Source: Colwellia sp. TT2012 (GTDB taxonomy: Bacteria > Pseudomonadota > Gammaproteobacteria > Enterobacterales > Alteromonadaceae). Taken from it: a stretch of 64,000 bases of DNA. The notes below the pieces were generated by a model, which saw nothing but the letters and a program-made list of their open reading frames with translations, ran no database searches and was not told the DNA's origin. The DNA is taken from NCBI RefSeq assembly GCF_001440345.1, contig NZ_LJYX01000019.1, positions 1-64,000 on the forward strand, in the 5' to 3' direction. This document shows, piece after piece, positions 1 to 64,000 of the stretch. The position numbers and the translations under genes are program-made. The number at the start of each line of letters is the position of its first letter. Position 1 is the stretch's first letter.

Positions 1-117
1 ATTGGCTTGACTAGTAATAGATATAAATGAACTAAACAACAATATATACAGTTGAGTAAATATTATTTTCATTAAATTCCCTTTTAAAGTTTTAATTATG
101 CCGAAGTCTGCAAAACC

Positions 118-217
118 ATTTAACGCCCACTTAAGCGGACAAAAATAGTTGGTTAAAATGTGAAGCGAAGCGGAACCTAACCAACTGTTTTTGTTCCGTT
201 TGAAGTGCTTGTTATAT
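118..217 (-). repeat. attC site of the AraC/VOC cassette
   Basis: Read on the minus strand, it runs from R'' ATATAAC (217-211) to R' GTTAAAT (124-118). The arms CAAGCACTTCAAACGGAAC and GTCCGCTTAAGTGGGCG pair imperfectly, as an attC bottom strand does. It is nearly identical to the attC at 2365-2465. Confidence 0.88.
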
Positions 218-306
218 TTCGATTTACTTCTCTAAACATTTTATATAATTAAGCCCATAATTCATATCAAGATGAATTATGGGCGTTTAACTAATTAGTT
301 TTAGAG

Positions 307-687
307 TTATTTCATTGAGCTGAGGCCAAACATATTTCCTTCCGTATCCATACATAAACTGACCCAACCAAATTCTCCAATCGACATTTTAGGATTGATC
401 ACTTTGCCGCCCGCTTTATTCACACGAGATTCCTCGATTGAACAATCCTCTACGCCAAAGTAAACTATTGTACCACCCGTTACAGGGCCACAGCCTTCTC
501 TTTTTACCAGTGCGCCACCAGCGCCATATGTCGCCATATCGGTCGGAAAACTCTTCATTATTACGTTACTATCTGTAGGGTCCCCAATATTTTCTAGCTC
601 TTGTTTAAGAACCGATTGGTAAAAAGAAACTGCTCTGTCCATATCGTTTACATAGATATCAAACCATCCAACTGCATTTTGCTTCAT
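307..687 (-). CDS. VOC (glyoxalase/bleomycin-resistance) family protein
   Basis: This 126-aa protein has the layout of a single vicinal-oxygen-chelate domain. It opens with a beta strand and helix around DMDRAVSFYQ (about residues 15-24) and ends with the typical DTEGNMFGL segment. VOC members include glyoxalases, dioxygenases and antibiotic-binding proteins; the substrate cannot be read from this sequence. It is the second gene of a large integron cassette, 70 bp downstream of an AraC-type regulator on the same strand, with a purine-rich stretch (GAAGAGAAAAGATC) before the ATG. Co-transcription with the regulator is inferred. The gene is intact. Confidence 0.85.
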   Translation of the reverse strand: MKQNAVGWFDIYVNDMDRAVSFYQSVLKQELENIGDPTDSNVIMKSFPTDMATYGAGGALVKREGCGPVTGGTIVYFGVEDCSIEESRVNKAGGKVINPKMSIGEFGWVSLCMDTEGNMFGLSSMK

Positions 688-757
688 GATCTTTTCTCTT
701 CTTTATGTTTAAGTCCTGACCATAGTAAGCAACCCTGTAACTTAAGTATTGTATAAA

Positions 758-1498
758 TCAGACATCAAACTTACGGTAATATTCCGCGGGTGTGTATCCA
801 GTGATCTTTCGAAACGAATGAATAAAGTGTGATTGATCGGCATAAGACGCCAGATAGTGCTGTTTGAATGATTGTTGCAGTCGCAATACTTTAAGAAAGT
901 CATGAGGAGAAAACCCTGTCGAACTTTTGAGTGTTCGTTGTAGTTGGCGGGATGAAACTTGTGTAATAGCGGCCATATCGGCCACATTATGAATAACATC
1001 TAAATTTAACAATATTTTATCAGTTACAACGTTAACAGCTACTAGATTGCGCTCAATTAGTTGAGACACTAACTCTGATAAAACTGCCTGTTTGGAGGGA
1101 AAGTCTAATTGAGTCAATTTATTACTTGTGTCAATCAACGGTAAATCACCAAGGTATGGTGTGCCTACAAAGCTATCGGTAGTCTCATTCTGGTTTCCTT
1201 GCCACACTCCAGGAAAAAACTGAATGCCCACATAGTGAAACTCCTTGCCTAAATTAAGCACTTCGTAAGTAGTACGAAGTGCTGTAACTCCAGCTATTCT
1301 AGTATCGTTCTGGTTAAACAGAATATTCACACAAGCATCAGGCAAAGCATGAAGACAAAAATCATTAGGTAATTTTATATCTGTCTTGAGTTCCCAAAAA
1401 CCATGCACTAGCTTAGAGAAAATATTTGGTGGCTTTTCTTCTTTGTAACTTACTGAAAGTACATTCTTCGGCATTCCGTCCTGTATTGGATCGTACAT
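758..1498 (-). CDS. AraC-family transcriptional regulator (cassette-borne)
   Basis: The 246-aa protein has an N-terminal effector-type domain (about 1-155) of the sort found in short AraC regulators, with GFWELKTD and LPDACVNILFN. A C-terminal AraC DNA-binding domain follows, with two helix-turn-helix units near residues 171-210 and 217-241, the second containing DQSHFIHSFRKITGYTP. The ATG start has AAGG about 11 nt upstream. The gene lies in the same integron cassette as a VOC protein and is preceded by a 178-bp leader holding an 18-bp perfect palindrome (1592-1609), a plausible operator. The likely role is control of its own cassette. The effector is unknown. Confidence 0.9.
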   Translation of the reverse strand: MYDPIQDGMPKNVLSVSYKEEKPPNIFSKLVHGFWELKTDIKLPNDFCLHALPDACVNILFNQNDTRIAGVTALRTTYEVLNLGKEFHYVGIQFFPGVWQGNQNETTDSFVGTPYLGDLPLIDTSNKLTQLDFPSKQAVLSELVSQLIERNLVAVNVVTDKILLNLDVIHNVADMAAITQVSSRQLQRTLKSSTGFSPHDFLKVLRLQQSFKQHYLASYADQSHFIHSFRKITGYTPAEYYRKFDV

Positions 1499-1591
1499 AT
1501 ATGAACCTTATGATATCCAAGTGGTTACAAAAGATAAGCATTGGAGGTGTTTTTACAGTAAAAGGTAGCAACTATTTTTCTCATTAATTAA

Positions 1592-1609
1592 ATATTCCCA
1601 TGGGAATAT
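1592..1609. promoter_or_regulatory. 18-bp perfect palindrome upstream of cassette araC gene
   Basis: ATATTCCCATGGGAATAT is a perfect inverted repeat lying 94 bp upstream of the AraC start codon and inside the cassette. It resembles a dimer-binding operator. The binding protein is not known. Confidence 0.45.
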
Positions 1610-1669
1610 CACTATATTCTATCGATAATTAGAAAAAAACTTTAAACATCTGCACTGCTGCCTGAAGAA

Positions 1670-1769
1670 ATATAACGCCCAATTAACGGGCTAAGTAATA
1701 GTTGGCCATAATTGTGAACGTAGTGAGCGCGGCCAACTGTTGCGTGTCCTGTTGAATTGCTTGTTAGAT
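1670..1769 (-). repeat. attC site of ORF-less cassette 3
   Basis: On the minus strand, R'' ATCTAAC (1769-1763) and R' GTTATAT (1676-1670) bound a 100-bp imperfect palindrome with internal TTGGCC/GGCCAA pairing. Same architecture as the other three attC sites. Confidence 0.85.
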
Positions 1770-1994
1770 GCAATACTGGTAAAACCAAGCGATACAATAA
1801 CTTAAAGGCACTGTTAAATAAACATTAGCCTCTATTTTGAGCCATACAAATAACCAATTTAGAACGAATGGTTGTGCCGTAAACAATAATTAAACCGAAT
1901 GACCGTGCAAAACCTATTCGTGATTAAACATAAAAACCTGATTTGGCGAAACGCAAAGGTTTTGCTCTAAAGCTAGTTTTTTAAAAACATATAA
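1676..1994 (-). mobile_element. Integron cassette 3, no coding sequence
   Basis: This is a 319-bp unit between two attC crossover points. About 220 bp lies outside the attC. Only very short ATG frames (5-6 codons) occur on the cassette-sense strand, so no gene is supported. A 37-bp stretch (1834-1870) resembles 2184-2220 in cassette 2 at about two thirds of positions and shares GGCTCAAAAT exactly. The two cassettes are therefore probably related. Confidence 0.7.
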
Positions 1995-2087
1995 CGCCAC
2001 GTTAAGCGGCAAATAATAGCTGGCTAAAATGTGTGAGGCACGAACAACAGCCAGCTGTTACTTGTCCGTTTGAACGCCTTGTTAGTT
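1989..2087 (-). repeat. attC site of cassette 2
   Basis: On the minus strand, R'' AACTAAC (2087-2081) and R' GTTATAT (1995-1989) flank a 99-bp imperfect palindrome with AGCTGGC/GCCAGCT internal pairing. Confidence 0.85.
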
Positions 2088-2119
2088 GTTGGGATTAAAA
2101 GCTCTACGCTAACAACAAG

Positions 2120-2338
2120 TTACCATAGCATGCTGCGTAAAGGAATAATAAAGAATACCCGTACCGCTACAAAATAAAGTTGAATTTTGAGCCACGAAAC
2201 TACCCGTTTTGAAGCGAACGTATTAAACCTTAATATTGACAAATGAGGTTGATTTTCGCTGGTTAAAGAACAAAATAGAATGGCGAAAATACACCTGAAA
2301 CACATACCAAGCCAATTTATAAAACACCGCTTTTGCAA
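2120..2338 (-). CDS. Doubtful 72-aa cassette ORF (cassette 2)
   Basis: This is the only frame of any length in cassette 2 (1995-2370). It would start at TTG without a convincing ribosome-binding site and encodes a hydrophobic, Phe/Leu-rich peptide with no family I recognise. Part of it overlaps the stretch shared with the ORF-less cassette 3, which argues that the sequence is conserved as DNA rather than as protein. Cassette 2 is more likely non-coding. Confidence 0.15.
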   Translation of the reverse strand: MQKRCFINWLGMCFRCIFAILFCSLTSENQPHLSILRFNTFASKRVVSWLKIQLYFVAVRVFFIIPLRSMLW

Positions 2339-2364
2339 TAAAACTTCACTTGATTAGCGGTGCC

Positions 2365-2465
2365 AACTAACGCCCACTTAAGCGGACAAAAATAGTTGGT
2401 TAAAATGTGTAGCGAAGCGGAACCTAACCAACTGTTTTTTGTTCCGTTTAAAGTGCTTGTTATAT
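2365..2465 (-). repeat. attC site of first cassette
   Basis: On the minus strand, R'' ATATAAC (2465-2459) and R' GTTAGTT (2371-2365) flank a 101-bp palindromic site. It differs from the attC at 118-217 at only a few positions. This is the first attC after attI. Confidence 0.88.
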
Positions 2466-2470
2466 GCCGG

Positions 2471-2854
2471 CTACTCCGTAATTTTTTTACCGAGTATATG
2501 CTCTGCAATGCTTAAGTTATCTTTCCCTTGAACAGGAACCAAATCGACCATTAAAGTACGTGCATCAATAATAGTATATGTTTTCTCTGAGCAACCTGAA
2601 CCACCACAGTGTCCATTTATAAGTATTTTGAACTGTTCTCTCTTGTTGGTTACGCAAGTACCATTTATATAATCGATACTATGCAACCATAAGCTAGTTT
2701 CTCGTTTATCATTTTTAGCCGTAATGTGAATTCGAGAGCTTTCGTATTCGCCTACTTTGGCAATAGTTACCTGAGTTTTACCACAAACATAATTTTGAGC
2801 GATAGCACTGCTAGAAAATAAGATTGAACATATAAACAATTTAAATATTTTCAA
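2471..2854 (-). CDS. Small secreted protein in the first integron cassette, function unknown
   Basis: The first cassette encodes a 127-aa protein I do not recognise. The open frame extends to a GTG at 2911, but that lies outside the cassette in the attI region. The better start is TTG at 2854: it is 16 bp inside the cassette boundary (2870-2876) and AAGGA sits 5 nt upstream. From there the protein opens with a clear signal peptide (MKIFKLFICSILFSSSAIAQ, cleavage after AIAQ). The mature part has four cysteines (in NYVCG, NGTCV, GHCGG and SGCSE), compatible with two disulfides in the periplasm. Being first in the array, it is the cassette most exposed to any integron promoter. Confidence 0.7.
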   Translation of the reverse strand: MKIFKLFICSILFSSSAIAQNYVCGKTQVTIAKVGEYESSRIHITAKNDKRETSLWLHSIDYINGTCVTNKREQFKILINGHCGGSGCSEKTYTIIDARTLMVDLVPVQGKDNLSIAEHILGKKITE

Positions 2855-2869
2855 GTAAGTCCTTAAGGC

Positions 2870-2876
2870 ATATAAC
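2870..2876 (-). other. attI/first-cassette recombination core site
   Basis: GTTATAT on the minus strand matches the R' consensus GTTRRRY. It is followed by GCC, as at the start of the next cassette boundary, but has no attC fold around it. This is the expected appearance of the attI junction. Confidence 0.6.
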
Positions 2877-2890
2877 AGCTTAATAGAGAG

Positions 2891-3040
2891 AATAATTCCG
2901 TATTTAAACACGGAATTATTCCGTCTATCATGATATTTAATTCATACTAAAATACTCTCTTTCATATTTAATATCAAAGACTTTAATAAAATTTTAACTT
3001 TTTCATTATTGCGTGCATTACGGAAATATTCCGTCTATCA
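2891..3040. promoter_or_regulatory. attI region: inverted repeat plus two direct CGGAA-N3-TTCCG repeats
   Basis: Between the first cassette and intI there are two near-identical 20-mers (19 of 20 positions), CGGAATTATTCCGTCTATCA at 2911-2930 and CGGAAATATTCCGTCTATCA at 3021-3040. Each contains a CGGAA-N3-TTCCG dyad. The first is also the right arm of an 11-bp inverted repeat (AATAATTCCGT at 2891-2901, ACGGAATTATT at 2910-2920). They may be integrase-binding direct repeats of attI or operators for the divergent promoters. Confidence 0.5.
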
Positions 3041-3048
3041 AAGACACA

Positions 3049-3082
3049 TTTACAATTCCAGTTATACTGTATATAAATACAG
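3049..3082 (+). promoter_or_regulatory. intI promoter overlapped by a LexA (SOS) box
   Basis: A sigma-70-like promoter TTTACA (3049-3054), 17 nt, TATAAA (3072-3077) precedes intI. TACTGTATATAAATACAG (3065-3082) fits the gammaproteobacterial LexA box CTGT-N8-ACAG exactly and covers the -10 element. Many integron integrases are SOS-controlled in this way. Confidence 0.85.
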
Positions 3083-3103
3083 CAATTAAATATTTATTTT
3101 ACT

Positions 3104-4072
3104 ATGTCTGAATCTTTATTTTTAAATAGCATCGGTGAATTTATGATCACACATAGATTTGCTAAAAGGACTATTCAAACTTACATTTATTGGATCAAGC
3201 GATATATTATTTTCAACAACAAGAAACATCCATCAAAACTGGGTAATAAAGAAGTTGAACAATATTTAACTTACTTATCCAACGAAGAAAATGTTGCACC
3301 AGGGACACAAACAATTGCCCTTAATTCATTAGTATTTCTATATCGTGAGTTTTTAGGATCCCCTTTGTCATTGTCATTAAATTTTAATAAATCGCAGCGA
3401 TAAGCTAAATTACCCGTGGTATTAACTAAAGGTGAAACCGCATCTTTGCTCAGCTTGGTTGATACTCAACATTGGCTATTAGCCAATATCATGTATGGTA
3501 GCGGGTTAAGACTTATGGAAACTGTTAGGTTACGAGTACAAGATATAGATTTTGACTATATGTCAGTTTTGGTTTGGCAAGGAAAAGTCGGCAAAAATCG
3601 CAGGGTGACTTTAGCAAAAGAATTAGTTGAGCCATTAAAATTACAAATAGATCTCTGTAAAAAATATTTCGAATTAGATAGCAATTCGTCGTATTATCAA
3701 GTAGTTTGGCTGCCCTTTGCTTTAAAGAAAAAATATCCAACAGCGGCTAAAGAGTTTGGTTGGCATTATTTATTCCCTTCAGCAAGATTAAGTCGTGATC
3801 CTCACGACAATAATAAAGTTCGTCGACATCATATTGACGAAAGCTCATTACAAAAAGCAATTAAGAAATCCGCTAAATTAGCACACATCGAAAAGGTCGT
3901 CTCATGCCACACGCTGCGCCACTCTTTTGCCACACATCTATTACAACGCGGCGCTGATATTCGTACAGTACAAGAGCAACTAGGTCATACTGATCTACGA
4001 ACAACACAAATTTATACTCATGTGCTTGAGCATGGCGCTAATGGTGTGCGTAGCCCTTTATCTGACTTATAA
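3104..4072 (+). pseudogene. intI: Integron integrase with one in-frame nonsense codon
   Basis: The frame is 322 codons, the usual IntI length, but codon 100 is TAA (3401-3403). The two halves are in the same frame, so this is a point nonsense change rather than a frameshift; IntI relatives commonly have a polar residue before the KLPVVLT segment that follows here. Catalytic residues of a tyrosine recombinase are all present: R136, H269, R272, H295 and Y304. The IntI-specific extra patch [19 protein letters not shown] is intact, near residues 202-220. The product as written would be a 99-aa N-terminal fragment with no catalytic site. The gene may be recently inactivated or dependent on readthrough. 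A GTG at 3416 could start a C-terminal fragment. Confidence 0.9.
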
Positions 4073-4084
4073 AAGGATGAAATT

Positions 4085-4573
4085 ATGGGAATAAGTCCAA
4101 GGGTCCATTTTTTTGACAAGTACGGCAAGATAGAAAAAATACCTTATCGTAAGTTCGAACGCTTATTAAATGCCGACAAAAATGTATTTTACCCTAAGTA
4201 CATCTCTGAGAAGGTTAAGTGTTCCATTTCCTATGTTGAAATGGAAAACCGTCAAGCGATGAAAATACTTCATTGTGACTACTTAATCATACCTTTCAAT
4301 GAAAATGGCCAGTTAGAGGTAGACACATATGCACAGGGTACAGCTTTAATGCTTCAATCTATTGATCTTCTAGGTAACTTAAATAATATTACTTATTTAC
4401 AGCCTGTTATAGCAAGAAAAAATTATAGGCATGGTTTTACGTGGCAGGCAAACCAACAACAGATTAATGCAATTGTGGCGCATATTTTTTCAAGAAAACA
4501 TAAAAAAGCGCCTTGCGGCGCTTTTAATTATTTAACAAGTGACAAACCGCTAGGGTTTAACCACCGTGAATAA
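4085..4573 (+). CDS. Conserved-looking hypothetical protein, 162 aa
   Basis: I do not recognise this family. The protein is soluble, without signal peptide or membrane segment, and starts 12 bp after the intI stop with AAGGATGAAATT before the ATG, so it may be co-transcribed with intI. The last ~25 codons are odd. They run through a strong hairpin (4504-4525) that looks like a shared transcription terminator. They also overlap the 3' end of the convergent acs gene by 17 bp. Either the original stop codon has been lost, or the transcript ends before the stop codon. The natural C-terminus is therefore uncertain, probably near residue 140. Confidence 0.65.
4504..4525. terminator. Bidirectional terminator between intI/hypothetical and acs
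   Basis: AAAAGCGCC, loop TTGC, GGCGCTTTT: a perfect 9-bp stem ending in U-runs on both strands. It lies 32 bp past the acs stop, but inside the reading frame of the plus-strand hypothetical gene. Confidence 0.85.
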
Positions 4574-6503
4574 TACGCTTAGCAATTAAGTCTTCAACAA
4601 CACTTGGATCTGCCAAGGTTGAAGTATCTCCTAAGCTATCCACATCGTTTTCAGCAATCTTACGCAAGATACGACGCATAATTTTACCTGAACGAGTTTT
4701 CGGTAAACCTGGTGCCCATTGCACATAATCAGGCTTAGCAAAACGGCCCAACTCTTTCGCAACAAACTCACGTAGCTCAACCTTTAATTCATCAGATTCA
4801 GTCGCATTACCCATTAAAGTGACGTAACAATATACGCCTTGGCCTTTAATTTCATGTGGATAACCAACAACCGCCGCTTCAGCAACTGCCGGGTGAAGTA
4901 CTAAAGCACTTTCAATTTCAGCTGTTCCTAATCTATGACCTGATACGTTAAGTACATCATCAACACGGCCAGTGATCCAATAAAAACCATCTTCATCACG
5001 TTTCGCACCATCACCAGTAAAATAGTTACCTGGATATTGGCTTAAATAGGTTTGATAAAAACGCTTATGATCGCCGTAAACGGTACGTAATTGTCCCGGC
5101 CAACTTGCCGTCATCACTAACAGACCTGCGTTTTCACCTTCCAGGGTATTGCCCTCTTTATCAAATAACGCTGGCTGTACGCCAAAGAATGGCTTACCCG
5201 CACAACCTGGTTTCATATCAACAGCACCTGGCAATGAAGTGAGCATGATGCCGCCAGTTTCAGTTTGCCACCAGGTATCAACAACAGGACAGTTGCTCTT
5301 ACCAACAATTTCATAATACCAATGCCATGCTTCTGGGTTAATTGGCTCGCCAACTGTACCTAATAAACGTAAAGACGATAAATCAGATGCATTAACTAAA
5401 TCATCACCAACACTCATTAGTGCGCGAATAGCGGTTGGTGCAGTGTAGAATATATTCACTTTATGTTTTTCACATACTTGCCAAAAGCGACCCGCATCAG
5501 GATACGTTGGCACACCTTCAAAGACTAAGGTAGTTGCACCATTCGCTAACGGACCGTAGAAGATATAAGAGTGACCCGTGATCCAACCAGCATCCGCGGT
5601 ACACCAATAAATTTCGCCTTCTTGGTAATCGAAAACATATTTATGGGTCATGGCTGCATAAAGGATGTAACCACCACAAGTATGTACTACACCTTTTGGT
5701 GTACCGGTTGAACCTGAGGTATAAAGAATAAATAATGGATCTTCAGCATCCATAATTTCTGGTTCACATATGGCTGGCAATTTCGCCACAGCTTCTGCGT
5801 AGTTAATATCAATTTTTTCATTCCAAGCAATATCGCCGCCCGTACGGGCAACAACAATCACTGAATGTACGTTAGGGCAATCTTTAACCGCGGCATCAAC
5901 ATTGGCTTTCAATGGAATGCGCTTACCACCACGAAGGCTTTCATCGGCAGTGATAATGACTTTACAATCGGCATCAAGCACACGTGCTTTAATGGATTCG
6001 GTAGAGAAACCACCAAAAACAACGGAATGAATGGCACCAATACGCGCACACGCTAACATGGCATAACCCACTTCAGGGATCATCGGCATGTAGATACAAA
6101 CACGGTCGCCTTTTTTAACGCCGCGCTCTTTTAATAAGTTAGCTAAACGGCAAACATGGTCGTGTAACTCTTGATAAGTGATTTTTGCATCATCACTAGG
6201 ATCATCACCTTCAAAAATGATAGCGGTATCATTGGCTTTAGTCGCTAAATGGCGATCGATACAGTTGTAACTGACGTTTAGTTTAGCGCCCGAGAACCAG
6301 CTAATTTCAGAATTTTTTAAATCGATTTTACTGACGCTATCCCATGGTTGATACCAATCAATAAATTCTTTCGCTTGCTCAGCCCAAAATTCATCAGGCT
6401 GCTCAATTGATTGTTTGTACATGGCATCATATTTAGCGGCGTCAATATGCGTATGCGCTTTGGCTTTCTCTGATACTGGATAACGTAGTTTTAATTCTTT
6501 CAT
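4557..6503 (-). CDS. acs: Acetyl-CoA synthetase
   Basis: This 648-aa AMP-forming acetate:CoA ligase (E. coli Acs is 652 aa) activates acetate to acetyl-AMP and then acetyl-CoA, feeding the TCA and glyoxylate cycles in the cytoplasm. The adenylate-forming signature [13 protein letters not shown] lies near residue 262. [10 protein letters not shown] is the nucleotide-binding segment. [11 protein letters not shown] near the C-terminus holds the catalytic lysine that protein acetyltransferases modify in this family. Start ATG 6503 is preceded by GGAAGAGAGA. The gene stands alone, convergent with the plus-strand hypothetical gene, with a 571-bp upstream region that includes a long dyad. It is intact. 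Confidence 0.97.
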
Positions 6504-6869
6504 TCTCTCTTCCTTCGGACTTAACTTGAGGTGATTAACTTGAAATGTTTTATTAATTGTTTCTTATATTAGTGCTTTATATTTTTTATTTATAGCAAGG
6601 TTCAATATTCTTCGGCTATTATTTATAACTTTATTTGAAGCTAATTAGTTGCAGCTAGTTTTAACGTATTATTTTCTCTATTTCCAGCAATAAAATTTTC
6701 ATGCATGCTACCGCTGAAGATAATTGCATAACTAACATGCTAGAATTTTTAATTCACTCTGCCTATACGGCTTTAGTCTTAATTTACGTTTTTACTCTAT
6801 ATTTTTTATTATTTTCTATCAATAAAGGTAAACAACATTAGCTAGCCAATCACCATAACATTGAAAATA

Positions 6870-6893
6870 AATAATGACAACGCTGTCATTATT
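6870..6893. promoter_or_regulatory. Perfect 10-bp inverted repeat upstream of acs
   Basis: AATAATGACA, 4-nt spacer ACGC, TGTCATTATT. It lies about 370 bp upstream of the acs start. It could be an operator or a hairpin; the minus-strand side runs into a T-rich stretch. Confidence 0.35.
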
Positions 6894-7027
6894 GTAAAGT
6901 AAAATAGCAAAACAAAGCACCCGCCGATATGTTGGCTACTTGTTGTCATTTATCGTCAGGCTAGTGTGGAGATTAGAAATTACTTTTAGTGAATGAACAA
7001 TACTCCAGAGAAATTTTAGACATAAAA

Positions 7028-7050
7028 AAACCGAGCACAGGGCTCGGTTT
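7028..7050. terminator. Rho-independent terminator after the DUF6172-like gene
   Basis: AAACCGAGC, 5-nt loop, GCTCGGTTT, with A/T runs on both sides. It sits 25 bp past the stop codon of the minus-strand gene ending at 7075. Confidence 0.9.
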
Positions 7051-7074
7051 TATCAATAAATATTATACGACTAA

Positions 7075-7395
7075 CTATTCGTCATCAAGATCAATATCTG
7101 CTTCGTCTCTTGGGGTGAAGGTTCTAATACCTTCTTTTGCTATGATCTCAATATAAAATGACGTTAAGCCGTCAACTTGAGTTTGATCAATGCGTTTATT
7201 AATGTCTGACAATTGCACTGGCTCTGCTTCTTCTTTGGTATTACCAAATTGGCAATCAAAGTCCCAATAATCCGCGCCGGCTGGTAAGGTTTTATTGCGT
7301 TCTCTTTTAAGGTATTTTTTAACCTCGTTCTTTACCGCATCAACGCGTCTTTCAAGCTTTACTTTCGGGTGGGTTAATTCAAATGTTTTTTTCAT
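7075..7395 (-). CDS. Small DUF6172-like cytoplasmic protein
   Basis: This 106-aa soluble protein begins MKKTFELTHPKVKLERRVD and contains KNEVKKYLKRERNKTLP and YWDFDCQFG. From memory this pattern matches a widespread proteobacterial domain of unknown function (DUF6172). The C-terminus is acidic (DEADIDLDDE). No catalytic motif is apparent and no function is known to me. It has its own terminator and lies alone between acs and the peptidase gene. Confidence 0.75.
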   Translation of the reverse strand: MKKTFELTHPKVKLERRVDAVKNEVKKYLKRERNKTLPAGADYWDFDCQFGNTKEEAEPVQLSDINKRIDQTQVDGLTSFYIEIIAKEGIRTFTPRDEADIDLDDE

Positions 7396-7581
7396 GGTTG
7401 GCCTTAAGTCTATGGCTACAATTACCCGCGTTTATAACACGAGCATAGGTGTAAATAAATCAATGCCAGTATTTTACGTTACTTTCACCCAAGTAGCGAG
7501 ATAGTGATGGCAACACAAGTAAAAAACCTGCTGTTGTTGCCACTATGGCTATTTTACCGTGATCACTTTAAACGGATAACT

Positions 7582-8529
7582 TTATAGCGATAACATTGCC
7601 TGGGTAGCGGCAATAAGATGATGCTTAGTATTAGGTTCAACCGAGGCATGGCCTGAAGCCTCACTAATAACCAAGGTTGATTTAGGCAACTTTTGGTGCA
7701 ATAACCAGGCATTATCAGCAGGACAAACAATGTCATACCTACCATGGACTATAGCCGTTGGAATATCTTGTATTTTATCGCAGTTCGCTAAGATTTGATT
7801 GTCACTCAAGAAGCAATCATTCACCATGTAATGCGCCTCATGGCGAGCGAGTGTCCAAGCATGTTTATCACCGGTTGCTGCATCAACAAAGGCTTGATCT
7901 GGTTTTAAAGTACAACAACGAATTTCCCATATACTCCAAGCAGTGGCAATTTTTTGCGCCAGTGCTTTATCTTCGCCCACTAACATCTCGTAGGCCGCTT
8001 TAACATTCGCTTGCGCTTTACCTTGCGGTAAAACAGCTACATACTCCTGCCAATAATCAGGGAAGATACGCGTGGCGCCACCCCCTGAGAAGGTCCAATT
8101 AGTATCAACATCGCGAGCTAAGAAAATGCCACGTAGCACTAAGCTTTTAACACTGACCGGATGAGCTTGTGCATAAACTAAGGCTAAGGTTGAGCCCCAA
8201 GAACCGCCAAATACATGCCATTGTTTAATTTGTAAGTGCTGACGGATTTTTTCTATATCAGCCACTAAAAAATCAGTTTCGTTATTATCTAAACAGCCGT
8301 GAGGTAATGAACGACCACAACCACGTTGGTCAAATAAAATTATATGATACTGCTCAGGATCGAAAAAACGTCTGTCATTGGTTGAACAGCCGCCACCAGG
8401 GCCGCCATGAATAAACAATACGGGCTGACCTTGTGGATTACCACATTGCTCAACATAAATTTGATGTTGACCATCAACATCAAGTAAGAAGTCATTAAAT
8501 GGCGATATTTCGGGGTAAAATTGATTCAT
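7582..8529 (-). CDS. pip: Proline iminopeptidase (S33 alpha/beta hydrolase)
   Basis: This 315-aa cytoplasmic serine peptidase removes N-terminal proline from peptides. It shows the family marks in order: HGGPGGGC oxyanion loop at residues 41-48, DQRGCGRS at 67-74, and nucleophile elbow GGSWGST with Ser110. The acidic residue and the catalytic His (in SGHASVEP) follow near the C-terminus. Length is normal for the family (about 310-320). The start at 8529 agrees with the conserved N-terminus. It lies 61 bp downstream of a DUF2237 gene on the same strand, with which it may share a transcript. Confidence 0.93.
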   Translation of the reverse strand: MNQFYPEISPFNDFLLDVDGQHQIYVEQCGNPQGQPVLFIHGGPGGGCSTNDRRFFDPEQYHIILFDQRGCGRSLPHGCLDNNETDFLVADIEKIRQHLQIKQWHVFGGSWGSTLALVYAQAHPVSVKSLVLRGIFLARDVDTNWTFSGGGATRIFPDYWQEYVAVLPQGKAQANVKAAYEMLVGEDKALAQKIATAWSIWEIRCCTLKPDQAFVDAATGDKHAWTLARHEAHYMVNDCFLSDNQILANCDKIQDIPTAIVHGRYDIVCPADNAWLLHQKLPKSTLVISEASGHASVEPNTKHHLIAATQAMLSL

Positions 8530-8590
8530 GTTTTATGCTCTAAAGATAATTTTTCTTAGCTAACCTTACTTAGTATTTACTTAACTTGTC

Positions 8591-8980
8591 TTAACTTAAA
8601 TCCAAGGCATATTTTTTTAATAGTTCAATAGGCACTATTTCAAGTGCTTTGATATGCGTTTTTCGTAAATATACCCGTGGTGCTCTATCATTTTGATGGG
8701 CTTCTAACCAACGTGCTGCACACAGACACCAAGTATCGCCAGCTTTAATACCTTTAAAGTCAGCTTCTGGTACTGGCGTTGATAAGTCATTACCTTTAAA
8801 GCGTGAAAACTCAAGAAATGACTGACTTGCTTCGATACAAACCGTATGAGAGCCGACATCTTGTGCACAGGTATTGCATTTATTATCGCGAAAAAAACCG
8901 GTTACCGGATCACCACTACAGTCTTCTAGCGCTTCACCAAAAACATTAATTGATTCATCCATTTCTATAACTTGTTCCAT
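8591..8980 (-). CDS. DUF2237 family protein
   Basis: The 129-aa protein carries the DUF2237 pattern: NVFGEALEDCSGDPVTGFFR near the start, then CNTCAQDVGSHTVCIEAS, and GDTWCLCAARWLEA in the middle. Conserved cysteines lie in each block, so metal or redox use is possible but unproven. ATG at 8980 gives a 6-residue lead before a second Met, and either could be the start. No signal peptide. The function is unknown. It lies upstream of pip on the same strand. Confidence 0.88.
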   Translation of the reverse strand: MEQVIEMDESINVFGEALEDCSGDPVTGFFRDNKCNTCAQDVGSHTVCIEASQSFLEFSRFKGNDLSTPVPEADFKGIKAGDTWCLCAARWLEAHQNDRAPRVYLRKTHIKALEIVPIELLKKYALDLS

Positions 8981-9181
8981 AACCTGACCTTACTTTAATT
9001 TAAAATGCTGACGTTACCGCATTAGCGCGCAAGTTAATACTGTTGCGAGCTATAAAAAGCAGTCAAATCGATCTTAGATCTCCGGAATAGGTATAAATGA
9101 CCGGGTTATGGCTTAAGTGGCAAATAAAAAGCGCCTTAAGCGCTTTTATATTGTTAATAACAAAGTAGCTAGACATTGAAA
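8981..9181. other. Intergenic region with terminator
   Basis: Apart from the hairpin at 9127-9147 I see no gene here. To the right it runs into the decayed TPR gene (9182-9520). Confidence 0.5.
9127..9147. terminator. Rho-independent terminator
   Basis: AAAAGCGC, loop CTTAA, GCGCTTTT with flanking T-rich sequence on the minus strand. It serves the leftward SRAP/TPR-remnant transcription unit. Confidence 0.85.
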
Positions 9182-9520
9182 CTAACTAAGCATGGCTAAT
9201 TGTACCTGATGATTTTTATGCTCTCGCTCAACATACTTGCTCAGGTTGTTTTAACGGGTAAGACGACGCGCGTTGTAAAGTAAGCCATTTTATTTCGGCA
9301 ATTTATTGTGCGCCTCAACTAAATTTATCGCCTGAACAATATGTTTTCAGCTATTAAAAAAATCGTTGTTTTGGTAAAAAATTTGCGCAAATAACATTTC
9401 TGTATTTGCAGTTAAAGCTTTGCTATTAAACCCTCGCCACTTGTTTAAGTAGGCAAGTGTCCCTTTATAGTTTTGTTGCTGCATGCTCAATTGCGCTAAA
9501 GAATTATAAAATATACGATT
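9182..9520 (-). pseudogene. Remnant of a TPR protein (TonB-system-associated type)
   Basis: The frame running left from the SRAP stop reads LAQLSMQQQNYKGTLAYLNK then EMLFAQIFYQNNDFFNS. After an in-frame stop it continues in the same frame as HIVQAINLVEAHNKLPK and, past two more stops, KYVEREHKNHQVQLAMLS. This matches the repeat pattern of TPR proteins that accompany TonB systems in Alteromonadales, where the stop after KLPK replaces the usual Glu of a KENW motif. Three nonsense codons and a missing N-terminal half mark it as a fossil. The family assignment is from memory. Confidence 0.6.
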
Positions 9521-10130
9521 AAGCCGCAGTGACTTTGATATAGCTTTCATCGATAGCCAGAAACAATGGCGCTAACTGCTCGGCAGAGGATTGAAACCAG
9601 AAATCACGATATTGCGGTAATATAATTACCGGCATGCGTTGATGATAGTCAGCACACTTTGCATTAGGCTCAGTGGTCAGTGTTAGCAATTGTGGGCTTG
9701 GCTTTTGACTTAGGTGTTGATAGTAAATACCCGCCATTAAAAATGGCTCTTCATTAACATGGCTAAAAAGGTACTTTTGCTTTTTCCCACCCTCAGTGCG
9801 CCACTCATACCAACCAGAGCAAGGGATTAAACATCGATGTGTTTTAATCGCGGCTTTAAAGGTGTTTTTAGTGAGCACAGTTTCACTTTGCGCATTAATA
9901 AGTAATCGCTTTGACCAACTTGGCTGCATGCCCCAATTGGCATCAAGTTGCTGATAACTTATCTGTTCATTTGAGTCGTGATTTTCCCCTTTGTTGGCAT
10001 CATTACTAATGAGCGTTGCCACGTTTTGGCCTGGGCTGAGATTATTGTTTGCTGGCGCACTAAAGTTACAGCCGAAGAAATCGCTAATAATTTTACTGTG
10101 TTTACTCTCAATGTTCATTCTGCCACACAT
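9519..10130 (-). CDS. SRAP (SOS response-associated peptidase, HMCES/YedK-type) protein
   Basis: The 203-aa protein begins MCGRMN. SRAP proteins need Cys2 exposed after Met removal, because it forms a thiazolidine crosslink with abasic sites in single-stranded DNA. For that reason I choose ATG 10130, although the open frame extends 12 codons further upstream. Those extra codons belong to a decayed VOC gene. Other conserved parts are NWGMQPSW, RCLIPCSGWYEW (active-site Glu) and YHQRMPVIL (active-site His). Expected role: protection of abasic sites during replication. The 3' end abuts a TPR-gene fossil. Confidence 0.93.
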   Translation of the reverse strand: MCGRMNIESKHSKIISDFFGCNFSAPANNNLSPGQNVATLISNDANKGENHDSNEQISYQQLDANWGMQPSWSKRLLINAQSETVLTKNTFKAAIKTHRCLIPCSGWYEWRTEGGKKQKYLFSHVNEEPFLMAGIYYQHLSQKPSPQLLTLTTEPNAKCADYHQRMPVIILPQYRDFWFQSSAEQLAPLFLAIDESYIKVTAA

Positions 10131-10139
10131 AGTACAGTC

Positions 10140-10266
10140 AGCCTTTTTTGATATGGGATCTGGCATTTTTCCGACCAGCTACGGTTTACGTGCAAAAATA
10201 ACACCTTTATTTTCAAGTAGCTCAGCGGCTTTAAGGATGTCATCGACTTGGTAATAAAGGGCTCCC
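10140..10266 (-). pseudogene. Remnant of a VOC/glyoxalase gene fused in frame ahead of the SRAP gene
   Basis: Reading leftward from about 10266, the frame gives GALYYQVDDILKAAELLENK, then GVIFARKP, a TAG stop, and LVGKMPDP. This is the well-known C-terminal half of small VOC proteins (LYYKVDDI...GV.F...P.LVAKMPDHELWM), with a stop where His is usual. The fragment has no N-terminus (a run of seven C lies at its left edge) and loses the family after MPDP. The frame then continues into the SRAP gene and creates its spurious N-terminal extension. Confidence 0.7.
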
Positions 10267-10335
10267 CCCCTATTTTATGGACAAAAACTATTGGCTAAAG
10301 GGTATAGCACAGCAGCATAAATATTTTATTTTTCA

Positions 10336-11586
10336 TCAGATAAGCTTGGCTTGAATAATATTTAACTGCCACTGGTTAACCTTTTGTTTTTTAGCTAGCT
10401 GCATTGCTTTTTGATAATACTGTTGAGATGTTTCTTTATCTTTTAACTGCTGATAAAGATCGGCGATTGCCATTAAGTAATCAATATTATTGACGAACTC
10501 CGCCTCATTGGTTTTTAACAAAGCAAGCGCACTTTCCGGCGAGTCGTAATAGCTAACAAACGATGCTTGTTTCGTTAACAATACTTGTTTCGATGCAGGA
10601 GAACTATTAATAGTATTACTAATAAACTGAGGTAAGGCATCGGCATTTTTCTGTCTATAATGTTGGCGAATAAATATATGAACCACAGCGGATGGAATTG
10701 GCTGCTGAATCGCAAATAAGTTTTGTATTTCTTGATAATGTTTAACCGTTTGCTCTGGCGAATTTTTCTCTAAAACGCTTTCTGGCAGATACCAAGCTTT
10801 GAATATGGCTTTTAAACTGTCTCGTAGCGCAATTTGCCCGACAGAATTATGATTCTCGTCCGGGTAATGTTTGAAACGCCACTGCAAATTTTTTAACGGT
10901 TTAAGGTCTAGTTGATTAATAAAAGCATATTGGCCCATTTCCATCTCGTCTGCTAACGATAAATACAATGCTATATTTTCATGCGCAACCTTGCCTAATT
11001 TCTCTTTTGCTTTATCAACGATGGCACTGTCTGCTACCCATACTGACGGGCTAATAGCGACATAATTATTAAATGAACCGGGTGCTTCGAGTAAGGCATT
11101 AAGTACAAACAATCCCCCCATAGAATAGCCAACCAGTGTTGAATGCTTAGCGGCTCGGTAATTTTTATTGATATAAGGTTGTACTTCTTCGTTTAAAAAA
11201 GCCAAAAATTCTTTTGCTGAACCAGTGTTGTTTTTTATCGGTGAAGTCGAATTATTGGGTGTCATGTACTTGCGATACTTTTCAGTACCTTGATCAGCCA
11301 AGCCGACCAGGATAACTTTTGGAATAAGCTGGCCCTTATTCGCCAAAAGATCCAACATGCCCGAAACACCATGGAAGTTATAGTCTCCATCGAGCAAGTA
11401 GATAACTGGATACGTATTTTTTAACTCACTGCGGTAATTTTCCGGTAGTAATATTTGTAATTCACGCGGTTCGCCTAACACTGAAGAGTTTATTGTTACT
11501 CGCTCTCCCCTATCAAATATACTGGCAAAGCTTACCTGTGAGATAACTAACATCAAGATGAAAATAATTTTTATACATACAGCCAT
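10336..11586 (-). CDS. Secreted esterase-type alpha/beta hydrolase with C-terminal TPR-like region
   Basis: The 416-aa protein starts with a signal peptide (about residues 1-21, ending VSFA). An esterase D/Fes-type domain spans about 25-270: LPENY, YLLDGDYNF, nucleophile elbow GYSMGG with Ser155, and a His in PDENHNSV. The C-terminal ~110 residues are helical and TPR-like (LLKTNEAEF, LYQQLKDKETSQQYYQKAMQ). Putative periplasmic esterases of this size, related to enterochelin and ferri-siderophore esterases, are common in marine bacteria. The substrate is not predictable here. The gene stands alone with a 500-bp upstream gap. Confidence 0.85.
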   Translation of the reverse strand: MAVCIKIIFILMLVISQVSFASIFDRGERVTINSSVLGEPRELQILLPENYRSELKNTYPVIYLLDGDYNFHGVSGMLDLLANKGQLIPKVILVGLADQGTEKYRKYMTPNNSTSPIKNNTGSAKEFLAFLNEEVQPYINKNYRAAKHSTLVGYSMGGLFVLNALLEAPGSFNNYVAISPSVWVADSAIVDKAKEKLGKVAHENIALYLSLADEMEMGQYAFINQLDLKPLKNLQWRFKHYPDENHNSVGQIALRDSLKAIFKAWYLPESVLEKNSPEQTVKHYQEIQNLFAIQQPIPSAVVHIFIRQHYRQKNADALPQFISNTINSSPASKQVLLTKQASFVSYYDSPESALALLKTNEAEFVNNIDYLMAIADLYQQLKDKETSQQYYQKAMQLAKKQKVNQWQLNIIQAKLI

Positions 11587-12090
11587 TATCTAGTACCTGT
11601 TATTTCTTTGTGAAAGAGAGGATCTAAGCCGATGGCATTATATTAACAAGTCCACTATAGAGTATAAATAAAAGCGTACAAACTAAAAGCATTAGCCTTT
11701 AAACAGTGCAGTACGCTGTCATGGATATTTAAAATAGTGACCTAAGTGATTAAACAAAAAACGCACAATTGTTGTAGACCAAGTAATACCTTGTTGGTAA
11801 ATCTATATGAATAAGCCAGCAGAATTAATGACCACCTTTTACCATGATGCTGGTGCTCGATGTGTTCAACACCGACGTTGATATCAACGCCTAGTTGGAG
11901 GAGACGGAAAAATATACCCTTCAATTAGCAATAGAGCTTAATCAGTTGTTTTTTTTAAAAATAACGAAATGATGACTAAGAATCAATGAGCAAAATTCTC
12001 CTGGGGATAGGATTGAATAATAGCGTGAGATAAAAGTAATAATAAGCTATACATAAGGCATGATTTATTCATCGTTACTGAAAATTTTAA
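11587..12090. other. 504-bp gap between esterase and histidine kinase genes
   Basis: No intact gene is supported. A 45-codon plus-strand frame (11807-11941), beginning MNKPAELMTTFYHDAG and broken by one TGA before YQRLVGGDGKIYPSISNRA, looks protein-like and may be a fossil. The right part is AT-rich and should carry the histidine-kinase promoter. Confidence 0.35.
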
Positions 12091-14997
12091 ATGAACTTAG
12101 CTAACACTCAAGGAAACCCGACGACTCTGCGCTTTAAAATAGGTGAATTCATTATTCGCTTTTCCCTGCAAATAGCGGTATTACTCATGGTCACCGGCAT
12201 AGTCAGCGCCTATTTATTTATAGCAAGCACGACAAAATCATTGACCAACCATACCTCTCAATTAAATGCACAGCGCTACTTAGAAGCTTTATCCGCCTTT
12301 CGCACCCTTTATACTAATGAAGTGGTTAACATCGCTAAAAAACAAAACATCACCATAAGTCACGACTACAAAAACATTAAAAATGCCATTCCTTTGCCAG
12401 CAACATTAACTATGGCGTTAGGCAAAGAAATAGGTAAGTTTCAATCTGGCGCTCAAACCTTTTTATATAGTCGCTACCCCTTTCCTTGGCGAGCAAAAGA
12501 AAACCAAGCCATATTTAGCCAAGACTTCTCGCAACAAGCTTGGAGTAGTTTAACGAAGAACCCAGAGCAAGCCTTCTTTCGTTTTGAGGAGGTAGATGGC
12601 CAGATGTCGATACGTTATGCGATTGCCGATGTCATGCGCGAAGGCTGTATCGATTGCCATAACAATCATGCTCAAACACCGAAGAATGACTGGCAGCTAG
12701 GTGATGTTCGTGGAGTAATGGAAGTAATTTTACCCCTTGATAAAGCCCAATTTACCGCACAATCTTCACTGCAAGCCACCTTTATCGTTTTGTTTGCCAT
12801 GATGGCTCTTATTGCCTTGGTGCTGTTCATCTTTTTTAGTCGTATTAAAAAAGATGCAAAAAAACTGGCCGACTCAAATATAGAAATGATGAACAAGCAA
12901 GAGCAAGTCAATTTTGCCAATGAGGAAATGAGCTTAGCTATTGAGCAGTTAGAGCATAAGGCTAAAGAGTTAGTTAGCAGTAATCAAGTTAAAGCAGATT
13001 TTATGGCGACTATGAGTCATGAAATTCGCACCCCACTCAATGGTGTTATTGGTATGCTGAGTTTATTAAAGCAAAGTGAACTGACCCATGAGCAAAATCA
13101 TCATGCTCACCTTGCCACGGTTAGTGCCAGCTCGTTGTTAAATATAATTAACGACATTCTTGATTTTTCAAAAATTGAAGCCGATAAGTTGGTTATTGAG
13201 TTGGTGGAAATACCTTTAGCTGAGCTAGTTACCAATCTTAGTGCAACGATGGCCCATATAGCCCACGAGAAAGGTTTAGAGCTTATCGTTGACGTCTCGC
13301 AGTTAAAGCATGTGGTAACAAGAGGCGATCCTCATAGGATCAGACAAATCCTGACCAATCTAATTAATAATGCCATTAAATTTACCGCTCAAGGTGAAGT
13401 GGTTATTAGTACCAATATAGCCATGATTGATGAAAAAAATCTACAGTTTAGCTGCTCAGTTACCGATACCGGCATAGGTATAGCGCAGCATAAATTAGAT
13501 TCTATGTTTGAACGTTTCACCCAAGAAGATAGTTCAACGACCCGCCAATACGGTGGCACAGGTTTGGGCTTAGCCATAGTGAAAAAATTATGCCAACTAA
13601 TGAAGGGCGACATCACAGTAACGAGTACACAAGGTCAAGGCAGTAGCTTTAGTTTTACTTTGTTATTAGAGCGTTGTGACTATATTAAAGCAGAATTGCC
13701 ACAAGTAGACTTATCGGCTTACCGAATATTAATTGTTGATGATAATAAAACCAATAGAGAAGTATTAGATGGCCAGCTAAAATTATGGGGAGCTGAGGTG
13801 AGTCAAGTCGACAGTGCTAAAGCTGCGCTATCATGTTTGGCTGCAGACTTAAGCAATGATGGCCATAAAAGTTTTGACATTGCCATTTTAGATATGCAAA
13901 TGCCTGAAATGAATGGCGCACAATTAGGTGAAATAATAAGAGCCGATAAACAGTTAGCACATTTAAAACTTATAATGCTTACTTCCCTAGCGAGACCCGG
14001 AGATGGACAATATTTTGCCAAGATAGGCTTTAATTTCAGTATGCCTAAACCTGTTATCACGGCAGATTTAGCAAAAGCACTAGTACAGGTGTTAAATGAC
14101 GATAAAGCCACAAGTCAGCAACCGACTCTCCCCATAAAAAATAATAAGCAGCCGATAACGATTAAGCCTTTACCTAAATCTACGCGTATATTATTAGTAG
14201 AAGATAACGCCATCAACCAAGTTGTTGCCAAGACCCTATTAACAAATTTAGGCGCTCAAGTTGAAATAGCCAATAATGGCGAAAAGGCGCTATTGTGCTT
14301 AGAAAAAAGCTATTTTGATGTGGTGCTCATGGATTGTCAGATGCCGGTAATGGACGGTTATACCGCCACTAAAACTATCAGAAAATCCCAATATGATTAT
14401 AAAGATATATATATTATTGCGATGACGGCAAACGCCATGAGTGGCGACCGTGAAAAGTGCATTGCTGCCGGTATGAATGACTACTTAACTAAGCCAGTCG
14501 ATATTATTGCCCTAGAAAACAGTCTACTAAAAGCACTAAATATGCCCTTAGCACCGCGTGAAGCAGTAATACCCAGAAGAACAGAGCAAAATATTACCCG
14601 TAAAGATAATGTAGTAAACACGGAAAATGAAAGTAACAACACTAATATTTGGGGTAAAGAGGCATTCTATAAAAGGGTCGGGGGAAATCAGCCCTTGGCA
14701 GAGCGTATAGTGACTATGTATTGTCAAGATATGCCTGATGAAATAGATAAGTTAAGCCAAGCGATTCGCGCAAGAGAGGTCAAATCAATTGCAGCTATCG
14801 CGCATAAAATTAAAGGCTCTAGTGCTAATCTTGAAGCGACAAAGCTGGCCCAATGCGCCCTTGAGATTGAGCTAGCCGTTAAGGAAAATAACGGTGACAA
14901 TATTGACCTACTCTCGATTAAACTAAAGGATAATTTTACTGAACTATTAACAGAGCTTGAAGAGTTTATTGCCATTAACGTGCCAAATGAATCATAA
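12091..14997 (+). CDS. Hybrid sensor histidine kinase/response regulator with Tll0287-like haem-type sensor domain
   Basis: This 968-aa inner-membrane phosphorelay protein has these domains in order. TM1 is about residues 23-45. A periplasmic DUF3365/Tll0287-like domain carries a c-type haem motif CIDCH (186-190) followed by KNDWQLGDVRGVMEV. TM2 is about 228-249, followed by a coiled linker to 300. HisKA has SHEIRTPLNG with His310. HATPase_c has NLINNAIKF and GGTGLGLAI. Receiver 1 has phospho-acceptor Asp601 (ILDMQMPEM) and receiver 2 has Asp748 (MDCQMPVMDG). A C-terminal Hpt has His905 (AHKIKGSS). The haem motif suggests redox or gas sensing. No cognate DNA-binding regulator is adjacent, and hemF follows downstream. 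Confidence 0.93.
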   Translation: MNLANTQGNPTTLRFKIGEFIIRFSLQIAVLLMVTGIVSAYLFIASTTKSLTNHTSQLNAQRYLEALSAFRTLYTNEVVNIAKKQNITISHDYKNIKNAIPLPATLTMALGKEIGKFQSGAQTFLYSRYPFPWRAKENQAIFSQDFSQQAWSSLTKNPEQAFFRFEEVDGQMSIRYAIADVMREGCIDCHNNHAQTPKNDWQLGDVRGVMEVILPLDKAQFTAQSSLQATFIVLFAMMALIALVLFIFFSRIKKDAKKLADSNIEMMNKQEQVNFANEEMSLAIEQLEHKAKELVSSNQVKADFMATMSHEIRTPLNGVIGMLSLLKQSELTHEQNHHAHLATVSASSLLNIINDILDFSKIEADKLVIELVEIPLAELVTNLSATMAHIAHEKGLELIVDVSQLKHVVTRGDPHRIRQILTNLINNAIKFTAQGEVVISTNIAMIDEKNLQFSCSVTDTGIGIAQHKLDSMFERFTQEDSSTTRQYGGTGLGLAIVKKLCQLMKGDITVTSTQGQGSSFSFTLLLERCDYIKAELPQVDLSAYRILIVDDNKTNREVLDGQLKLWGAEVSQVDSAKAALSCLAADLSNDGHKSFDIAILDMQMPEMNGAQLGEIIRADKQLAHLKLIMLTSLARPGDGQYFAKIGFNFSMPKPVITADLAKALVQVLNDDKATSQQPTLPIKNNKQPITIKPLPKSTRILLVEDNAINQVVAKTLLTNLGAQVEIANNGEKALLCLEKSYFDVVLMDCQMPVMDGYTATKTIRKSQYDYKDIYIIAMTANAMSGDREKCIAAGMNDYLTKPVDIIALENSLLKALNMPLAPREAVIPRRTEQNITRKDNVVNTENESNNTNIWGKEAFYKRVGGNQPLAERIVTMYCQDMPDEIDKLSQAIRAREVKSIAAIAHKIKGSSANLEATKLAQCALEIELAVKENNGDNIDLLSIKLKDNFTELLTELEEFIAINVPNES

Positions 14998-15061
14998 CTT
15001 AACGGCCGTCGCCTGAATTGAAATTACTCAAGCACTCAACAACATAGATCTTGATTACTAA

Positions 15062-16105
<1,044 letters not shown>

Positions 16106-16240
16106 CTTGAAATAAAATGCAGCTAAGGCAATTCAATAATATTACTCCTGCAAGTAACACTAAAGATGAAAAGTCTTATTGAATAGCCCCTCTGCCCAAT
16201 TCAATTCAGTGTTAATTTAAAACAAGGACATTAACGGAAA

Positions 16241-16981
16241 ATGATCATCCAACAGCACAGCCATGATATAGCAACCCCAACAGGCACTATGCGTACTTAT
16301 GTTTATCGTCCACAAGCGCAGGGCAAGTTTCCTACGATTATTTTTTACTCTGAAATATTCCAACAAACAGCGCCGATAGCAAGAACAGCGGCACTCATGG
16401 CTGGGCATGGCTTTGTTGTACTAGTACCTGAGGTTTTTCATGAGTTAAACCCTATTGGCACGGTATTAGGTTACGACGATGCAGGCAAAGACAAAGGCAA
16501 TCAAGACAAGTGGGCTAAACCTTTAGAACACCATGACAGCGATACCCAAGCCTTAGTGAGTTTTATTCAACAGCAAGAGTATTGCACCGGGAAAATTGGC
16601 ACCATGGGCGTTTGTATTGGTGGTCACCTAGCCTATCGCGCCGCATTAAATGACAATATTTTAGCCGCGGCTTGTTTGTATGCTACTGATATCCATTCAG
16701 GCGATTTACCGAGTGATGCAGGCAATGATTCACTCACACGCACCAAAGATATTAAAGCGGAATTATTAATGATTTGGGGTAAACAAGACCCGCATATTCC
16801 GGCTGAAGCCCGTATGAAAATACACCAGAACTTAATAGCTTCGGGTAATATTTTTGCATGGCATGAGTTTAATGCCTCGCACGCCTTTATGCGCGATGAA
16901 GGTGAACGCTATGATCCTCAACTAGCATTGCGTGTTTATGGTATGGCAGTAGAGCTATTTCAACGTGCTTTACGCGCTTAA
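16241..16981 (+). CDS. Dienelactone hydrolase family protein
   Basis: This 246-aa cytoplasmic alpha/beta hydrolase has the DLH catalytic set: Cys125 in GVCIGG, Asp183 in WGKQDPHIP, and His214 in NASHAFMRD. DLH proteins hydrolyse dienelactones in chlorocatechol breakdown, but most homologues near no catabolic genes have unknown substrates, and that is the case here. Length is typical for the family. It has its own upstream gap (135 bp) after hemF. A short duplicated stretch (TTTAACCTTAAC twice, 16983-17005) follows the stop codon. Confidence 0.88.
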   Translation: MIIQQHSHDIATPTGTMRTYVYRPQAQGKFPTIIFYSEIFQQTAPIARTAALMAGHGFVVLVPEVFHELNPIGTVLGYDDAGKDKGNQDKWAKPLEHHDSDTQALVSFIQQQEYCTGKIGTMGVCIGGHLAYRAALNDNILAAACLYATDIHSGDLPSDAGNDSLTRTKDIKAELLMIWGKQDPHIPAEARMKIHQNLIASGNIFAWHEFNASHAFMRDEGERYDPQLALRVYGMAVELFQRALRA

Positions 16982-17160
16982 GTTTAACCTTAACTTTAAC
17001 CTTAGTTTCAGCCTTAACGGTACAAACAACACTGTGTTTTATCACACACTTAGTTAATACAGGTAAAGTAGCTAACGGCATCGGCTAAAGGATCAATATA
17101 ACAAATGATTAATAGTAGCGAAAAGGGATAAAAGAATATACCCTGACGGTCTAAGGCTAT

Positions 17161-17592
17161 ATGGAATTGATACAATTGAAAGCGAACGACCAAAAAATAT
17201 CTGATCAACCAGCGATTATAAAATTGTTATCCAGAATGCCTGAAGAGGTTGCCAACAGTTTTACCGATGAGCAGTTAAGTCATTTATTAACGGCTATAGG
17301 CTCACGTGGTTGGGGAAAACATAAAGTAGATTTTAGAGGCACCTTTAAACTGCCCTTTTACCAATGGCGATTTTATTATGTCTTACTTGCTGGTAAAAAC
17401 TACAGAGAATTAAGCCGAGAAGAAAGACGCATGTCACTTTTCATCACAGCCATATGCTCTAGCCTATTTATAATATTTTCGGCCACACTTGGTTTATTGG
17501 TGCTTTATCTAATAAAGTCCGCGCTGGGTATCGACTTATTCCCTGGGTTCTCGCTGGGTATCTGGGGTTGGTTTAAAGAAACCTTCTTATAA
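17161..17592 (+). CDS. Hypothetical membrane-anchored protein, 143 aa (intact copy)
   Basis: I do not recognise the family. Residues 1-90 are soluble and charged, with MPEEVANSFTDEQLSHLL and GSRGWGKHKVDFRGTFKLP. A hydrophobic segment at about 93-117 is likely a membrane anchor, followed by a glycine/tryptophan-rich tail (GFSLGIWGWFKETF). A second, broken copy lies at 46318-46660, so the two copies bracket polysaccharide locus A and the lasso cluster. The gene sits just before the sigma-54-type promoter of the export module but is probably a separate transcription unit. Confidence 0.75.
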   Translation: MELIQLKANDQKISDQPAIIKLLSRMPEEVANSFTDEQLSHLLTAIGSRGWGKHKVDFRGTFKLPFYQWRFYYVLLAGKNYRELSREERRMSLFITAICSSLFIIFSATLGLLVLYLIKSALGIDLFPGFSLGIWGWFKETFL

Positions 17593-17695
17593 AAACTATA
17601 GGTTGATTGATAAAAAAGTGTCAAGCTTTTTTACACTATAAAAAAACCATAAACAAACTTTAGCTAAACCATTAATTATATTGTTCTTTTATTTG

Positions 17696-17711
17696 TGGCA
17701 TAAATATTGCT
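17696..17711 (+). promoter_or_regulatory. Sigma-54 (-24/-12) type promoter of export module A
   Basis: TGGCATAAATATTGCT matches TGGCACG-N4-TTGCW at 9 of the 11 specified bases with exact GG-to-GC spacing. It lies 91 bp before the first start codon of the export module. Similar elements precede both PEP-CTERM genes in this window. Confidence 0.7.
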
Positions 17712-17802
17712 AAAATGAGTTTCAAAGAGCTGTAACACGCATTACATATTTCAATTTTCAATTTTAAATTTTAAATTTTCGTACTATATAAATAAGGAAG
17801 TT

Positions 17803-19026
17803 GTGATAGCTGTGGTAAAAATACAAAAAATGATCGCTTTAATTAACACAACTATGAATAAATTAGTTAGAAATAGCACCATCTTAGCCGTTGTCATAAC
17901 AACTACCCTACTGATAAGCACAAGTATTAATGCAGAAGAGCGCCAAGGTTTACTGCTAAATGCAGCTATAGCAGGCCAATATGACGATAACGTCTTACGA
18001 AAAATCGATCCTATTTCTGATTCATCATTACAATTTTCACCTGAATTACAGTACTTAACTCATCTTGGCAAACACATATTTTCTATGCAATACCAAGGTG
18101 AATACGCGGCCTATAAAGAGAATAACAAGCTCAATTATAACAACCACGACATCGCTTTATTTGCACGTTTAGACCACTCTTTAAAAATAAATTCAGCATT
18201 TAAACTTTCATATAAAGATGAAATAGAAGAGCCAGGGTCAAATAACTCGTCATCATTATTCATTAGACAATTTAACCAAACCAAGATAAAGCAAGCAACG
18301 GCGAAGTTTTATTACGGCAGCAAACAAAGTATTGGCCAATTGGTATTAGGGTTAGATCATAGAGAAAATCGATATACTAATAATTTACAAGGCTACCGTG
18401 ACGTAGATAGAAACAGCATTACGGGAACATTTTTTTATCGTATCGCGCCAAAAACACGCTTACTCTTTCAGGCAAGTATGGGTAACTACAATTATATTAT
18501 TAAAAGTCAATTCCCAGACCAATCAAGTAAAGAAAACTTCTATTTAGCGGGTATTGAATGGGACATAACCGCTAAAACCAGTGGAACATTTAAACTGGGT
18601 TATCAAGGTAAAAACTTTGAGCAAAAAGTGTATAATGACATTAGCGGTTTATCTTATATGCTTGATATGACTTGGAAGCCAAACACCTACTCAACAATAG
18701 AAATAGGTGCCAGTCGAATGACAAGAGAATCATCTCAGCGATTAACCAGCGCTTTTGTAACAAACTCATACACTGCAAACGCCGAACATGAAATAACACC
18801 AAGAACAAAACTTAAAGCATCATACACAGTCGACAGTGATGACATTGTTAGCATACGAAGCAGAACCGATAAACGCCATAAACTAGTTTTAGGGGTAGAG
18901 CATAGCCTGTTAACTTGGCTCAATATAGGCATTGATTATCAATTTATTGAAAGAAACTCTGACTTGGAAATATATAACTATAAAACAACTAGCATAGGGC
19001 TGTCTTTAACGACCAGATTTAAATAA
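17803..19026 (+). CDS. Outer-membrane beta-barrel exopolysaccharide protein (BBP2/VpsM type), locus A
   Basis: The protein has up to 407 aa, with an N-terminal signal sequence ending near INAEE. Long alternating beta-strand sequence follows, ending TTSIGLSLTTRFK with a terminal aromatic residue near the end, as in outer-membrane barrels. Its place directly before Wza- and Wzc-type genes fits the putative-porin/BBP2 family (VpsM in Vibrio VPS). The role is probably polymer passage or anchoring at the outer membrane. Start: GTG 17803 lies 2 bp after AAGGAAG; GTG 17812 in the same frame has better spacing, and ATG 17830 is also possible. A weaker paralogue lies at 52244-53428. Confidence 0.85.
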   Translation: MIAVVKIQKMIALINTTMNKLVRNSTILAVVITTTLLISTSINAEERQGLLLNAAIAGQYDDNVLRKIDPISDSSLQFSPELQYLTHLGKHIFSMQYQGEYAAYKENNKLNYNNHDIALFARLDHSLKINSAFKLSYKDEIEEPGSNNSSSLFIRQFNQTKIKQATAKFYYGSKQSIGQLVLGLDHRENRYTNNLQGYRDVDRNSITGTFFYRIAPKTRLLFQASMGNYNYIIKSQFPDQSSKENFYLAGIEWDITAKTSGTFKLGYQGKNFEQKVYNDISGLSYMLDMTWKPNTYSTIEIGASRMTRESSQRLTSAFVTNSYTANAEHEITPRTKLKASYTVDSDDIVSIRSRTDKRHKLVLGVEHSLLTWLNIGIDYQFIERNSDLEIYNYKTTSIGLSLTTRFK

Positions 19027-19052
19027 CACCTAACACCTAACACCTAACACTT
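19025..19052. repeat. Short tandem repeat, AACACCT x3 plus AACACTT
   Basis: Four 7-bp units directly overlap and follow the stop codon of the beta-barrel gene and lie 30 bp before the Wza-type start codon. The number of units may vary between strains. Confidence 0.8.
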
Positions 19053-19081
19053 AATAACACCAGTAAATAACAAGGAAATTC

Positions 19082-19621
19082 ATGAGGTTAATAAAAATCT
19101 TTATCATCATGTGCATAACAATAATTATGCCTATAACGGGTCTAGCTGTTGCTGACGAAATTGATGGTTATCGTATATCGTCTGATGATCAAATATCAGT
19201 TACAGTATTTAACGAAACAGACTTAAGTGTAAATAAAGTACGCGTTAGTGGTAATGGCGCTATTTCAATGCCATTACTAGGACAAGTCGCTATTGAAGGA
19301 CATACTCTTACTGAAGTAGAACAAAAAATAACAACGTTGTTATTAGAGGGATATTTAAAAAACCCCAACGTTACCGTAACCATTACCGAATACCGCCCTT
19401 TTTACATTAACGGAGAAATTAAAAAGCCTGGCAGTTACCCATACAAAAAGAACTTAACCATAGAAAAAGCGGTAGCACTTGCCGGTGGTTTCACTGAAAG
19501 AGCCTCTCGAACAACAATTAATTTAGTAAGCGAAAATGATAAACGTATTGTCAAGCCTGTCGGCTTAAGTGACAAAATAAAACCAGGTGATGTAATCACT
19601 ATCAGCGAAAGTTTTTTTTAA
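19082..19621 (+). CDS. Wza-type polysaccharide export protein, locus A
   Basis: The 179-aa protein has a signal peptide (cleavage near LAVADE), a polysaccharide export domain (YRISSDDQISVTVFNETDLS...) and one SLBB-like domain starting FYINGEIKKPGSYPY. It is shorter than Wza (about 370 aa) and resembles the compact VpsN/EpsA-type exporters seen with beta-barrel partners. No lipobox cysteine is visible, so it may be periplasmic rather than lipid-anchored. CAAGGAAATTC precedes ATG 19082. It lies 6 bp upstream of the tyrosine kinase gene, in one operon. A paralogue is at 51701-52237. Confidence 0.93.
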   Translation: MRLIKIFIIMCITIIMPITGLAVADEIDGYRISSDDQISVTVFNETDLSVNKVRVSGNGAISMPLLGQVAIEGHTLTEVEQKITTLLLEGYLKNPNVTVTITEYRPFYINGEIKKPGSYPYKKNLTIEKAVALAGGFTERASRTTINLVSENDKRIVKPVGLSDKIKPGDVITISESFF

Positions 19622-19627
19622 GGACGA

Positions 19628-21892
19628 ATGAATATGAACACAGCCGTTGCTGATAAATCACTAGCAGTTCAAGCTATTCCTAATAATTTTGATAACGAAG
19701 AGATTATTGATATAGGCCAGTATTGGCGGACAATTAAAAGGGCTAAATGGAGCATAATGGCAGTAACCTTATTCTGCCTAATCATTGGTGGCTTAATTGC
19801 CTCATCAGCTGTACCCATATACAGAGCATCCGCCAAAATATTGGCTGACCCTCAGCAGCCTAATGCCAATAGAAACGAGCAATATATCGCCTCTGCATTG
19901 GTGTTTTTATACTACGAAACACAGTACGAAATAATTAAATCACGTAGCCTTGCGGCAACGGTGGTTGAAAAACTTGGCTTAGTTGAAAAATATAAACAAG
20001 CGCAACAAGAAAATAAAAACAAAGCAGTTTCTGGTTTTAGTAGCACCATTAAAGAAATAAAAACAGAGTTTACGGCACTGTTCAGTCAAGGTAATCAGGC
20101 TAAAAACATAGCCCCTACTGATGCTGACATTAAAGAGATGCTTGCTTTCGGTATTCAAGCGGGTATTGAAGTATCGGGCGGTAAACAAAGTCAGATAATT
20201 AATATTAGTTATACCTCTGCTGACCCACAGGATGCTGCAAAAATAATCAATGCAATTTCTGATGCCTACATTCAATTTGGCTTAGAATCACGCTTAGCTG
20301 AAGTTAAAAACACTGAAGCTTGGTTAGGCGAGCAATCTGCCTTGCTAAAGCAAAAACTTCAAGAATCAGAAACTAAGCTGAGCACTTATCGCTCACAACA
20401 AGGCTTGGTTGATACTAGCCAACAAAAGCGTATTGCCAATACCCAACTGCAATCATTAAACAACGAATTAATACGTGCGCAAACTAAATTAAGCGCGGCA
20501 GAAGAACAATATTTAGCGGTTAAAAACGTTAAACCCGGTGCAAGAGAATTCTACTCATTAGGGCCGGTATTACAAAACAAATCAACCAGCGATATGGTAA
20601 AAGAAGAAGCTTTTTTATCACGTAAAGTTAACGAACTTTTCGAACGCTATGGCGAGAAACATCCCAAAATGATAGCGGCGCGTGCCGACCTTAAAAGTGC
20701 ACAAAATAATCTTGCCACAGAAGTAACTAAGGTAGTTGATAATATTGAAAAAAATTACCGTTTAGCACAATTCCAAGTAACAAACATCAATAAACTAATA
20801 AGTAAAACTAGGGCTGATATCCAATCACTGCAAACTGAAAACTTTTCATTAGTTAGCTTAGAAAGAGAGGTGGAAAATAACCGCAGAATTTATGAACACT
20901 TTCAAATTAGCCTAATGGAAATTAGTGGGCAAAGTAAATATACCGCTTCAAACGTGCAAATTATTGACCGAGCAACAATCCCTAAAGCGCCGTTCAAGCC
21001 GAATATTAAAATGATAATTGTGCTTGCAGCTGTATTTGGTCTTTTCTTTGGCATTGTCTTAGCCTTTATGCGCGAAGCATTAAACAACACCTTTAAAACA
21101 CCTGATACCATTGAAGAAAAACTAAAAATAGCAGCGTTAGGCATTACCCCGATAGTTAAAGGTAAAAAGAATAGCACTATACCGGAAAAGCAATATTTAG
21201 AGGATTCTCGCTCCCCCTTTGCTGAAAGTATCAATACTATTCGTACCGGTTTATTGTTTTCAAATATTGATAACCCACCCAGAACGATTCTAGTGACCTC
21301 AGCAACAGGTAGTGAAGGTAAATCCACCTTGGCCATGAACCTTGCAGCGGCCTATAGTAACTTAGGGAAAACCTTGTTACTTGAAGTCGATTTGCGCAAA
21401 CCAAGCATAGCTAAAAGTTTAGGTATAGAGAATAAATTAGGGTTAACTGATTTAGTTACCGGCACAATTACCGCAGAAAGTGATATTTTTCACAAAGATA
21501 ATAATGACCAATTAACCATTATTACCTGTGGCACTATGGCGAGAAACCCGCTTGAGCTATTGTCTTCACAAAAATTTGAACATGTGCTTGAAAAACTTAA
21601 GCAGCACTTTGACTACATAATATTAGATGGCCCGCCGACACTACCGGTGAGCGACTCTTGCATTTTAGCCAATAAAGTTGATGGCGTTATCTTTACCGTT
21701 AAAGCCGAAGATACCCGTATTAACGTCGCTAAAGAGGCAGTATCACGTTTACAAAAATTAAACGCCAATATTATTGGCGCGGTGTTAACGGTAGCCGAAC
21801 CCAATAAAATGAGTTATTACGGCGATCATTATTATTCCGGTGAATATTATGGGGTAACACCAGAAAAAGACACCTTACGCAGTATCGCCTAA
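19628..21892 (+). CDS. Wzc-type tyrosine autokinase/polysaccharide co-polymerase, locus A
   Basis: This 754-aa inner-membrane protein has a Wzz domain flanked by TM segments at about 41-62 and 461-480, with a long periplasmic coiled-coil region between. The C-terminal BY-kinase has Walker A SATGSEGKST (558-567), Walker A' LEVDLRKPS (585-593) and Walker B YIILDGPP (663-670). A tyrosine cluster (YYGDHYYSGEYYG, about 730-742) is the autophosphorylation tail. It controls chain length and export together with the Wza-type protein upstream and the phosphatase downstream. A paralogue is at 49428-51701. It is intact. Confidence 0.96.
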   Translation: MNMNTAVADKSLAVQAIPNNFDNEEIIDIGQYWRTIKRAKWSIMAVTLFCLIIGGLIASSAVPIYRASAKILADPQQPNANRNEQYIASALVFLYYETQYEIIKSRSLAATVVEKLGLVEKYKQAQQENKNKAVSGFSSTIKEIKTEFTALFSQGNQAKNIAPTDADIKEMLAFGIQAGIEVSGGKQSQIINISYTSADPQDAAKIINAISDAYIQFGLESRLAEVKNTEAWLGEQSALLKQKLQESETKLSTYRSQQGLVDTSQQKRIANTQLQSLNNELIRAQTKLSAAEEQYLAVKNVKPGAREFYSLGPVLQNKSTSDMVKEEAFLSRKVNELFERYGEKHPKMIAARADLKSAQNNLATEVTKVVDNIEKNYRLAQFQVTNINKLISKTRADIQSLQTENFSLVSLEREVENNRRIYEHFQISLMEISGQSKYTASNVQIIDRATIPKAPFKPNIKMIIVLAAVFGLFFGIVLAFMREALNNTFKTPDTIEEKLKIAALGITPIVKGKKNSTIPEKQYLEDSRSPFAESINTIRTGLLFSNIDNPPRTILVTSATGSEGKSTLAMNLAAAYSNLGKTLLLEVDLRKPSIAKSLGIENKLGLTDLVTGTITAESDIFHKDNNDQLTIITCGTMARNPLELLSSQKFEHVLEKLKQHFDYIILDGPPTLPVSDSCILANKVDGVIFTVKAEDTRINVAKEAVSRLQKLNANIIGAVLTVAEPNKMSYYGDHYYSGEYYGVTPEKDTLRSIA

Positions 21893-21914
21893 GCTGGTTT
21901 AACGGACAAAACAT

Positions 21915-21944
21915 GAGAATGACGGTCTTACTCGCCGTCATTCT
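21915..21944. terminator. Strong hairpin after the Wzc gene
   Basis: GAGAATGACGG, 9-nt loop, CCGTCATTCTC: a perfect 11-bp stem 22 bp past the Wzc stop. No good U-run follows, so it may be an attenuator or RNA-stability element rather than a full terminator. It shares the GAATGACGG motif with the repeats at 47863-47920. Confidence 0.55.
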
Positions 21945-22043
21945 CTAAGTCTCTTATACGGAATCTTGTCGGCAGTTATAAGTTCCTCGGTTAAAACAGC
22001 GCATTGACGATAGTTTCAGTTAACTTTATAAAGGCATACAGGC

Positions 22044-22772
22044 ATGATCGACATTCACAGCCATATATTACCCGGTATCGACGACGGTGCACGCACCCTT
22101 GCCGAAGCGCTAGATATGCTGCGCATGGCTATCGACCAAGGGGTGACTACACAAGTATTAACCCCGCATATTCACATGGGACGCTTTGATAATACCAAAC
22201 AAGGTATAGAGCAAAAATTTAGCCAATTTCAACAGCAAGTAGATGAAGCTAACATTTCCATAAAACTTCTTTTGGCTGCCGAGCTGCGCATAGGCCCTGA
22301 AATAATGGCATTAGTAAATAACAAGCAAGTTCCTTGGCTTGGCGAATATCAAGGGCAAAAAACGTTTCTACTAGAGTTCCCAAGAAACGATATTCCCTTC
22401 GGCAGTGACAACATGGTGAGATGGTTACTCTCTAAAAACTGTTTACCGGTAATAGTACACCCGGAGCGCAACCGAACCTTTCTAACTCACCCTGAAAAGC
22501 TAACAGTGTTCACAGATTTAGGCTGCCCCATTCAAATTACCGCTAGCAGCCTTACCGGCAAGTTTGGCGCAGATGTGCAACAGTGGTCAGAACAATTACT
22601 CATTGATGGAAAAGTTAGCGCCATTGCCTCTGACTGTCATAATTTGAAAGGAAGAACGCCTGATTTACAAGCGGGTTATGAACACGCTAAAGCGATAGTG
22701 GGAGAGCAACAAGCAAGTACACTAGTTAACTTAACCCCCAACATGTTGCTCCACAATAATAAATATCAATAA
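22044..22772 (+). CDS. CpsB/YwqE-type protein-tyrosine phosphatase (PHP domain), locus A
   Basis: This 242-aa manganese-dependent phosphatase of the PHP superfamily has metal-ligand motifs MIDIHSHILPGIDDGA (residues 1-16), TPHIHMGRF, VHPERN and ASDCHN. In known systems CpsB/YwqE removes phosphate from the BY-kinase C-terminal tyrosines, so it should act on the kinase encoded just upstream. It lies 151 bp after that gene, with the hairpin between them. A paralogue (48696-49424) occupies the same position in locus B. Confidence 0.93.
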   Translation: MIDIHSHILPGIDDGARTLAEALDMLRMAIDQGVTTQVLTPHIHMGRFDNTKQGIEQKFSQFQQQVDEANISIKLLLAAELRIGPEIMALVNNKQVPWLGEYQGQKTFLLEFPRNDIPFGSDNMVRWLLSKNCLPVIVHPERNRTFLTHPEKLTVFTDLGCPIQITASSLTGKFGADVQQWSEQLLIDGKVSAIASDCHNLKGRTPDLQAGYEHAKAIVGEQQASTLVNLTPNMLLHNNKYQ

Positions 22773-22813
22773 ATGTCCCAATAGGATTAAAGTCAACCTG
22801 AGGCTCACCGAGA

Positions 22814-23851
22814 ATGGGCTATACCAATGAAAGCAAGGCTGAAGCAATGAACATTCCAGCTCAAAGAAGAAAACAATTAAAAAAAAACAACCTCAGCAAT
22901 TTATTTTCTACCTGGGCCTTTTATTTTTTCATTATTATAACGACTATAACTTTATCTCCCTACAATTTTGACTTTGCTACAAATGGTGTATTTACATGGA
23001 CAATCAATACATTTGATATGTTCGAAAATCTATTTTTATTATTCCCAATAGGTTTTTTTCTCACACTTGCCAGCGATAAAGTAAAACCAATAGACATAGT
23101 TAAATATACGGCTATCGGCTTTATTTTCAGTTTATTTATTGAGTTTTCACAATTATTTTTGAAAAGTAGATCCAGTCAATATTGGGATGTTATAGCCAAT
23201 ACTCTAAGTATAATTTTGGGAGCGTTTACTGCGGTCTGTCTAAAGCCTTTAACAAATAAGTTATCAATAACAAATTCATCCATTGCTATGTTAATAAGTA
23301 CGCTTTTCTTACTTAGCATATTATTAATTACAAGATTAATGATGAACAAGCAAAACTTCGGTTTTTTTGAACTCTGTTTATTACTGTGTAGTAGTGGCCT
23401 TTTAGTGCTGATACTTAGCCATTACTCACAAAAAAACAACGAGTTACTTCTAGGTGTAAGTGCCATAACAAGCATTGCTTTTGTTTTTGTAAGTTTATTG
23501 CCACTCTTATTTACTAATACTCCTTTATTCCTAATACTTAGCCTACTTTCTGGGCTATTAGTGCCTGCGTGTGTATTTGTAATGTCTATCACTGATAATC
23601 TTTCACATTCAACAAAAAAAATGATTATATTTATTATCATCTATCCGCCTATTATAGTTTTCAGCGGAATAGCCATCACAAATTTAATGGCGACAAGCGC
23701 AGGATTTTCCATACTGCAACTAGATAGGTTATACGGCGTAAATGAAGGCCGTGGTGTAGGTGGTGTTATGGTACAAGCGCTATTACTACTGACCATAACA
23801 GCGCAACTGCTTCACTATGTTATCTACTCGAAGAGCAGTACAAAAAGTTGA
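22814..23851 (+). CDS. VanZ-family membrane protein
   Basis: This 345-aa polytopic membrane protein has about nine hydrophobic segments. The first ~130 residues have the VanZ pattern: LSPYNFDF, then a loop with DMFENLFLLFPIGFFL, then IEFSQLFLKSRSSQYWDVIANTLSIILGA. VanZ-like proteins often accompany exopolysaccharide loci, but their role is not settled. An alternative start is ATG 22847, which has AAGG at a better distance. It is the last gene of export module A and is followed by a terminator. Confidence 0.85.
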   Translation: MGYTNESKAEAMNIPAQRRKQLKKNNLSNLFSTWAFYFFIIITTITLSPYNFDFATNGVFTWTINTFDMFENLFLLFPIGFFLTLASDKVKPIDIVKYTAIGFIFSLFIEFSQLFLKSRSSQYWDVIANTLSIILGAFTAVCLKPLTNKLSITNSSIAMLISTLFLLSILLITRLMMNKQNFGFFELCLLLCSSGLLVLILSHYSQKNNELLLGVSAITSIAFVFVSLLPLLFTNTPLFLILSLLSGLLVPACVFVMSITDNLSHSTKKMIIFIIIYPPIIVFSGIAITNLMATSAGFSILQLDRLYGVNEGRGVGGVMVQALLLLTITAQLLHYVIYSKSSTKS

Positions 23852-23894
23852 GTCCGCCCCCTAAAACATAAAAACAATAAATTTAACGAATAAA

Positions 23895-23918
23895 AAACCC
23901 TCTATAAATAGAGGGTTT
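23895..23918. terminator. Bidirectional terminator between export module A and the minus-strand locus A genes
   Basis: AAACCCTCTA, loop TAAA, TAGAGGGTTT with flanking A and T runs, placed between the convergent vanZ-like and wecBC genes. Confidence 0.9.
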
Positions 23919-23958
23919 CATTAAGTTTTAAATCCTGCGTGTTTTTATAAAATAACGG

Positions 23959-26232
23959 CTAACGTAATAGGCCGCAGGTATCTATTAATGAGTCACTCGC
24001 CTTTAACTCTTTATAACAGTTATGACCTGTTACCAAGACCACAATATCTGCCCAGGCGAATAACTCATCAACTTCGTTAATACGCGCTACTGACCACTGA
24101 GGAACATAAGGGTCATGGTACTTAACCTCAAGGCCTGCCTGTTGTAATGCATGCACCAATGGCTCTGCTGGCGTTTCACGACAATCATCAACATTAGGTT
24201 TATAGGCAACACCTAAAATACCAATTTTTTGACTTTCACTCGTTCTAGCTTGGCTAATAATTTTGTTGGCTATTTCAATGGGTCTTTTATCATTAATAGC
24301 ACGCGCCATACGAACAAAATCACCAGCTTTAGTATTTTCAACTAAAAACCAAGGGTCAATCGGAATACAATGACCTCCAACACCTGGGCCAGGGGTTAAT
24401 ACATTAACTCTCGGGTGACGGTTAGCAAGGCGCACCACTTCATAAACATCAACCTCTAGCTCTTCACATACTTGTGATAGTTCATTGGCAAAGGCAATAC
24501 CAACATCACGAGAAGTATTTTCTACTAGTTTAATACACTCCGCAGTGGTTAAGTCGGTTAAGAAAATCTCACCTTTAACGAAACTTTGATAAATGGCTTT
24601 AACCTTTTGCTGAGCAACAGCATTACTTGCACCAATGATACGGTCGTTATTAACTAATTCATCTAAGGTTGCGCCGGGAATAGCACGCTCAGGGCAATGC
24701 ACTACATCCACGTTTAAACCTGCATCAGCAAAGCGTTTAGCAACAGCCATACTTGTTTGCGGTGAAATAGTTGACTCAATAATCACGGTTTGTCCGCTTT
24801 TAGCCACTTTAGCAATGGCATCGGTAGCACTAAATACATAACTACGATCACAACGATTATCTTTATGTGGTGTCGGTACCGCCACTAAATAAGTATCACT
24901 TGAAGGAATTTCTGTCGTGGCAACTAAATACCCCTGAGAGACCACTTTAGTAATAAGTTCCGGCAAGCCAATTTCATCAAAGGGACACTCTGCGCGGTTT
25001 ATTGCCGCAACTTTTTCTTTATTTAAATCAACACCGGTAACGCGGTAACCTGCTTGCGCGAGTAAACTGGCTATTGGTAAACCCATATAACCCATGCCAA
25101 CCACAGCAATAGTTTGGTTCTTAGCAACAATAGGCCGCTCTAACGCCGTACTGTTCTCATCAAATAAAACATCAATAATGGCTTCAGCGACATGGCCATC
25201 ACCAAAAGGGTTGTCCCAGGTATAGTTATCACGACTTAACCATTTTTTCGCCGCCTTAACGGCTTTTTCTGCATCACGACCAACAAGTTCACTTGCGCCA
25301 ACTTCAACGGCTTCAGGTCGCTCAGTATTCTCTCTGAGTGTCAGGCTTGGCACACCTAATAAACAGGCTTCTTCTTGTATACCACCAGAATCGGTTAAAA
25401 TTAATTTAGCGTGCTTTTGTAATTGAATAAAGTCCAAATAACCTACGGGCGGAATAAGTTGTAAATAATCAGGTACTTTTATGTCAAACTCTTGGAGTCT
25501 TGATTGAGTTCTTGGGTGAATTGGCCACACTATTTTACCGGTATAATTTACATGCATTTCATCAAATAAGTGCAGTAACTCCATAAGATTAGCTTTTACA
25601 TCTACGTTTGATGCTCGGTGAGCTGTCACTAAAAAGTAGTCACCCGCAGTTAAATCAAGATCTTTTAAAATGGTACTTTTTTGTGCGGATATTTCTAAAT
25701 TTTGAAATAATGAGTCCGAGACAGTATTACCAACAGTATAAATTCGGCTGTTCGGTATACCTTCTTTTACTAAAATCGCATGCTGGTTAGGGCCAACCGC
25801 AAACAAGTACTCACTCATGTGGTCGGTTAAAATACGGTTAGTTTCTTCCGGCATAGTGCGGTCGTAACTACGTAAACCGGCTTCAATGTGACCTACTTTT
25901 ATACCAAGTTTTGAAGCCGCTAACGCGCCCGCTAACACCGTATTAGTATCACCTTGCACTAAAACCACATCCGGTTTTTCAGCTAACAGTATTGGTTCCA
26001 TTTTAATTAAAATGTTACCCGTTTGATTACTGTGTAAACCTGAGCCTACGCCGAGGTTATAATGAGGTGCTGGTAAATGTAACTCATCAAAAAAGATACT
26101 ATCCATATCTTTTGAGTAATGTTGATTAGAGTGAATAATAAAAAACGAGATGCCTCGCTTTTCACATTCACGGATCACCGGAGCCATTTTAATTATTTCA
26201 GGCCTTGTTCCTACAATAATGCCGATTTTCAT
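23959..26232 (-). CDS. wecBC: Fused UDP-GlcNAc 2-epimerase / UDP-ManNAc 6-dehydrogenase
   Basis: One 757-aa frame joins two enzymes that are usually separate. Residues 1 to about 360 are WecB (non-hydrolysing UDP-GlcNAc 2-epimerase: VGTRPEIIKMAP, HIEAGLRS, TDSGGIQEE, RENTERPE). From about 374, WecC begins with the NAD-binding GMGYMG (379-384) and includes VPTPHKDN and the dehydrogenase active site GPGVGGHCIP with Cys622. Together they convert UDP-GlcNAc to UDP-ManNAcA in the cytoplasm. The reading frame is continuous across the junction. The next gene upstream is a WecG/TagA-family transferase, the natural user of such a donor. Confidence 0.93.
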   Translation of the reverse strand: MKIGIIVGTRPEIIKMAPVIRECEKRGISFFIIHSNQHYSKDMDSIFFDELHLPAPHYNLGVGSGLHSNQTGNILIKMEPILLAEKPDVVLVQGDTNTVLAGALAASKLGIKVGHIEAGLRSYDRTMPEETNRILTDHMSEYLFAVGPNQHAILVKEGIPNSRIYTVGNTVSDSLFQNLEISAQKSTILKDLDLTAGDYFLVTAHRASNVDVKANLMELLHLFDEMHVNYTGKIVWPIHPRTQSRLQEFDIKVPDYLQLIPPVGYLDFIQLQKHAKLILTDSGGIQEEACLLGVPSLTLRENTERPEAVEVGASELVGRDAEKAVKAAKKWLSRDNYTWDNPFGDGHVAEAIIDVLFDENSTALERPIVAKNQTIAVVGMGYMGLPIASLLAQAGYRVTGVDLNKEKVAAINRAECPFDEIGLPELITKVVSQGYLVATTEIPSSDTYLVAVPTPHKDNRCDRSYVFSATDAIAKVAKSGQTVIIESTISPQTSMAVAKRFADAGLNVDVVHCPERAIPGATLDELVNNDRIIGASNAVAQQKVKAIYQSFVKGEIFLTDLTTAECIKLVENTSRDVGIAFANELSQVCEELEVDVYEVVRLANRHPRVNVLTPGPGVGGHCIPIDPWFLVENTKAGDFVRMARAINDKRPIEIANKIISQARTSESQKIGILGVAYKPNVDDCRETPAEPLVHALQQAGLEVKYHDPYVPQWSVARINEVDELFAWADIVVLVTGHNCYKELKASDSLIDTCGLLR

Positions 26233-26373
26233 TTATTTTCCTAACATAAAGTTTAATTAATTTTTGTCGTTAAGTGCTTTACTGATAATTCACAGCTGAC
26301 AGCTAAAATCGAAAGTGCAATACGTTAACCTGACTCAGGTTAACTGTTATTATTTATAATTTCTTAGCAAATA

Positions 26374-27123
26374 TTATTTCTTAGTAAAAAAGCGTTCTTT
26401 AATCAGCAAGGCAGCAAATTTACTATTGGTAACTAAATAACGTTTCCACATTCTGCCCGGCTCTTGAATTATCCGATACAGCCACTCTAAGCCATTGTTC
26501 TGCATCCACACTGGCGCACGCTTAACTTTACCGGCAACGACATCAAAAGTGCCACCCACACCCATAACGAAATCGACGCCAAGCTTGTCTTGCCACTTGT
26601 TAATAAAGTTTTCTTTTTTCGGCGAAGTGATGGCAACAAAAAGTAATTTGGCACCAGAGTCTTTAATCATTTGTACCACGGCGGCTTCATCATGCCCCTC
26701 TTCATTAAAGAAATAACCATGATGAAAACCAGCCAAGGTTAACTGCGGATATAAGGCCTGAACTTTTTCAGCGGTTTTGGCGACAACATCTTCTTTAGCA
26801 CCGAGCAGAAACACCGGAAAATCACGTTTGGCACTCATCGCCATTAACTGATGAAATAAATCTACACCGGCAACGCGTTCTGTTACTTTATGGCCACAAA
26901 AACGTGCACCTAATACCACGCCCATACCATCAATATTGATCATATCGCAGGCTTTAACTGAATCAGCTAATACGCTATCGGTTTGCATATGTACTAACTT
27001 GGCAACATTAACCACCACATGTTGCATAAACTCGCCGTTTAGCAATTTATCTTCTATATGCGCAACACTTTCACTCATGGATAAACTGTCCATTGGCGCG
27101 CCTAAAAATTCTATTCTGGCCAT
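26374..27123 (-). CDS. WecG/TagA/CpsF-family glycosyltransferase (GT26)
   Basis: The 249-aa protein has the family pattern: D-rich NIDGMGVVLGARFCG, then VFLLGAKEDVV, the conserved LFVAITSPKKENFI, and GVGGTFDVVAGKVKRAPVWMQ...GLEWLYRIIQEPGRMWKRY. WecG uses UDP-ManNAcA and TagA uses UDP-ManNAc, adding the second sugar on an undecaprenyl-linked acceptor. The adjacent fused WecB-WecC supports ManNAcA as donor (inference). It is cytoplasmic or membrane-peripheral. It lies 7 bp after the VpsJ-like gene. Confidence 0.92.
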   Translation of the reverse strand: MARIEFLGAPMDSLSMSESVAHIEDKLLNGEFMQHVVVNVAKLVHMQTDSVLADSVKACDMINIDGMGVVLGARFCGHKVTERVAGVDLFHQLMAMSAKRDFPVFLLGAKEDVVAKTAEKVQALYPQLTLAGFHHGYFFNEEGHDEAAVVQMIKDSGAKLLFVAITSPKKENFINKWQDKLGVDFVMGVGGTFDVVAGKVKRAPVWMQNNGLEWLYRIIQEPGRMWKRYLVTNSKFAALLIKERFFTKK

Positions 27124-27130
27124 TTAATTC

Positions 27131-28372
27131 CTAGCTCCATGCTTGTTGTACTGCTGTTTCTTGCTGCTCTATTTTAGGCTCAACTATGTTTTGATCTTTT
27201 GGGCTTTGTTGAGCAGTAAAGTTATTAAAATAGGCAAACGAATAATAAACCCATGCTTGGGTCCAGCGAATGTAATTGATTTTATTGGTGAAATTTTTAT
27301 GTTTTTGATAAACAAAACGTTTTTTATTAGGCATATATAAAGAATCAATTGCTTTGCTAATGATTTTTTCAGCGAGTTGTACGTCTTCGGCTGTACCACC
27401 TACTTTTAACAAGGTAAAAATAGCTTGCGAAACACAGTGCATATCAAGCGGATAGCGATTGTTATGATAATATTTTGCCGTGCCGTCTTCTTCAAATAAG
27501 TGTTCTTTGTAATAACTAAGCCCCTTTTCTATTGCGCTATCAAATTCGGTTACATTTAAAGCACCACGCAGTACATGTAACGCTTCGAGGTTATACCCCG
27601 TGTGAAAGCCGTCAATAAATTGATGATGATGACGCGAGCCATAAACCCAAGAGCCATCGTCGCCCTGCTCTGTTACTGATTGCCGAGCCACTTTTAACGC
27701 CAGGTTTTTATATTCCGCATTATCGGTAATATTGGCAACAAAACCTACCCAAGCAGCGCCCCATAAACTAGCATTGTGGACAAAAGCAGTTTCACCGGGA
27801 ATATAAGCAAAAAACTCACGACCATCATGCTGACAATATAAGGTTTTAACAATAAAATGCGCGGCATCTAAAGCTGGGATACGGTATTTTTCGTCACCAG
27901 TAACTTCACTTAACGCATAAAGCGCCTGCGCCACATAAATAGTGGTAATAACATTAGGTTTACCTTTAGGTACATAAAAAGCACGGGCGTTCCAATCAAA
28001 ATGATAACCCCAACAAGCATGTTGCCATACATTAATATCGCTTTGTTGCGTTAATAACCAGTCAGCTAACTTAGTCGCTTCTGTTAAGTAATACGCTTCT
28101 TGTGTGCGCTGATAATCTTCCAACAACCCTAAAATAAATAAGCCGATACCTTTTGGGTTCCGCATAGCAGGTACGCCAAGAAAGGATCTTACATTGACAA
28201 TACTGCGCTTGTTTAATTGTGTCCAAGCTAAACCAAAAAGTCCTGTTTTAAGTTTAGGGAAAGTAGTGAATAGTTTGCTATTTAAACTATCAAAGGGATC
28301 TTGGCCAGCGTAATCATTATATTGAGAGTCTACTAATACATCTTTAGAAATTGTTAATACTGTCGGTTTCAT
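27131..28372 (-). CDS. VpsJ-like polysaccharide biosynthesis protein
   Basis: The 413-aa protein has repeated helical pairs typical of (alpha/alpha)n toroid folds: LTEATKLADWLL, AQALYALSEVTGDEKY, GYNLEALHVLRGAL and AIFTLLKVGG. Aromatic and His-rich loops such as WQHACWGYHFDW and SRHHHQFIDGFHTGYN look like an active-site cleft. From memory it resembles VpsJ of Vibrio VPS clusters; no enzymatic activity is established to my knowledge. No signal peptide is seen. It overlaps the upstream glycosyltransferase gene by one base, so the two are translationally coupled. Confidence 0.65.
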   Translation of the reverse strand: MKPTVLTISKDVLVDSQYNDYAGQDPFDSLNSKLFTTFPKLKTGLFGLAWTQLNKRSIVNVRSFLGVPAMRNPKGIGLFILGLLEDYQRTQEAYYLTEATKLADWLLTQQSDINVWQHACWGYHFDWNARAFYVPKGKPNVITTIYVAQALYALSEVTGDEKYRIPALDAAHFIVKTLYCQHDGREFFAYIPGETAFVHNASLWGAAWVGFVANITDNAEYKNLALKVARQSVTEQGDDGSWVYGSRHHHQFIDGFHTGYNLEALHVLRGALNVTEFDSAIEKGLSYYKEHLFEEDGTAKYYHNNRYPLDMHCVSQAIFTLLKVGGTAEDVQLAEKIISKAIDSLYMPNKKRFVYQKHKNFTNKINYIRWTQAWVYYSFAYFNNFTAQQSPKDQNIVEPKIEQQETAVQQAWS

Positions 28373-29442
28373 TACTTTGCTTCCAGTAGTTCTTTATAGA
28401 TGTCTTTTAACTGTGGAATAATTACCGCAGGGCTAAAGTTATGTTGATATTTTTGTTTCGCCGCGTTGGCATATTTTACTCTGATATTATCATCGGCTAA
28501 CAGCGAGGTTAGTGCATCAGCTAAAGCATCAACATCACCCGCTTCAATTAACAGTCCCTCTTCTTTATCAGTAATCGCATCAGGAATGCCACCTGCGGTA
28601 GAGGCTACCACAGCTACTCCTGCCGACATTGCCTCTAAAACCCCCATTGGGAAACCTTCGTTATAACTGGGTAAACAATAAATAGTGGCATCAGCCAAAC
28701 ATTGATTTTTTTTATCGCCAGCGACCCAACCAAGAAAAACTACTCGCTTTTCAATACCTAATGCCTTGGCTTGTGCTTGGTATTTAGCAAGATCACCATC
28801 GCCCCCAAGGTGCAACTCAGCGCTAGGAAACTTATCAGTAATGTTAGCAAAAGCGTTAATTAAATCTTCAACACCTTTGCGCTGACCTAAACGACCTAAG
28901 AAAAGAATAATAGGCTGTTTTGATTTTTTAACTGGAAGAGTAATTTCTGGCACCGCATTGTAAACCACACAAGTTTTATTACTGTCATCAACAATGCTAT
29001 TAACCCATGTTAACCACTGACTTGATAAGACAATAACCTTATCAGCCATATTAAAAGTATCGCGGATATGTTGTTGTTTATCTTTAGAGCATTCTTTATT
29101 GTAAAACGTTTCAAATTCAGCGCCATGTAAATGAATAATTGTTTTAGCGCCGAACTTTCTGGCTAGACGTAATATCATAGCCTTACGGGTATAACTGCCC
29201 CGTGAGGCCATATGAACATGTACAACACCTAGCTTATAAAACAAGCCATAATAAACGACTTTAACTAATACACTGATAAAGACATAGAGCCGATCAATAC
29301 CGGCGGGAAGTTTAGCCGACTTATGAGAAGCGAGTAATAAGGTGTTCGATTGTTCAAAAAAGTGACTTTCTTTAATCACTTGTAATACCGTGGCAATACC
29401 GCCACGGCCACTCACGTTTGTACCTACCATTAAATTAATCAT
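28372..29442 (-). CDS. Glycosyltransferase, GT4 family
   Basis: The 356-aa GT-B transferase has the acceptor-side glycine loop NVSGRGGIATV at residue 8, PIILFLGRLGQRKGVEDLI at the start of the C-terminal domain, and the retaining EX7E motif in PSYNEGFPMGVLEAMSAG. It adds a sugar to the growing undecaprenyl-linked unit at the cytoplasmic face. Donor and linkage are not predictable. It is intact and coupled to the VpsJ-like gene. Confidence 0.92.
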   Translation of the reverse strand: MINLMVGTNVSGRGGIATVLQVIKESHFFEQSNTLLLASHKSAKLPAGIDRLYVFISVLVKVVYYGLFYKLGVVHVHMASRGSYTRKAMILRLARKFGAKTIIHLHGAEFETFYNKECSKDKQQHIRDTFNMADKVIVLSSQWLTWVNSIVDDSNKTCVVYNAVPEITLPVKKSKQPIILFLGRLGQRKGVEDLINAFANITDKFPSAELHLGGDGDLAKYQAQAKALGIEKRVVFLGWVAGDKKNQCLADATIYCLPSYNEGFPMGVLEAMSAGVAVVASTAGGIPDAITDKEEGLLIEAGDVDALADALTSLLADDNIRVKYANAAKQKYQHNFSPAVIIPQLKDIYKELLEAK

Positions 29443-29451
29443 TTTAAATAC

Positions 29452-29785
29452 TTACGATATCCTTATTTCTGATAACAGAACAAAATTGTCCAGCTTTAGT
29501 TCTCGGTACTTCATTAACTTTTGAAAACCAATATTAATATCATTACCTAACCGTTCTCTTAAGCCCTTTCCAATGGAAAGTACTAACTTTATTAATATAT
29601 TCAACTTATAGATGATATAACCAAGAATTTTTGGATACCCCACCACTTGCACTGTTATACGGCGCTTTAGAGATATTTACATCCCGTCCTTTTAAGGCTC
29701 TTACTATCCTTTCATTTGCTTCAGCATACCCGCCCACTATTGTATCTTTTGTTTTAAAAGGGCCTATATATAAAATATCAATCAT
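29452..29785 (-). pseudogene. Truncated, frameshifted glycosyltransferase fragment
   Basis: From ATG 29785 the frame reads MIDILYIGPFKTKDTIVGGY and then AEANERIVRALKGRDVNISK, the classic N-terminus of GT4 enzymes (strand, glycine-rich loop, helix). Around GGTGGGGTATCC the coherent reading shifts frame to a stretch starting YPKILGYIIYKLNI that runs to a stop at 29452. Nothing resembling the donor-binding domain follows. It is therefore the N-terminal ~110 residues of a dead transferase between the intact GT4 gene and the CapK-like gene. Confidence 0.7.
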
Positions 29786-29868
29786 TAGAATCTATTTACC
29801 TTGAAATGAATATTTTGTCATTATTCAAAACCATTTTTGAATAAAATCATCTAAGTTATAATGAGTTA

Positions 29869-31206
29869 TCATTCTTCTGTTTTATTCGTTGTTTCATTTA
29901 GTACCCACCGATACTTACCTGCTTTTGTTCTAGCAATGTCGCTCACTATTATTACTTCAGCGTTTATTTTTTTACTGACATATTTGTTCAAATTATTGAT
30001 TATTTGATCACCATCACTTGGTCTATAGTTGTCAGAAGGGACTATTCTTATTTCCCATTGTTCAGTAGTTGTTTGTACAACTTGTGATTTTTCTATATTG
30101 CTAACACCTTTAAAAGCGAAAGTGATTAATGAAGGGCTAATAGGCGTATTATCAATGTCATAAATAATATCTTCAAACTTACCAGATATTGGTTCTATCA
30201 TCGGATAGTTAGAGCCACATTCGCAAGGACCTTTTTTCCACTTTGTGCGATCAGATAGTTTATAACGTATAAGAGGCATTACATGATTGTGCAATGTTGT
30301 ACCTACAACAAAACCTACATCATCAGTTGGATTATCATTCTCATCTAATATTTCCACATAAGAATAGTCACTGTTGACGTGTAGATTTTTGAAACGACAT
30401 TCTGTTGCCATTGCAATTCTCTCAGCCATGCCATAAAAATCACAAACTTGACCAATCGTATTTTCTATTACTTCTCTTTGGTATGGATAGAGCATTTCAG
30501 AAGCGGTAAAAACATACGGTATTTTAATGACTATTTTGTTAGTACTAGCGTATTGAGCAAGTTGAAAAGCCGTTGATGGGTAAGCTTGTAATATATCGGG
30601 ATTAAAATGATTGATTACAGCAATGAAATCTTTACATGTATCTTTGCTTAAATGTCTAGAAGATAATAGAAGTTGATTGTCAACATCGTTATATACCCAA
30701 TAAGGGGCTTTCTCTTGGGTGACACTAATAATATTATCACCTCTTAAGGTAGCTCTTTTAACCATTTTGACGTTGCAGACGCTCTGCCAATGTCTTTTAA
30801 CAAATGAGTTTTCCCATAAGATGGAATTTAAAGACCTGTATATCTCTAAAGGTGTTCCTGTTGTACCACTAGACTTTCCAACTATTTGTAAAAAGTGAGC
30901 CTTGCCACCATTAGGATAATATAGTGCACGATTTTTTAATAAATCGTTTTTTGTTATTACAGTACAATTATTTCTAATAAACTCTTTAATTTCAGAACTA
31001 TCAGCAGGAACTTCTAATTCCCTATAAGCAGGTAATATTTTCTTTGCCTTAAGTATAGATTTTAATAAAAGTTCATTTTGCAAAGAGTTCATTTCTTCTG
31101 AAGCTAATTTATCCCGAGATCTAAGTATCTTTATTCGACTATTAAGTAAAAATACATCGAGTAATAAAAATCGGAATAATAACTTAAACTTCTTAATTGT
31201 AAACAT
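29869..31206 (-). CDS. CapK/phenylacetate-CoA ligase-like adenylating protein
   Basis: The 445-aa protein of the acyl-adenylate superfamily has the ATP-binding loop GKSSGTTGTPLE (about 110-121), the A5-like segment DFYGMAER, a PCECG cysteine pair and SGKFEDII, the counterpart of GRxDD in PaaK. CapK-type proteins occur in capsule loci, where they may activate or transfer an acyl or amino-acyl group to sugar; the real substrate is unknown. A hexapeptide acyltransferase gene lies next upstream, compatible with joint decoration of the polymer (inference). Confidence 0.85.
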   Translation of the reverse strand: MFTIKKFKLLFRFLLLDVFLLNSRIKILRSRDKLASEEMNSLQNELLLKSILKAKKILPAYRELEVPADSSEIKEFIRNNCTVITKNDLLKNRALYYPNGGKAHFLQIVGKSSGTTGTPLEIYRSLNSILWENSFVKRHWQSVCNVKMVKRATLRGDNIISVTQEKAPYWVYNDVDNQLLLSSRHLSKDTCKDFIAVINHFNPDILQAYPSTAFQLAQYASTNKIVIKIPYVFTASEMLYPYQREVIENTIGQVCDFYGMAERIAMATECRFKNLHVNSDYSYVEILDENDNPTDDVGFVVGTTLHNHVMPLIRYKLSDRTKWKKGPCECGSNYPMIEPISGKFEDIIYDIDNTPISPSLITFAFKGVSNIEKSQVVQTTTEQWEIRIVPSDNYRPSDGDQIINNLNKYVSKKINAEVIIVSDIARTKAGKYRWVLNETTNKTEE

Positions 31207-31409
31207 TAAATTCTCTTAGATAGTAAGGCATTGACATTTTTCATTACCTAAAGGTGTTGTTTTGTTATATATTTGTTCTTAGGGTGTCAATTAAACCTAT
31301 CAAAGAGGAGGGATAAAACCATTTTTGGTTTATTAATCCAAAAAATAAAAAGTCTAAACTTCCTTAAATATAATTTATGAAATAGTTTTATTTTAGCATC
31401 CGCAAAAAA

Positions 31410-31904
31410 TCATTTTATTCTCATATATTCGGCTGTACTTTCATCATAAGAATCATTTTTAGTGATGTCGTAATCTAGGTCATAAACTGAACCTAGAATC
31501 TTGGCTGGAATACCACCTACAATAGAGCCTTTAGGCACGCTTTTGGTAACGACAGCATTAGGTGCAACAATAACGTCATCTTCGATAATCACCGGACCAA
31601 CAATCACGCACCCAGGACCTAAAAAAACGTTATCACCTATATTAGGAACTTTTTTAAATGGCCCTTTACCTACCGTTTTACAACCAATGCCAATGGTACA
31701 GTTTTGACCAATGATAGTATTATCATGAAGAGAAACCCCTAAGCCTTTAACCACAAAGAAGCTACCTTTATCTATACTGGCTTTATAAGGTACTCTACAG
31801 TTATAAAGTAAAAAAATTAACAACTGAAATAACTTTGGTAATAGAGGTATTCTCTTTATATAGAGCCAACGAGCTATACGGTAAAAAATGATTGCATTTG
31901 GCAT
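31410..31904 (-). CDS. Hexapeptide-repeat acyltransferase (serine-acetyltransferase-like)
   Basis: The 164-aa protein has a short N-terminal hydrophobic region and then left-handed beta-helix repeats: IGQNCTIGIGCKTVG, PNIGDNVFLGPGCVIVG, VIIEDDVIVAPNAVV, then the cap PKGSIVGGIPAKILG. It is likely to O- or N-acetylate a sugar nucleotide or lipid-linked sugar using acetyl-CoA. The exact acceptor is unknown. It lies 9 bp downstream of a glycosyltransferase gene, in the locus A operon. Confidence 0.88.
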   Translation of the reverse strand: MPNAIIFYRIARWLYIKRIPLLPKLFQLLIFLLYNCRVPYKASIDKGSFFVVKGLGVSLHDNTIIGQNCTIGIGCKTVGKGPFKKVPNIGDNVFLGPGCVIVGPVIIEDDVIVAPNAVVTKSVPKGSIVGGIPAKILGSVYDLDYDITKNDSYDESTAEYMRIK

Positions 31905-31913
31905 TAATGTTCC

Positions 31914-32969
31914 TTAACTTTCTATTATTAATTTTAAATGGGACGATATTTCGTTCCATGTTTTTGTCGTTGTATTTTTTCGAATAAAATCAGAATCTAG
32001 TTTATGCCGTTGATTAGTCACTCTAGATAAAGCTTCAGCAAAAGCTTGCGGGTTATCTTCACACAATTCACCATTGTATTGATTTAAAATTTTTATCTGT
32101 TCTGTTGTCGAAGTTCCTATAACAAACATACCATTTGCAATATATTCTAATGCTTTAGTTACAGGTTGCACATCGTAGTAAGTAGTTTTTGGTACGTAAG
32201 ACACCCCAATATTACAACGCTCAAAAAAGGGGGTAAGTTGGTTATGTGGGATTCGTCCATGAACCTTAACTAATTCAGATAAACCTAAAGAGGTAACTAA
32301 GCTTTTTAAATCAGCAACTTCATTGATATAGCCATCACCTACAATGTCATAACTTTCAATAATATGGTCGTGGTTTTGGTCTAGGTGTTTTTTTAAACCC
32401 ACTAAGGTATCTGTTATTTTTCGATTCGATAAAGTGCCAACATACAGCAATCTTATCGTATCAAATGTTTTATAATCCGTTGTAAACTCTGGCGAGCCTA
32501 AACCAACCACGTTGTAATTTTTAAGTTTTAATAACTTACCTAACGAATCGGAAATTACATTAATTTTTTGTGCAAAATAACTTTCAAATTTTAGCGTTTT
32601 ATTAAACAACATTCGGCTAAACCACTTAGGGTCAATCGACCCCGTTCTTACATCCATAATGAAGCATTTTTTGGGAACTACAGTTCGTAACAAAGAACAA
32701 AAACGAAAATATTTTACAAACACTAAATCATCACGCTCTTTTAAAAATGGTTTGATATGTTTAACAAAATCTAGCCACTTAAGAGCACCATTTTTATCTA
32801 TATTGATGTTTATAATTTCAATGCCTTCCTCTTCAATGAGTGGTTTTCCTGCGTTAATGCATATATACCTAATGTCATACTCACCTTTTAAATGAAGAGC
32901 GTAATAATAAGTATCGATTAAATAACCAAATTGAGAAGTACAAATAATTGTTAATTTTTTTTTCATCAA
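31914..32969 (-). CDS. Glycosyltransferase, GT4-like
   Basis: The 351-aa transferase has a divergent N-terminal domain and a recognisable GT-B C-terminal domain: LLYVGTLSNRKITDTLVGL, then VHGRIPHNQLTPFFERCNIG, and TKALEYIANGMFVIGTS as the donor-site helix. Assigned to locus A repeat-unit assembly. Its start overlaps the Wzy gene by 4 bp, indicating coupled translation. Sugar specificity is unknown. Confidence 0.85.
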   Translation of the reverse strand: MMKKKLTIICTSQFGYLIDTYYYALHLKGEYDIRYICINAGKPLIEEEGIEIININIDKNGALKWLDFVKHIKPFLKERDDLVFVKYFRFCSLLRTVVPKKCFIMDVRTGSIDPKWFSRMLFNKTLKFESYFAQKINVISDSLGKLLKLKNYNVVGLGSPEFTTDYKTFDTIRLLYVGTLSNRKITDTLVGLKKHLDQNHDHIIESYDIVGDGYINEVADLKSLVTSLGLSELVKVHGRIPHNQLTPFFERCNIGVSYVPKTTYYDVQPVTKALEYIANGMFVIGTSTTEQIKILNQYNGELCEDNPQAFAEALSRVTNQRHKLDSDFIRKNTTTKTWNEISSHLKLIIES

Positions 32970-34276
32970 GTAACTACCTCCTTACGTTGTGAACCCGTAC
33001 ACAATAGTAGGAGTATAAAAATTGAAAAAGTAACAGAGTTGATATGCATAGTATTTGAATAAAAAGGAAAGAGCATACATGCTTGTATTAAAAACAAACC
33101 ACCTGATTTAAAAGCTGTATCATAAAGGTGAATTGTTTTACGTTTAAATAATTTGATGAATAGATAACATAAAAATAAAGCTAGAATTAATACTCCGAAT
33201 AGTCCAACATCCCAAAGATATATCGTCAATTGAGATGCAGCAAAATTGATTGGCGAAGCAAAAACAACAGCTTCAATATTATTAGCGTTAGCAAATTTAG
33301 AAGACGTTAATCCGTAACCAAATAAGGTATTTAAACTAATCCCCTGTTTAACATTATTAGCAAACCAGATATCTATTGCTGCTTGCCGACTAACTTCACC
33401 CGTTGAATAATCGATTAAATCTTCTTGAGAGTAACTCTCTGATATATTAGAAATATATTCAACGACAGATCGACCTTCTCGACTTCCCGTTGAAAAATTA
33501 CTATTGTAATTAGTAACTAAAACTGCAATGAATATGGTAATAAATAACGATGAACCTAAAATTATTTTTGGCTTAAAAAATTCTTTTGGTTCAAGTATTG
33601 ATATAACAATAAATATCACTAATACAACAACTATTTTTGTTTCCATCATGAATACACTGGCAAGACAAGACAAAATAGCTAAAACATCTATGTAGGTCCC
33701 TTTTTTTAACCTTATTTTTTTGACTGCCATCGTGCAATAAAAACATAAAAAAAGTAATAAACCTGCACTATTACCACCGCCACCTTGAGGATTAAAGCCA
33801 AAAGTACCTGAGATTAAATCCCAATCAAATGTTCTAGCGGTAGAGGCTCTTGCTGTGATAAAAAACTGGCTAATAACAAAGGGTAATTGAATTAAAACTA
33901 TGAATCTGATCAGTTTATATAAAGCAGCAAGTTGCACCTGAGTTAAAATAATTCTCGATGCAATTAACATAGCGATTGAGGGTATAACATAATCTTTAAT
34001 AGCTATCGCCTTTAACGAGCCTCCGGTTAAAAATAGCCAGTTAAACCCTAAATACACTAACCAAAAAAATAAAAACAGCTGTATATTATCACTAAATAGT
34101 GGGGCTTTATTAGGGCATAACAATAATAACAATGGCACCATAGCACCTAGCCAATAAACTTGACTTACTTCTAAATAACTAGAAATTAACCCAACAAAAA
34201 TAAAATTAAAAAACATAAAAAATGGAACTATATAATATGCTTTTCTAAATGGAGCTAAGATATTAAGCAACATCAT
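32966..34276 (-). CDS. wzy: Wzy-type O-antigen/exopolysaccharide polymerase
   Basis: The 436-aa protein has about 10-12 hydrophobic segments and one large periplasmic loop (about residues 255-325, containing STGSREGRSVVEYIS), the usual topology of Wzy polymerases. Sequence conservation in this family is low, so the assignment rests on topology and on its place between Wzx and a glycosyltransferase. It would polymerise lipid-linked repeat units at the periplasmic face. It overlaps wzx by 14 bp. Confidence 0.8.
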   Translation of the reverse strand: MMLLNILAPFRKAYYIVPFFMFFNFIFVGLISSYLEVSQVYWLGAMVPLLLLLCPNKAPLFSDNIQLFLFFWLVYLGFNWLFLTGGSLKAIAIKDYVIPSIAMLIASRIILTQVQLAALYKLIRFIVLIQLPFVISQFFITARASTARTFDWDLISGTFGFNPQGGGGNSAGLLLFLCFYCTMAVKKIRLKKGTYIDVLAILSCLASVFMMETKIVVVLVIFIVISILEPKEFFKPKIILGSSLFITIFIAVLVTNYNSNFSTGSREGRSVVEYISNISESYSQEDLIDYSTGEVSRQAAIDIWFANNVKQGISLNTLFGYGLTSSKFANANNIEAVVFASPINFAASQLTIYLWDVGLFGVLILALFLCYLFIKLFKRKTIHLYDTAFKSGGLFLIQACMLFPFYSNTMHINSVTFSIFILLLLCTGSQRKEVVT

Positions 34277-35513
34277 ACTTCACCTTAATTTCGTTTGTGG
34301 TATAGGTAAAATAAATACATATAGATGCTGATATAGTAAGAGAAAAAGCAGAGGCAATTGAAAAATACCATACCCCTGTTAATAACGTTTGCTGTAAGCC
34401 GAGCCATAGAAATAGCGTAACAAAACCGGCATTAAATAATTGCCAATAATAATCGTATTTTTGTTTATCAAAGATAACGTAGACATAAGTGATCGGAGAA
34501 AAAACAACCAAAGCTAATAAATAAGGCGTTAAAGCAATAGCAAAGTTTACTGCCGGTAGCCACTCTTCCCCCATAGCAAAAGTAATTACTGGTGCACCCA
34601 GAAAAATCACACCTAAAATGTAAAGGCTCACAGCTAAGCCAGACAACACAGATATTTTCCCATAATTAACTAGAGCTCTTTTCGGAGAAACAAGTATTTC
34701 TCTTTTAATCACGTCGGCAACCGCCGCCACTATGATCACCGCAGGTGCAATAACAAATTTTACCGCTAGACTGTAATAAGCTAAAGCAGTGTTATCATCA
34801 AGTAACGTACCGACTATAATTAAAAACATGCCCCCGCTATATCGATTTAACAAATGAGCAGGAATTAAATATTTAATTACACTTTTTGCACTGATCACTA
34901 CTTGTTTGCTATCGCTAACAACCCCATCTTCTGAAACGCTGTTTACAGATTTTTTATTGAAAAGCTTAACTGGTAGTATATTGGCTAAAGCAAAAGCCAA
35001 CATGATAATAAAAGGCGATAACTCTACCAATAAAAACAAAACATAAAAAATTATTGGAAAAAATACCGCTCTGCTTATTCTTGTTAAGGCATTTGTACTA
35101 AACAGACCCTGCTTTATATTTTTCTGGATAGTGAATTCAAAATTAGCGGTAGCATATAACATGGCAAAAAATGCGAGGAATACCATTATTGGATTAGTTG
35201 CACTATCGCCAGCAATCACAAATGCCAACAACGACAGAATAAAAGCAGTGCAGAAAGTTAGCTTGCTAAAGATCGAGTCTAAAAGTCTAAATCTTGTGTC
35301 ACTAATATTAAATACGGTAAATTCTAAACGGAGCGAGACAAAAACACTCAATACAGCTGTGATAGACAGCAAATAACTATATTGACCGTATATGTCAGCG
35401 CCACTTAATTTCGCAATAAAAGGTACACTAAAAAACGAAACTAGCTGTGCTAGCATTACACCAAAACTAGTTGTAGCATAATGCTTTAGGTTATCAATTT
35501 TAAATTTACTCAA
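34263..35513 (-). CDS. wzx: Wzx-type repeat-unit flippase, locus A
   Basis: The 416-aa protein has about 12 hydrophobic segments. Its N-terminus (LKHYATTSFGVMLAQLVSF, then PFIAKLSGADIYGQYS) is typical of polysaccharide flippases of the MOP superfamily. It should move undecaprenyl-linked repeat units across the inner membrane for the Wzy protein encoded next. A second flippase of another size is at 58095-59537 for locus B. Confidence 0.9.
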   Translation of the reverse strand: MSKFKIDNLKHYATTSFGVMLAQLVSFFSVPFIAKLSGADIYGQYSYLLSITAVLSVFVSLRLEFTVFNISDTRFRLLDSIFSKLTFCTAFILSLLAFVIAGDSATNPIMVFLAFFAMLYATANFEFTIQKNIKQGLFSTNALTRISRAVFFPIIFYVLFLLVELSPFIIMLAFALANILPVKLFNKKSVNSVSEDGVVSDSKQVVISAKSVIKYLIPAHLLNRYSGGMFLIIVGTLLDDNTALAYYSLAVKFVIAPAVIIVAAVADVIKREILVSPKRALVNYGKISVLSGLAVSLYILGVIFLGAPVITFAMGEEWLPAVNFAIALTPYLLALVVFSPITYVYVIFDKQKYDYYWQLFNAGFVTLFLWLGLQQTLLTGVWYFSIASAFSLTISASICIYFTYTTNEIKVKYDVA

Positions 35514-35531
35514 AAAACAAAGCCCTTAAAA

Positions 35532-36443
35532 TTAACGATTAGATAAATCGACTGTTTTCAAAAACGCTCTCAAACCTTCACCCAACACAGGGTCAAGTAA
35601 CGAATATTCTATATTCGCTTGCAAGTAACCGAGTTTATTACCACAATCATGACTGCGACCAACAATTTTGTAAGCTTCCATTTTTTCAAGCAAAAGCAAC
35701 TGATGCATAGCATCGGTAAGTTGAATTTCGTCGCCAGCACCTGGGGGGGTAAAGGCAAGTAAATCCCATATCTTGCTTGAAAGTACATAACGACCCGTTA
35801 TTGCTAAATTTGACGGTGCTTCGTCTAAACTTGGCTTTTCAACCATGTTGGTGATGGTGGCAAATTCAGACGCTTTAAGTTGTACGCCGTTAATGTCGAC
35901 CACACCGTAATTACTTACCTCTTGCTCGGGTACTTCTTCAACCATTACTTGGCTAATATTAGTTTGTTCAAACCTTTGTACCATTTGGGTTAGGTTGTCT
36001 TTCTTTAAATCGGAATGGTATTTGTCGATCAATACATCGGGCAGCATAACAACAAAAGGATTGTCGCCAATAATAGGTCTAGCGCATAAAATGGCATGGC
36101 CTAAACCTAAGGCGTTAGATTGCCTAACCGAAATAACGTTGGTGCCTTTTGGCGTAATGCTGCGCACTTCTGCTAGCAGTGAGCGTTTAACCCGTTTTTC
36201 AAGCTGAGCTTCAAGTTCAAAACTTTTGTCAAAATGATTTTCAATGGCATTTTTACTTGAGTGAGTTACTAAAACTATATTTTTAATGCCCGCGGCTGCG
36301 GCTTCTTCCACTACGTATTGAATTAATGGTTTATCAACTACGCTAAGCATTTCTTTGGGTATAGCTTTGGTGGCAGGTAACATGCGTGTGCCAAGCCCGG
36401 CTACCGGGATTACTGCTGTGGTGATTTTATTGGTCATTGTCAT
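35532..36443 (-). CDS. galU: UTP-glucose-1-phosphate uridylyltransferase
   Basis: The 303-aa cytoplasmic enzyme makes UDP-glucose. Motifs: [20 protein letters not shown] (residues 10-29, the nucleotidyl-binding signature), [25 protein letters not shown], and [15 protein letters not shown]. Length matches E. coli GalU (302). It supplies glucose donor for the WcaJ-type initiator and other transferases of locus A. It lies 18 bp upstream of wzx in the same direction. Confidence 0.96.
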
Positions 36444-36565
36444 TGTCCATAATTTTTTATGCGTGCTTTCATTTAATGAAAGATTTTTTAAATGTTTATA
36501 GTTTTATTACCTTTTTTGAATGTAATAAAACTATAAAAATTCATTACTCTAGTAACTAAAACTGG

Positions 36566-36590
36566 ATCTTCGACTAGTAACTTCGAAGAT
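36566..36590. repeat. Stem-loop repeat element (8-bp stem, 9-nt loop), copy 1
   Basis: ATCTTCGA, loop CTAGTAACT, TCGAAGAT, preceded by TGG and followed by GACG. The element at 47846-47870 has the same stem and loop lengths and flanks, with compensatory changes in the stem. Confidence 0.6.
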
Positions 36591-36619
36591 GACGTACCTT
36601 TAGCCTCAAAAATAATGTG

Positions 36620-37795
36620 TCAGTCATTGCTCAATCGTTTTTTTAATGCTGATTTCACATATAACCACTGTAAGGCTAACGGCCTTAAAACACTGCCTGA
36701 AAAAACAAACTGGGCAATTATTTGGTTTACTCTATACCTTAAGGGCTTTGTGTTTCCTATCGGTTGTGTAAACCGTGACTTTAGTAATTTAACCATTATT
36801 TTATACATTATAAGGTTTGGTTTTATCTGTTGTAGTAAGTCGCCGTTACGCTCACTGTTGTTCTTGTTCTTGCTCTTGCTCTTATTATCAAGATTAGTGC
36901 CCATGATCTCAGTGCAATTTTTCAATAGTACAAATAAGGCGGTACTTACGCCCCATTGTTTGGCTATTACTATGGTTTGTTTAATGTCTGCTTGCTGAGC
37001 ATTAATTATTTCATGGCTGTCTACTAAATTATATTTACAAAAATCCATATCTTTATAGGCATGAAGCGCTTGATGAATTAAGGCATGCTCTGGCGATAAC
37101 ATTCTAACCAGCTGATTATTAAAACTGGGATGCTCAACACTCTCTTGCCAGAGTTGCACTTCATCAATATTAAATAACAATGGATTTATCAATGACGCAT
37201 GTAAATCAACTGCCGCGCCTATTTTTCCTTTAGGTATAAAAGACAGTTCATATAAATCGCCAAATACATCTGCTTGCGCTTTTTCTGTATATTTCATCAA
37301 TGTTTTAATCAGTGCAACTGCTTTATGCCAATGCTGCTTTTGAATAAGTATGTCTAAGTCATTTGATGGTCTTGGCGCTTGTGGGCTATATAATACCTCA
37401 GCAAAGGCAGCCCCTTTTAGTAAAATTAGCGGAATATTATCTTCAGACAATGCTGCAATTATATTATTCAGCTGCTTTTTACTCGCTAACTCGGTCACTA
37501 TGCCTTGTTGCGTACCAAGCATTAATATCTTTTGACTTTCCGCAGATAAGGCATTAAAAATAGCTAACTTATGCGCTTTATCATTAAGCAGCGGTATTAA
37601 GCGTTTATGCACTTTTTGCTTATGTTCTTCATGAAAGAAAGGCAATTGATTAAGTATCGTAATGGCTTTCTTTCGATCAATAACATCACTGTCTACACCT
37701 TCACTGACTCGTGCTAAGCGCAGCAATTGAAAATAGCTTTCATTGTGCTTTTTTACAAAATCGAGCGATGAATATGCCATGGCCTTTATCGGCAT
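36620..37795 (-). CDS. Nucleotidyltransferase-family protein of the lasso-peptide accessory type
   Basis: The 391-aa protein has the uncharacterised nucleotidyltransferase domain (PF14907 type). IPLILLKGAAFAEVLY is followed by RPSNDLDILI, whose Asp146 and Asp148 are the expected metal ligands, with a helical C-terminal half. Such genes recur with HPr-kinase-like genes in lasso-peptide clusters of the paeninodin type and in some exopolysaccharide loci. Here it lies downstream of, and probably in one transcript with, the precursor, the kinase and the WcaJ gene. The reaction is not known. Confidence 0.8.
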   Translation of the reverse strand: MPIKAMAYSSLDFVKKHNESYFQLLRLARVSEGVDSDVIDRKKAITILNQLPFFHEEHKQKVHKRLIPLLNDKAHKLAIFNALSAESQKILMLGTQQGIVTELASKKQLNNIIAALSEDNIPLILLKGAAFAEVLYSPQAPRPSNDLDILIQKQHWHKAVALIKTLMKYTEKAQADVFGDLYELSFIPKGKIGAAVDLHASLINPLLFNIDEVQLWQESVEHPSFNNQLVRMLSPEHALIHQALHAYKDMDFCKYNLVDSHEIINAQQADIKQTIVIAKQWGVSTALFVLLKNCTEIMGTNLDNKSKSKNKNNSERNGDLLQQIKPNLIMYKIMVKLLKSRFTQPIGNTKPLRYRVNQIIAQFVFSGSVLRPLALQWLYVKSALKKRLSND

Positions 37796-37847
37796 ACTAA
37801 TAATCCATTACCGCCACAAAAATTCATTTCTGTCATAAGCATTGCCA

Positions 37848-39251
37848 TTAATAAGCATTTTTATCATTGAACGATCTAAAAATAGTAAATAATACTATTT
37901 TAAAGTCGAACCATAATGACCAACGTCGCATATATTCAATATCAAATTTAATGCGCATTTCCATTTTTTCTAGGGTGTCGGTTTCACCGCGCCAACCATT
38001 AACTTGTGCCCAGCCGGTAATGCCTGGTTTTACTTTATGGCGCAGCATGTAAAAACTGATTTCTTTACGATATTGTTCGTTATGCGCTACCGCGTGAGGC
38101 CTTGGCCCTACTACCGACATATCACCTTTCAATACATTAAAAAACTGTGGTAGTTCATCTAACGAGGTGCGGCGTAAAAAAGCACCCAACGGGGTAATAC
38201 GGGCATCTCCTTTGGTTGCTTGCACAACTTTAGCGCCGTTTTCGGCAACTGTCATTGAGCGAAATTTCCACACTTTAATTTTTTTACCGTCTAAGCCGTA
38301 GCGGTCTTGTTTAAACAATACGGGGCCACGAGAGGTACGCTTAATAGCCACCGCAATCACTAGCATCGGTATAGCAATTAACAAAAGGATAATAGTAGAA
38401 AGCACTAGGTCTTCAATACGCTTTAATATGGTGGCTGCGCCTTGCATTGGGTTTTCAAAGATACTAACGGTTTGTATTTCACCGACATGGTTAATAGAAG
38501 CGTTAATGATGCTATGCATAAATTTATCAGGCACTAATTCAACATTAGCGGTGGTATTGCCTAATTGATGTAATATTTTTGATAGTCGCTCTTGTGCTAT
38601 GGTCGGTAAACCGATATAAACTTTGTCAAATTCATTGTTTTTAGCACGCTCAACCCCATCGGCAATAGTACCTTCAAGTAAGTGATGATAAGTCGAGTCT
38701 ACTCGGTCTTTTTCGCGGTCTTCAAAAATAGCCGCCACTCTAAAACCTGTTTCGGGTTGCTGTAATATTTCACTCACTAAAGCTCGAGTACTTGCTGTTA
38801 AGCCTAAAATAGCGATACTGCGGGTGTTATGGCCTTTTTTACGTATATAGGCAAGAAACAGCGCAAAGATATAACGCCAAGTCACCAAACTGATAAAGGT
38901 GAATACAAACCAAATGGCCAGGGTAATCCGAGAAAAGTCTTCACTGATTTTAGAGAAGACTAAGAAGATCAATACAGCAATAGCGCTGATTGCCCAAGAA
39001 ATAAAACAATAAAACATTATTTCTTTAAAAGAGCCGGCGCGCCAAGAGCGATATAATGCAAAGGATTCTGAAGCGAGAAAAAAAGCAAGGGAAGCGATGA
39101 GTGCAATAACAAAATATTGCTGGCTATAAGCAAGACCGTAACCCAACAATGAGAGAACCAACACGGCTTGGATGATTATAAAGTCAACTAAACGATAAAA
39201 TATTGCAAACGTATTGGCGCTACTTCTGATTAACCCTGTACTTTTAACCAT
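37848..39251 (-). CDS. Undecaprenyl-phosphate glucose phosphotransferase (WcaJ/VpsL type), locus A
   Basis: The 467-aa polyprenyl-phosphate hexose-1-phosphate transferase starts repeat-unit synthesis. Four N-terminal TM segments (about 20-120) are followed by a nucleotide-binding-like domain (SIAILGLTAS, FEDREKDR). The C-terminal catalytic part has another TM and [38 protein letters not shown] and [10 protein letters not shown], ending NDKNAY. It is closely similar in its C-terminal half to the locus B copy at 53486-54886. It lies between the lasso kinase and nucleotidyltransferase genes. Confidence 0.94.
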   Translation of the reverse strand: MVKSTGLIRSSANTFAIFYRLVDFIIIQAVLVLSLLGYGLAYSQQYFVIALIASLAFFLASESFALYRSWRAGSFKEIMFYCFISWAISAIAVLIFLVFSKISEDFSRITLAIWFVFTFISLVTWRYIFALFLAYIRKKGHNTRSIAILGLTASTRALVSEILQQPETGFRVAAIFEDREKDRVDSTYHHLLEGTIADGVERAKNNEFDKVYIGLPTIAQERLSKILHQLGNTTANVELVPDKFMHSIINASINHVGEIQTVSIFENPMQGAATILKRIEDLVLSTIILLLIAIPMLVIAVAIKRTSRGPVLFKQDRYGLDGKKIKVWKFRSMTVAENGAKVVQATKGDARITPLGAFLRRTSLDELPQFFNVLKGDMSVVGPRPHAVAHNEQYRKEISFYMLRHKVKPGITGWAQVNGWRGETDTLEKMEMRIKFDIEYMRRWSLWFDFKIVLFTIFRSFNDKNAY

Positions 39252-39367
39252 AATTTTTCTTTATACCCTTTTTCACAGTTAATAAGCAGCTATTGAAATA
39301 GCCATAACTACTTTACTTACCCTAATACCTGTAACTGTGATTGTTGTCTTCTTGTTATGTTGGTAAT

Positions 39368-40444
39368 TTACAAGTTGATGTCTTGCTTGATTTTTTCAGC
39401 TACGTTAAACAAGTTTTTTTTACCACTTGAATAGCTAAGCTGTTTAAAATTTATATTATTTAATAGCTTGGCTAGGGCTACTACCCGTTTACCTTCTATT
39501 CCTAGTGCGCTATATGCACTTCCTAATATACTATTTTGCAGTAAAATAATGACTGCTTGTGCGGCTGGTATGTCGCTTATAGTACAAAAGGCTTCCTTGT
39601 CACTTTGTGCAGTTATTGTTTCATGCCTTTGTAACAAATATATTACTTTTAATTTTTTAGGCTCAGCGCAAAAGTTAAAACTAATATTTTCGTTATTGGT
39701 GCTGCTGTTATCTATGCTGTTGTTATTCATGGTGACAATGCGTTTAGCAAAGTTTTCATGTACCTTTTCACATGCTACGCTGTTTTCCCCTACTAACTCT
39801 GCTAACGAGTCTGGCCACATTCTTGCCACTGGCCAACTAGGGTAAACGGTATAGTCATTTTTTTCGTCGTCATAATGTAATGCCATCATGTCGTCGGTCA
39901 TTAACCCAAAGCCTTGTTGGCTTAATGCTGCTGTTAATGTTGTTTTACCCGTTCTACTGGGAGCAACAAAGGCGATAGCCTTATCTTGATAAGCTAACAC
40001 GTTTGCATGAATACAAAGTACGTTGTTTAATTCTAAATTTAAGGCAAGCGCTAAGGTTTGAAAATAATGATCCGCTCCGGTACCTTGAGCTTGCCAGTCT
40101 ATGGTTATATTAGTTTTTGATACTTTAAATGAACCAGTTCCTTGGCAATTAATATTCAAATAATAGCTAGCGTCTACGCTCTTATTGGCAGCAAAACCAT
40201 CTGAATCTAAATAAGGTTCATTTGAAGTCGCTTTATATAAACTAACTTCACTATGATAACGTTCACCTTCGTCTATCATCGACCATATTGGTTTCAACGT
40301 TTCATCAACAGTAAAATGAGAAAAACTCAAGGTAATTTCAAGCGGTAACTCCTGTTTATTAGCCCCACAAAAAGGCACACAGAAAACACCGTGAAGTGGT
40401 AATTTAAATAAATTATTCATTAGAAATTTTTTATAGTATTCCAT
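39368..40444 (-). CDS. HPr-kinase-like protein of the lasso-peptide cluster (K protein)
   Basis: The 358-aa protein has the C-terminal HPr-kinase/phosphorylase fold: Walker A APSRTGKTTL (161-170) following CIHANVLAYQDKAIAFV, then LMTDDMMAL as the metal/base region. In paeninodin-type clusters such kinases phosphorylate the lasso precursor. It starts 37 bp after the precursor stop, on the same strand. ATG 40444 is used; ATG 40420 is an alternative. The predicted lasso core here ends in Gly, not Ser, so the phospho-acceptor is unclear. Confidence 0.82.
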   Translation of the reverse strand: MEYYKKFLMNNLFKLPLHGVFCVPFCGANKQELPLEITLSFSHFTVDETLKPIWSMIDEGERYHSEVSLYKATSNEPYLDSDGFAANKSVDASYYLNINCQGTGSFKVSKTNITIDWQAQGTGADHYFQTLALALNLELNNVLCIHANVLAYQDKAIAFVAPSRTGKTTLTAALSQQGFGLMTDDMMALHYDDEKNDYTVYPSWPVARMWPDSLAELVGENSVACEKVHENFAKRIVTMNNNSIDNSSTNNENISFNFCAEPKKLKVIYLLQRHETITAQSDKEAFCTISDIPAAQAVIILLQNSILGSAYSALGIEGKRVVALAKLLNNINFKQLSYSSGKKNLFNVAEKIKQDINL

Positions 40445-40481
40445 GCCCCTACGCTAATAGAGGCGATGAAATATAAACAAT

Positions 40482-40652
40482 TTAACCTTGGAAAGGGTTC
40501 CGTTTGGTGTGACCACCTTGCTCGTCTGGAATGCTTCCAGCAAAACCTTGAGTTAAGTCAGCTAAACTACCGGCACTTTTCAATACCGGTTTAGTGTAAA
40601 CCGCTTTACTCGCAACAGATTGTTGTTGGGTGTTTTTACATTTGTTGTTCAT
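40482..40652 (-). CDS. Lasso peptide precursor (A peptide)
   Basis: The 56-aa product begins MNNKCKNTQQQSVASK. The leader part YTKPVLKSAGSLADLTQ then matches the lasso leader pattern YxxPxLxxxGxxxxxTxG, with Thr at -2. Cleavage after Gln35 leaves a 21-residue core starting GFAGSIPDEQGG and ending HTKRNPFQG. Gly1 can form the macrolactam with Asp8 (8-membered) or Glu9 (9-membered). The start codon is 5 nt past the stop of a PEP-CTERM gene, with AGGGAAG upstream. The cyclase, B1, B2, ABC exporter, kinase and nucleotidyltransferase genes all lie within 6 kb. The frame is too short for default gene calling. Confidence 0.9.
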   Translation of the reverse strand: MNNKCKNTQQQSVASKAVYTKPVLKSAGSLADLTQGFAGSIPDEQGGHTKRNPFQG

Positions 40653-40657
40653 TTCAA

Positions 40658-41281
40658 TCACTTCCCTGAAGATTTTTTACGTAAACTGGTTAATGCGATA
40701 AGGCCTAAGGCAAAAGTAAACATTGTTGACGGCTCTGGTATTTCAGCTCTGTCGGTGTCAGTTAAAAATTCCAACTGTTCTTTAATATTTAGATTAAAAC
40801 CTGCAATTCCCATAATACCAAACAAATCTGGGCTACTATAAACATCTGAAAAAGTCGCAAGATCTGAACCAGCATTTGAATCAAAAGGACGACCCGCTTC
40901 AGAGCCCAGTGTACTTGTTGCAGTACCTGGCAGTATATCAAAGTAGAAATCAGCAATACCTGCATTAACCGTTAGTCCGACAATTCCATCGGCAACGCTC
41001 AAATTCTTTAATACCCATAGACCATAAAAGGTGTCCGTACTCTTATCAAAATCACCGAAGGTATTACCATCTAGCATTAATGACCAAGACCTTGTTGATA
41101 CGCCTCCTGATGTAGAAGAAAATGCCGACCAAACTTGAGTGTCTTGTGTGCCATCGCCGAAAAGTGCTGTTATCTCTATGCCTACCATATCAGCACCAGT
41201 AACGTTACTATTAATCAAGGTAGCTTGTGTAAACAAACTAGTAGATAGAAGAACCATCCCTAGCATCCATTTCTTCAACAT
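40658..41281 (-). CDS. PEP-CTERM protein upstream of the lasso precursor
   Basis: The 207-aa secreted protein has a signal peptide (MLKKWMLGMVLLSTSLFTQA). Its C-terminal sorting signal is IPEPSTMFTFALGLIALT, then a basic SLRKKSS tail, as recognised by exosortases. The middle part is Gly/Ser/Asp-rich with no domain I know. GGAG lies 7 nt before ATG 41281, and a sigma-54-type promoter lies 49 bp upstream. The gene is directly followed by the lasso precursor, so the two probably share a transcript. No exosortase gene is present in this window. Confidence 0.9.
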   Translation of the reverse strand: MLKKWMLGMVLLSTSLFTQATLINSNVTGADMVGIEITALFGDGTQDTQVWSAFSSTSGGVSTRSWSLMLDGNTFGDFDKSTDTFYGLWVLKNLSVADGIVGLTVNAGIADFYFDILPGTATSTLGSEAGRPFDSNAGSDLATFSDVYSSPDLFGIMGIAGFNLNIKEQLEFLTDTDRAEIPEPSTMFTFALGLIALTSLRKKSSGK

Positions 41282-41329
41282 TTGTATACTCCATTCAATT
41301 ACTATAAATTCTGTTCAATACCAGCCTTA

Positions 41330-41345
41330 AGCAAGAATCAAGCCA
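41330..41345 (-). promoter_or_regulatory. Sigma-54 (-24/-12) type promoter of the PEP-CTERM/lasso precursor operon
   Basis: On the minus strand, TGGCTTGATTCTTGCT fits TGGCACG-N4-TTGCW at 9 of 11 specified bases with exact spacing. It is 49 bp before the PEP-CTERM start codon, giving a leader of about 40 nt. Confidence 0.65.
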
Positions 41346-41598
41346 TAAAACAAATAAACTTAAATATCAACTAACTACAAGTTACAGCTGGTTTTTCATT
41401 TTCGAATAGCAAGGTCTATGTAAAGAAATTCGACACTTATTTCAGTAAATATTAACGACGCTAATTTGTACAAAAAGATTATGGCCCGTATCATAACCGA
41501 TTAAAGATGACTTTTTAATGACAATTCACAAAAAACATTACAAGATGTGCATATTTTTTACATTTGTACGTATCTCTTAACTTATTCTCAAGGTATAC

Positions 41599-43488
41599 AT
41601 GGACAACCTTTTTGCAATTATCATCCCTCACAATAAACACAATAAAGCTAATGGTATATTTAACCATAACTTAACTTGCACTCTATTTGATAATTCATCG
41701 TCAGCTTCAATCGAAGTTCCTAATAAAAATAATTTTATTTATTTAGCTAAATACTCAAATAAAACGACAAACATTAGTAATAACAGCCAGCCGACTAAAC
41801 AGATTTTAGCAATGCCCATAACGGGTCATTTTAGAGTCGATAATAAGGATGATTTGGCCGCGATATGTAAAGCTGATTTAAGTAATAAAAATCAGTTTTC
41901 ATCAAAAGATGAGCACGCTTTTTTTACCACTTATAAAAAGTTGGGAGCTGCATGTTTTTCGAAAATTAAAGGTAACTTTCAAACTGTATTTTGGGATGAA
42001 CAATCTCAAAAATTATGTGCTGCAATAGACCCGTTCAGCAGCCGTTCATTATTTTATCTTGAATTAAGCGGTGTTTTATACCTTTCTTCTGACGCAAAAA
42101 CACTGGCAACTATTACTAACATTAAGCTAACGGTAAATAAAGTTGCCATTAGTCAGTGGTTGGCTGGACGCCCTACCCCTAATATCTGCATGTTTAATGA
42201 AATATCTAGACTACCTTCTGGACACTACTTAGAGTACAACGAAGAACAAGGGGTTAAAATCACTAAGTTTTGGGATATAGATCCTAATTTTTCTATTAAT
42301 TATAACGATACTGAGCAGTATAAATCTCACTTTTTTGAACTGCTAAAGACAAGTGTTGAAAGCCGACTCAGTACTGAACACTCGACCACAAAGCCTACTG
42401 TTTTTTGTCAAATGAGTGGCGGAATGGATTCAACATCGGTAACAGCAATAGCCAAGCAATTTATGGATGGAAAAAATCAACCATTGCATACCTTGTCTCA
42501 CCGATATAAAAACACCCAAACCTGTGATGAAAGCACGAATATAAATAATATGATCTCTACGCTTGGCTTAGAGCACCAATATTACATTGACCTAGATGAG
42601 TATGAATCAAGTTCATTTAGTCAGTTATACCCCACTGATTTTGATAGCCCTGGAATAGTTCTTTCTCCAAAGTATCATCAAGAGCTAGCGTTAATGCATA
42701 GCTTAGGTACAAACGTACTGTTAACCGGTAATGGCGGCGATGAAACCTGTTGGGGACATAGCGCGTCATACCGTTCTCGTTTGTTTAAAGGAGAGTTTGG
42801 CGTAATTAGTGAGGTCATTAAGGCTTGCAACGAGCTAAATGAACCTGTTGCACGTTCATTATATAAACTGTTTATGCCCAGTAGTATTCAAAATTTAGTT
42901 AAGCTAGCAAGACAAAAGCCTATTAATACTAACGAATGCCCTCCGTGGTTATCGCCTCAAGCTTTAATGAATGTGTCAGCTGAAAATCAACTTTTTACCA
43001 ACCCTTTCTCGGCAAGCTTTGATCCGGCGAAGCATGCTAGATATCATGGTTTAAACACTACATCGACCTACAATGCTATGCGTTCATATCAAAAAGTGGC
43101 AAGTGATTACGGTATTGATGTTCGTCATCCCTTTTTTGATGCTGATATTGTCAAGTTCAGTTTTGCCATTCCAGAAAAGCTTCTTATCCAGGGAGCTTAT
43201 CCTAAGTGGCTGTTAAGGCAAACTATGCAAGCATATTTACCTGCATCAGTTTGCTGGAATAAACACAAAGTAGTGTTTGATCACCACTTTGCTAATTTGA
43301 TTCGGGCTAATAAGGTTGAGTTACGTAAACTATTATCTCATTCAGGTTTACAAGATTTAGGCCTAGTGAATAATACCGTTTTATTAAGTGAATTTGATGC
43401 GGTTGTTAATAATCCAGACAGCTACTTAAATGTAGACATGTTATATGCAATTTTGACACAGCTATGGTTTCAAACTCATTGTATATAG
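41599..43488 (+). CDS. Lasso peptide cyclase (asparagine-synthetase-like, C protein)
   Basis: This 629-aa homologue of asparagine synthetase B has the ATP-pyrophosphatase loop MSGGMDSTS (about 272-280) and the later TGNGGDETCWGH segment. The N-terminal glutaminase half is degenerate and begins MDN rather than with the catalytic Cys2, as in lasso cyclases that adenylate the ring Asp/Glu side chain. It would join the amino group of core Gly1 to Asp8 or Glu9. It is transcribed divergently from the precursor operon and convergently with the B2/B1/D genes. Confidence 0.9.
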   Translation: MDNLFAIIIPHNKHNKANGIFNHNLTCTLFDNSSSASIEVPNKNNFIYLAKYSNKTTNISNNSQPTKQILAMPITGHFRVDNKDDLAAICKADLSNKNQFSSKDEHAFFTTYKKLGAACFSKIKGNFQTVFWDEQSQKLCAAIDPFSSRSLFYLELSGVLYLSSDAKTLATITNIKLTVNKVAISQWLAGRPTPNICMFNEISRLPSGHYLEYNEEQGVKITKFWDIDPNFSINYNDTEQYKSHFFELLKTSVESRLSTEHSTTKPTVFCQMSGGMDSTSVTAIAKQFMDGKNQPLHTLSHRYKNTQTCDESTNINNMISTLGLEHQYYIDLDEYESSSFSQLYPTDFDSPGIVLSPKYHQELALMHSLGTNVLLTGNGGDETCWGHSASYRSRLFKGEFGVISEVIKACNELNEPVARSLYKLFMPSSIQNLVKLARQKPINTNECPPWLSPQALMNVSAENQLFTNPFSASFDPAKHARYHGLNTTSTYNAMRSYQKVASDYGIDVRHPFFDADIVKFSFAIPEKLLIQGAYPKWLLRQTMQAYLPASVCWNKHKVVFDHHFANLIRANKVELRKLLSHSGLQDLGLVNNTVLLSEFDAVVNNPDSYLNVDMLYAILTQLWFQTHCI

Positions 43489-43521
43489 CCATCGAGGCAA
43501 GCATCGACCTACGCGTAAATG

Positions 43522-43992
43522 TTATTTAAGAGTATTTAGTATAACTTGCTCATTATTTACTTTTAATTCACTATAACGGCTCGTTACTGCTTCACTGTCA
43601 TTAATGATTTTTCCTTGAACCGTTAGCCAAACATGGGCGAGTAATTTTTCTTTTTCGAAGCGGACTCCTATGTGCATTTGAGCACTGAAACCTCGCTTTT
43701 TAAGTATTTGCTGTTGTGATATACATCTACGCAAGCAGTTCATTTTTCTTAGCTGAAAGCGAGCTGAAATTTCACTCAGTTTAATAATTAGCTTGATTTG
43801 TTTAACTTGTGTCGCATCACTTAGGTTTACATTGGCGTCGTTGCTGTTTGCTGAGAGGCTTATTTGATTCCGCCAATTGTCGTACTCTGTAAATGAAATT
43901 AATAAGTCCCACTTTACAAAAGTAAACCATGCTTCGAGTAACAGCCCTAACTCTTTAAGAGTAAATTTACCGAGTTTAGCTAAACTAGCCAT
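43522..43992 (-). CDS. Lasso peptide leader protease (B2, transglutaminase-like)
   Basis: The 156-aa protein of the transglutaminase-like lasso B2 family cuts the leader from the precursor. The candidate catalytic set is Cys86 (NCLRRCISQQQILKKRGF), His120 (LLAHVWL) and Asp132 (IINDSE). The frame is open to a TTG at 44016, but ATG 43992 overlaps the B1 stop codon by 8 bp and is preferred, giving coupled translation with B1. It works with the B1 protein, which holds the leader. Confidence 0.87.
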   Translation of the reverse strand: MASLAKLGKFTLKELGLLLEAWFTFVKWDLLISFTEYDNWRNQISLSANSNDANVNLSDATQVKQIKLIIKLSEISARFQLRKMNCLRRCISQQQILKKRGFSAQMHIGVRFEKEKLLAHVWLTVQGKIINDSEAVTSRYSELKVNNEQVILNTLK

Positions 43993-44281
43993 GATTACTA
44001 TCAACTTTACTGTCAACGCTAACTAATAATCCCTGCTTGAGCATTTGAGCCAGTAGCTCTTCTATATCTTGGCTAACTTCAGCCTTGCTCACTTGATATT
44101 TTTCCAGCACTAAGTCAATAACTTTACTTTTAGCATAGCCTTGTTGAAGTTGCTCTACCATAAAAGTAGCAATAGCATTAAGGGTGTAATACTCCCCTGT
44201 TTCGGGCTCTAAGATTACCGTTTCTTCTGCTACTTTTTGGAAAAGTACATCTTCAGCTAATTGGTAGCTAACTTGACTCAT
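43985..44281 (-). CDS. PqqD-like leader-recognition protein (lasso B1)
   Basis: The 98-aa protein has the PqqD/RRE winged-helix fold: VILEPETGEYYTLNAIATF in the first half and YQVSKAEVSQDIEELLAQM in the second. In lasso systems the free-standing B1 protein binds the leader (through the conserved Tyr and Pro of YxxP) and presents it to B2. It overlaps the exporter gene by 14 bp and B2 by 8 bp, an operon order D-B1-B2. Confidence 0.92.
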   Translation of the reverse strand: MSQVSYQLAEDVLFQKVAEETVILEPETGEYYTLNAIATFMVEQLQQGYAKSKVIDLVLEKYQVSKAEVSQDIEELLAQMLKQGLLVSVDSKVDSNHG

Positions 44282-45992
44282 TTGACATTACTTCCTTTGT
44301 ATTCATTTTGGTTATTGGTCTGGCTATTAATTGATGATCTTTCATTATGAAAACTTGATCTGCAATATCAGCCAAGCTTGGTTCATGGCTGACCATAATA
44401 ACAGTTTTGTTTTTTAAAACTTCATAAAACCGGTGTTTAAAGTCAGCCATTGCTTCACTGTCGAACATTGAGGTAGGCTCGTCTAACAGCAAAATCTTAG
44501 GATCAGTCATCAGTGCTCGAGCAAATGAAATTCGTTGCCGTTGCCCGCCTGAAAGTAACACCCCATTTTCTCCTACTTGAGTTTGATAGCCATTCTCAAG
44601 CTCAGATATAAACTGATGTGCCCCTGCTTTTTTAGCTGCTTGTTCTATCTCATCAAAACTTGCTTGAGGATAACCAAACGCTATGTTGTCAGCTACTGTG
44701 CCACTGCACAAGGCTATGTCTTGTGAAACAAGGCCTATGTTACGTCTTAACTCTGATAAATTAAAGTGACTAATAGGTTTACCGCCAATGCTTATTTGTC
44801 CTGCTATTGGCTCTATAAACCGTACTAACAAATGTAATAAAGTAGACTTACCTGTGCCATTAGGACCAAGAATAATAACGGTTTGTTTTGGCTGAATATC
44901 AATATTTACCTTTATCAGTAATTGCTCGTTTGGTTCATAACTAAAACTTACATTTTTAAAAGAAATTACGCCACTAAGATCATTGTCCGTTGTGGTGTCG
45001 CTGCCCGTTATATCTTCATGCGAATGATTACTCGATTCCTGAGAGGCACTAAAGATTTGATCAAGTCTATTCGATGCGCCTAGCGCTTGTTGTGTTTGCC
45101 CGTATAGGTTTGCTAAAGCGCTCATTGGCCTAGCGAATAACATACCGTACATTAACAAGGTGATAAGGTCTGGCATGGTCAAATCGCCTGACTGATAATG
45201 CATGGCACTGACAACAACTACAATCAATACCCCAGTAGAGACTAATAATTGAATTACGGGCGATAGAATAGCTTGAATTTTTAATTGCTGTTTTCTTAAT
45301 TTTTGGATTTCATGTGCATTGGCTTTAAAACGATTAGACTCGTTTTGCTCGCGAGAGAAAGCTTTCACTAACTTTATGATGCTTAAATTTTCACTCGCAA
45401 TAGCCAATGAATCGGCTTGTCGTTGCACTAAGTTTTCACTAATAGGCCTTATGCCTCTACCAAGTAGTTTTAACACCACAAAAAATGCAGGCACCATTAA
45501 TATGATGATTAAGGTAATAGTAATATTGATTGATGCCATTAAAATTAGCGCACCAAATGAAATGAGTAAGGCTGGCACTAAGCCGGTGAGTACACCAGAA
45601 AGGAAATAGCTGATAATGGTAACATCGTTACTTAACAGTGCTAATGTTTCACCCTTTTTGGTGTTAGTGAAGTATTTAACAGGTAATCGTTGAATGTGAT
45701 CATACAAGCGACAACTTAGTTCGGTGAGCATTTTTGCGCCAATAAAGTTTACTTTGTAAGTTGATAAGAACCTCAACAATGCTTGCAAAACAAAGAAAGA
45801 CAACCAAATAAGCGCAATTTGAATATAACTGAGGTTAAATATAGTTTTGTCATCAAGAATTGACTCTGAAAATTTCCCCGCAAACCAAGGTACAGATAAA
45901 CTCACTAAACTTTCGACCACCATTAATGCAATAGCGACTAATAAAGGTAATTTATGATTTTTAAGTAAATTGAAAAAATGATAGAGAGTCAT
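44268..45992 (-). CDS. ABC exporter of the lasso peptide (D protein)
   Basis: This 574-aa ABC half-transporter has six TM segments (about 15-290) and a nucleotide-binding domain with Walker A GPNGTGKST (376-384), signature LSGGQRQRISFARAL and Walker B ILLLDEPTS. No N-terminal C39 peptidase is present, as expected when B2 removes the leader. It is likely to export the mature lasso peptide and give self-immunity. It is the first gene of the D-B1-B2 operon, with a strong terminator 88 bp upstream that separates it from remnants to the right. Confidence 0.93.
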   Translation of the reverse strand: MTLYHFFNLLKNHKLPLLVAIALMVVESLVSLSVPWFAGKFSESILDDKTIFNLSYIQIALIWLSFFVLQALLRFLSTYKVNFIGAKMLTELSCRLYDHIQRLPVKYFTNTKKGETLALLSNDVTIISYFLSGVLTGLVPALLISFGALILMASINITITLIIILMVPAFFVVLKLLGRGIRPISENLVQRQADSLAIASENLSIIKLVKAFSREQNESNRFKANAHEIQKLRKQQLKIQAILSPVIQLLVSTGVLIVVVVSAMHYQSGDLTMPDLITLLMYGMLFARPMSALANLYGQTQQALGASNRLDQIFSASQESSNHSHEDITGSDTTTDNDLSGVISFKNVSFSYEPNEQLLIKVNIDIQPKQTVIILGPNGTGKSTLLHLLVRFIEPIAGQISIGGKPISHFNLSELRRNIGLVSQDIALCSGTVADNIAFGYPQASFDEIEQAAKKAGAHQFISELENGYQTQVGENGVLLSGGQRQRISFARALMTDPKILLLDEPTSMFDSEAMADFKHRFYEVLKNKTVIMVSHEPSLADIADQVFIMKDHQLIARPITKMNTKEVMSNESS

Positions 45993-46079
45993 CGGTTAAC
46001 TTTTATTATCCCTTAAAATAATACGGTATTATACCCAAACCACCTCAAGATAGGAGTTTAAATGCGCCTGAATAAACAC

Positions 46080-46115
46080 AAAAAAGCCTGAATAACGAAT
46101 TATTCAGGCTTTTTT
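46080..46115. terminator. Rho-independent terminator
   Basis: AAAAAAGCCTGAATAA, short loop, TTATTCAGGCTTTTTT: about a 16-bp stem with U-runs on both strands. It follows an orphan gene tail on the minus strand (46120-46284). Confidence 0.95.
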
Positions 46116-46119
46116 AAAA

Positions 46120-46284
46120 CTTTGTTTACAGAAAAAGGTATAAGAAATATTTCCATTTCTTAGCCAATTTTTCTTTAATACGTGCTTTACGGCCAGATAG
46201 CTCGCGCAAGAAGTAAAGGTTAGCTTGACGATCATCAACGCTACGATGTTTATCATGGGTAAAGTCTCTTGGATTCCATTGCTG
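46120..46284 (-). pseudogene. Orphan 3' end of an unidentified gene
   Basis: The minus-strand frame reads IEFQQWNPRDFTHDKHRSVD, then DRQANLYFLRELSGRKARIK and EKLAKKWKYFLYLFL. It has a coherent protein-like composition and a basic end. It has no start codon (a stop lies just upstream) and is followed at once by the strong terminator at 46080-46115. I cannot name the family. It looks like the tail of a gene whose body was lost at the breakpoint next to the duplicated gene copy. Confidence 0.4.
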
Positions 46285-46317
46285 AAATTCAATTTATAGT
46301 AGCGAGAAAGTCTAAAA

Positions 46318-46660
46318 AAAACATCTAATCAACCGGCGATTATAAAATTGTTATCAAGAATGCCTGAAGAGGTAGCCAACAGTTTTACCGATGAGCAGTT
46401 AAGCCACTTATTAACAGCTGTCGGCTCACGTGGTTGGGGAAAACATAAAGTAGATTTTAGAGGCACATTTAAACTGCCCGTTTACCAATGGCGATATTAT
46501 TATGTCTCTTACTATCACAGCCATATTCTCTAGCCTATTTTTAATATGTTCAGCGGGACTTGGTTATTGATGCTTTATCTTATAAAATCCGCGCTGGGTA
46601 TCGACCTATTCCCTGGGTTCTCACTGGGTATATGGGATTGGTTTAAATAAACCTTTTTAT
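46318..46660 (+). pseudogene. Broken second copy of the 17161-17592 hypothetical gene
   Basis: DNA from about 46318 matches 17195-17600 closely over its full length, but the start codon region is missing. A 53-bp deletion lies between two ATGTC repeats (17378-17382 and 17431-17435 in the intact copy), shifting the frame after YQWRYYYVS. A further substitution makes a stop after the glycine-leucine-glycine of the membrane segment. The copy is dead. It shows that a segment was duplicated on either side of locus A plus the lasso cluster. Confidence 0.85.
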
Positions 46661-46668
46661 AAAAAACT

Positions 46669-46692
46669 TCAGCCATTTCAGCACTGAAAATG
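46669..46692 (+). terminator. Possible hairpin terminator after the broken gene copy
   Basis: AGCCATTTCAG, short loop, CTGAAAATGGCT with a bulge. A weak T-rich tail follows. Confidence 0.4.
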
Positions 46693-46924
46693 GCTATTTC
46701 ACCTAGTTAAGTCGTGTTATTCTGCTAACTTATCTAATCTTGTTATTACAATGCTAGCTCTTGAGTCTATTTTTGTAGTAGACAAGCCAAAAAATCATAC
46801 TGGTTGATTTTATCTAACAAACTCAACTGGTTGACGAGATGTTTGTGTCAGCTTATTTTACACATAAATATTATCAAAAAAGACACTCAACCTACACCAC
46901 TGATATTACAGGTTATTATTTAGT

Positions 46925-46940
46925 TGGATCGTTTTTTGCT
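46925..46940 (+). promoter_or_regulatory. Sigma-54 (-24/-12) type promoter of the second PEP-CTERM gene
   Basis: TGGATCGTTTTTTGCT fits TGGCACG-N4-TTGCW at 9 of 11 specified bases with exact spacing. It is 82 bp before the start codon. A dyad TCAACTGGTTGA (46823-46834), about 90 bp further upstream, could be an activator site. Confidence 0.55.
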
Positions 46941-47021
46941 TATATACCGTTACGATTGATAAATTATCTTTTTTGGGTTACCCGCCGCATTTTCGGAAAG
47001 GGATTGAAATAGGAATATAGA

Positions 47022-47564
47022 ATGAACTTTAAATTTTTGAAAGTTGCTTGTTTAAGCATAGTAATGGTAGTCGCTAGCAACGCAAATGCCGGATTAATCA
47101 CAGGAACAAATGTTGAGATTGAGTCTAAATCAGTTAGTTATATCGAGTTTTTATTAACGGCTACGGGTGAAATTAACTGGTCATTAACGGGTTTGCCAGA
47201 TGGAAATGACAAATTTGCTAATAAGGCTTATCATTTTGCGTTGTTCGAAGGCAGTTTTGGAGATTTCGGTAACATACTTGTACATGAGACACAAACCGGA
47301 CTGATTAAAAGTCTTAACGAAACCTATAACGCAGGTATATATACATTTGCCGTCGGTATTCACAGAATGACTGAAGTTGAGGCTCGCACTGGAGTTGCAT
47401 CGACACCAACTGTTTTCACTCAGCTTTATAACTTTAATTTGTCTGGTGAGACATTAGTTTCGTACCAATTTATTACAGCACCAATACCTGAGCCAACCAC
47501 ACTTGCAATTTTCGCATTAGGACTGATTGGCTTTGCATCACGTCGATTTAAGAAAAAATCTTAA
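47022..47564 (+). CDS. PEP-CTERM protein (second)
   Basis: The 180-aa secreted protein has a signal peptide (MNFKFLKVACLSIVMVVASN, cleavage after ANA), a beta-rich middle without a named domain, and a C-terminal sorting signal PIPEPTTLAIFALGLIGFAS followed by RRFKKKS. Such proteins are anchored or released by exosortase and are linked to exopolysaccharide and floc formation. It is monocistronic, with its own terminator at 47599-47633 and a sigma-54-type promoter upstream. Confidence 0.9.
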   Translation: MNFKFLKVACLSIVMVVASNANAGLITGTNVEIESKSVSYIEFLLTATGEINWSLTGLPDGNDKFANKAYHFALFEGSFGDFGNILVHETQTGLIKSLNETYNAGIYTFAVGIHRMTEVEARTGVASTPTVFTQLYNFNLSGETLVSYQFITAPIPEPTTLAIFALGLIGFASRRFKKKS

Positions 47565-47598
47565 TTACTTATTAACTATGTCTTAATAAGTTAATTCT

Positions 47599-47633
47599 AA
47601 AAAAGCACCAATGACTCCCATTGGTGCTTTTTT
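47599..47633. terminator. Rho-independent terminator of the PEP-CTERM gene
   Basis: AAAAAAGCACCAATG, 5-nt loop, CATTGGTGCTTTTTT: a 15-bp perfect stem with a U-run. Confidence 0.95.
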
Positions 47634-47845
47634 TATTTATGAAAATTGAGAGTTTAATGGCTGCATCAGTGATGCCAGCATTATAGAATATTTAATTCTT
47701 TAGCTTAACCTTTGTACAAAGGTTTTTCCCGTTGCTAAGTACTATAATCTTAGAGGTGTCTGGTCGAAACGTGACATGGATGCTATTGATTAGACAATGC
47801 AGGACGTATTTTGTCCTGTTCAAGCCAGCTAACTAATAACTATGG

Positions 47846-47920
47846 ATTCCCGATCAGAGACTTCGGGAATGACGATAGTTAGTTTGAGGCTTCGGGAATG
47901 ACGGTGGTTCGTGGCTTCTT
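47846..47920. repeat. Stem-loop repeat element, copy 2, with tandem degenerate GGGAATGACGGT units
   Basis: ATTCCCGA, 9-nt loop, TCGGGAAT (47846-47870), preceded by TGG and followed by GACG as at 36566-36590. Two further right-arm-like units (GGCTTCGGGAATGACGGT, GGCTTCTTGAATGACGGT) follow in tandem. Confidence 0.6.
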
Positions 47921-47930
47921 GAATGACGGT

Positions 47931-48662
47931 TTACTTTAAACAATACCGTTTATATAAATATGAGTCTTTTTGCTTTGAATATTTCGGGTTAAACTTTAGT
48001 TGACTACATAACAGTTTTTCTCTATTTATAACATTGGCAAAATCAAGCACTTGCTTCAGTGTTTTATCTTGCTTAGTTGCGACATCAAATTGTTTAAACA
48101 ACAACTGCCTTTCTGTACCTGATAAAACCGACCAATTTAACAACCATACTTGCAGGGTACCTACCGTCACTAAATCGATATAAGGGCCGGTAGCGAGCGC
48201 TTGCTCTATGTAATATTTAGTCTCATCGTTATAACCATGCAAAACATTATTCAGTCGCAATAAATCTACCCAGGGATCCGGCCACAAGGGTCTTAGCTGT
48301 GTTGCTAATAAATACCATTGATTGATCTCTGCTAATTTAGCTTTATCTTCAAAGCCCATATCAACACCCCAGTGCATAATTCGTCCTACCATATGAGCAT
48401 AATGCGGATGCGTGGGATCTAACGACTGGGCTTTTTTAATAGAGGTTAATGCATGCGCGTATTCTACTTTATCTTTTATGGTATTTTGTTTTGCCCAGTC
48501 ATTTAATGAAAACTCAGCATTAAAATACCAAGCATTAGCAACACCTCGGCTAAAAGTAGATGACAAACAATACAAGGTAAGCAATATTACCAAACCTAAG
48601 ACAAGGTAATGAACAGGTTTATTATTCAATAAATAATGTGATGAACTTAATGATGCACGCAT
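47931..48662 (-). CDS. VpsP-family polysaccharide biosynthesis protein
   Basis: The 243-aa protein has one N-terminal TM helix (about 17-36, LVLGLVILLTLYCLSS) and a TPR-like region (ALTSIKKAQSLDPTHPHYAHMVGRI, quoted here only as the repeat around residues 70-95; WYLLATQLRPLWPDPWVDLL around 117-136). This matches my memory of VpsP, which follows the Wzc-type gene in Vibrio VPS operons. It is likely membrane-anchored with a periplasmic helical domain. Biochemical role unknown. Here it is the last gene of the locus B export operon, after the phosphatase gene. Confidence 0.75.
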   Translation of the reverse strand: MRASLSSSHYLLNNKPVHYLVLGLVILLTLYCLSSTFSRGVANAWYFNAEFSLNDWAKQNTIKDKVEYAHALTSIKKAQSLDPTHPHYAHMVGRIMHWGVDMGFEDKAKLAEINQWYLLATQLRPLWPDPWVDLLRLNNVLHGYNDETKYYIEQALATGPYIDLVTVGTLQVWLLNWSVLSGTERQLLFKQFDVATKQDKTLKQVLDFANVINREKLLCSQLKFNPKYSKQKDSYLYKRYCLK

Positions 48663-48695
48663 AAATAGTCCTATTAATTTACCCTAACGATTAAC

Positions 48696-49424
48696 CTAGA
48701 GTTCAAACAAGCTAGCGGTAATATTATAAGGATTGTCGTAAAACAATTTTTGTGCTTGCTCTTCGCCAAATAATTCGGTAATTTTTCTTCGGGCTTTACT
48801 TAACAAAGGCGGTCTACGTTTAAGGTTATGGGCATCACTGGCAACGATTTGAATGAGATCTTGCTCAATATAGCTTAAGGCAAGCGCTTGACAGTCTTCG
48901 CCAAAATGGCCGGTAATAGAGCTTGCTGTTACTTGAAACCAACAGCCTAATCGAGCAAATGGCTTAATTTTATCGGGTGACTTTAATAAATCACGATTAC
49001 GTTCAGGATGGGCAATAACAGGAGTAATATTATGTTTAAGTAAATGTTTAACTAAAAGTTCACTGCCGGCAGGGATATGGCTATGAGGAAACTCAAGTAA
49101 CATAAACTGCTGATTATTATAACGTCCGTACAAAGGTAACTGATTACTAGCGAGCAAGGAGAGTATCTCAGAATCTAACCGTACTTCCGCGGCATAAGCT
49201 AATTCTACCTGAATTTTTTCCTTATTAACTTCTTCCTGCAAAGCTAAAAAAGACGACTCTATCACGGGTAAGTAATTATTAAATCGGCCAAAATGCAAAT
49301 GCGGCGTAACAACAATGCGTGTTACACCATCTTCAACGGCTAAGTTAATTAAGGCAAGTGCCTCAACCATATCTTTAGCGCCATCATCAATACCTGGTAA
49401 AATATGGCAATGAATATCTATCAT
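48696..49424 (-). CDS. CpsB/YwqE-type protein-tyrosine phosphatase (PHP domain), locus B
   Basis: The 242-aa paralogue of the 22044-22772 protein has the same metal motifs: MIDIHCHILPGIDDGA, TPHLHFGRF, AHPERN and ASDAHN. It should dephosphorylate the BY-kinase encoded 3 bp upstream. The near-overlap of start and stop indicates coupled translation. It is the same length as the locus A copy but clearly diverged. Confidence 0.93.
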   Translation of the reverse strand: MIDIHCHILPGIDDGAKDMVEALALINLAVEDGVTRIVVTPHLHFGRFNNYLPVIESSFLALQEEVNKEKIQVELAYAAEVRLDSEILSLLASNQLPLYGRYNNQQFMLLEFPHSHIPAGSELLVKHLLKHNITPVIAHPERNRDLLKSPDKIKPFARLGCWFQVTASSITGHFGEDCQALALSYIEQDLIQIVASDAHNLKRRPPLLSKARRKITELFGEEQAQKLFYDNPYNITASLFEL

Positions 49425-49427
49425 GGC

Positions 49428-51701
49428 TTAACTTTCTTTTTCTTTACCGTAACTATAATCACTGTAATAGCCATGATAATTATCGCTCGAAGCCATTTTT
49501 TTCATATCAACTTTATTTAACACTACACCGGCAATATTAGCGTTTAGGTTAACTAATCGCCCAATGCCGTCTTGAACAGCACCAATACGGGTATCATCAC
49601 TTTTAACAACATATATTACTGCGTCAGATTGCTGAGCAATAACTAAAGAGTCGCTTACTGCTTGTACAGGTGGTGTATCAATAATAATACGGTCGTAGGA
49701 TTTTTTAAGGTGCGTTAATATAATTGCAAATTTAGGTGATAATAATAATTCAAGCGGGTTAGAAGGGATTGGGCCACAAGGCATAATAGTTAACCCTGAT
49801 TTTTCATCTTGATAAATACAATCAGCAAACTGCTCGGTACCCGTAATTAAATTGCTCAAACCCGGATGATAAAGCGGTATATTAAAACGCTTGCAAATAC
49901 TCGGTTTACGCATATCTGCATCAATTAAAATGGTTTTTTCAACTTGTGCTAACGAAAAAGCCAAATTGGTAGCCGTTGTTGTTTTACCTTCACCGGGAAC
50001 CGTTGACGTTATTTCAATAACTTTAGACGCTTTATCCAACTGCGTTAGCACAAAACTAGTACGTAGCGTACGCACCGACTCGGAGAATTTATCTGCACCC
50101 TCTTCAAAAAAGTAATGCACCTTTAAGGCAACATTTTTCTTCAACGCCACTAACGGTAATAGGCCTAACATACGCTGTGAAAGTTTATTTTCAATATCAC
50201 TTGCGGTTTTAAAGGTGTCATTTAAAGCATCAAGTACAAACGCAATAACAATACCGAAGCCAAAAGTAGCAATAAAAGCTAAAATAACCAGTAAGGGTTT
50301 GTTTGGCTTTATCGGGTTAGTGGTTTTATAAGCACGGTCGGTAAACCGAGCAACAGCTGCATTGAAATCACCCGTTACTTCTGTTTCTTTAGCGCGAGAA
50401 AAAAAGGTATCATAAATATTGCGATTAGTATCCACTTCACGCGACAGTTTTCTGTATTGGTATTCTTTCGATGTTATTTCACGATACACTTTTTTAATAC
50501 GTGTTAGTTCTATTTCAAGTGCTTGCACATTACGCTTGCTGGTCTTTAACTCTTTTTGAACACCGGTCACTAAACGTTGAACCTGCAAAGAAAGATTTTT
50601 CTGTACTGATAATAGCTCAGCTTTTGCTGCAATTAGTTTTGGGTGTTTCGGCCCATAAACACCGAATAAATCTGATAATTTAAGCTCAGAAGTGACTAAC
50701 GTTCTTTTAATATCTTGTATAGCACGGTGTGAAGTTATATCAGGTATAGACTGTAGTACTTCCAAGTTGTTACGACCGTATTCATCAATAACACGGATAA
50801 TACTCTCTAATTTGTTTTTTTCATTTCTAGCAACCACTAACTGTACTGAGGTTTGTTCCAATTCTTTTGAAACTAAGCCCAACACACCCGAAATATCAAT
50901 CAGGTTTTCGCTCTCTAAGTATTGCTGCAATTTGTATTCAGACTCATCAAGCCTTATACGTAAGTCAGACAAGCGGGTAGTTAACCAGCCCGAAGCCTCT
51001 TTCGTTACCCCCATTTTATCTATTAAATGTTGCTCAATATAAACTTCACCGACAGTATTAGTCACTAAGGCTGCCAATTTAGGATCACTACTTTGGAAAG
51101 AAATATGCACTAACTGAGTTTTTCGTATTGGGTTTATGGTTAATCGATGAGTAAAAGCACTGACTAGCGCCTGTAAGGCCTTTTCTTCTTGTTCTATGAT
51201 AGATAACGTTACCGCTTTCTTTTTAGGAATAAAAGGTAGTGATTGTTTAACCTCATTAATAAAAGCACGAACAACTGAAGGTTTATCAATAAAGTCTGGG
51301 TGTTCTTTTAAGTTTAATTTTTCTATCACTGCTTGGGCAATAGTTCTTGATTTTAAAATTTCAAATTGTGTGAGATAATATTCTTTGCGATTAGAGTCTA
51401 AGCCATACACTTCTGCAAACGATACCGCTTTATTTTGTTGCGACTCTATCAGTAACGTCGCGGTAGAGCGATAAATCGGCGTCATATTTAAGGCAATAAC
51501 AGCCGTTAGTAATGCAACCAGAATAGCTAAAGAAGCAATACGCCATAGGTATTTTTTAAATACTGAAAAATAATGGCGTAAATCAATATCCTCTTCGATT
51601 GATTGATTACTTCTCGACTGAAAGCCGACAGACTTAGCCACTGTTTGGGTTTTATCACTAGCAGGAAGAGGAATCTCGCTGGCTATATTACTATTTATCA
51701 T
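49428..51701 (-). CDS. Wzc-type tyrosine autokinase/co-polymerase (VpsO type), locus B
   Basis: The 757-aa protein has a Wzz domain between TM segments near residues 54-74 and about 480-500, with coiled-coil stretches in between. The C-terminal BY-kinase has Walker A STVPGEGKTT, Walker A' LIDADMRKPS and Walker B IIIDTPP. The tyrosine-rich tail is YHGYYSDYSYGKEKES. It works with the Wza-type protein (stop/start overlap by one base at 51701) and the phosphatase. It differs from the locus A kinase in the P-loop and tail, so the two are old paralogues. Confidence 0.96.
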   Translation of the reverse strand: MINSNIASEIPLPASDKTQTVAKSVGFQSRSNQSIEEDIDLRHYFSVFKKYLWRIASLAILVALLTAVIALNMTPIYRSTATLLIESQQNKAVSFAEVYGLDSNRKEYYLTQFEILKSRTIAQAVIEKLNLKEHPDFIDKPSVVRAFINEVKQSLPFIPKKKAVTLSIIEQEEKALQALVSAFTHRLTINPIRKTQLVHISFQSSDPKLAALVTNTVGEVYIEQHLIDKMGVTKEASGWLTTRLSDLRIRLDESEYKLQQYLESENLIDISGVLGLVSKELEQTSVQLVVARNEKNKLESIIRVIDEYGRNNLEVLQSIPDITSHRAIQDIKRTLVTSELKLSDLFGVYGPKHPKLIAAKAELLSVQKNLSLQVQRLVTGVQKELKTSKRNVQALEIELTRIKKVYREITSKEYQYRKLSREVDTNRNIYDTFFSRAKETEVTGDFNAAVARFTDRAYKTTNPIKPNKPLLVILAFIATFGFGIVIAFVLDALNDTFKTASDIENKLSQRMLGLLPLVALKKNVALKVHYFFEEGADKFSESVRTLRTSFVLTQLDKASKVIEITSTVPGEGKTTTATNLAFSLAQVEKTILIDADMRKPSICKRFNIPLYHPGLSNLITGTEQFADCIYQDEKSGLTIMPCGPIPSNPLELLLSPKFAIILTHLKKSYDRIIIDTPPVQAVSDSLVIAQQSDAVIYVVKSDDTRIGAVQDGIGRLVNLNANIAGVVLNKVDMKKMASSDNYHGYYSDYSYGKEKES

Positions 51702-52237
51702 TAAAAGAACCTTTGTTCTATGGTGATGGTATCACCCGCATTGACATTATGCTGAAGAGAGGCATGCTGTTTAAGCTTTTTGTCTGCTTCTTTATATAAA
51801 GAAATTTTGTCTGTATCAGCACGATCAGTTAAGCCCCCGGCTAATGCTACCGCCTGATTAATGGTCATACCGGGGTGATACGGATAACCACCCGGTTTTT
51901 TTACTTCACCATGTATGTAAAAAGGTCGGTATTCAATTACCTGGACATACACGTTAGGGTTAATTAAATAATCACCTTTTAAGCCTTGAGTAATAAACAA
52001 CTCGACTTGTTTTATCGACAAGCCAGCGACCTTAACATCACCTAAAAATGGGTAGTTGACGCTGCCACTGTTACCTAAAAAACTTTCAATACTTAAATCT
52101 TCTTGACCAAAGACCTTAATAGATATTTTATCACCCGCGCCTAGAATATAAGCTTCTTGCGCATGTGCTAGCGGTGACATAAATAAACAAATAAATAGTA
52201 TAAAGCAGAGTGTTTTATTAAAAAGCATAAGGTTCAA
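51701..52237 (-). CDS. Wza-type polysaccharide export protein (VpsN type), locus B
   Basis: The 178-aa protein has a signal peptide (cleavage after PLAHA), a polysaccharide export domain (YILGAGDKISIKVFGQEDLS) and an SLBB-like domain from FYIHGEVKKPGGYPY. As in locus A it is short and lacks a clear lipobox. It is coupled to the Wzc gene by a one-base overlap and lies 6 bp after the beta-barrel gene. Confidence 0.93.
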   Translation of the reverse strand: MNLMLFNKTLCFILFICLFMSPLAHAQEAYILGAGDKISIKVFGQEDLSIESFLGNSGSVNYPFLGDVKVAGLSIKQVELFITQGLKGDYLINPNVYVQVIEYRPFYIHGEVKKPGGYPYHPGMTINQAVALAGGLTDRADTDKISLYKEADKKLKQHASLQHNVNAGDTITIEQRFF

Positions 52238-52243
52238 AGGTCT

Positions 52244-53428
52244 CTATAAAGAAAAAGTAAAGTCTAAGCCGACGACACTTTTATCATAGACAATATTGTC
52301 ACGGGTAGAGTTTTGATCGGTATATTCAATGTATAACGCTATATCAACCCAACGTTTAAATTCATAATTAACATCCATATATAAATTATTACTTTTATCT
52401 AGTCGTTCAAACCCCGTATACTCTTCACGTATGTAGCGGTAATTCAGCGTAGTAGTAACCTTTTCATTCCATTGATGTTGCCAGTTTACCCCGTAAATAC
52501 TTTCGCTAATGTAATCACCTTGTACATCAGGATCTTTCGCTGAACGAGATGTTTCCAGTGTTAAGGTGGTATAGGTTAATGGTTGCCAATCAAGATTACC
52601 TTGCCAACTCACCCCTTTAAAATCTTCACGACCAGAATCAGAAAATATTTTCTGCTCTTGACCAATTTTAAAACTACCCGAAGTTAACGCGGTAGCTTCC
52701 CACTTAATTCCGACTAATGCAGTAAAAACATCTGAATCACGTGAAATTGCTTCATCTTTGTCATAATTAATCGCACTAGCTTTGATTTCAAAAAAAGCAT
52801 CGGTACTGGCATTGGTGGTATAAAAAAAGGTAGCGCCTAATGTCGGCTTATCAAAGCTACGGAATTGGGTTATATTAGTAAAGTTAGTGTAGTTTTTATT
52901 ATAATAACGTGCCATCACGGCAATACGCCCCTTAGACGCTAAACTACCATATTCATAGCTTAATTTAGCTAATTGCTCATTATATAATAACGGTTCGGCG
53001 GCCGCATTACCTAAACCTTCAGTAAGCCCGGTACCACGCGCTTCAGACTTTTTATTTGCCTCAAGCTTAATATCAAAACGAGAGCGTGAACTTGGCTCTA
53101 AATGACTGGTAAAAGCTAAATTACCGGTAAGATAATTATCATCAGAGCTATCAAAATAGGTGCCAGACTCTATGCCAACATCTAGCTGGAAGTTATTAAT
53201 ACCGTCATCAAGTAAAAACTTTACTGCTGGTGCCAGGGTGAATATACCACTGCCTGTAGTATCACTCGTTTGACTAAAAATGTTATTGTCGTATTTATAA
53301 CCTGTCTTAATAATAGGTATAATTGCGATGCCAGAGTCTGTTATATAAGGCTCTGGTTCAACGGCAACAACCGAACTACTAAATGCTATAGCGGTAGCAC
53401 TTAATAATAGCTTTATTTTCATACTCAT
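52244..53428 (-). CDS. Outer-membrane beta-barrel exopolysaccharide protein (BBP2/VpsM type), locus B
   Basis: The 394-aa protein has a signal peptide (MSMKIKLLLSATAIAFSSSV, cleavage near VVA) and a long series of alternating beta strands, ending DKSVVGLDFTFSL with a terminal hydrophobic residue. The phrases YKYDNNIF and YEFKRWVDIALYIEYTDQNS recur in BBP2-type porins of exopolysaccharide clusters. Expected place: outer membrane, partner of the Wza-type protein. Paralogue of 17803-19026. Confidence 0.87.
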   Translation of the reverse strand: MSMKIKLLLSATAIAFSSSVVAVEPEPYITDSGIAIIPIIKTGYKYDNNIFSQTSDTTGSGIFTLAPAVKFLLDDGINNFQLDVGIESGTYFDSSDDNYLTGNLAFTSHLEPSSRSRFDIKLEANKKSEARGTGLTEGLGNAAAEPLLYNEQLAKLSYEYGSLASKGRIAVMARYYNKNYTNFTNITQFRSFDKPTLGATFFYTTNASTDAFFEIKASAINYDKDEAISRDSDVFTALVGIKWEATALTSGSFKIGQEQKIFSDSGREDFKGVSWQGNLDWQPLTYTTLTLETSRSAKDPDVQGDYISESIYGVNWQHQWNEKVTTTLNYRYIREEYTGFERLDKSNNLYMDVNYEFKRWVDIALYIEYTDQNSTRDNIVYDKSVVGLDFTFSL

Positions 53429-53485
53429 TTTCTATTCCCTTAAATTGAATTTATGCTTTGTCGTTCAAGTAGATTAACAAGTATT

Positions 53486-54886
53486 TTAATAGGCATTTTT
53501 TGATACAAAACCTTTAAAAACCGTTAATATAATTATTTTTATATCAAGCCAAACAGACCAATTCTTAATATATTGCAGGTCAAATTCAACTCTTTTTTCC
53601 ATTTTTTCCAAGGTATCCGTTTCACCACGCCAGCCATTAATTTGCGCCCAACCGGTAATGCCCGGCTTAACTTTATGGCGTAACATATAAAATTCTACTT
53701 TTTTACGGTATTCTTCATTATGAGATACCGCATGAGGTCTTGGACCCACTATAGACATAGAGCCACTCAGCACATTAAAAAATTGTGGCAGTTCATCTAA
53801 ACTTGTTCTACGCAAAAAACCGCCAAAGGGGGTAATACGGGGATCATTCTTTGTCGCTTGAATAACCTTGTCGCTATTTTCCATCACCGACATGGAACGA
53901 AATTTCCATACTTTTATTTTTTGCCCTGATAAGCCATAACGATCTTGCTTAAATAATACTGGGCCTTTGGAAGTCAATTTAATTACAATCGCTATAAGCA
54001 TAAGTACAGGTAAAATAGTAAATAAAATTAACGAGCCAATAATGACATCTTCACTGCGTTTAATTAAACGACGAATTCCCAGATAAGGCGACTCAAAAAC
54101 ACTGAGCGTATCTATTTCGCCCACATGGTCAATTCGTGAATGCATTAAATTGGATAAAAGAAAGTCAGGAACCAAATGAACATCAACCGTGGTATCACCT
54201 AAGTAAGAAAGTATTTCAGCAATACGTTTTTCAGCCGCTATGGGTAGCGCAATAAATAAAACATCGATTTCACCCGCTCGCGCTTTATTTACCGCAGTAT
54301 CTATAGAGCCAACGATATCATTAGGCTTTAATCCCGTGAGTCTATCGGGTGCTCTGTCTTCAAAGAAACCAACATTGTCATAACCTAATTCATCGTGCAG
54401 CTTAATTTGCTGCATAATTTTAATGCCTAACGGAGTAGCGCCAATGATAGCGACTTTTTTACTGCTCAAGCCCAACTTACGCCTGTTTTTTTTGTAAGAA
54501 CGTAAAGATACACGCCATACAAATAACAAGGTAAAAGCCAGTACAAACCAAAGCGTAATGGTAATACGTGAAAGCTGTTCTGACACTTTAAAAGCAAAGA
54601 AGAAAACAAAAAGGCCGCTAAATGACAGCAGTAAACTTAGCCATGCGGTGAGTACCATCTCTCTTAACTTTCCCGCACGCCAAGAGCGATATAAATTTAA
54701 CCCTTCAGCGACATACGAATAGCTTACCAGCACCACTAAAAGTGCCATTAAATATTCTCGAGATAAAGTAACACCGTAGATATAAGTAGCTATAATCAAA
54801 CTGGAAGTTAAAATAAAGACATCAATAAGTTTACTACCAAAAGCGTTGGTACTAAAACTGTCACTAAAAAGAGCTCGGGGGAGCAT
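53486..54886 (-). CDS. Undecaprenyl-phosphate glucose phosphotransferase (VpsL/WcaJ type), locus B
   Basis: The 466-aa initiating transferase has four N-terminal TM segments, a middle nucleotide-binding-like domain ([15 protein letters not shown]) and a catalytic C-terminus: [38 protein letters not shown] and [10 protein letters not shown]. It ends KNAY like the locus A copy. It starts locus B repeat-unit synthesis on undecaprenyl phosphate. First gene of the vpsLMNO-like operon; the 345-bp region upstream should hold its promoter. Confidence 0.95.
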
Positions 54887-55231
54887 ATATTTACCCTAAT
54901 ATTTGAAGCCTGTATTTCTATCAATCATTGATGAAATATTTTTGCGTATTATACAGAATTAAAAGCACTAAAAACATTACAAATAGATTAAATTATTATA
55001 TCAAAATATTTTAAAGTGCCTTATTGATTTAATCTTTTTGATAACTACACATATGATAAACATGATGTTGCAACAAAGTGATAACAATGAACTGTAAGGT
55101 TGGAAGTATAAAGTAAATATCCATTTATACTTCAACCACTTAAACTCTATAATTTAACCTTTTCGCGCAAGCTATATAATAACCATACTAGATAACTGCA
55201 TAGTTAATATCATTGCTGCTGTAGTCACCGA
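54887..55231. other. 345-bp region between locus B export operon and manC
   Basis: It is very AT-rich with no gene seen. It contains a long inverted repeat, GGTTGGAAGTATAAA (55098-55112) and TTTATACTTCAACC (55124-55137), 14 paired bases with one bulged G. This may be a hairpin or operator. I found no sigma-54 element here, unlike locus A. Confidence 0.5.
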
Positions 55232-56629
55232 TTAACTCCTTCCATATTTGTCTTCAAAACGGACAATATCATCTTCACCTAAATATGAGCCCGTTTGTAC
55301 TTCAATGAATTCAAGCGGTAATACACCGGGGTTTTCTAATGAGTGGATCGTACCAAGTGGGATATATGTCGATTCATTTTCAGTCATTAAAAAGGTTTTA
55401 TCACCGTTAGTAATTTTGGCTGTACCAGAAACCACACCCAATGTTCTGCCCTGTGATGATGCATTTGAAGAGACAATTTAGCGCCTGGTTTTACTGTAAT
55501 ACTTTTTACTTGGTCACGTTCACCGAAATCAAGTGAATCGTATTTACCCCACGGACGGAACACTTCACGTTGATGTTTATATTCGTAGCGGTCTTGAGAT
55601 TTTAGCTTCTCAACGATGGCTTTAACATCTTGGACTTGGTCTTTACAGGCCACTAATATGGCATCTTTGGTTTCCTCGATAACGAGGTTATCTACTCCAA
55701 CAGTGGTAACTAATTTATTGTTAGCACTAATATAACTATTAGTTGTATTATGGCTAATTATATCACCATGATTTCCATTTTCATCTTTTTCACTTACTTC
55801 CCACAATCATGAAAACGAACCGACATCACTCCAGCCAGCATTCATTGGTACTACTATAGCGTCTTGAGTGCGGTCCATTACTGCATAATCTATCGAATCT
55901 TCTGGGCATTTTTCAAATATATCCGCACTGATACGAGTGAAATCTAAATCTTGGGTTTTGTTTTCATAGGCTTCAGTACAAACGCTTAGCATTTCAGAAG
56001 AAAACTTAGCTAATTCTTCAAGATAGCGAGATGCCTTAAACATACCACTGTTCCACAGGTATTCTCCTGAATCTAGGTATGCTTGCGCTGTGGCTAGGTT
56101 TGGTTTTTCGACAAAGCTGTCTACATCAAAGCCAACAGCTTCATTCTGTGCTTGTTTAGTGCCTTGTTTAATATAGCCATAACCCGTTTCTGGTTTAGTT
56201 GGTACAATACCAAAGGTAACTAATTTATTTTGTTCAGCAAAAGCTGTTGCTGTAACAACGGCATTTTGAAATGCTTTAACATTTTTAATGACATGATCCG
56301 CAGCTAATATTAATAATAATGGGTCTTCACCATTAGCCATGGCAGCCAAAGTAATTGCCGGAGCGGTATTCTTACCCATAGGCTCTAGAATGATATCACT
56401 AGCGCCAGTGCCATTAGCACGCAACTGTTCGGCAACAATAAATCGATGTTCTTCATTACAAATAATTAACGGCTGTAAACAATTGCTGCTATCAAGACGA
56501 TTAATAGTTTCTTGCAATCGGTGTTTTATCATTTAATAATGCTAAAAACTGCTTAGGGTGTAACGCACGAGACAAAGGCCATAAACGACTGCCACTACCG
56601 CAAGACATAATTATAGGTAAAATCATCAT
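55232..56629 (-). pseudogene. manC: Mannose-1-phosphate guanylyltransferase/isomerase, frameshifted
   Basis: Four stretches in shifting frames make up one Man[21 protein letters not shown] (from 56629), LQETINRL to GWSDVGSFS (56532-55807), [12 protein letters not shown] to [10 protein letters not shown] (55806 to about 55455), and [15 protein letters not shown] to the end (55441-55232). Three frameshifts, near 56530, 55806 and 55450, break it. The nucleotidyl signature, normally [13 protein letters not shown], reads SCGSGSRL, a sign of relaxed selection. ManC makes GDP-mannose and also has an isomerase cupin domain, here the last two pieces. Sequencing errors at homopolymers are possible but would not explain the motif change. 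Confidence 0.88.
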
Positions 56630-56946
56630 ATTTACTTATATATAAAGTTTTCAAAACCATTGTGCTTAACAAACTTAGGTAAATAAGCATTTTATCAAGC
56701 CTCAAATAAACACTAGCCTACATTATGAGCATAGAACTGCGCGCAAAGAGCTATATAGGCTTACCCATGAATTAATAATTTTCGCTATTATACTTAAAAT
56801 AGTGGTCTGGAATAAAAACATTGACAAAGATTGTTATGTGGTGTTTTATTTTTTTCTTTACTTTAATTAAGTAACTGAGAAATAGCGCCTAAATAGCATG
56901 GGTGATTTACCCCTTAGCTTCAAAGTATATTTAGGCTAAAGCTACT
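56630..56946. other. 317-bp region upstream of manC
   Basis: AT-rich. I see no gene, no terminator and no convincing sigma-54 element. Confidence 0.4.
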
Positions 56947-58104
56947 CTAACGTTTACGTTCTAACACCTCAACATTCATTTTAATCACATTGGCTAAGCT
57001 ATGCGCACTGGTTCCACCATCACCACAATTAGCTAAAAAAGGGGTACCATTTGTTAATACATAATTCTGACCTAAGGTTACCGTGTTAGCATTTACATTA
57101 ACAAAAGTAGAAAAAAGGCAAACACCAACAAACCTAGTACTTGTTGCACTAATCAGATTACCGGTAATTAAGGCATTCCCCTGCCCTACAGCAATACCGA
57201 TAGGTCTGTAACCGGAACGGTTAGTAACTCCAATAATATTATTGTGACTGATTGTTATCTGTGAATCAGGGCCATAGCGATTAGCAGTTGCTACGGTGAT
57301 GGCTCCATTAAACTTGAGGTTGGTGTTTATAATATTGTTTGAATGAATATTAACGTTTTTAGTATTAATTTTTATGTCAATCGCTTCATTCATGGTGTTT
57401 GATATACTATTACCTTCGATTCTTACATTATTTATAACTTGATTGTAATTATCATTACCATCACCGATATAAATACCTTCTCCATACTGAGCAAGCCTTT
57501 TACCCGTACCTGAAATTATATTGTCAGCAATAACAAAATTTTCAAGCGACTGCTTTGCTATGCCCGACTTAACAATAATGCCCTCTTGGCCAACATTATA
57601 AATAGTATTATTAACAAGAGTTAAATCTGAAGAGCCTTGCGCATAAATACCATACATACCGCCAGATAAAGTAAATTCTGAAATAATAATATTTTTAGAG
57701 TTTTTTATAGCTATGCCCGTACCAGAATAACTATTTTGTATAATTTGAACATCTGCGTCAGTTTCGGCTTTTAAGGTAATATTATTTATTCCTCCCTGAA
57801 TATTTTCAATTTTAATAGCAGGATAAATACCCGTTTTAAAACAAATAACCTCACCAGAAGTACTATTTAATAAGGCTTCATTAATATCATTATATTCAAT
57901 GGTAATTTTAGCTTGGGATTTCGTAGATATAAGTGCAGGGATAGCAGCACTTGATTCAGTTAAAGGGAGAGTACTAAGTGGGTGAGAACTTAAAGTACTC
58001 ACCATATACATAGTACAGGGTTGCGCAATAACGCTAGCCTGAAAAAAAAGGAGAGTGAAAATAAAAAAAACAATCATGAAATCGCTAACCTTTTTCACTT
58101 CCAA
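56947..58104 (-). CDS. Secreted right-handed beta-helix protein
   Basis: The 385-aa protein has a signal peptide (about 1-28, ending VIAQ). Parallel beta-helix repeats of the PbH1 type follow: IKNSKNIIISEFTLSGGMYG, GSSDLTLVNNTIYNVGQEGI, NNVRIEGNSISNTMNEAIDI and DSQITISHNNIIGVTNRSG. Proteins of this fold in polysaccharide loci include lyases and mannuronan-epimerase relatives. No catalytic triad can be claimed from sequence alone. It overlaps the flippase gene by 10 bp, so it is made with the locus B assembly genes. Confidence 0.82.
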   Translation of the reverse strand: MEVKKVSDFMIVFFIFTLLFFQASVIAQPCTMYMVSTLSSHPLSTLPLTESSAAIPALISTKSQAKITIEYNDINEALLNSTSGEVICFKTGIYPAIKIENIQGGINNITLKAETDADVQIIQNSYSGTGIAIKNSKNIIISEFTLSGGMYGIYAQGSSDLTLVNNTIYNVGQEGIIVKSGIAKQSLENFVIADNIISGTGKRLAQYGEGIYIGDGNDNYNQVINNVRIEGNSISNTMNEAIDIKINTKNVNIHSNNIINTNLKFNGAITVATANRYGPDSQITISHNNIIGVTNRSGYRPIGIAVGQGNALITGNLISATSTRFVGVCLFSTFVNVNANTVTLGQNYVLTNGTPFLANCGDGGTSAHSLANVIKMNVEVLERKR

Positions 58105-59537
58105 TACAACTTTTGCAATACAACGTAACCAGCCCCCGTAACCGCTAACGAACTAAGACCTAATAGACACAAGTGATACAAAGCACTTTGATAAGTCATT
58201 AACGACAGTTCGGGTTGTTGCACTAGGTCTAAAAATAACAAATTAACATAAGGACATAAAACAATACAAAAAATAAGAAATAAGTTCGTATTATATTTAC
58301 GTTTAAATATACGGGTCTGCATGACCCAAAAGCATTGAATAAAATTAATAACAAAACCGACCACTAATAACTGACATAACAAGATTAAATCAACAAAATA
58401 TACCCCGACAATTATCATGGTAACGTTCACAATAGAGCTAAATATGCCACAATAAAATTGTGATTTTGACTGACCAACCGCTTGATATATTCCGCCAGTA
58501 GAGCTTAAGACCATTTGCAAAGGAATACTTACCGCCAATAAACTTAAATATTGGCCAGCTTCATGCCACTGCGGGCCAAACATAATATAAATAACTTCAT
58601 CGGCTCCCCAAAATAAAACCCAAGAAACAAAAAAACCTAACATCGCTAACTTAAAGGCGATGGGATAATATTCTTTTTCAATAATCTCTACCTGGTGTTT
58701 ATATTTAGTTAACACCGGTTGTAGCGCAGGTGTAATGGCAAAAGTAAATAACTGCAGCGGATAACGCATCACTTGGTATGACTTCTCATAAAGACCCACG
58801 GTAGCGACACCAAAGTATTTTGTAATTAATATAGTGTCTAAGTTTCGTGAAAAATAATTTAATAAATTAAAACCCAATTGATACTTAGCAAAACTCAATA
58901 AAATTTTAATGGATGAAAGGCTTCGACCTAACCGAGGTTGTCCTATGGTCGTTTTTGACGATTTTAGATAATAAAAAAAGAAGCGAATACTCGGTACAAA
59001 AACAAATTTACTGGCTAAGGCCAGAAAACCGTAGTCTAAATAGAATAAAGTAATACATAAAACAAAGGCTAAAAATTCCGCATAAATATCGGCTTTGGCA
59101 ATGTCGATAAACAACGAATCTTTTTGTAATGTCGCCACTGGCAGCATAGACGCCGACGAGGCCAATATAACAAAACACACAATGATGGTCAGGTTAAAAC
59201 TGTCGTCCCCCAAACCCAGCCAAACAAACATACTGTCGGCACTGATAAAAAAAACACCGACAAGCGCCAAGCCTAATAACAAGGTAAAAGAAAATATACC
59301 GTCTCGGTCTTTTGCCGATAAGGTATCAGCATACACCACCGCAGGCCCTAAACTTGAAGTAGCAACCAATTGAAAAAACATAACAATAACTTGTAGTGCG
59401 GCCAGAATACCAAACATTTCAGGGGTAAATATGCGAGACAGAATGGCCAGCGACAATATTTGAAAAATATAAAGACTATACTTTCCCGTTAGGCTGTGCA
59501 AAATCGCTTTATTTAGCTCTTTATTAATTTTTGTCAT
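58095..59537 (-). CDS. wzx: Wzx-type lipopolysaccharide/exopolysaccharide flippase, locus B
   Basis: The 480-aa MOP-superfamily protein has about 12-14 hydrophobic segments and the family's N-terminal pattern ILSLAILSRIFTPEMFGILA. It resembles the WzxC/MviN-like exporters of colanic-acid type loci. It should flip the locus B repeat unit across the inner membrane. The locus A flippase is shorter and quite different, which supports separate substrates. Confidence 0.92.
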   Translation of the reverse strand: MTKINKELNKAILHSLTGKYSLYIFQILSLAILSRIFTPEMFGILAALQVIVMFFQLVATSSLGPAVVYADTLSAKDRDGIFSFTLLLGLALVGVFFISADSMFVWLGLGDDSFNLTIIVCFVILASSASMLPVATLQKDSLFIDIAKADIYAEFLAFVLCITLFYLDYGFLALASKFVFVPSIRFFFYYLKSSKTTIGQPRLGRSLSSIKILLSFAKYQLGFNLLNYFSRNLDTILITKYFGVATVGLYEKSYQVMRYPLQLFTFAITPALQPVLTKYKHQVEIIEKEYYPIAFKLAMLGFFVSWVLFWGADEVIYIMFGPQWHEAGQYLSLLAVSIPLQMVLSSTGGIYQAVGQSKSQFYCGIFSSIVNVTMIIVGVYFVDLILLCQLLVVGFVINFIQCFWVMQTRIFKRKYNTNLFLIFCIVLCPYVNLLFLDLVQQPELSLMTYQSALYHLCLLGLSSLAVTGAGYVVLQKLYWK

Positions 59538-59597
59538 TAAAACTCATTATATACAGTCAAGAAAATACAGTTTAAAAGTACAATTACGAAAAACAGG

Positions 59598-60593
59598 CTA
59601 AGAAAAAAATGCATTTTTTAACGTTTTTGCCATCGTATAATTTGTTATATCTACCGGCTGGGTTAAAATCTCACGGGCTGATAGTTCGTCAAAGGTAATT
59701 TCAGGCATTGGCGTATCGGGTAAGGTAACCGTAAATAATTCACTACCAATTTCATTGGCAATTTGTAGCTGATGATCATCGGAAAATTCATTATATTTTG
59801 CCACGCGTGGCACAAAAATCACTTTCTTTTGATAACTCAGCATTAAATTAATACTGCCAATACCACAATGACTGATCACCAAACTCGCCTGTTTTACTAG
59901 CGACTCCATTTCGTCTCTGCTGATCATCTCAACCACTTCACCATTAGCGGGTAGTTGAGTCACTTTATTATGGCTGGCTTGTATCACCCATTTCACCCGT
60001 TTGTCGTGATATAACGGTAACGCGGCTAGCAGGGTAAACAAGCGAGCAAAGTCATATTGATTAGTGCCAACGGTTACAAGGATCATAGGGCAATCATCAA
60101 CTTTCTTAGACGTTACTTTATAGTTGTTCTCACATAAAATATCGAAACATTTACCAATATATTTAGCCTGATTTTTTTCCGCTATTTTTTGCCACTGACA
60201 ATAAAAGTCATTGTATAAGTTATACTTTTTAACCAGCTTACCGGTATTCGATAATTCTACTACCCTTGATAAGGTGTCTAAATAGACAAACTTAATAGGG
60301 AGAAACTTACATAACAAAGCAAACGGTAAAACGATGGGGCCACCGGTACTAAAAACTACCGATGGGCGTTCACGCAATAATACGTACACAGCATAAAAAA
60401 TATTAAAAAAGTGAATCAGGAAATTATGTTGCGTATCCCAAATTTTGTACACTTTTTTAATTTTATCGTTACTGATATTTTTTTTATTCGATACCAAGGA
60501 AATATTTTCACACAGACTAGTAGCACACATAGCTTGCGTTAAATGACCACCAGCCGAGGCTATTATTAATATTCTTTTACTATATTCCATCAC
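59598..60593 (-). CDS. Fused Alg14/Alg13-type glycosyltransferase (PssD-PssE fusion)
   Basis: The 331-aa protein joins two halves that are often separate polypeptides. Residues about 1-160 are Alg14/PssD-like (ILIIASAGGHLTQAM, VVFSTGGPIVLPFALLCKFL, the membrane-anchoring acceptor half). Residues about 168-330 are Alg13/PssE-like, a GT28 C-terminal donor half (MILVTVGTNQYDFARL, VISHCGIGSINLML). It probably adds the second sugar to the lipid-linked glucose. It overlaps the acyltransferase gene by 14 bp. Confidence 0.87.
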   Translation of the reverse strand: MMEYSKRILIIASAGGHLTQAMCATSLCENISLVSNKKNISNDKIKKVYKIWDTQHNFLIHFFNIFYAVYVLLRERPSVVFSTGGPIVLPFALLCKFLPIKFVYLDTLSRVVELSNTGKLVKKYNLYNDFYCQWQKIAEKNQAKYIGKCFDILCENNYKVTSKKVDDCPMILVTVGTNQYDFARLFTLLAALPLYHDKRVKWVIQASHNKVTQLPANGEVVEMISRDEMESLVKQASLVISHCGIGSINLMLSYQKKVIFVPRVAKYNEFSDDHQLQIANEIGSELFTVTLPDTPMPEITFDELSAREILTQPVDITNYTMAKTLKNAFFS

Positions 60594-61650
60594 TTACCCT
60601 ATTAGTGATTGTCTCTTTTTTATATTTAGCAGTAAATTTCCTCGCTAAAGTTACGCCTGGTTTCTCTACAAATCGACAACTCAGTTCAGCAACAATAATA
60701 GAAACAATTAAGACAGTTAAAAACACTAGAGCAAAACCTAACGAGGTAAAGGCGAAGTCACCAAATAGGTGAAATACAGCACCAATCACCACAGCATGTA
60801 ATAAATAAAGAGAATAAGAAACCTTACCTAAATAGATAAAAAACGGATTGTTTAACTTTATTTTGGTAACCAATAGATAAAATACAGTAAAAGCAGACAA
60901 CTGAGTTACATACCAAGATAGCCAACCATCTAAGTAATACATACGCTGTGCGACAAACAAGCTAGCAAAATAAAAAATGGTTAATATAATTAAGGGGATT
61001 TTCAATTCAGTTTGCTTTTCAAGTAAGTAATTACGTAAAACAGCGCCATAAAACATAGCAGACAAACCTAAAGGCATAATTATAGGAATTTTAATATGAT
61101 AATAATAACGAATGCTAGCAAAGACAATAGCAGCAAGACTTAAAAGTACCGAGAGTGTTATTAAGTATTTATTATTCTTCAGGCCTCCAAAGTAAAATAA
61201 CCCTGCACAAGCAATATAAAAAACCAACTCTAAATGCAATGTCCAATAAGCCCCTATAACACTTTCGACACCTAAGAACTTATGAATCATAGTGAAATTA
61301 ACTAATACTTGTTGAGGTGAATCAACATGCACCCCTACCCCTAATCCAATAATAGTGGCCACTATTATTGAAAACCAATAAGCGGGATATAGTCTAAAAA
61401 AACGTTTAATTGCAAAGTTTTTCAGTGCATTTGGTGTTTCACCTTTTAAGCTCCAAGGAATAACAAAACCACTAGTGATAAAAAAAACAATGACCCCTAA
61501 ACGACCTAAATCAACGGTACTATTAAATCCTGATAATATCGGGTATGCACCCTCATTATATTTAAGAAAAACTTCAAACGTATGATGTACTACAACTAAT
61601 AATGCAGCAAGCCCACGAATAGAATCAAGATAACCTAACCTGTTGTTCAT
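60580..61650 (-). CDS. Acyltransferase 3 family membrane protein
   Basis: The 356-aa protein has about ten TM segments and the family start LGYLDSIRGLAALLVVVHHT, with the conserved His in HHTFEVF, then IVFFITSGFVIPWSL and RFFRLYPAYW. Family members O-acetylate or O-acylate surface polysaccharides at the inner membrane. Probable role: decoration of the locus B polymer. It ends within the glycosyltransferase gene. Confidence 0.92.
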   Translation of the reverse strand: MNNRLGYLDSIRGLAALLVVVHHTFEVFLKYNEGAYPILSGFNSTVDLGRLGVIVFFITSGFVIPWSLKGETPNALKNFAIKRFFRLYPAYWFSIIVATIIGLGVGVHVDSPQQVLVNFTMIHKFLGVESVIGAYWTLHLELVFYIACAGLFYFGGLKNNKYLITLSVLLSLAAIVFASIRYYYHIKIPIIMPLGLSAMFYGAVLRNYLLEKQTELKIPLIILTIFYFASLFVAQRMYYLDGWLSWYVTQLSAFTVFYLLVTKIKLNNPFFIYLGKVSYSLYLLHAVVIGAVFHLFGDFAFTSLGFALVFLTVLIVSIIVAELSCRFVEKPGVTLARKFTAKYKKETITNRVSDGI

Positions 61651-61723
61651 AAAACCTTCCTAATAAATTTTTTACTAACTAACTTTTATATTTTCCAGTA
61701 AAGAGCTGTAATATATTAAAACC

Positions 61724-62251
61724 TCACACTGAGCCATTTCCATTGTTACGTTTACTTATTATTTTAGCTGGCACGCCACCAACAATAGAAAATTCAGCAA
61801 CATCTTTAGTCACCACCGCACCTGCGGCCACTATCGCGCCTTTACCTATAGTGACTCCGGGAAGAACAGTGACATTGCGACCTAACCAAACATCGTCTTC
61901 AATAACTACGGCTTTCTCTGCTCGATACCCTTGCAATGACATAGGAATATCCGTGCGTTCAAATTCATGCATGCGGCTTAATAACGAAACATTCGGTGCA
62001 ATCAATACATCATTGCCGATAGTGACTTGCTCTAAATAGACATTTTCATTGATACGACAGCCACTACCAAAAGTAACTTTTTTGCCTTTCGCAATATAAA
62101 CACCACCGCCAATCATGGCGGGATTACCACCTGTCGCCATGATGTTCAGTACATTTTTAAAATACCAAACACGCCAGTTAGAAAAAATAGGGGTAAAACG
62201 TGCTGAGGGTAATTTACTTAAAAAGAGGTAATAAAAAAGTATTTTAATCAT
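61724..62251 (-). CDS. Hexapeptide-repeat acetyltransferase (WcaF/maltose-acetyltransferase-like)
   Basis: This 175-aa left-handed beta-helix enzyme has repeats through [40 protein letters not shown] (His at the active-site position) and [20 protein letters not shown], then the cap [15 protein letters not shown]. It is likely to acetylate a sugar with acetyl-CoA. It overlaps the upstream GT4 gene by 4 bp. A second, shorter hexapeptide enzyme is in locus A. Confidence 0.9.
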
Positions 62252-63441
62252 GTTATTTCTGCTTGTTTACTTGAATATAAAGTATTGGAATTTAAGTTAT
62301 CTAAGGCTAAATTATTTAAATAATCCTTTCCAACTTGCTCCGCAGTGTAAAAGGATAAACAATTATCCTCTTGGTATTTTTTAATACTGTTACATAGCTG
62401 GGCATTATTTTTGTCTATTTTTGTTATGCTTGCTATCAATTGCGCAACATTAACCGCGGTGATTTTTTCACCAATACAAACATTATTGAAATAACCATCA
62501 ATACCGGTATTTTCAACATATAAAATAGGGCAACCTACCGATAACGCTTCAATATATGCCATACCAAAGGTTTCATTCATTGCTGGTAATAAAAAGCCTT
62601 TACTCTGGCTCATCGCGCTTAATAACACTTGTTGAGAAACTTGCCCTTTTAAATGCACACAAGCGACAGCATTATGTTTAACAATCAGGTTTTCTATTTC
62701 GGTTTGATAAACAGCATCCCCAGAGCCATAAACAGTTAACTCTATCGATGAGTTCTGTTTATTAATCGCTGCTATAGCTTCTATCAATTCAGCTAAGCCT
62801 TTACGCTTATATTGATGATAACTTACCGCTGTTACATAACCATGACGTAAATCGGCATCTTGCTGCGGGTATGACAGGTTGATATTGCAGATATTAGGTA
62901 ACAAACTCGTTTTAGCGATAATTGCCAAATCAATATCAAGGATTTTTTGCACAGGGACTTTAGCCCATGCACTTACCCAAAAGACCTTTTTAGCTTGCAT
63001 AAACACTTTACTAAATAAATTTTTATGCTGCGGTAAACGTCTTATATTATGCATATCACTACCACCACGTACTGATAACACATAAGGTTTATTCATTTTT
63101 TGTGCTAAAAAATAAGCCAACACACCTTCACTGGTTAATTTGTGGCCATGAATTAAATCAATATTTAGGTGTTTAATTTTTTGGTGAATATAACAAGCAC
63201 TGAGCTTCATTGAAAAATAATAAAGAAACGGTAAGGGTATCGCCCAATAAACAATACTTATGCCTTGCTCAAACGACTTAGACGAGAGACTAAATGGGTT
63301 AGAGCTACGATTAATAGAAACTACCGTATGTTTAATATTGGTATCTTGTAATTCACAACTCGAAATTAAATTCGCTACAGCTTTAGTGAATGGGTAAGGC
63401 CGACCATCGGGGTAATCTTGATGGATATGTAAAACATTCAT
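62248..63441 (-). CDS. Glycosyltransferase, GT4 family
   Basis: This 397-aa GT-B enzyme has the N-terminal acceptor domain [15 protein letters not shown] and [18 protein letters not shown]. Its donor domain has [19 protein letters not shown] and the EX7E motif in [18 protein letters not shown]. Sugar unknown. It overlaps genes on both sides by 4 bp, so the three are translationally coupled in locus B. Confidence 0.9.
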
Positions 63442-64000
63442 CGAGCGGCTCTTTCCGCTAACGTTTTTTCAATCACTGCTTTTAATTTTTGACGAAAAGA
63501 GTCAATAGAAAATAATTCTGCATTTTCTCTAACCTTTTCAGGTAAAAATACCGGCATAGCTTCAAAACGTGTAACTGCATCAACGACACTTGGAACGGTT
63601 TGCTCGGCAAAATGTAACCCTGAACCGCCATCAACAACGGTTTCTAAACATCCACCTTTACCGTAAGCAATAACCGGTGTGCCACAAGCTTGCGCTTCAA
63701 CGGGAATAATACCAAAGTCTTCTTCGGCAGCAAAAATAAACGCTTTGGCTTTTTGCATATTGTCGATTAGTACTTCGTTAGACTGAAAACCTAACAGTTC
63801 AATATTCGCGTAACCTTCCGCTATTTTTTTTATTTTATTAAACTCAGGTCCTTCACCAATCACTTTTAGCTTTTTATCTGGCATTTTAGTAAACGCTTTA
63901 ACAACCAAATCAATACGCTTATAAGGCACCATTCTTGATGCGGTCAAATAAAAGTCTTCTTTGTGAGTTGCTAAGGTAAATTGCGATAATTTTACCGGAG
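63438..64000 (-). CDS. Glycosyltransferase, GT4 family (WbaZ-like), 5' end outside window
   Basis: Only the C-terminal donor domain is in the window. The frame is open to the right edge and reads EDFYLTASRMVPYKRIDLVV upstream of any start codon. Motifs: KVIGEGPEFNKI, LLGFQSNEVLIDNMQKAKAF, and the EX7E segment EEDFGIIPVEAQACGTPVIA. The pattern resembles mannosyltransferases of the WbaZ type. If that is right, GDP-mannose would be needed, although the local manC is broken. Confidence 0.88.
   Translation of the reverse strand, partial: PVKLSQFTLATHKEDFYLTASRMVPYKRIDLVVKAFTKMPDKKLKVIGEGPEFNKIKKIAEGYANIELLGFQSNEVLIDNMQKAKAFIFAAEEDFGIIPVEAQACGTPVIAYGKGGCLETVVDGGSGLHFAEQTVPSVVDAVTRFEAMPVFLPEKVRENAELFSIDSFRQKLKAVIEKTLAERAAR

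Follow-up and report, generated by a model that had tools for sequence, protein, structure and literature searches.

The 64,000-nucleotide stretch of Colwellia sp. TT2012 DNA analysed here (the window) carries what is, on good evidence, a lasso peptide cluster, whose 21-residue core is nearly invariant over many genera and whose precursor gene directly follows that of a PEP-CTERM-like protein in an exopolysaccharide setting. Neighbourhood, operon structure and conservation suggest that the peptide, conserved and exported, has its place of action in the exopolysaccharide matrix or on the cell surface, where it would work with a PEP-CTERM protein of its own, a reading to which we give about an even chance.

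The lasso precursor, A, is a 56-codon minus-strand frame at 40482-40652 which the earlier note had claimed as a gene; it translates to 56 amino acids followed by a stop, with a leader at residues 1-35 and a 21-residue core, GFAGSIPDEQGGHTKRNPFQG, at 36-56. The leader reads Y19..P22.L24...G28.....T34.G36, so that translation confirms the lasso pattern with Thr at -2 that had been described, and it is matched above cut-off by the NCBIfam lasso-leader model NF033521 (20.2 bits, cut-off 19); the N-terminal Gly of the core and the acid at 8/9 are likewise present. For the threaded macrolactam, the core minus one water, the computed [M+H]+ is 2182.042 and [M+2H]2+ 1091.525, with 79.966 to be added if it is phosphorylated. 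The core of the cultured carrier Catenovulum agarivorans YM01 (L048/L078) is identical to that of the window at every residue, so these masses apply to it as well. An Rfam search gave no match in the window or in four related loci, scans near the precursor scored below chance for promoters and near the chance level for terminators, and a search of a plasmid collection with the precursor gave no match.

Among 395 sampled genomes of the family, an orthologous cyclase was found in 21 besides the source genome (22 carriers), and next to it all 21 have a precursor whose 21-residue core is almost identical. The relatives' precursors were found by leader pattern alone, and because this core-free search recovered the same core at 21 of 21 cyclases a chance ORF is ruled out; nor is the frame lost where B1, B2 and C are kept, the outcome that the earlier note had named as contrary to its reading. 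In an alignment of 25 precursors, 14 of the 21 core positions are invariant. Both Asp8 and Glu9 are, which leaves the ring acceptor at either of them; Ser5 is the sole invariant hydroxyl residue of the core, and the C-terminal residue is Gly in 25/25. Over 300 pairs, pN/pS is 0.09 for the core versus 0.31 for the leader, and the near-fixed core contrasts with a mean difference of 58% of positions between cyclases (19 loci). Synonymous sites are near saturation (pS 0.72), so the sameness of the core cannot be put down to very recent spread; older transfers of the cluster may have occurred. In a quick tree of the cyclase most genera group together, rows named Alteromonas do not all stand together, and a Chromatiales MAG has as its neighbour one named Flavobacteriales. 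Two or three copies of a nearly identical core occur in L055, L056, L072 and L073. The weak precursor-profile matches of a class-level search (G979, G785) proved to be other lasso clusters with only the leader in common, and B1 was too insensitive as a search bait across the order, matching in 6 of 394 genomes and clearly only in G000, the source genome, and G121.

The cyclase C (41599-43488, plus strand) is a 629-aa, Asn-synthetase-like protein with an SGGMDS motif, scoring 229.7 bits against NF033535, below that model's cut-off of 525. The leader protease B2 (43522-44016, minus strand) has its Cys, His and Asp present and scores 52.3 bits against NF033537 (cut-off 33). It is accompanied by B1, a PqqD-like leader-binding protein or RRE (43985-44281, minus strand; PF05402), and by the ABC exporter D (44268-45992, minus strand; PF00664 and PF00005), among whose Pfam matches there is no peptidase C39. 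The claim of a complete cluster, with cyclase, B2, B1 and an exporter without C39, was thus verified throughout this region. The SGGxDS motif of the cyclase and the Cys-His-Asp of B2, which we take to be the catalytic residues, are conserved among the relatives. C lies on the strand opposite to all the other cluster genes, a feature absent from the earlier note, and is opposed to A for all 32 of the precursors whose locus contains C. B1 and B2 are on the same locus as the precursor and C in 18 of the 21 cyclase relatives; as to the remaining three, L051 and L054 end beside C, and L052 is without B1 and B2. Linkage is incomplete over the 37 related loci, some of which lie on short contigs: 23 of them contain B1/B2 and 21 contain D; no B1, B2 or D lies nearby in the long loci L052, L067 and L096, the last of which is also without C, and L045 is missing D alone. 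B2 is present somewhere in 21 of the 22 carrier genomes, distant from the cluster in two of them (G675 and G539).

The gene directly upstream of the precursor (40658-41281, minus strand), unmentioned previously, encodes a 207-aa PEP-CTERM-like partner, and in the window its end lies 5 nt from the precursor ATG. The partner is laid out as an N-terminal helix (signal), an all-beta domain (residues about 22-180), a DTD motif, a PEP motif, a C-terminal helix and a basic tail, and it exceeds the cut-offs of PF07589 (24.0 bits, cut-off 20.7) and TIGR02595 (18.8 bits, cut-off 16). Such a gene lies directly upstream of 39 of the 43 precursors in the 37 related loci (21 from a first set and 16 of the 35 in a second, from which 19 were dropped as the same contigs), the other four having none there. 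A profile of the partner matches all 22 carriers by construction, since it was built from them; in the 373 genomes without the cyclase it finds a strong match in just four, one of which is a fragment holding a precursor. Strong partner genes with no precursor beside them are seen in 3 of 26 genomes (G571, G726 and G495), the first two of which have PEP and WcaJ-type genes. Pairs of partner and precursor also occur as repeated units, some of them dispersed (L055, L072, L073, L087). The mean column identity of the partner, 32%, is far below the conservation of the peptide, and the partner therefore need not be its binding target. At E <= 0.01 the general PEP-CTERM model recognises 21 of the 40 partners of the window and relatives with Pfam and 19 of 40 with NCBIfam; others carry PAP-, SEP-, SAP- or NAP-like motifs. 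Neither a comparison of the partner fold with the PDB (best E 0.048) nor a profile search (best E 0.92) gave a confident match. Exosortase is present in the source genome (E 2.0e-72) and in 21 of the 22 carriers, G503 being without it, but it does not separate carriers because it is present in 22/22 non-carriers too. A literature search found no publication linking a lasso peptide to a PEP-CTERM protein; in the two papers containing both "lasso peptide" and "PEP-CTERM", the second term stood only within a reference title.

The exopolysaccharide setting, like the partner gene, had been missed earlier, and both alter the likely role of the peptide. A WcaJ-type undecaprenyl-phosphate glucose phosphotransferase, of the kind that starts the exopolysaccharide repeat unit, is encoded at 37848-39251 (minus strand; TIGR03023, 537 bits, cut-off 410.75), between the genes for K and the PF14907 protein discussed below; it too had gone without mention. 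Downstream lie exopolysaccharide-type genes (23959-36443, minus strand; Pfam matches for 6 of 10 proteins), including glycosyltransferases, a hexapeptide transferase, an epimerase/dehydrogenase, a PF00483 protein that we read as GalU (35532-36443) and a flippase-like protein, so assigned by our own reading with no Pfam match (34263-35513). Upstream, also on the minus strand, are export and polymerisation genes (48696-59537): CpsB (48696-49424), Wzz/kinase (49428-51701), Wza (51701-52237), a porin (52244-53428), a second WcaJ-type protein (53486-54886) and Wzx (58095-59537). Exopolysaccharide-type genes lie in or beside the cluster in 32 of the 37 loci and a WcaJ relative in 26; in three MAGs a PF00953 transferase follows K, replacing WcaJ, and in L064 the precursor is followed by porin, Wza, Wzz and CpsB. 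Across 19 loci the pairwise divergence of C tracks that of the PEP protein (r 0.87), K (0.81) and WcaJ (0.75). Exopolysaccharide loci gather many unrelated genes.

K (39368-40444, minus strand) had been called an HPr-kinase-like protein, and this holds: the H-K-D-D residues of an HPr-kinase/PEPCK-fold kinase are found. The match to TIGR04352 is only partial and below cut-off (39 bits, cut-off 200), and there is no Pfam match. The excerpted text of PMC9266682 names a His-Lys-Asp-Asp motif for lasso kinases, to which, by our own reading, C.HAN, S.TGK and DDM of K would correspond; according to it, kinases of the PadeK, ThcoK, SyanK and PsmK type act on a conserved Ser at the C terminus of the lasso peptide. 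All 25 cores here end in Gly, and the substrate site of K must therefore differ from that of the known lasso kinases. K is found in 22/22 carriers and in G742 and is absent from 15/15 genomes without the cyclase; its profile rows come from 20 of the 22 carriers, the other two (G555 and G404) having K away from the cluster, so that it is retained even where unlinked. The nucleotidyltransferase ascribed to the cluster is borne out by a PF14907 match (36620-37795, minus strand; E 1.8e-29); the protein is PsmN-like by annotation only, and it has a blastp match in 9 of the 37 related loci.

At the level of sequence, then, the precursor is conserved and the genes for B1, B2, C and D are intact. The locus would make a single lasso peptide of 21 residues, without cysteines and so of class II. 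B1 would deliver the leader, B2 would cut after Thr-2/Gln-1, C would close Gly1 onto Asp8, or Glu9, and D would export the knot. The peptide would then be a fixed part of the exopolysaccharide matrix or of a cell-surface assembly, not a fast-changing weapon. It would work jointly with the PEP-CTERM-like beta protein of the gene directly upstream, for which it is probably an extracellular ligand or cargo. The operon gene next after K is usually the transferase starting the exopolysaccharide repeat, and K probably phosphorylates the precursor away from its C terminus, with Ser5 the candidate as the only core hydroxyl that never varies. A more specific proposal, in which the lasso is a matrix component that K phosphorylates at a novel site away from the terminus and that is either borne by the PEP-CTERM protein or locked to it, making it a structural pin or linker and no antibiotic, is tentative and on balance doubtful.

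Many lasso peptides of known activity are antimicrobial, and this one could be an ordinary bacteriocin-like member, with the PEP-CTERM protein as immunity protein or surface shield and the exopolysaccharide genes as chance neighbours, though we think this unlikely. Lasso clusters of Colwellia and Cycloclasticus MAGs were so interpreted in the portion of PMC8125074 consulted, and D is present here as an exporter is in the microcin J25 cluster (PMC11006600, in excerpt), but the core barely varies across genera, unlike arms-race peptides, four loci keep it in two or three near-identical copies, and the exopolysaccharide setting is recurrent. Equally, the nearly fixed single sequence, the exporter and the operon common with exopolysaccharide genes would suit a secreted signal that prompts production or release of exopolysaccharide by the cell itself or by kin cells, with the partner as receptor or co-factor. 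We have little confidence in this: bacterial signals usually diversify between species, and, as a weaker point, no sensor kinase, TonB receptor or lasso isopeptidase was noticed, without being sought as such, among 20 window neighbours or, save for one HD/PAS protein in L055, among the relatives' 20 downstream ORFs. That the lasso genes are passengers of cargo-gathering exopolysaccharide islands, the PEP-precursor pairing being functionally meaningless, is very improbable, since the patchiness of the cluster (22/395 genomes), the PEP and WcaJ-type genes without precursor in G571 and G726 and the unlinked B1/B2/D of some genomes stand against a gene order and an opposed C maintained at great divergence, a K retained when unlinked, and pairs that are repeated and in part dispersed.

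We know of no native role for most lasso peptides, and a near-frozen peptide tied to one surface family and to exopolysaccharide operons would give a testable route to a non-antibiotic one. It would also pose for enzymology the question of what an HPr-kinase-like lasso kinase takes as substrate when the core is without a C-terminal Ser, and the PEP-CTERM/exosortase field would gain a small-molecule partner.

The cluster is like class II lasso systems with split B1/B2 in its leader (Y..P.L...G.....T.G), its Gly1, the acids at 8 and 9 and the lack of Cys, and in having a PqqD-like B1, transglutaminase-like B2, Asn-synthetase-like C and ABC exporter D; it differs from them in the near-invariance of its core over many genera, the exopolysaccharide operon, the PEP-CTERM partner gene before the precursor and the constantly opposed C. 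The Pro-acid pair at 7-8 presumably recalls the rings of caulosegnin and benenodin. An HPr-kinase-like protein with His-Lys-Asp-Asp is shared with paeninodin (PadeK), ThcoK, SyanK and pseudomycoidin (PsmK, PsmN), and the nucleotidyltransferase-like PF14907 annotation, limited here to 9/37 loci, with PsmN of pseudomycoidin, whereas the Gly-ending cores set the cluster apart from the PadeK/PsmK kind. The partner resembles PEP-CTERM/exosortase proteins such as PepA of Aquincola, which moves exopolysaccharide from the soluble to the cell-bound state (PMC9850573, in the part consulted), in its signal-like N terminus, PEP-like motif, C-terminal helix and basic tail, its exopolysaccharide locus and the exosortase in the genome; unlike them, it represents a family apart, of narrow distribution, that has a conserved F.DTD motif, shows PEP-motif variants in about half of its members and is linked at the gene level to a lasso precursor.

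The hidden 56-codon frame that the earlier note had placed at 40482-40652 (minus strand) is indeed there, and the lasso leader pattern claimed for it is recognized by the NCBIfam lasso-leader model NF033521, which scores the precursor leader above its cut-off (20.2 bits vs 19). The neighbours it named were also confirmed -- the leader protease B2, B1, the ABC exporter (D), an Asn-synthetase-like cyclase (C), an HprK-like protein (K) and a PF14907 protein -- and Pfam gives the ABC protein no C39 match, as had been stated. The best NCBIfam match of the cyclase, NF033535, is under cut-off (229.7 of 525 bits), and the TIGR04352 match of the HprK-like protein is partial only (39 bits vs a cut-off of 200). 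Genes D-B1-B2 (45992-43522, minus) are followed by C (41599-43488, plus) and then by a PEP-CTERM gene, the precursor, the kinase, a WcaJ-type transferase and the nucleotidyltransferase, in that order (41281-36620, minus). The PEP-CTERM gene had been overlooked; the precursor ATG lies 5 nt past its end. The case for a lasso cluster is strong, and we consider this identity very probably correct.

When the cyclase was searched against 395 genomes from its family, the result was sharply two-peaked, with 22 genomes (the window's own included) at E <= 1.1e-119 and the next best at 6.4e-26. The earlier note would have been contradicted by loss of the precursor frame where B1, B2 and the cyclase are kept; a leader-pattern search, blind to the core, of 14-20 kb around the cyclases of the 21 other carriers found a precursor with the core at all 21 loci, so that core identity within this set is independent of core-based selection. 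An alignment of 25 precursors (24 from these loci plus the window's) has 14 invariant positions among the 21 of the core; differences at synonymous sites approach saturation (pS 0.72 in the core, 0.74 in the leader), and pN/pS is 0.09 in the core vs 0.31 for the 18 leader codons next to it. Scanning 84,980 species genomes with core patterns yielded 35 loci, some of them in Reinekea and in MAGs labelled Chromatiales, Methylothermaceae, Sedimenticola and Flavobacteriales; core identity within these is by selection, because the scan used core patterns. In a class-wide draw of 369 genomes the system was found in two (the window's own and G881), with leader-only matches in two more. Genomes G979 and G785 carry other lasso clusters (L102, L103) with unrelated cores; G785 has two tandem precursors, their frames ending in Ser, near a protein that is PF14907-like by eye. 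In a quick-method cyclase tree of 27 rows most genera cohere and Colwellia are the nearest named rows to the window, while rows named Alteromonas fall in more than one place.

The 21 cyclase-found loci and 16 of the 35 from the scan (19 were dropped as same contigs) make up 37 loci with 43 precursors, 39 of which have the PEP-CTERM partner gene directly upstream, the distance from mechanical starts running from -41 to 30 nt; L084 is counted among them, the long mechanical ORF start there falling inside the partner gene. The other four (L055 4015, L056 12966, L073 4668, L094 1483) are extra copies adjoining K in the Alteromonas/Marisediminitalea/Aestuariibacter group; in L055 the stretch before the partnerless precursor is partly masked. 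Genomes of L055, L072, L073, L056 and L087 carry multiple precursors whose cores are almost identical, mostly each with its own diverged partner gene, and some of these pairs are dispersed. At E 1e-5 a profile of 40 partners matches 35 of the 395 genomes, and in 26 the match reaches 2e-47 or better. These 26 are the 22 carriers, by construction since they supplied profile rows, G742, where the match is on a fragment with a precursor, and G571, G726 and G495, in which no precursor was seen within the 3.6 kb examined. These last three loci (L151, L148, L152) belong to genomes without the kinase; the partner gene of L151 and that of L148 still have a WcaJ-type gene after them, as if the lasso part had been lost or never gained. 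Of the nine genomes with weaker matches, four from a single genus (1e-24 to 1e-26) yielded no precursor within their short examined loci; in the other five the match, near 1e-6, covers the C-terminal part only. The AlphaFold model of the partner (pLDDT 91) has an all-beta domain flanked by one helix at the N terminus and one at the C terminus, for which Foldseek against the PDB returned nothing convincing. General PEP-CTERM models match about half of the partners; the others have PAP/SEP/SAP/NAP-like motifs.

Linkage of the maturation genes is incomplete: of the 37 loci, 23 have B1/B2 and 21 have D, several contigs being short. Near the precursors of the long loci L052, L067 and L096, each a cyclase-precursor or partner-precursor locus, B1, B2 and D are absent (in L096 C as well), which indicates that maturation genes can be unlinked; D is absent near the precursor of L045, and B1, B2, D and C are all absent from the dispersed partner-precursor pair L087. 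In G675 and G539 B2 lies elsewhere in the genome; G558, in which the contig with the cluster stops beside C, yielded none.

Pfam matches were obtained for six of ten proteins downstream of the window's cluster, all of polysaccharide-synthesis kinds, and for nine of ten upstream, including CpsB, Wzz, Wza, a second WcaJ-type transferase and Wzx; the lasso cluster is therefore nested in an exopolysaccharide locus. The two WcaJ-type initiating transferases (37848-39251 and 53486-54886, both minus) perhaps reflect two exopolysaccharide pathways side by side. A second PEP-CTERM protein (47022-47564, plus; 180 aa; PF07589 E 2.6e-7) adjoins the exporter on the opposite strand. Exopolysaccharide-type genes occur in 32 of the 37 loci. 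A WcaJ relative is found in 26, placed before D in L063 and L084, where the K gene is inverted; L089, L098 and L099 have instead, after K, PF00953 transferases, a family of initiating transferases. CpsB is present in L064 and L080, with porin, Wza and Wzz also in L064, and a glycosyltransferase in L097. No exopolysaccharide genes were seen within the DNA examined of L055, L072, L082 and L087 (L072 and L082 are short), and L060 gave there only a GalU-type match at 23% identity; L074, on the same contig as L055, has a WcaJ match further out. Pfam was also run on 20 ORFs lying further downstream in 13 loci; 14 of them are of exopolysaccharide kinds (sugar-nucleotide enzymes, transferases, sulfotransferases, one Wzy); the rest are a BNR-repeat protein, an HD/PAS protein and four without a match, the one in L097 probably a spurious frame over K.

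Among 38 chosen genomes K is present in all 22 carriers and G742, and in none of the 15 others; 20 of the carriers supplied its profile rows, G555 and G404 none. In G555 it is on another contig than the cluster, and G404 (L064) has a match, interrupted by one stop, at a distance of about 20 kb; the operons of L064 and L080 lack K, and exopolysaccharide export or CpsB genes follow the precursor. Gly is the last residue of all 25 aligned cores, so the C-terminal-Ser rule of known lasso kinases fails here. Ser5 is the sole invariant hydroxyl residue of the core, Thr-2 and one Tyr are invariant in the leader, and the substrate of K is therefore a prediction.

No paper was found joining lasso peptides with PEP-CTERM proteins, or containing any of six core strings, in a search that covered subscription papers and preprints thinly. 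The best single functional reading, to which we give roughly an even chance, is a matrix or surface role together with the partner protein; we rank it ahead of an antimicrobial, a signal or a passenger. As to known systems, a profile search with K picks up HPr kinase (3tqf, E 1.8e-4), and structural comparison of the K model (pLDDT 88) leads to the folds of HPr kinase and PEPCK, with a best E of 1.4e-5 and TM by target reaching 0.59. Its C.HAN, S.TGK and DDM motifs correspond, on our reading of the sequence, to the His-Lys-Asp-Asp set named for lasso kinases in PMC9266682. PepA, another PEP-CTERM protein, shifts exopolysaccharide from soluble to bound according to PMC9850573, which, though no evidence for the lasso partner family itself, makes the matrix reading plausible.
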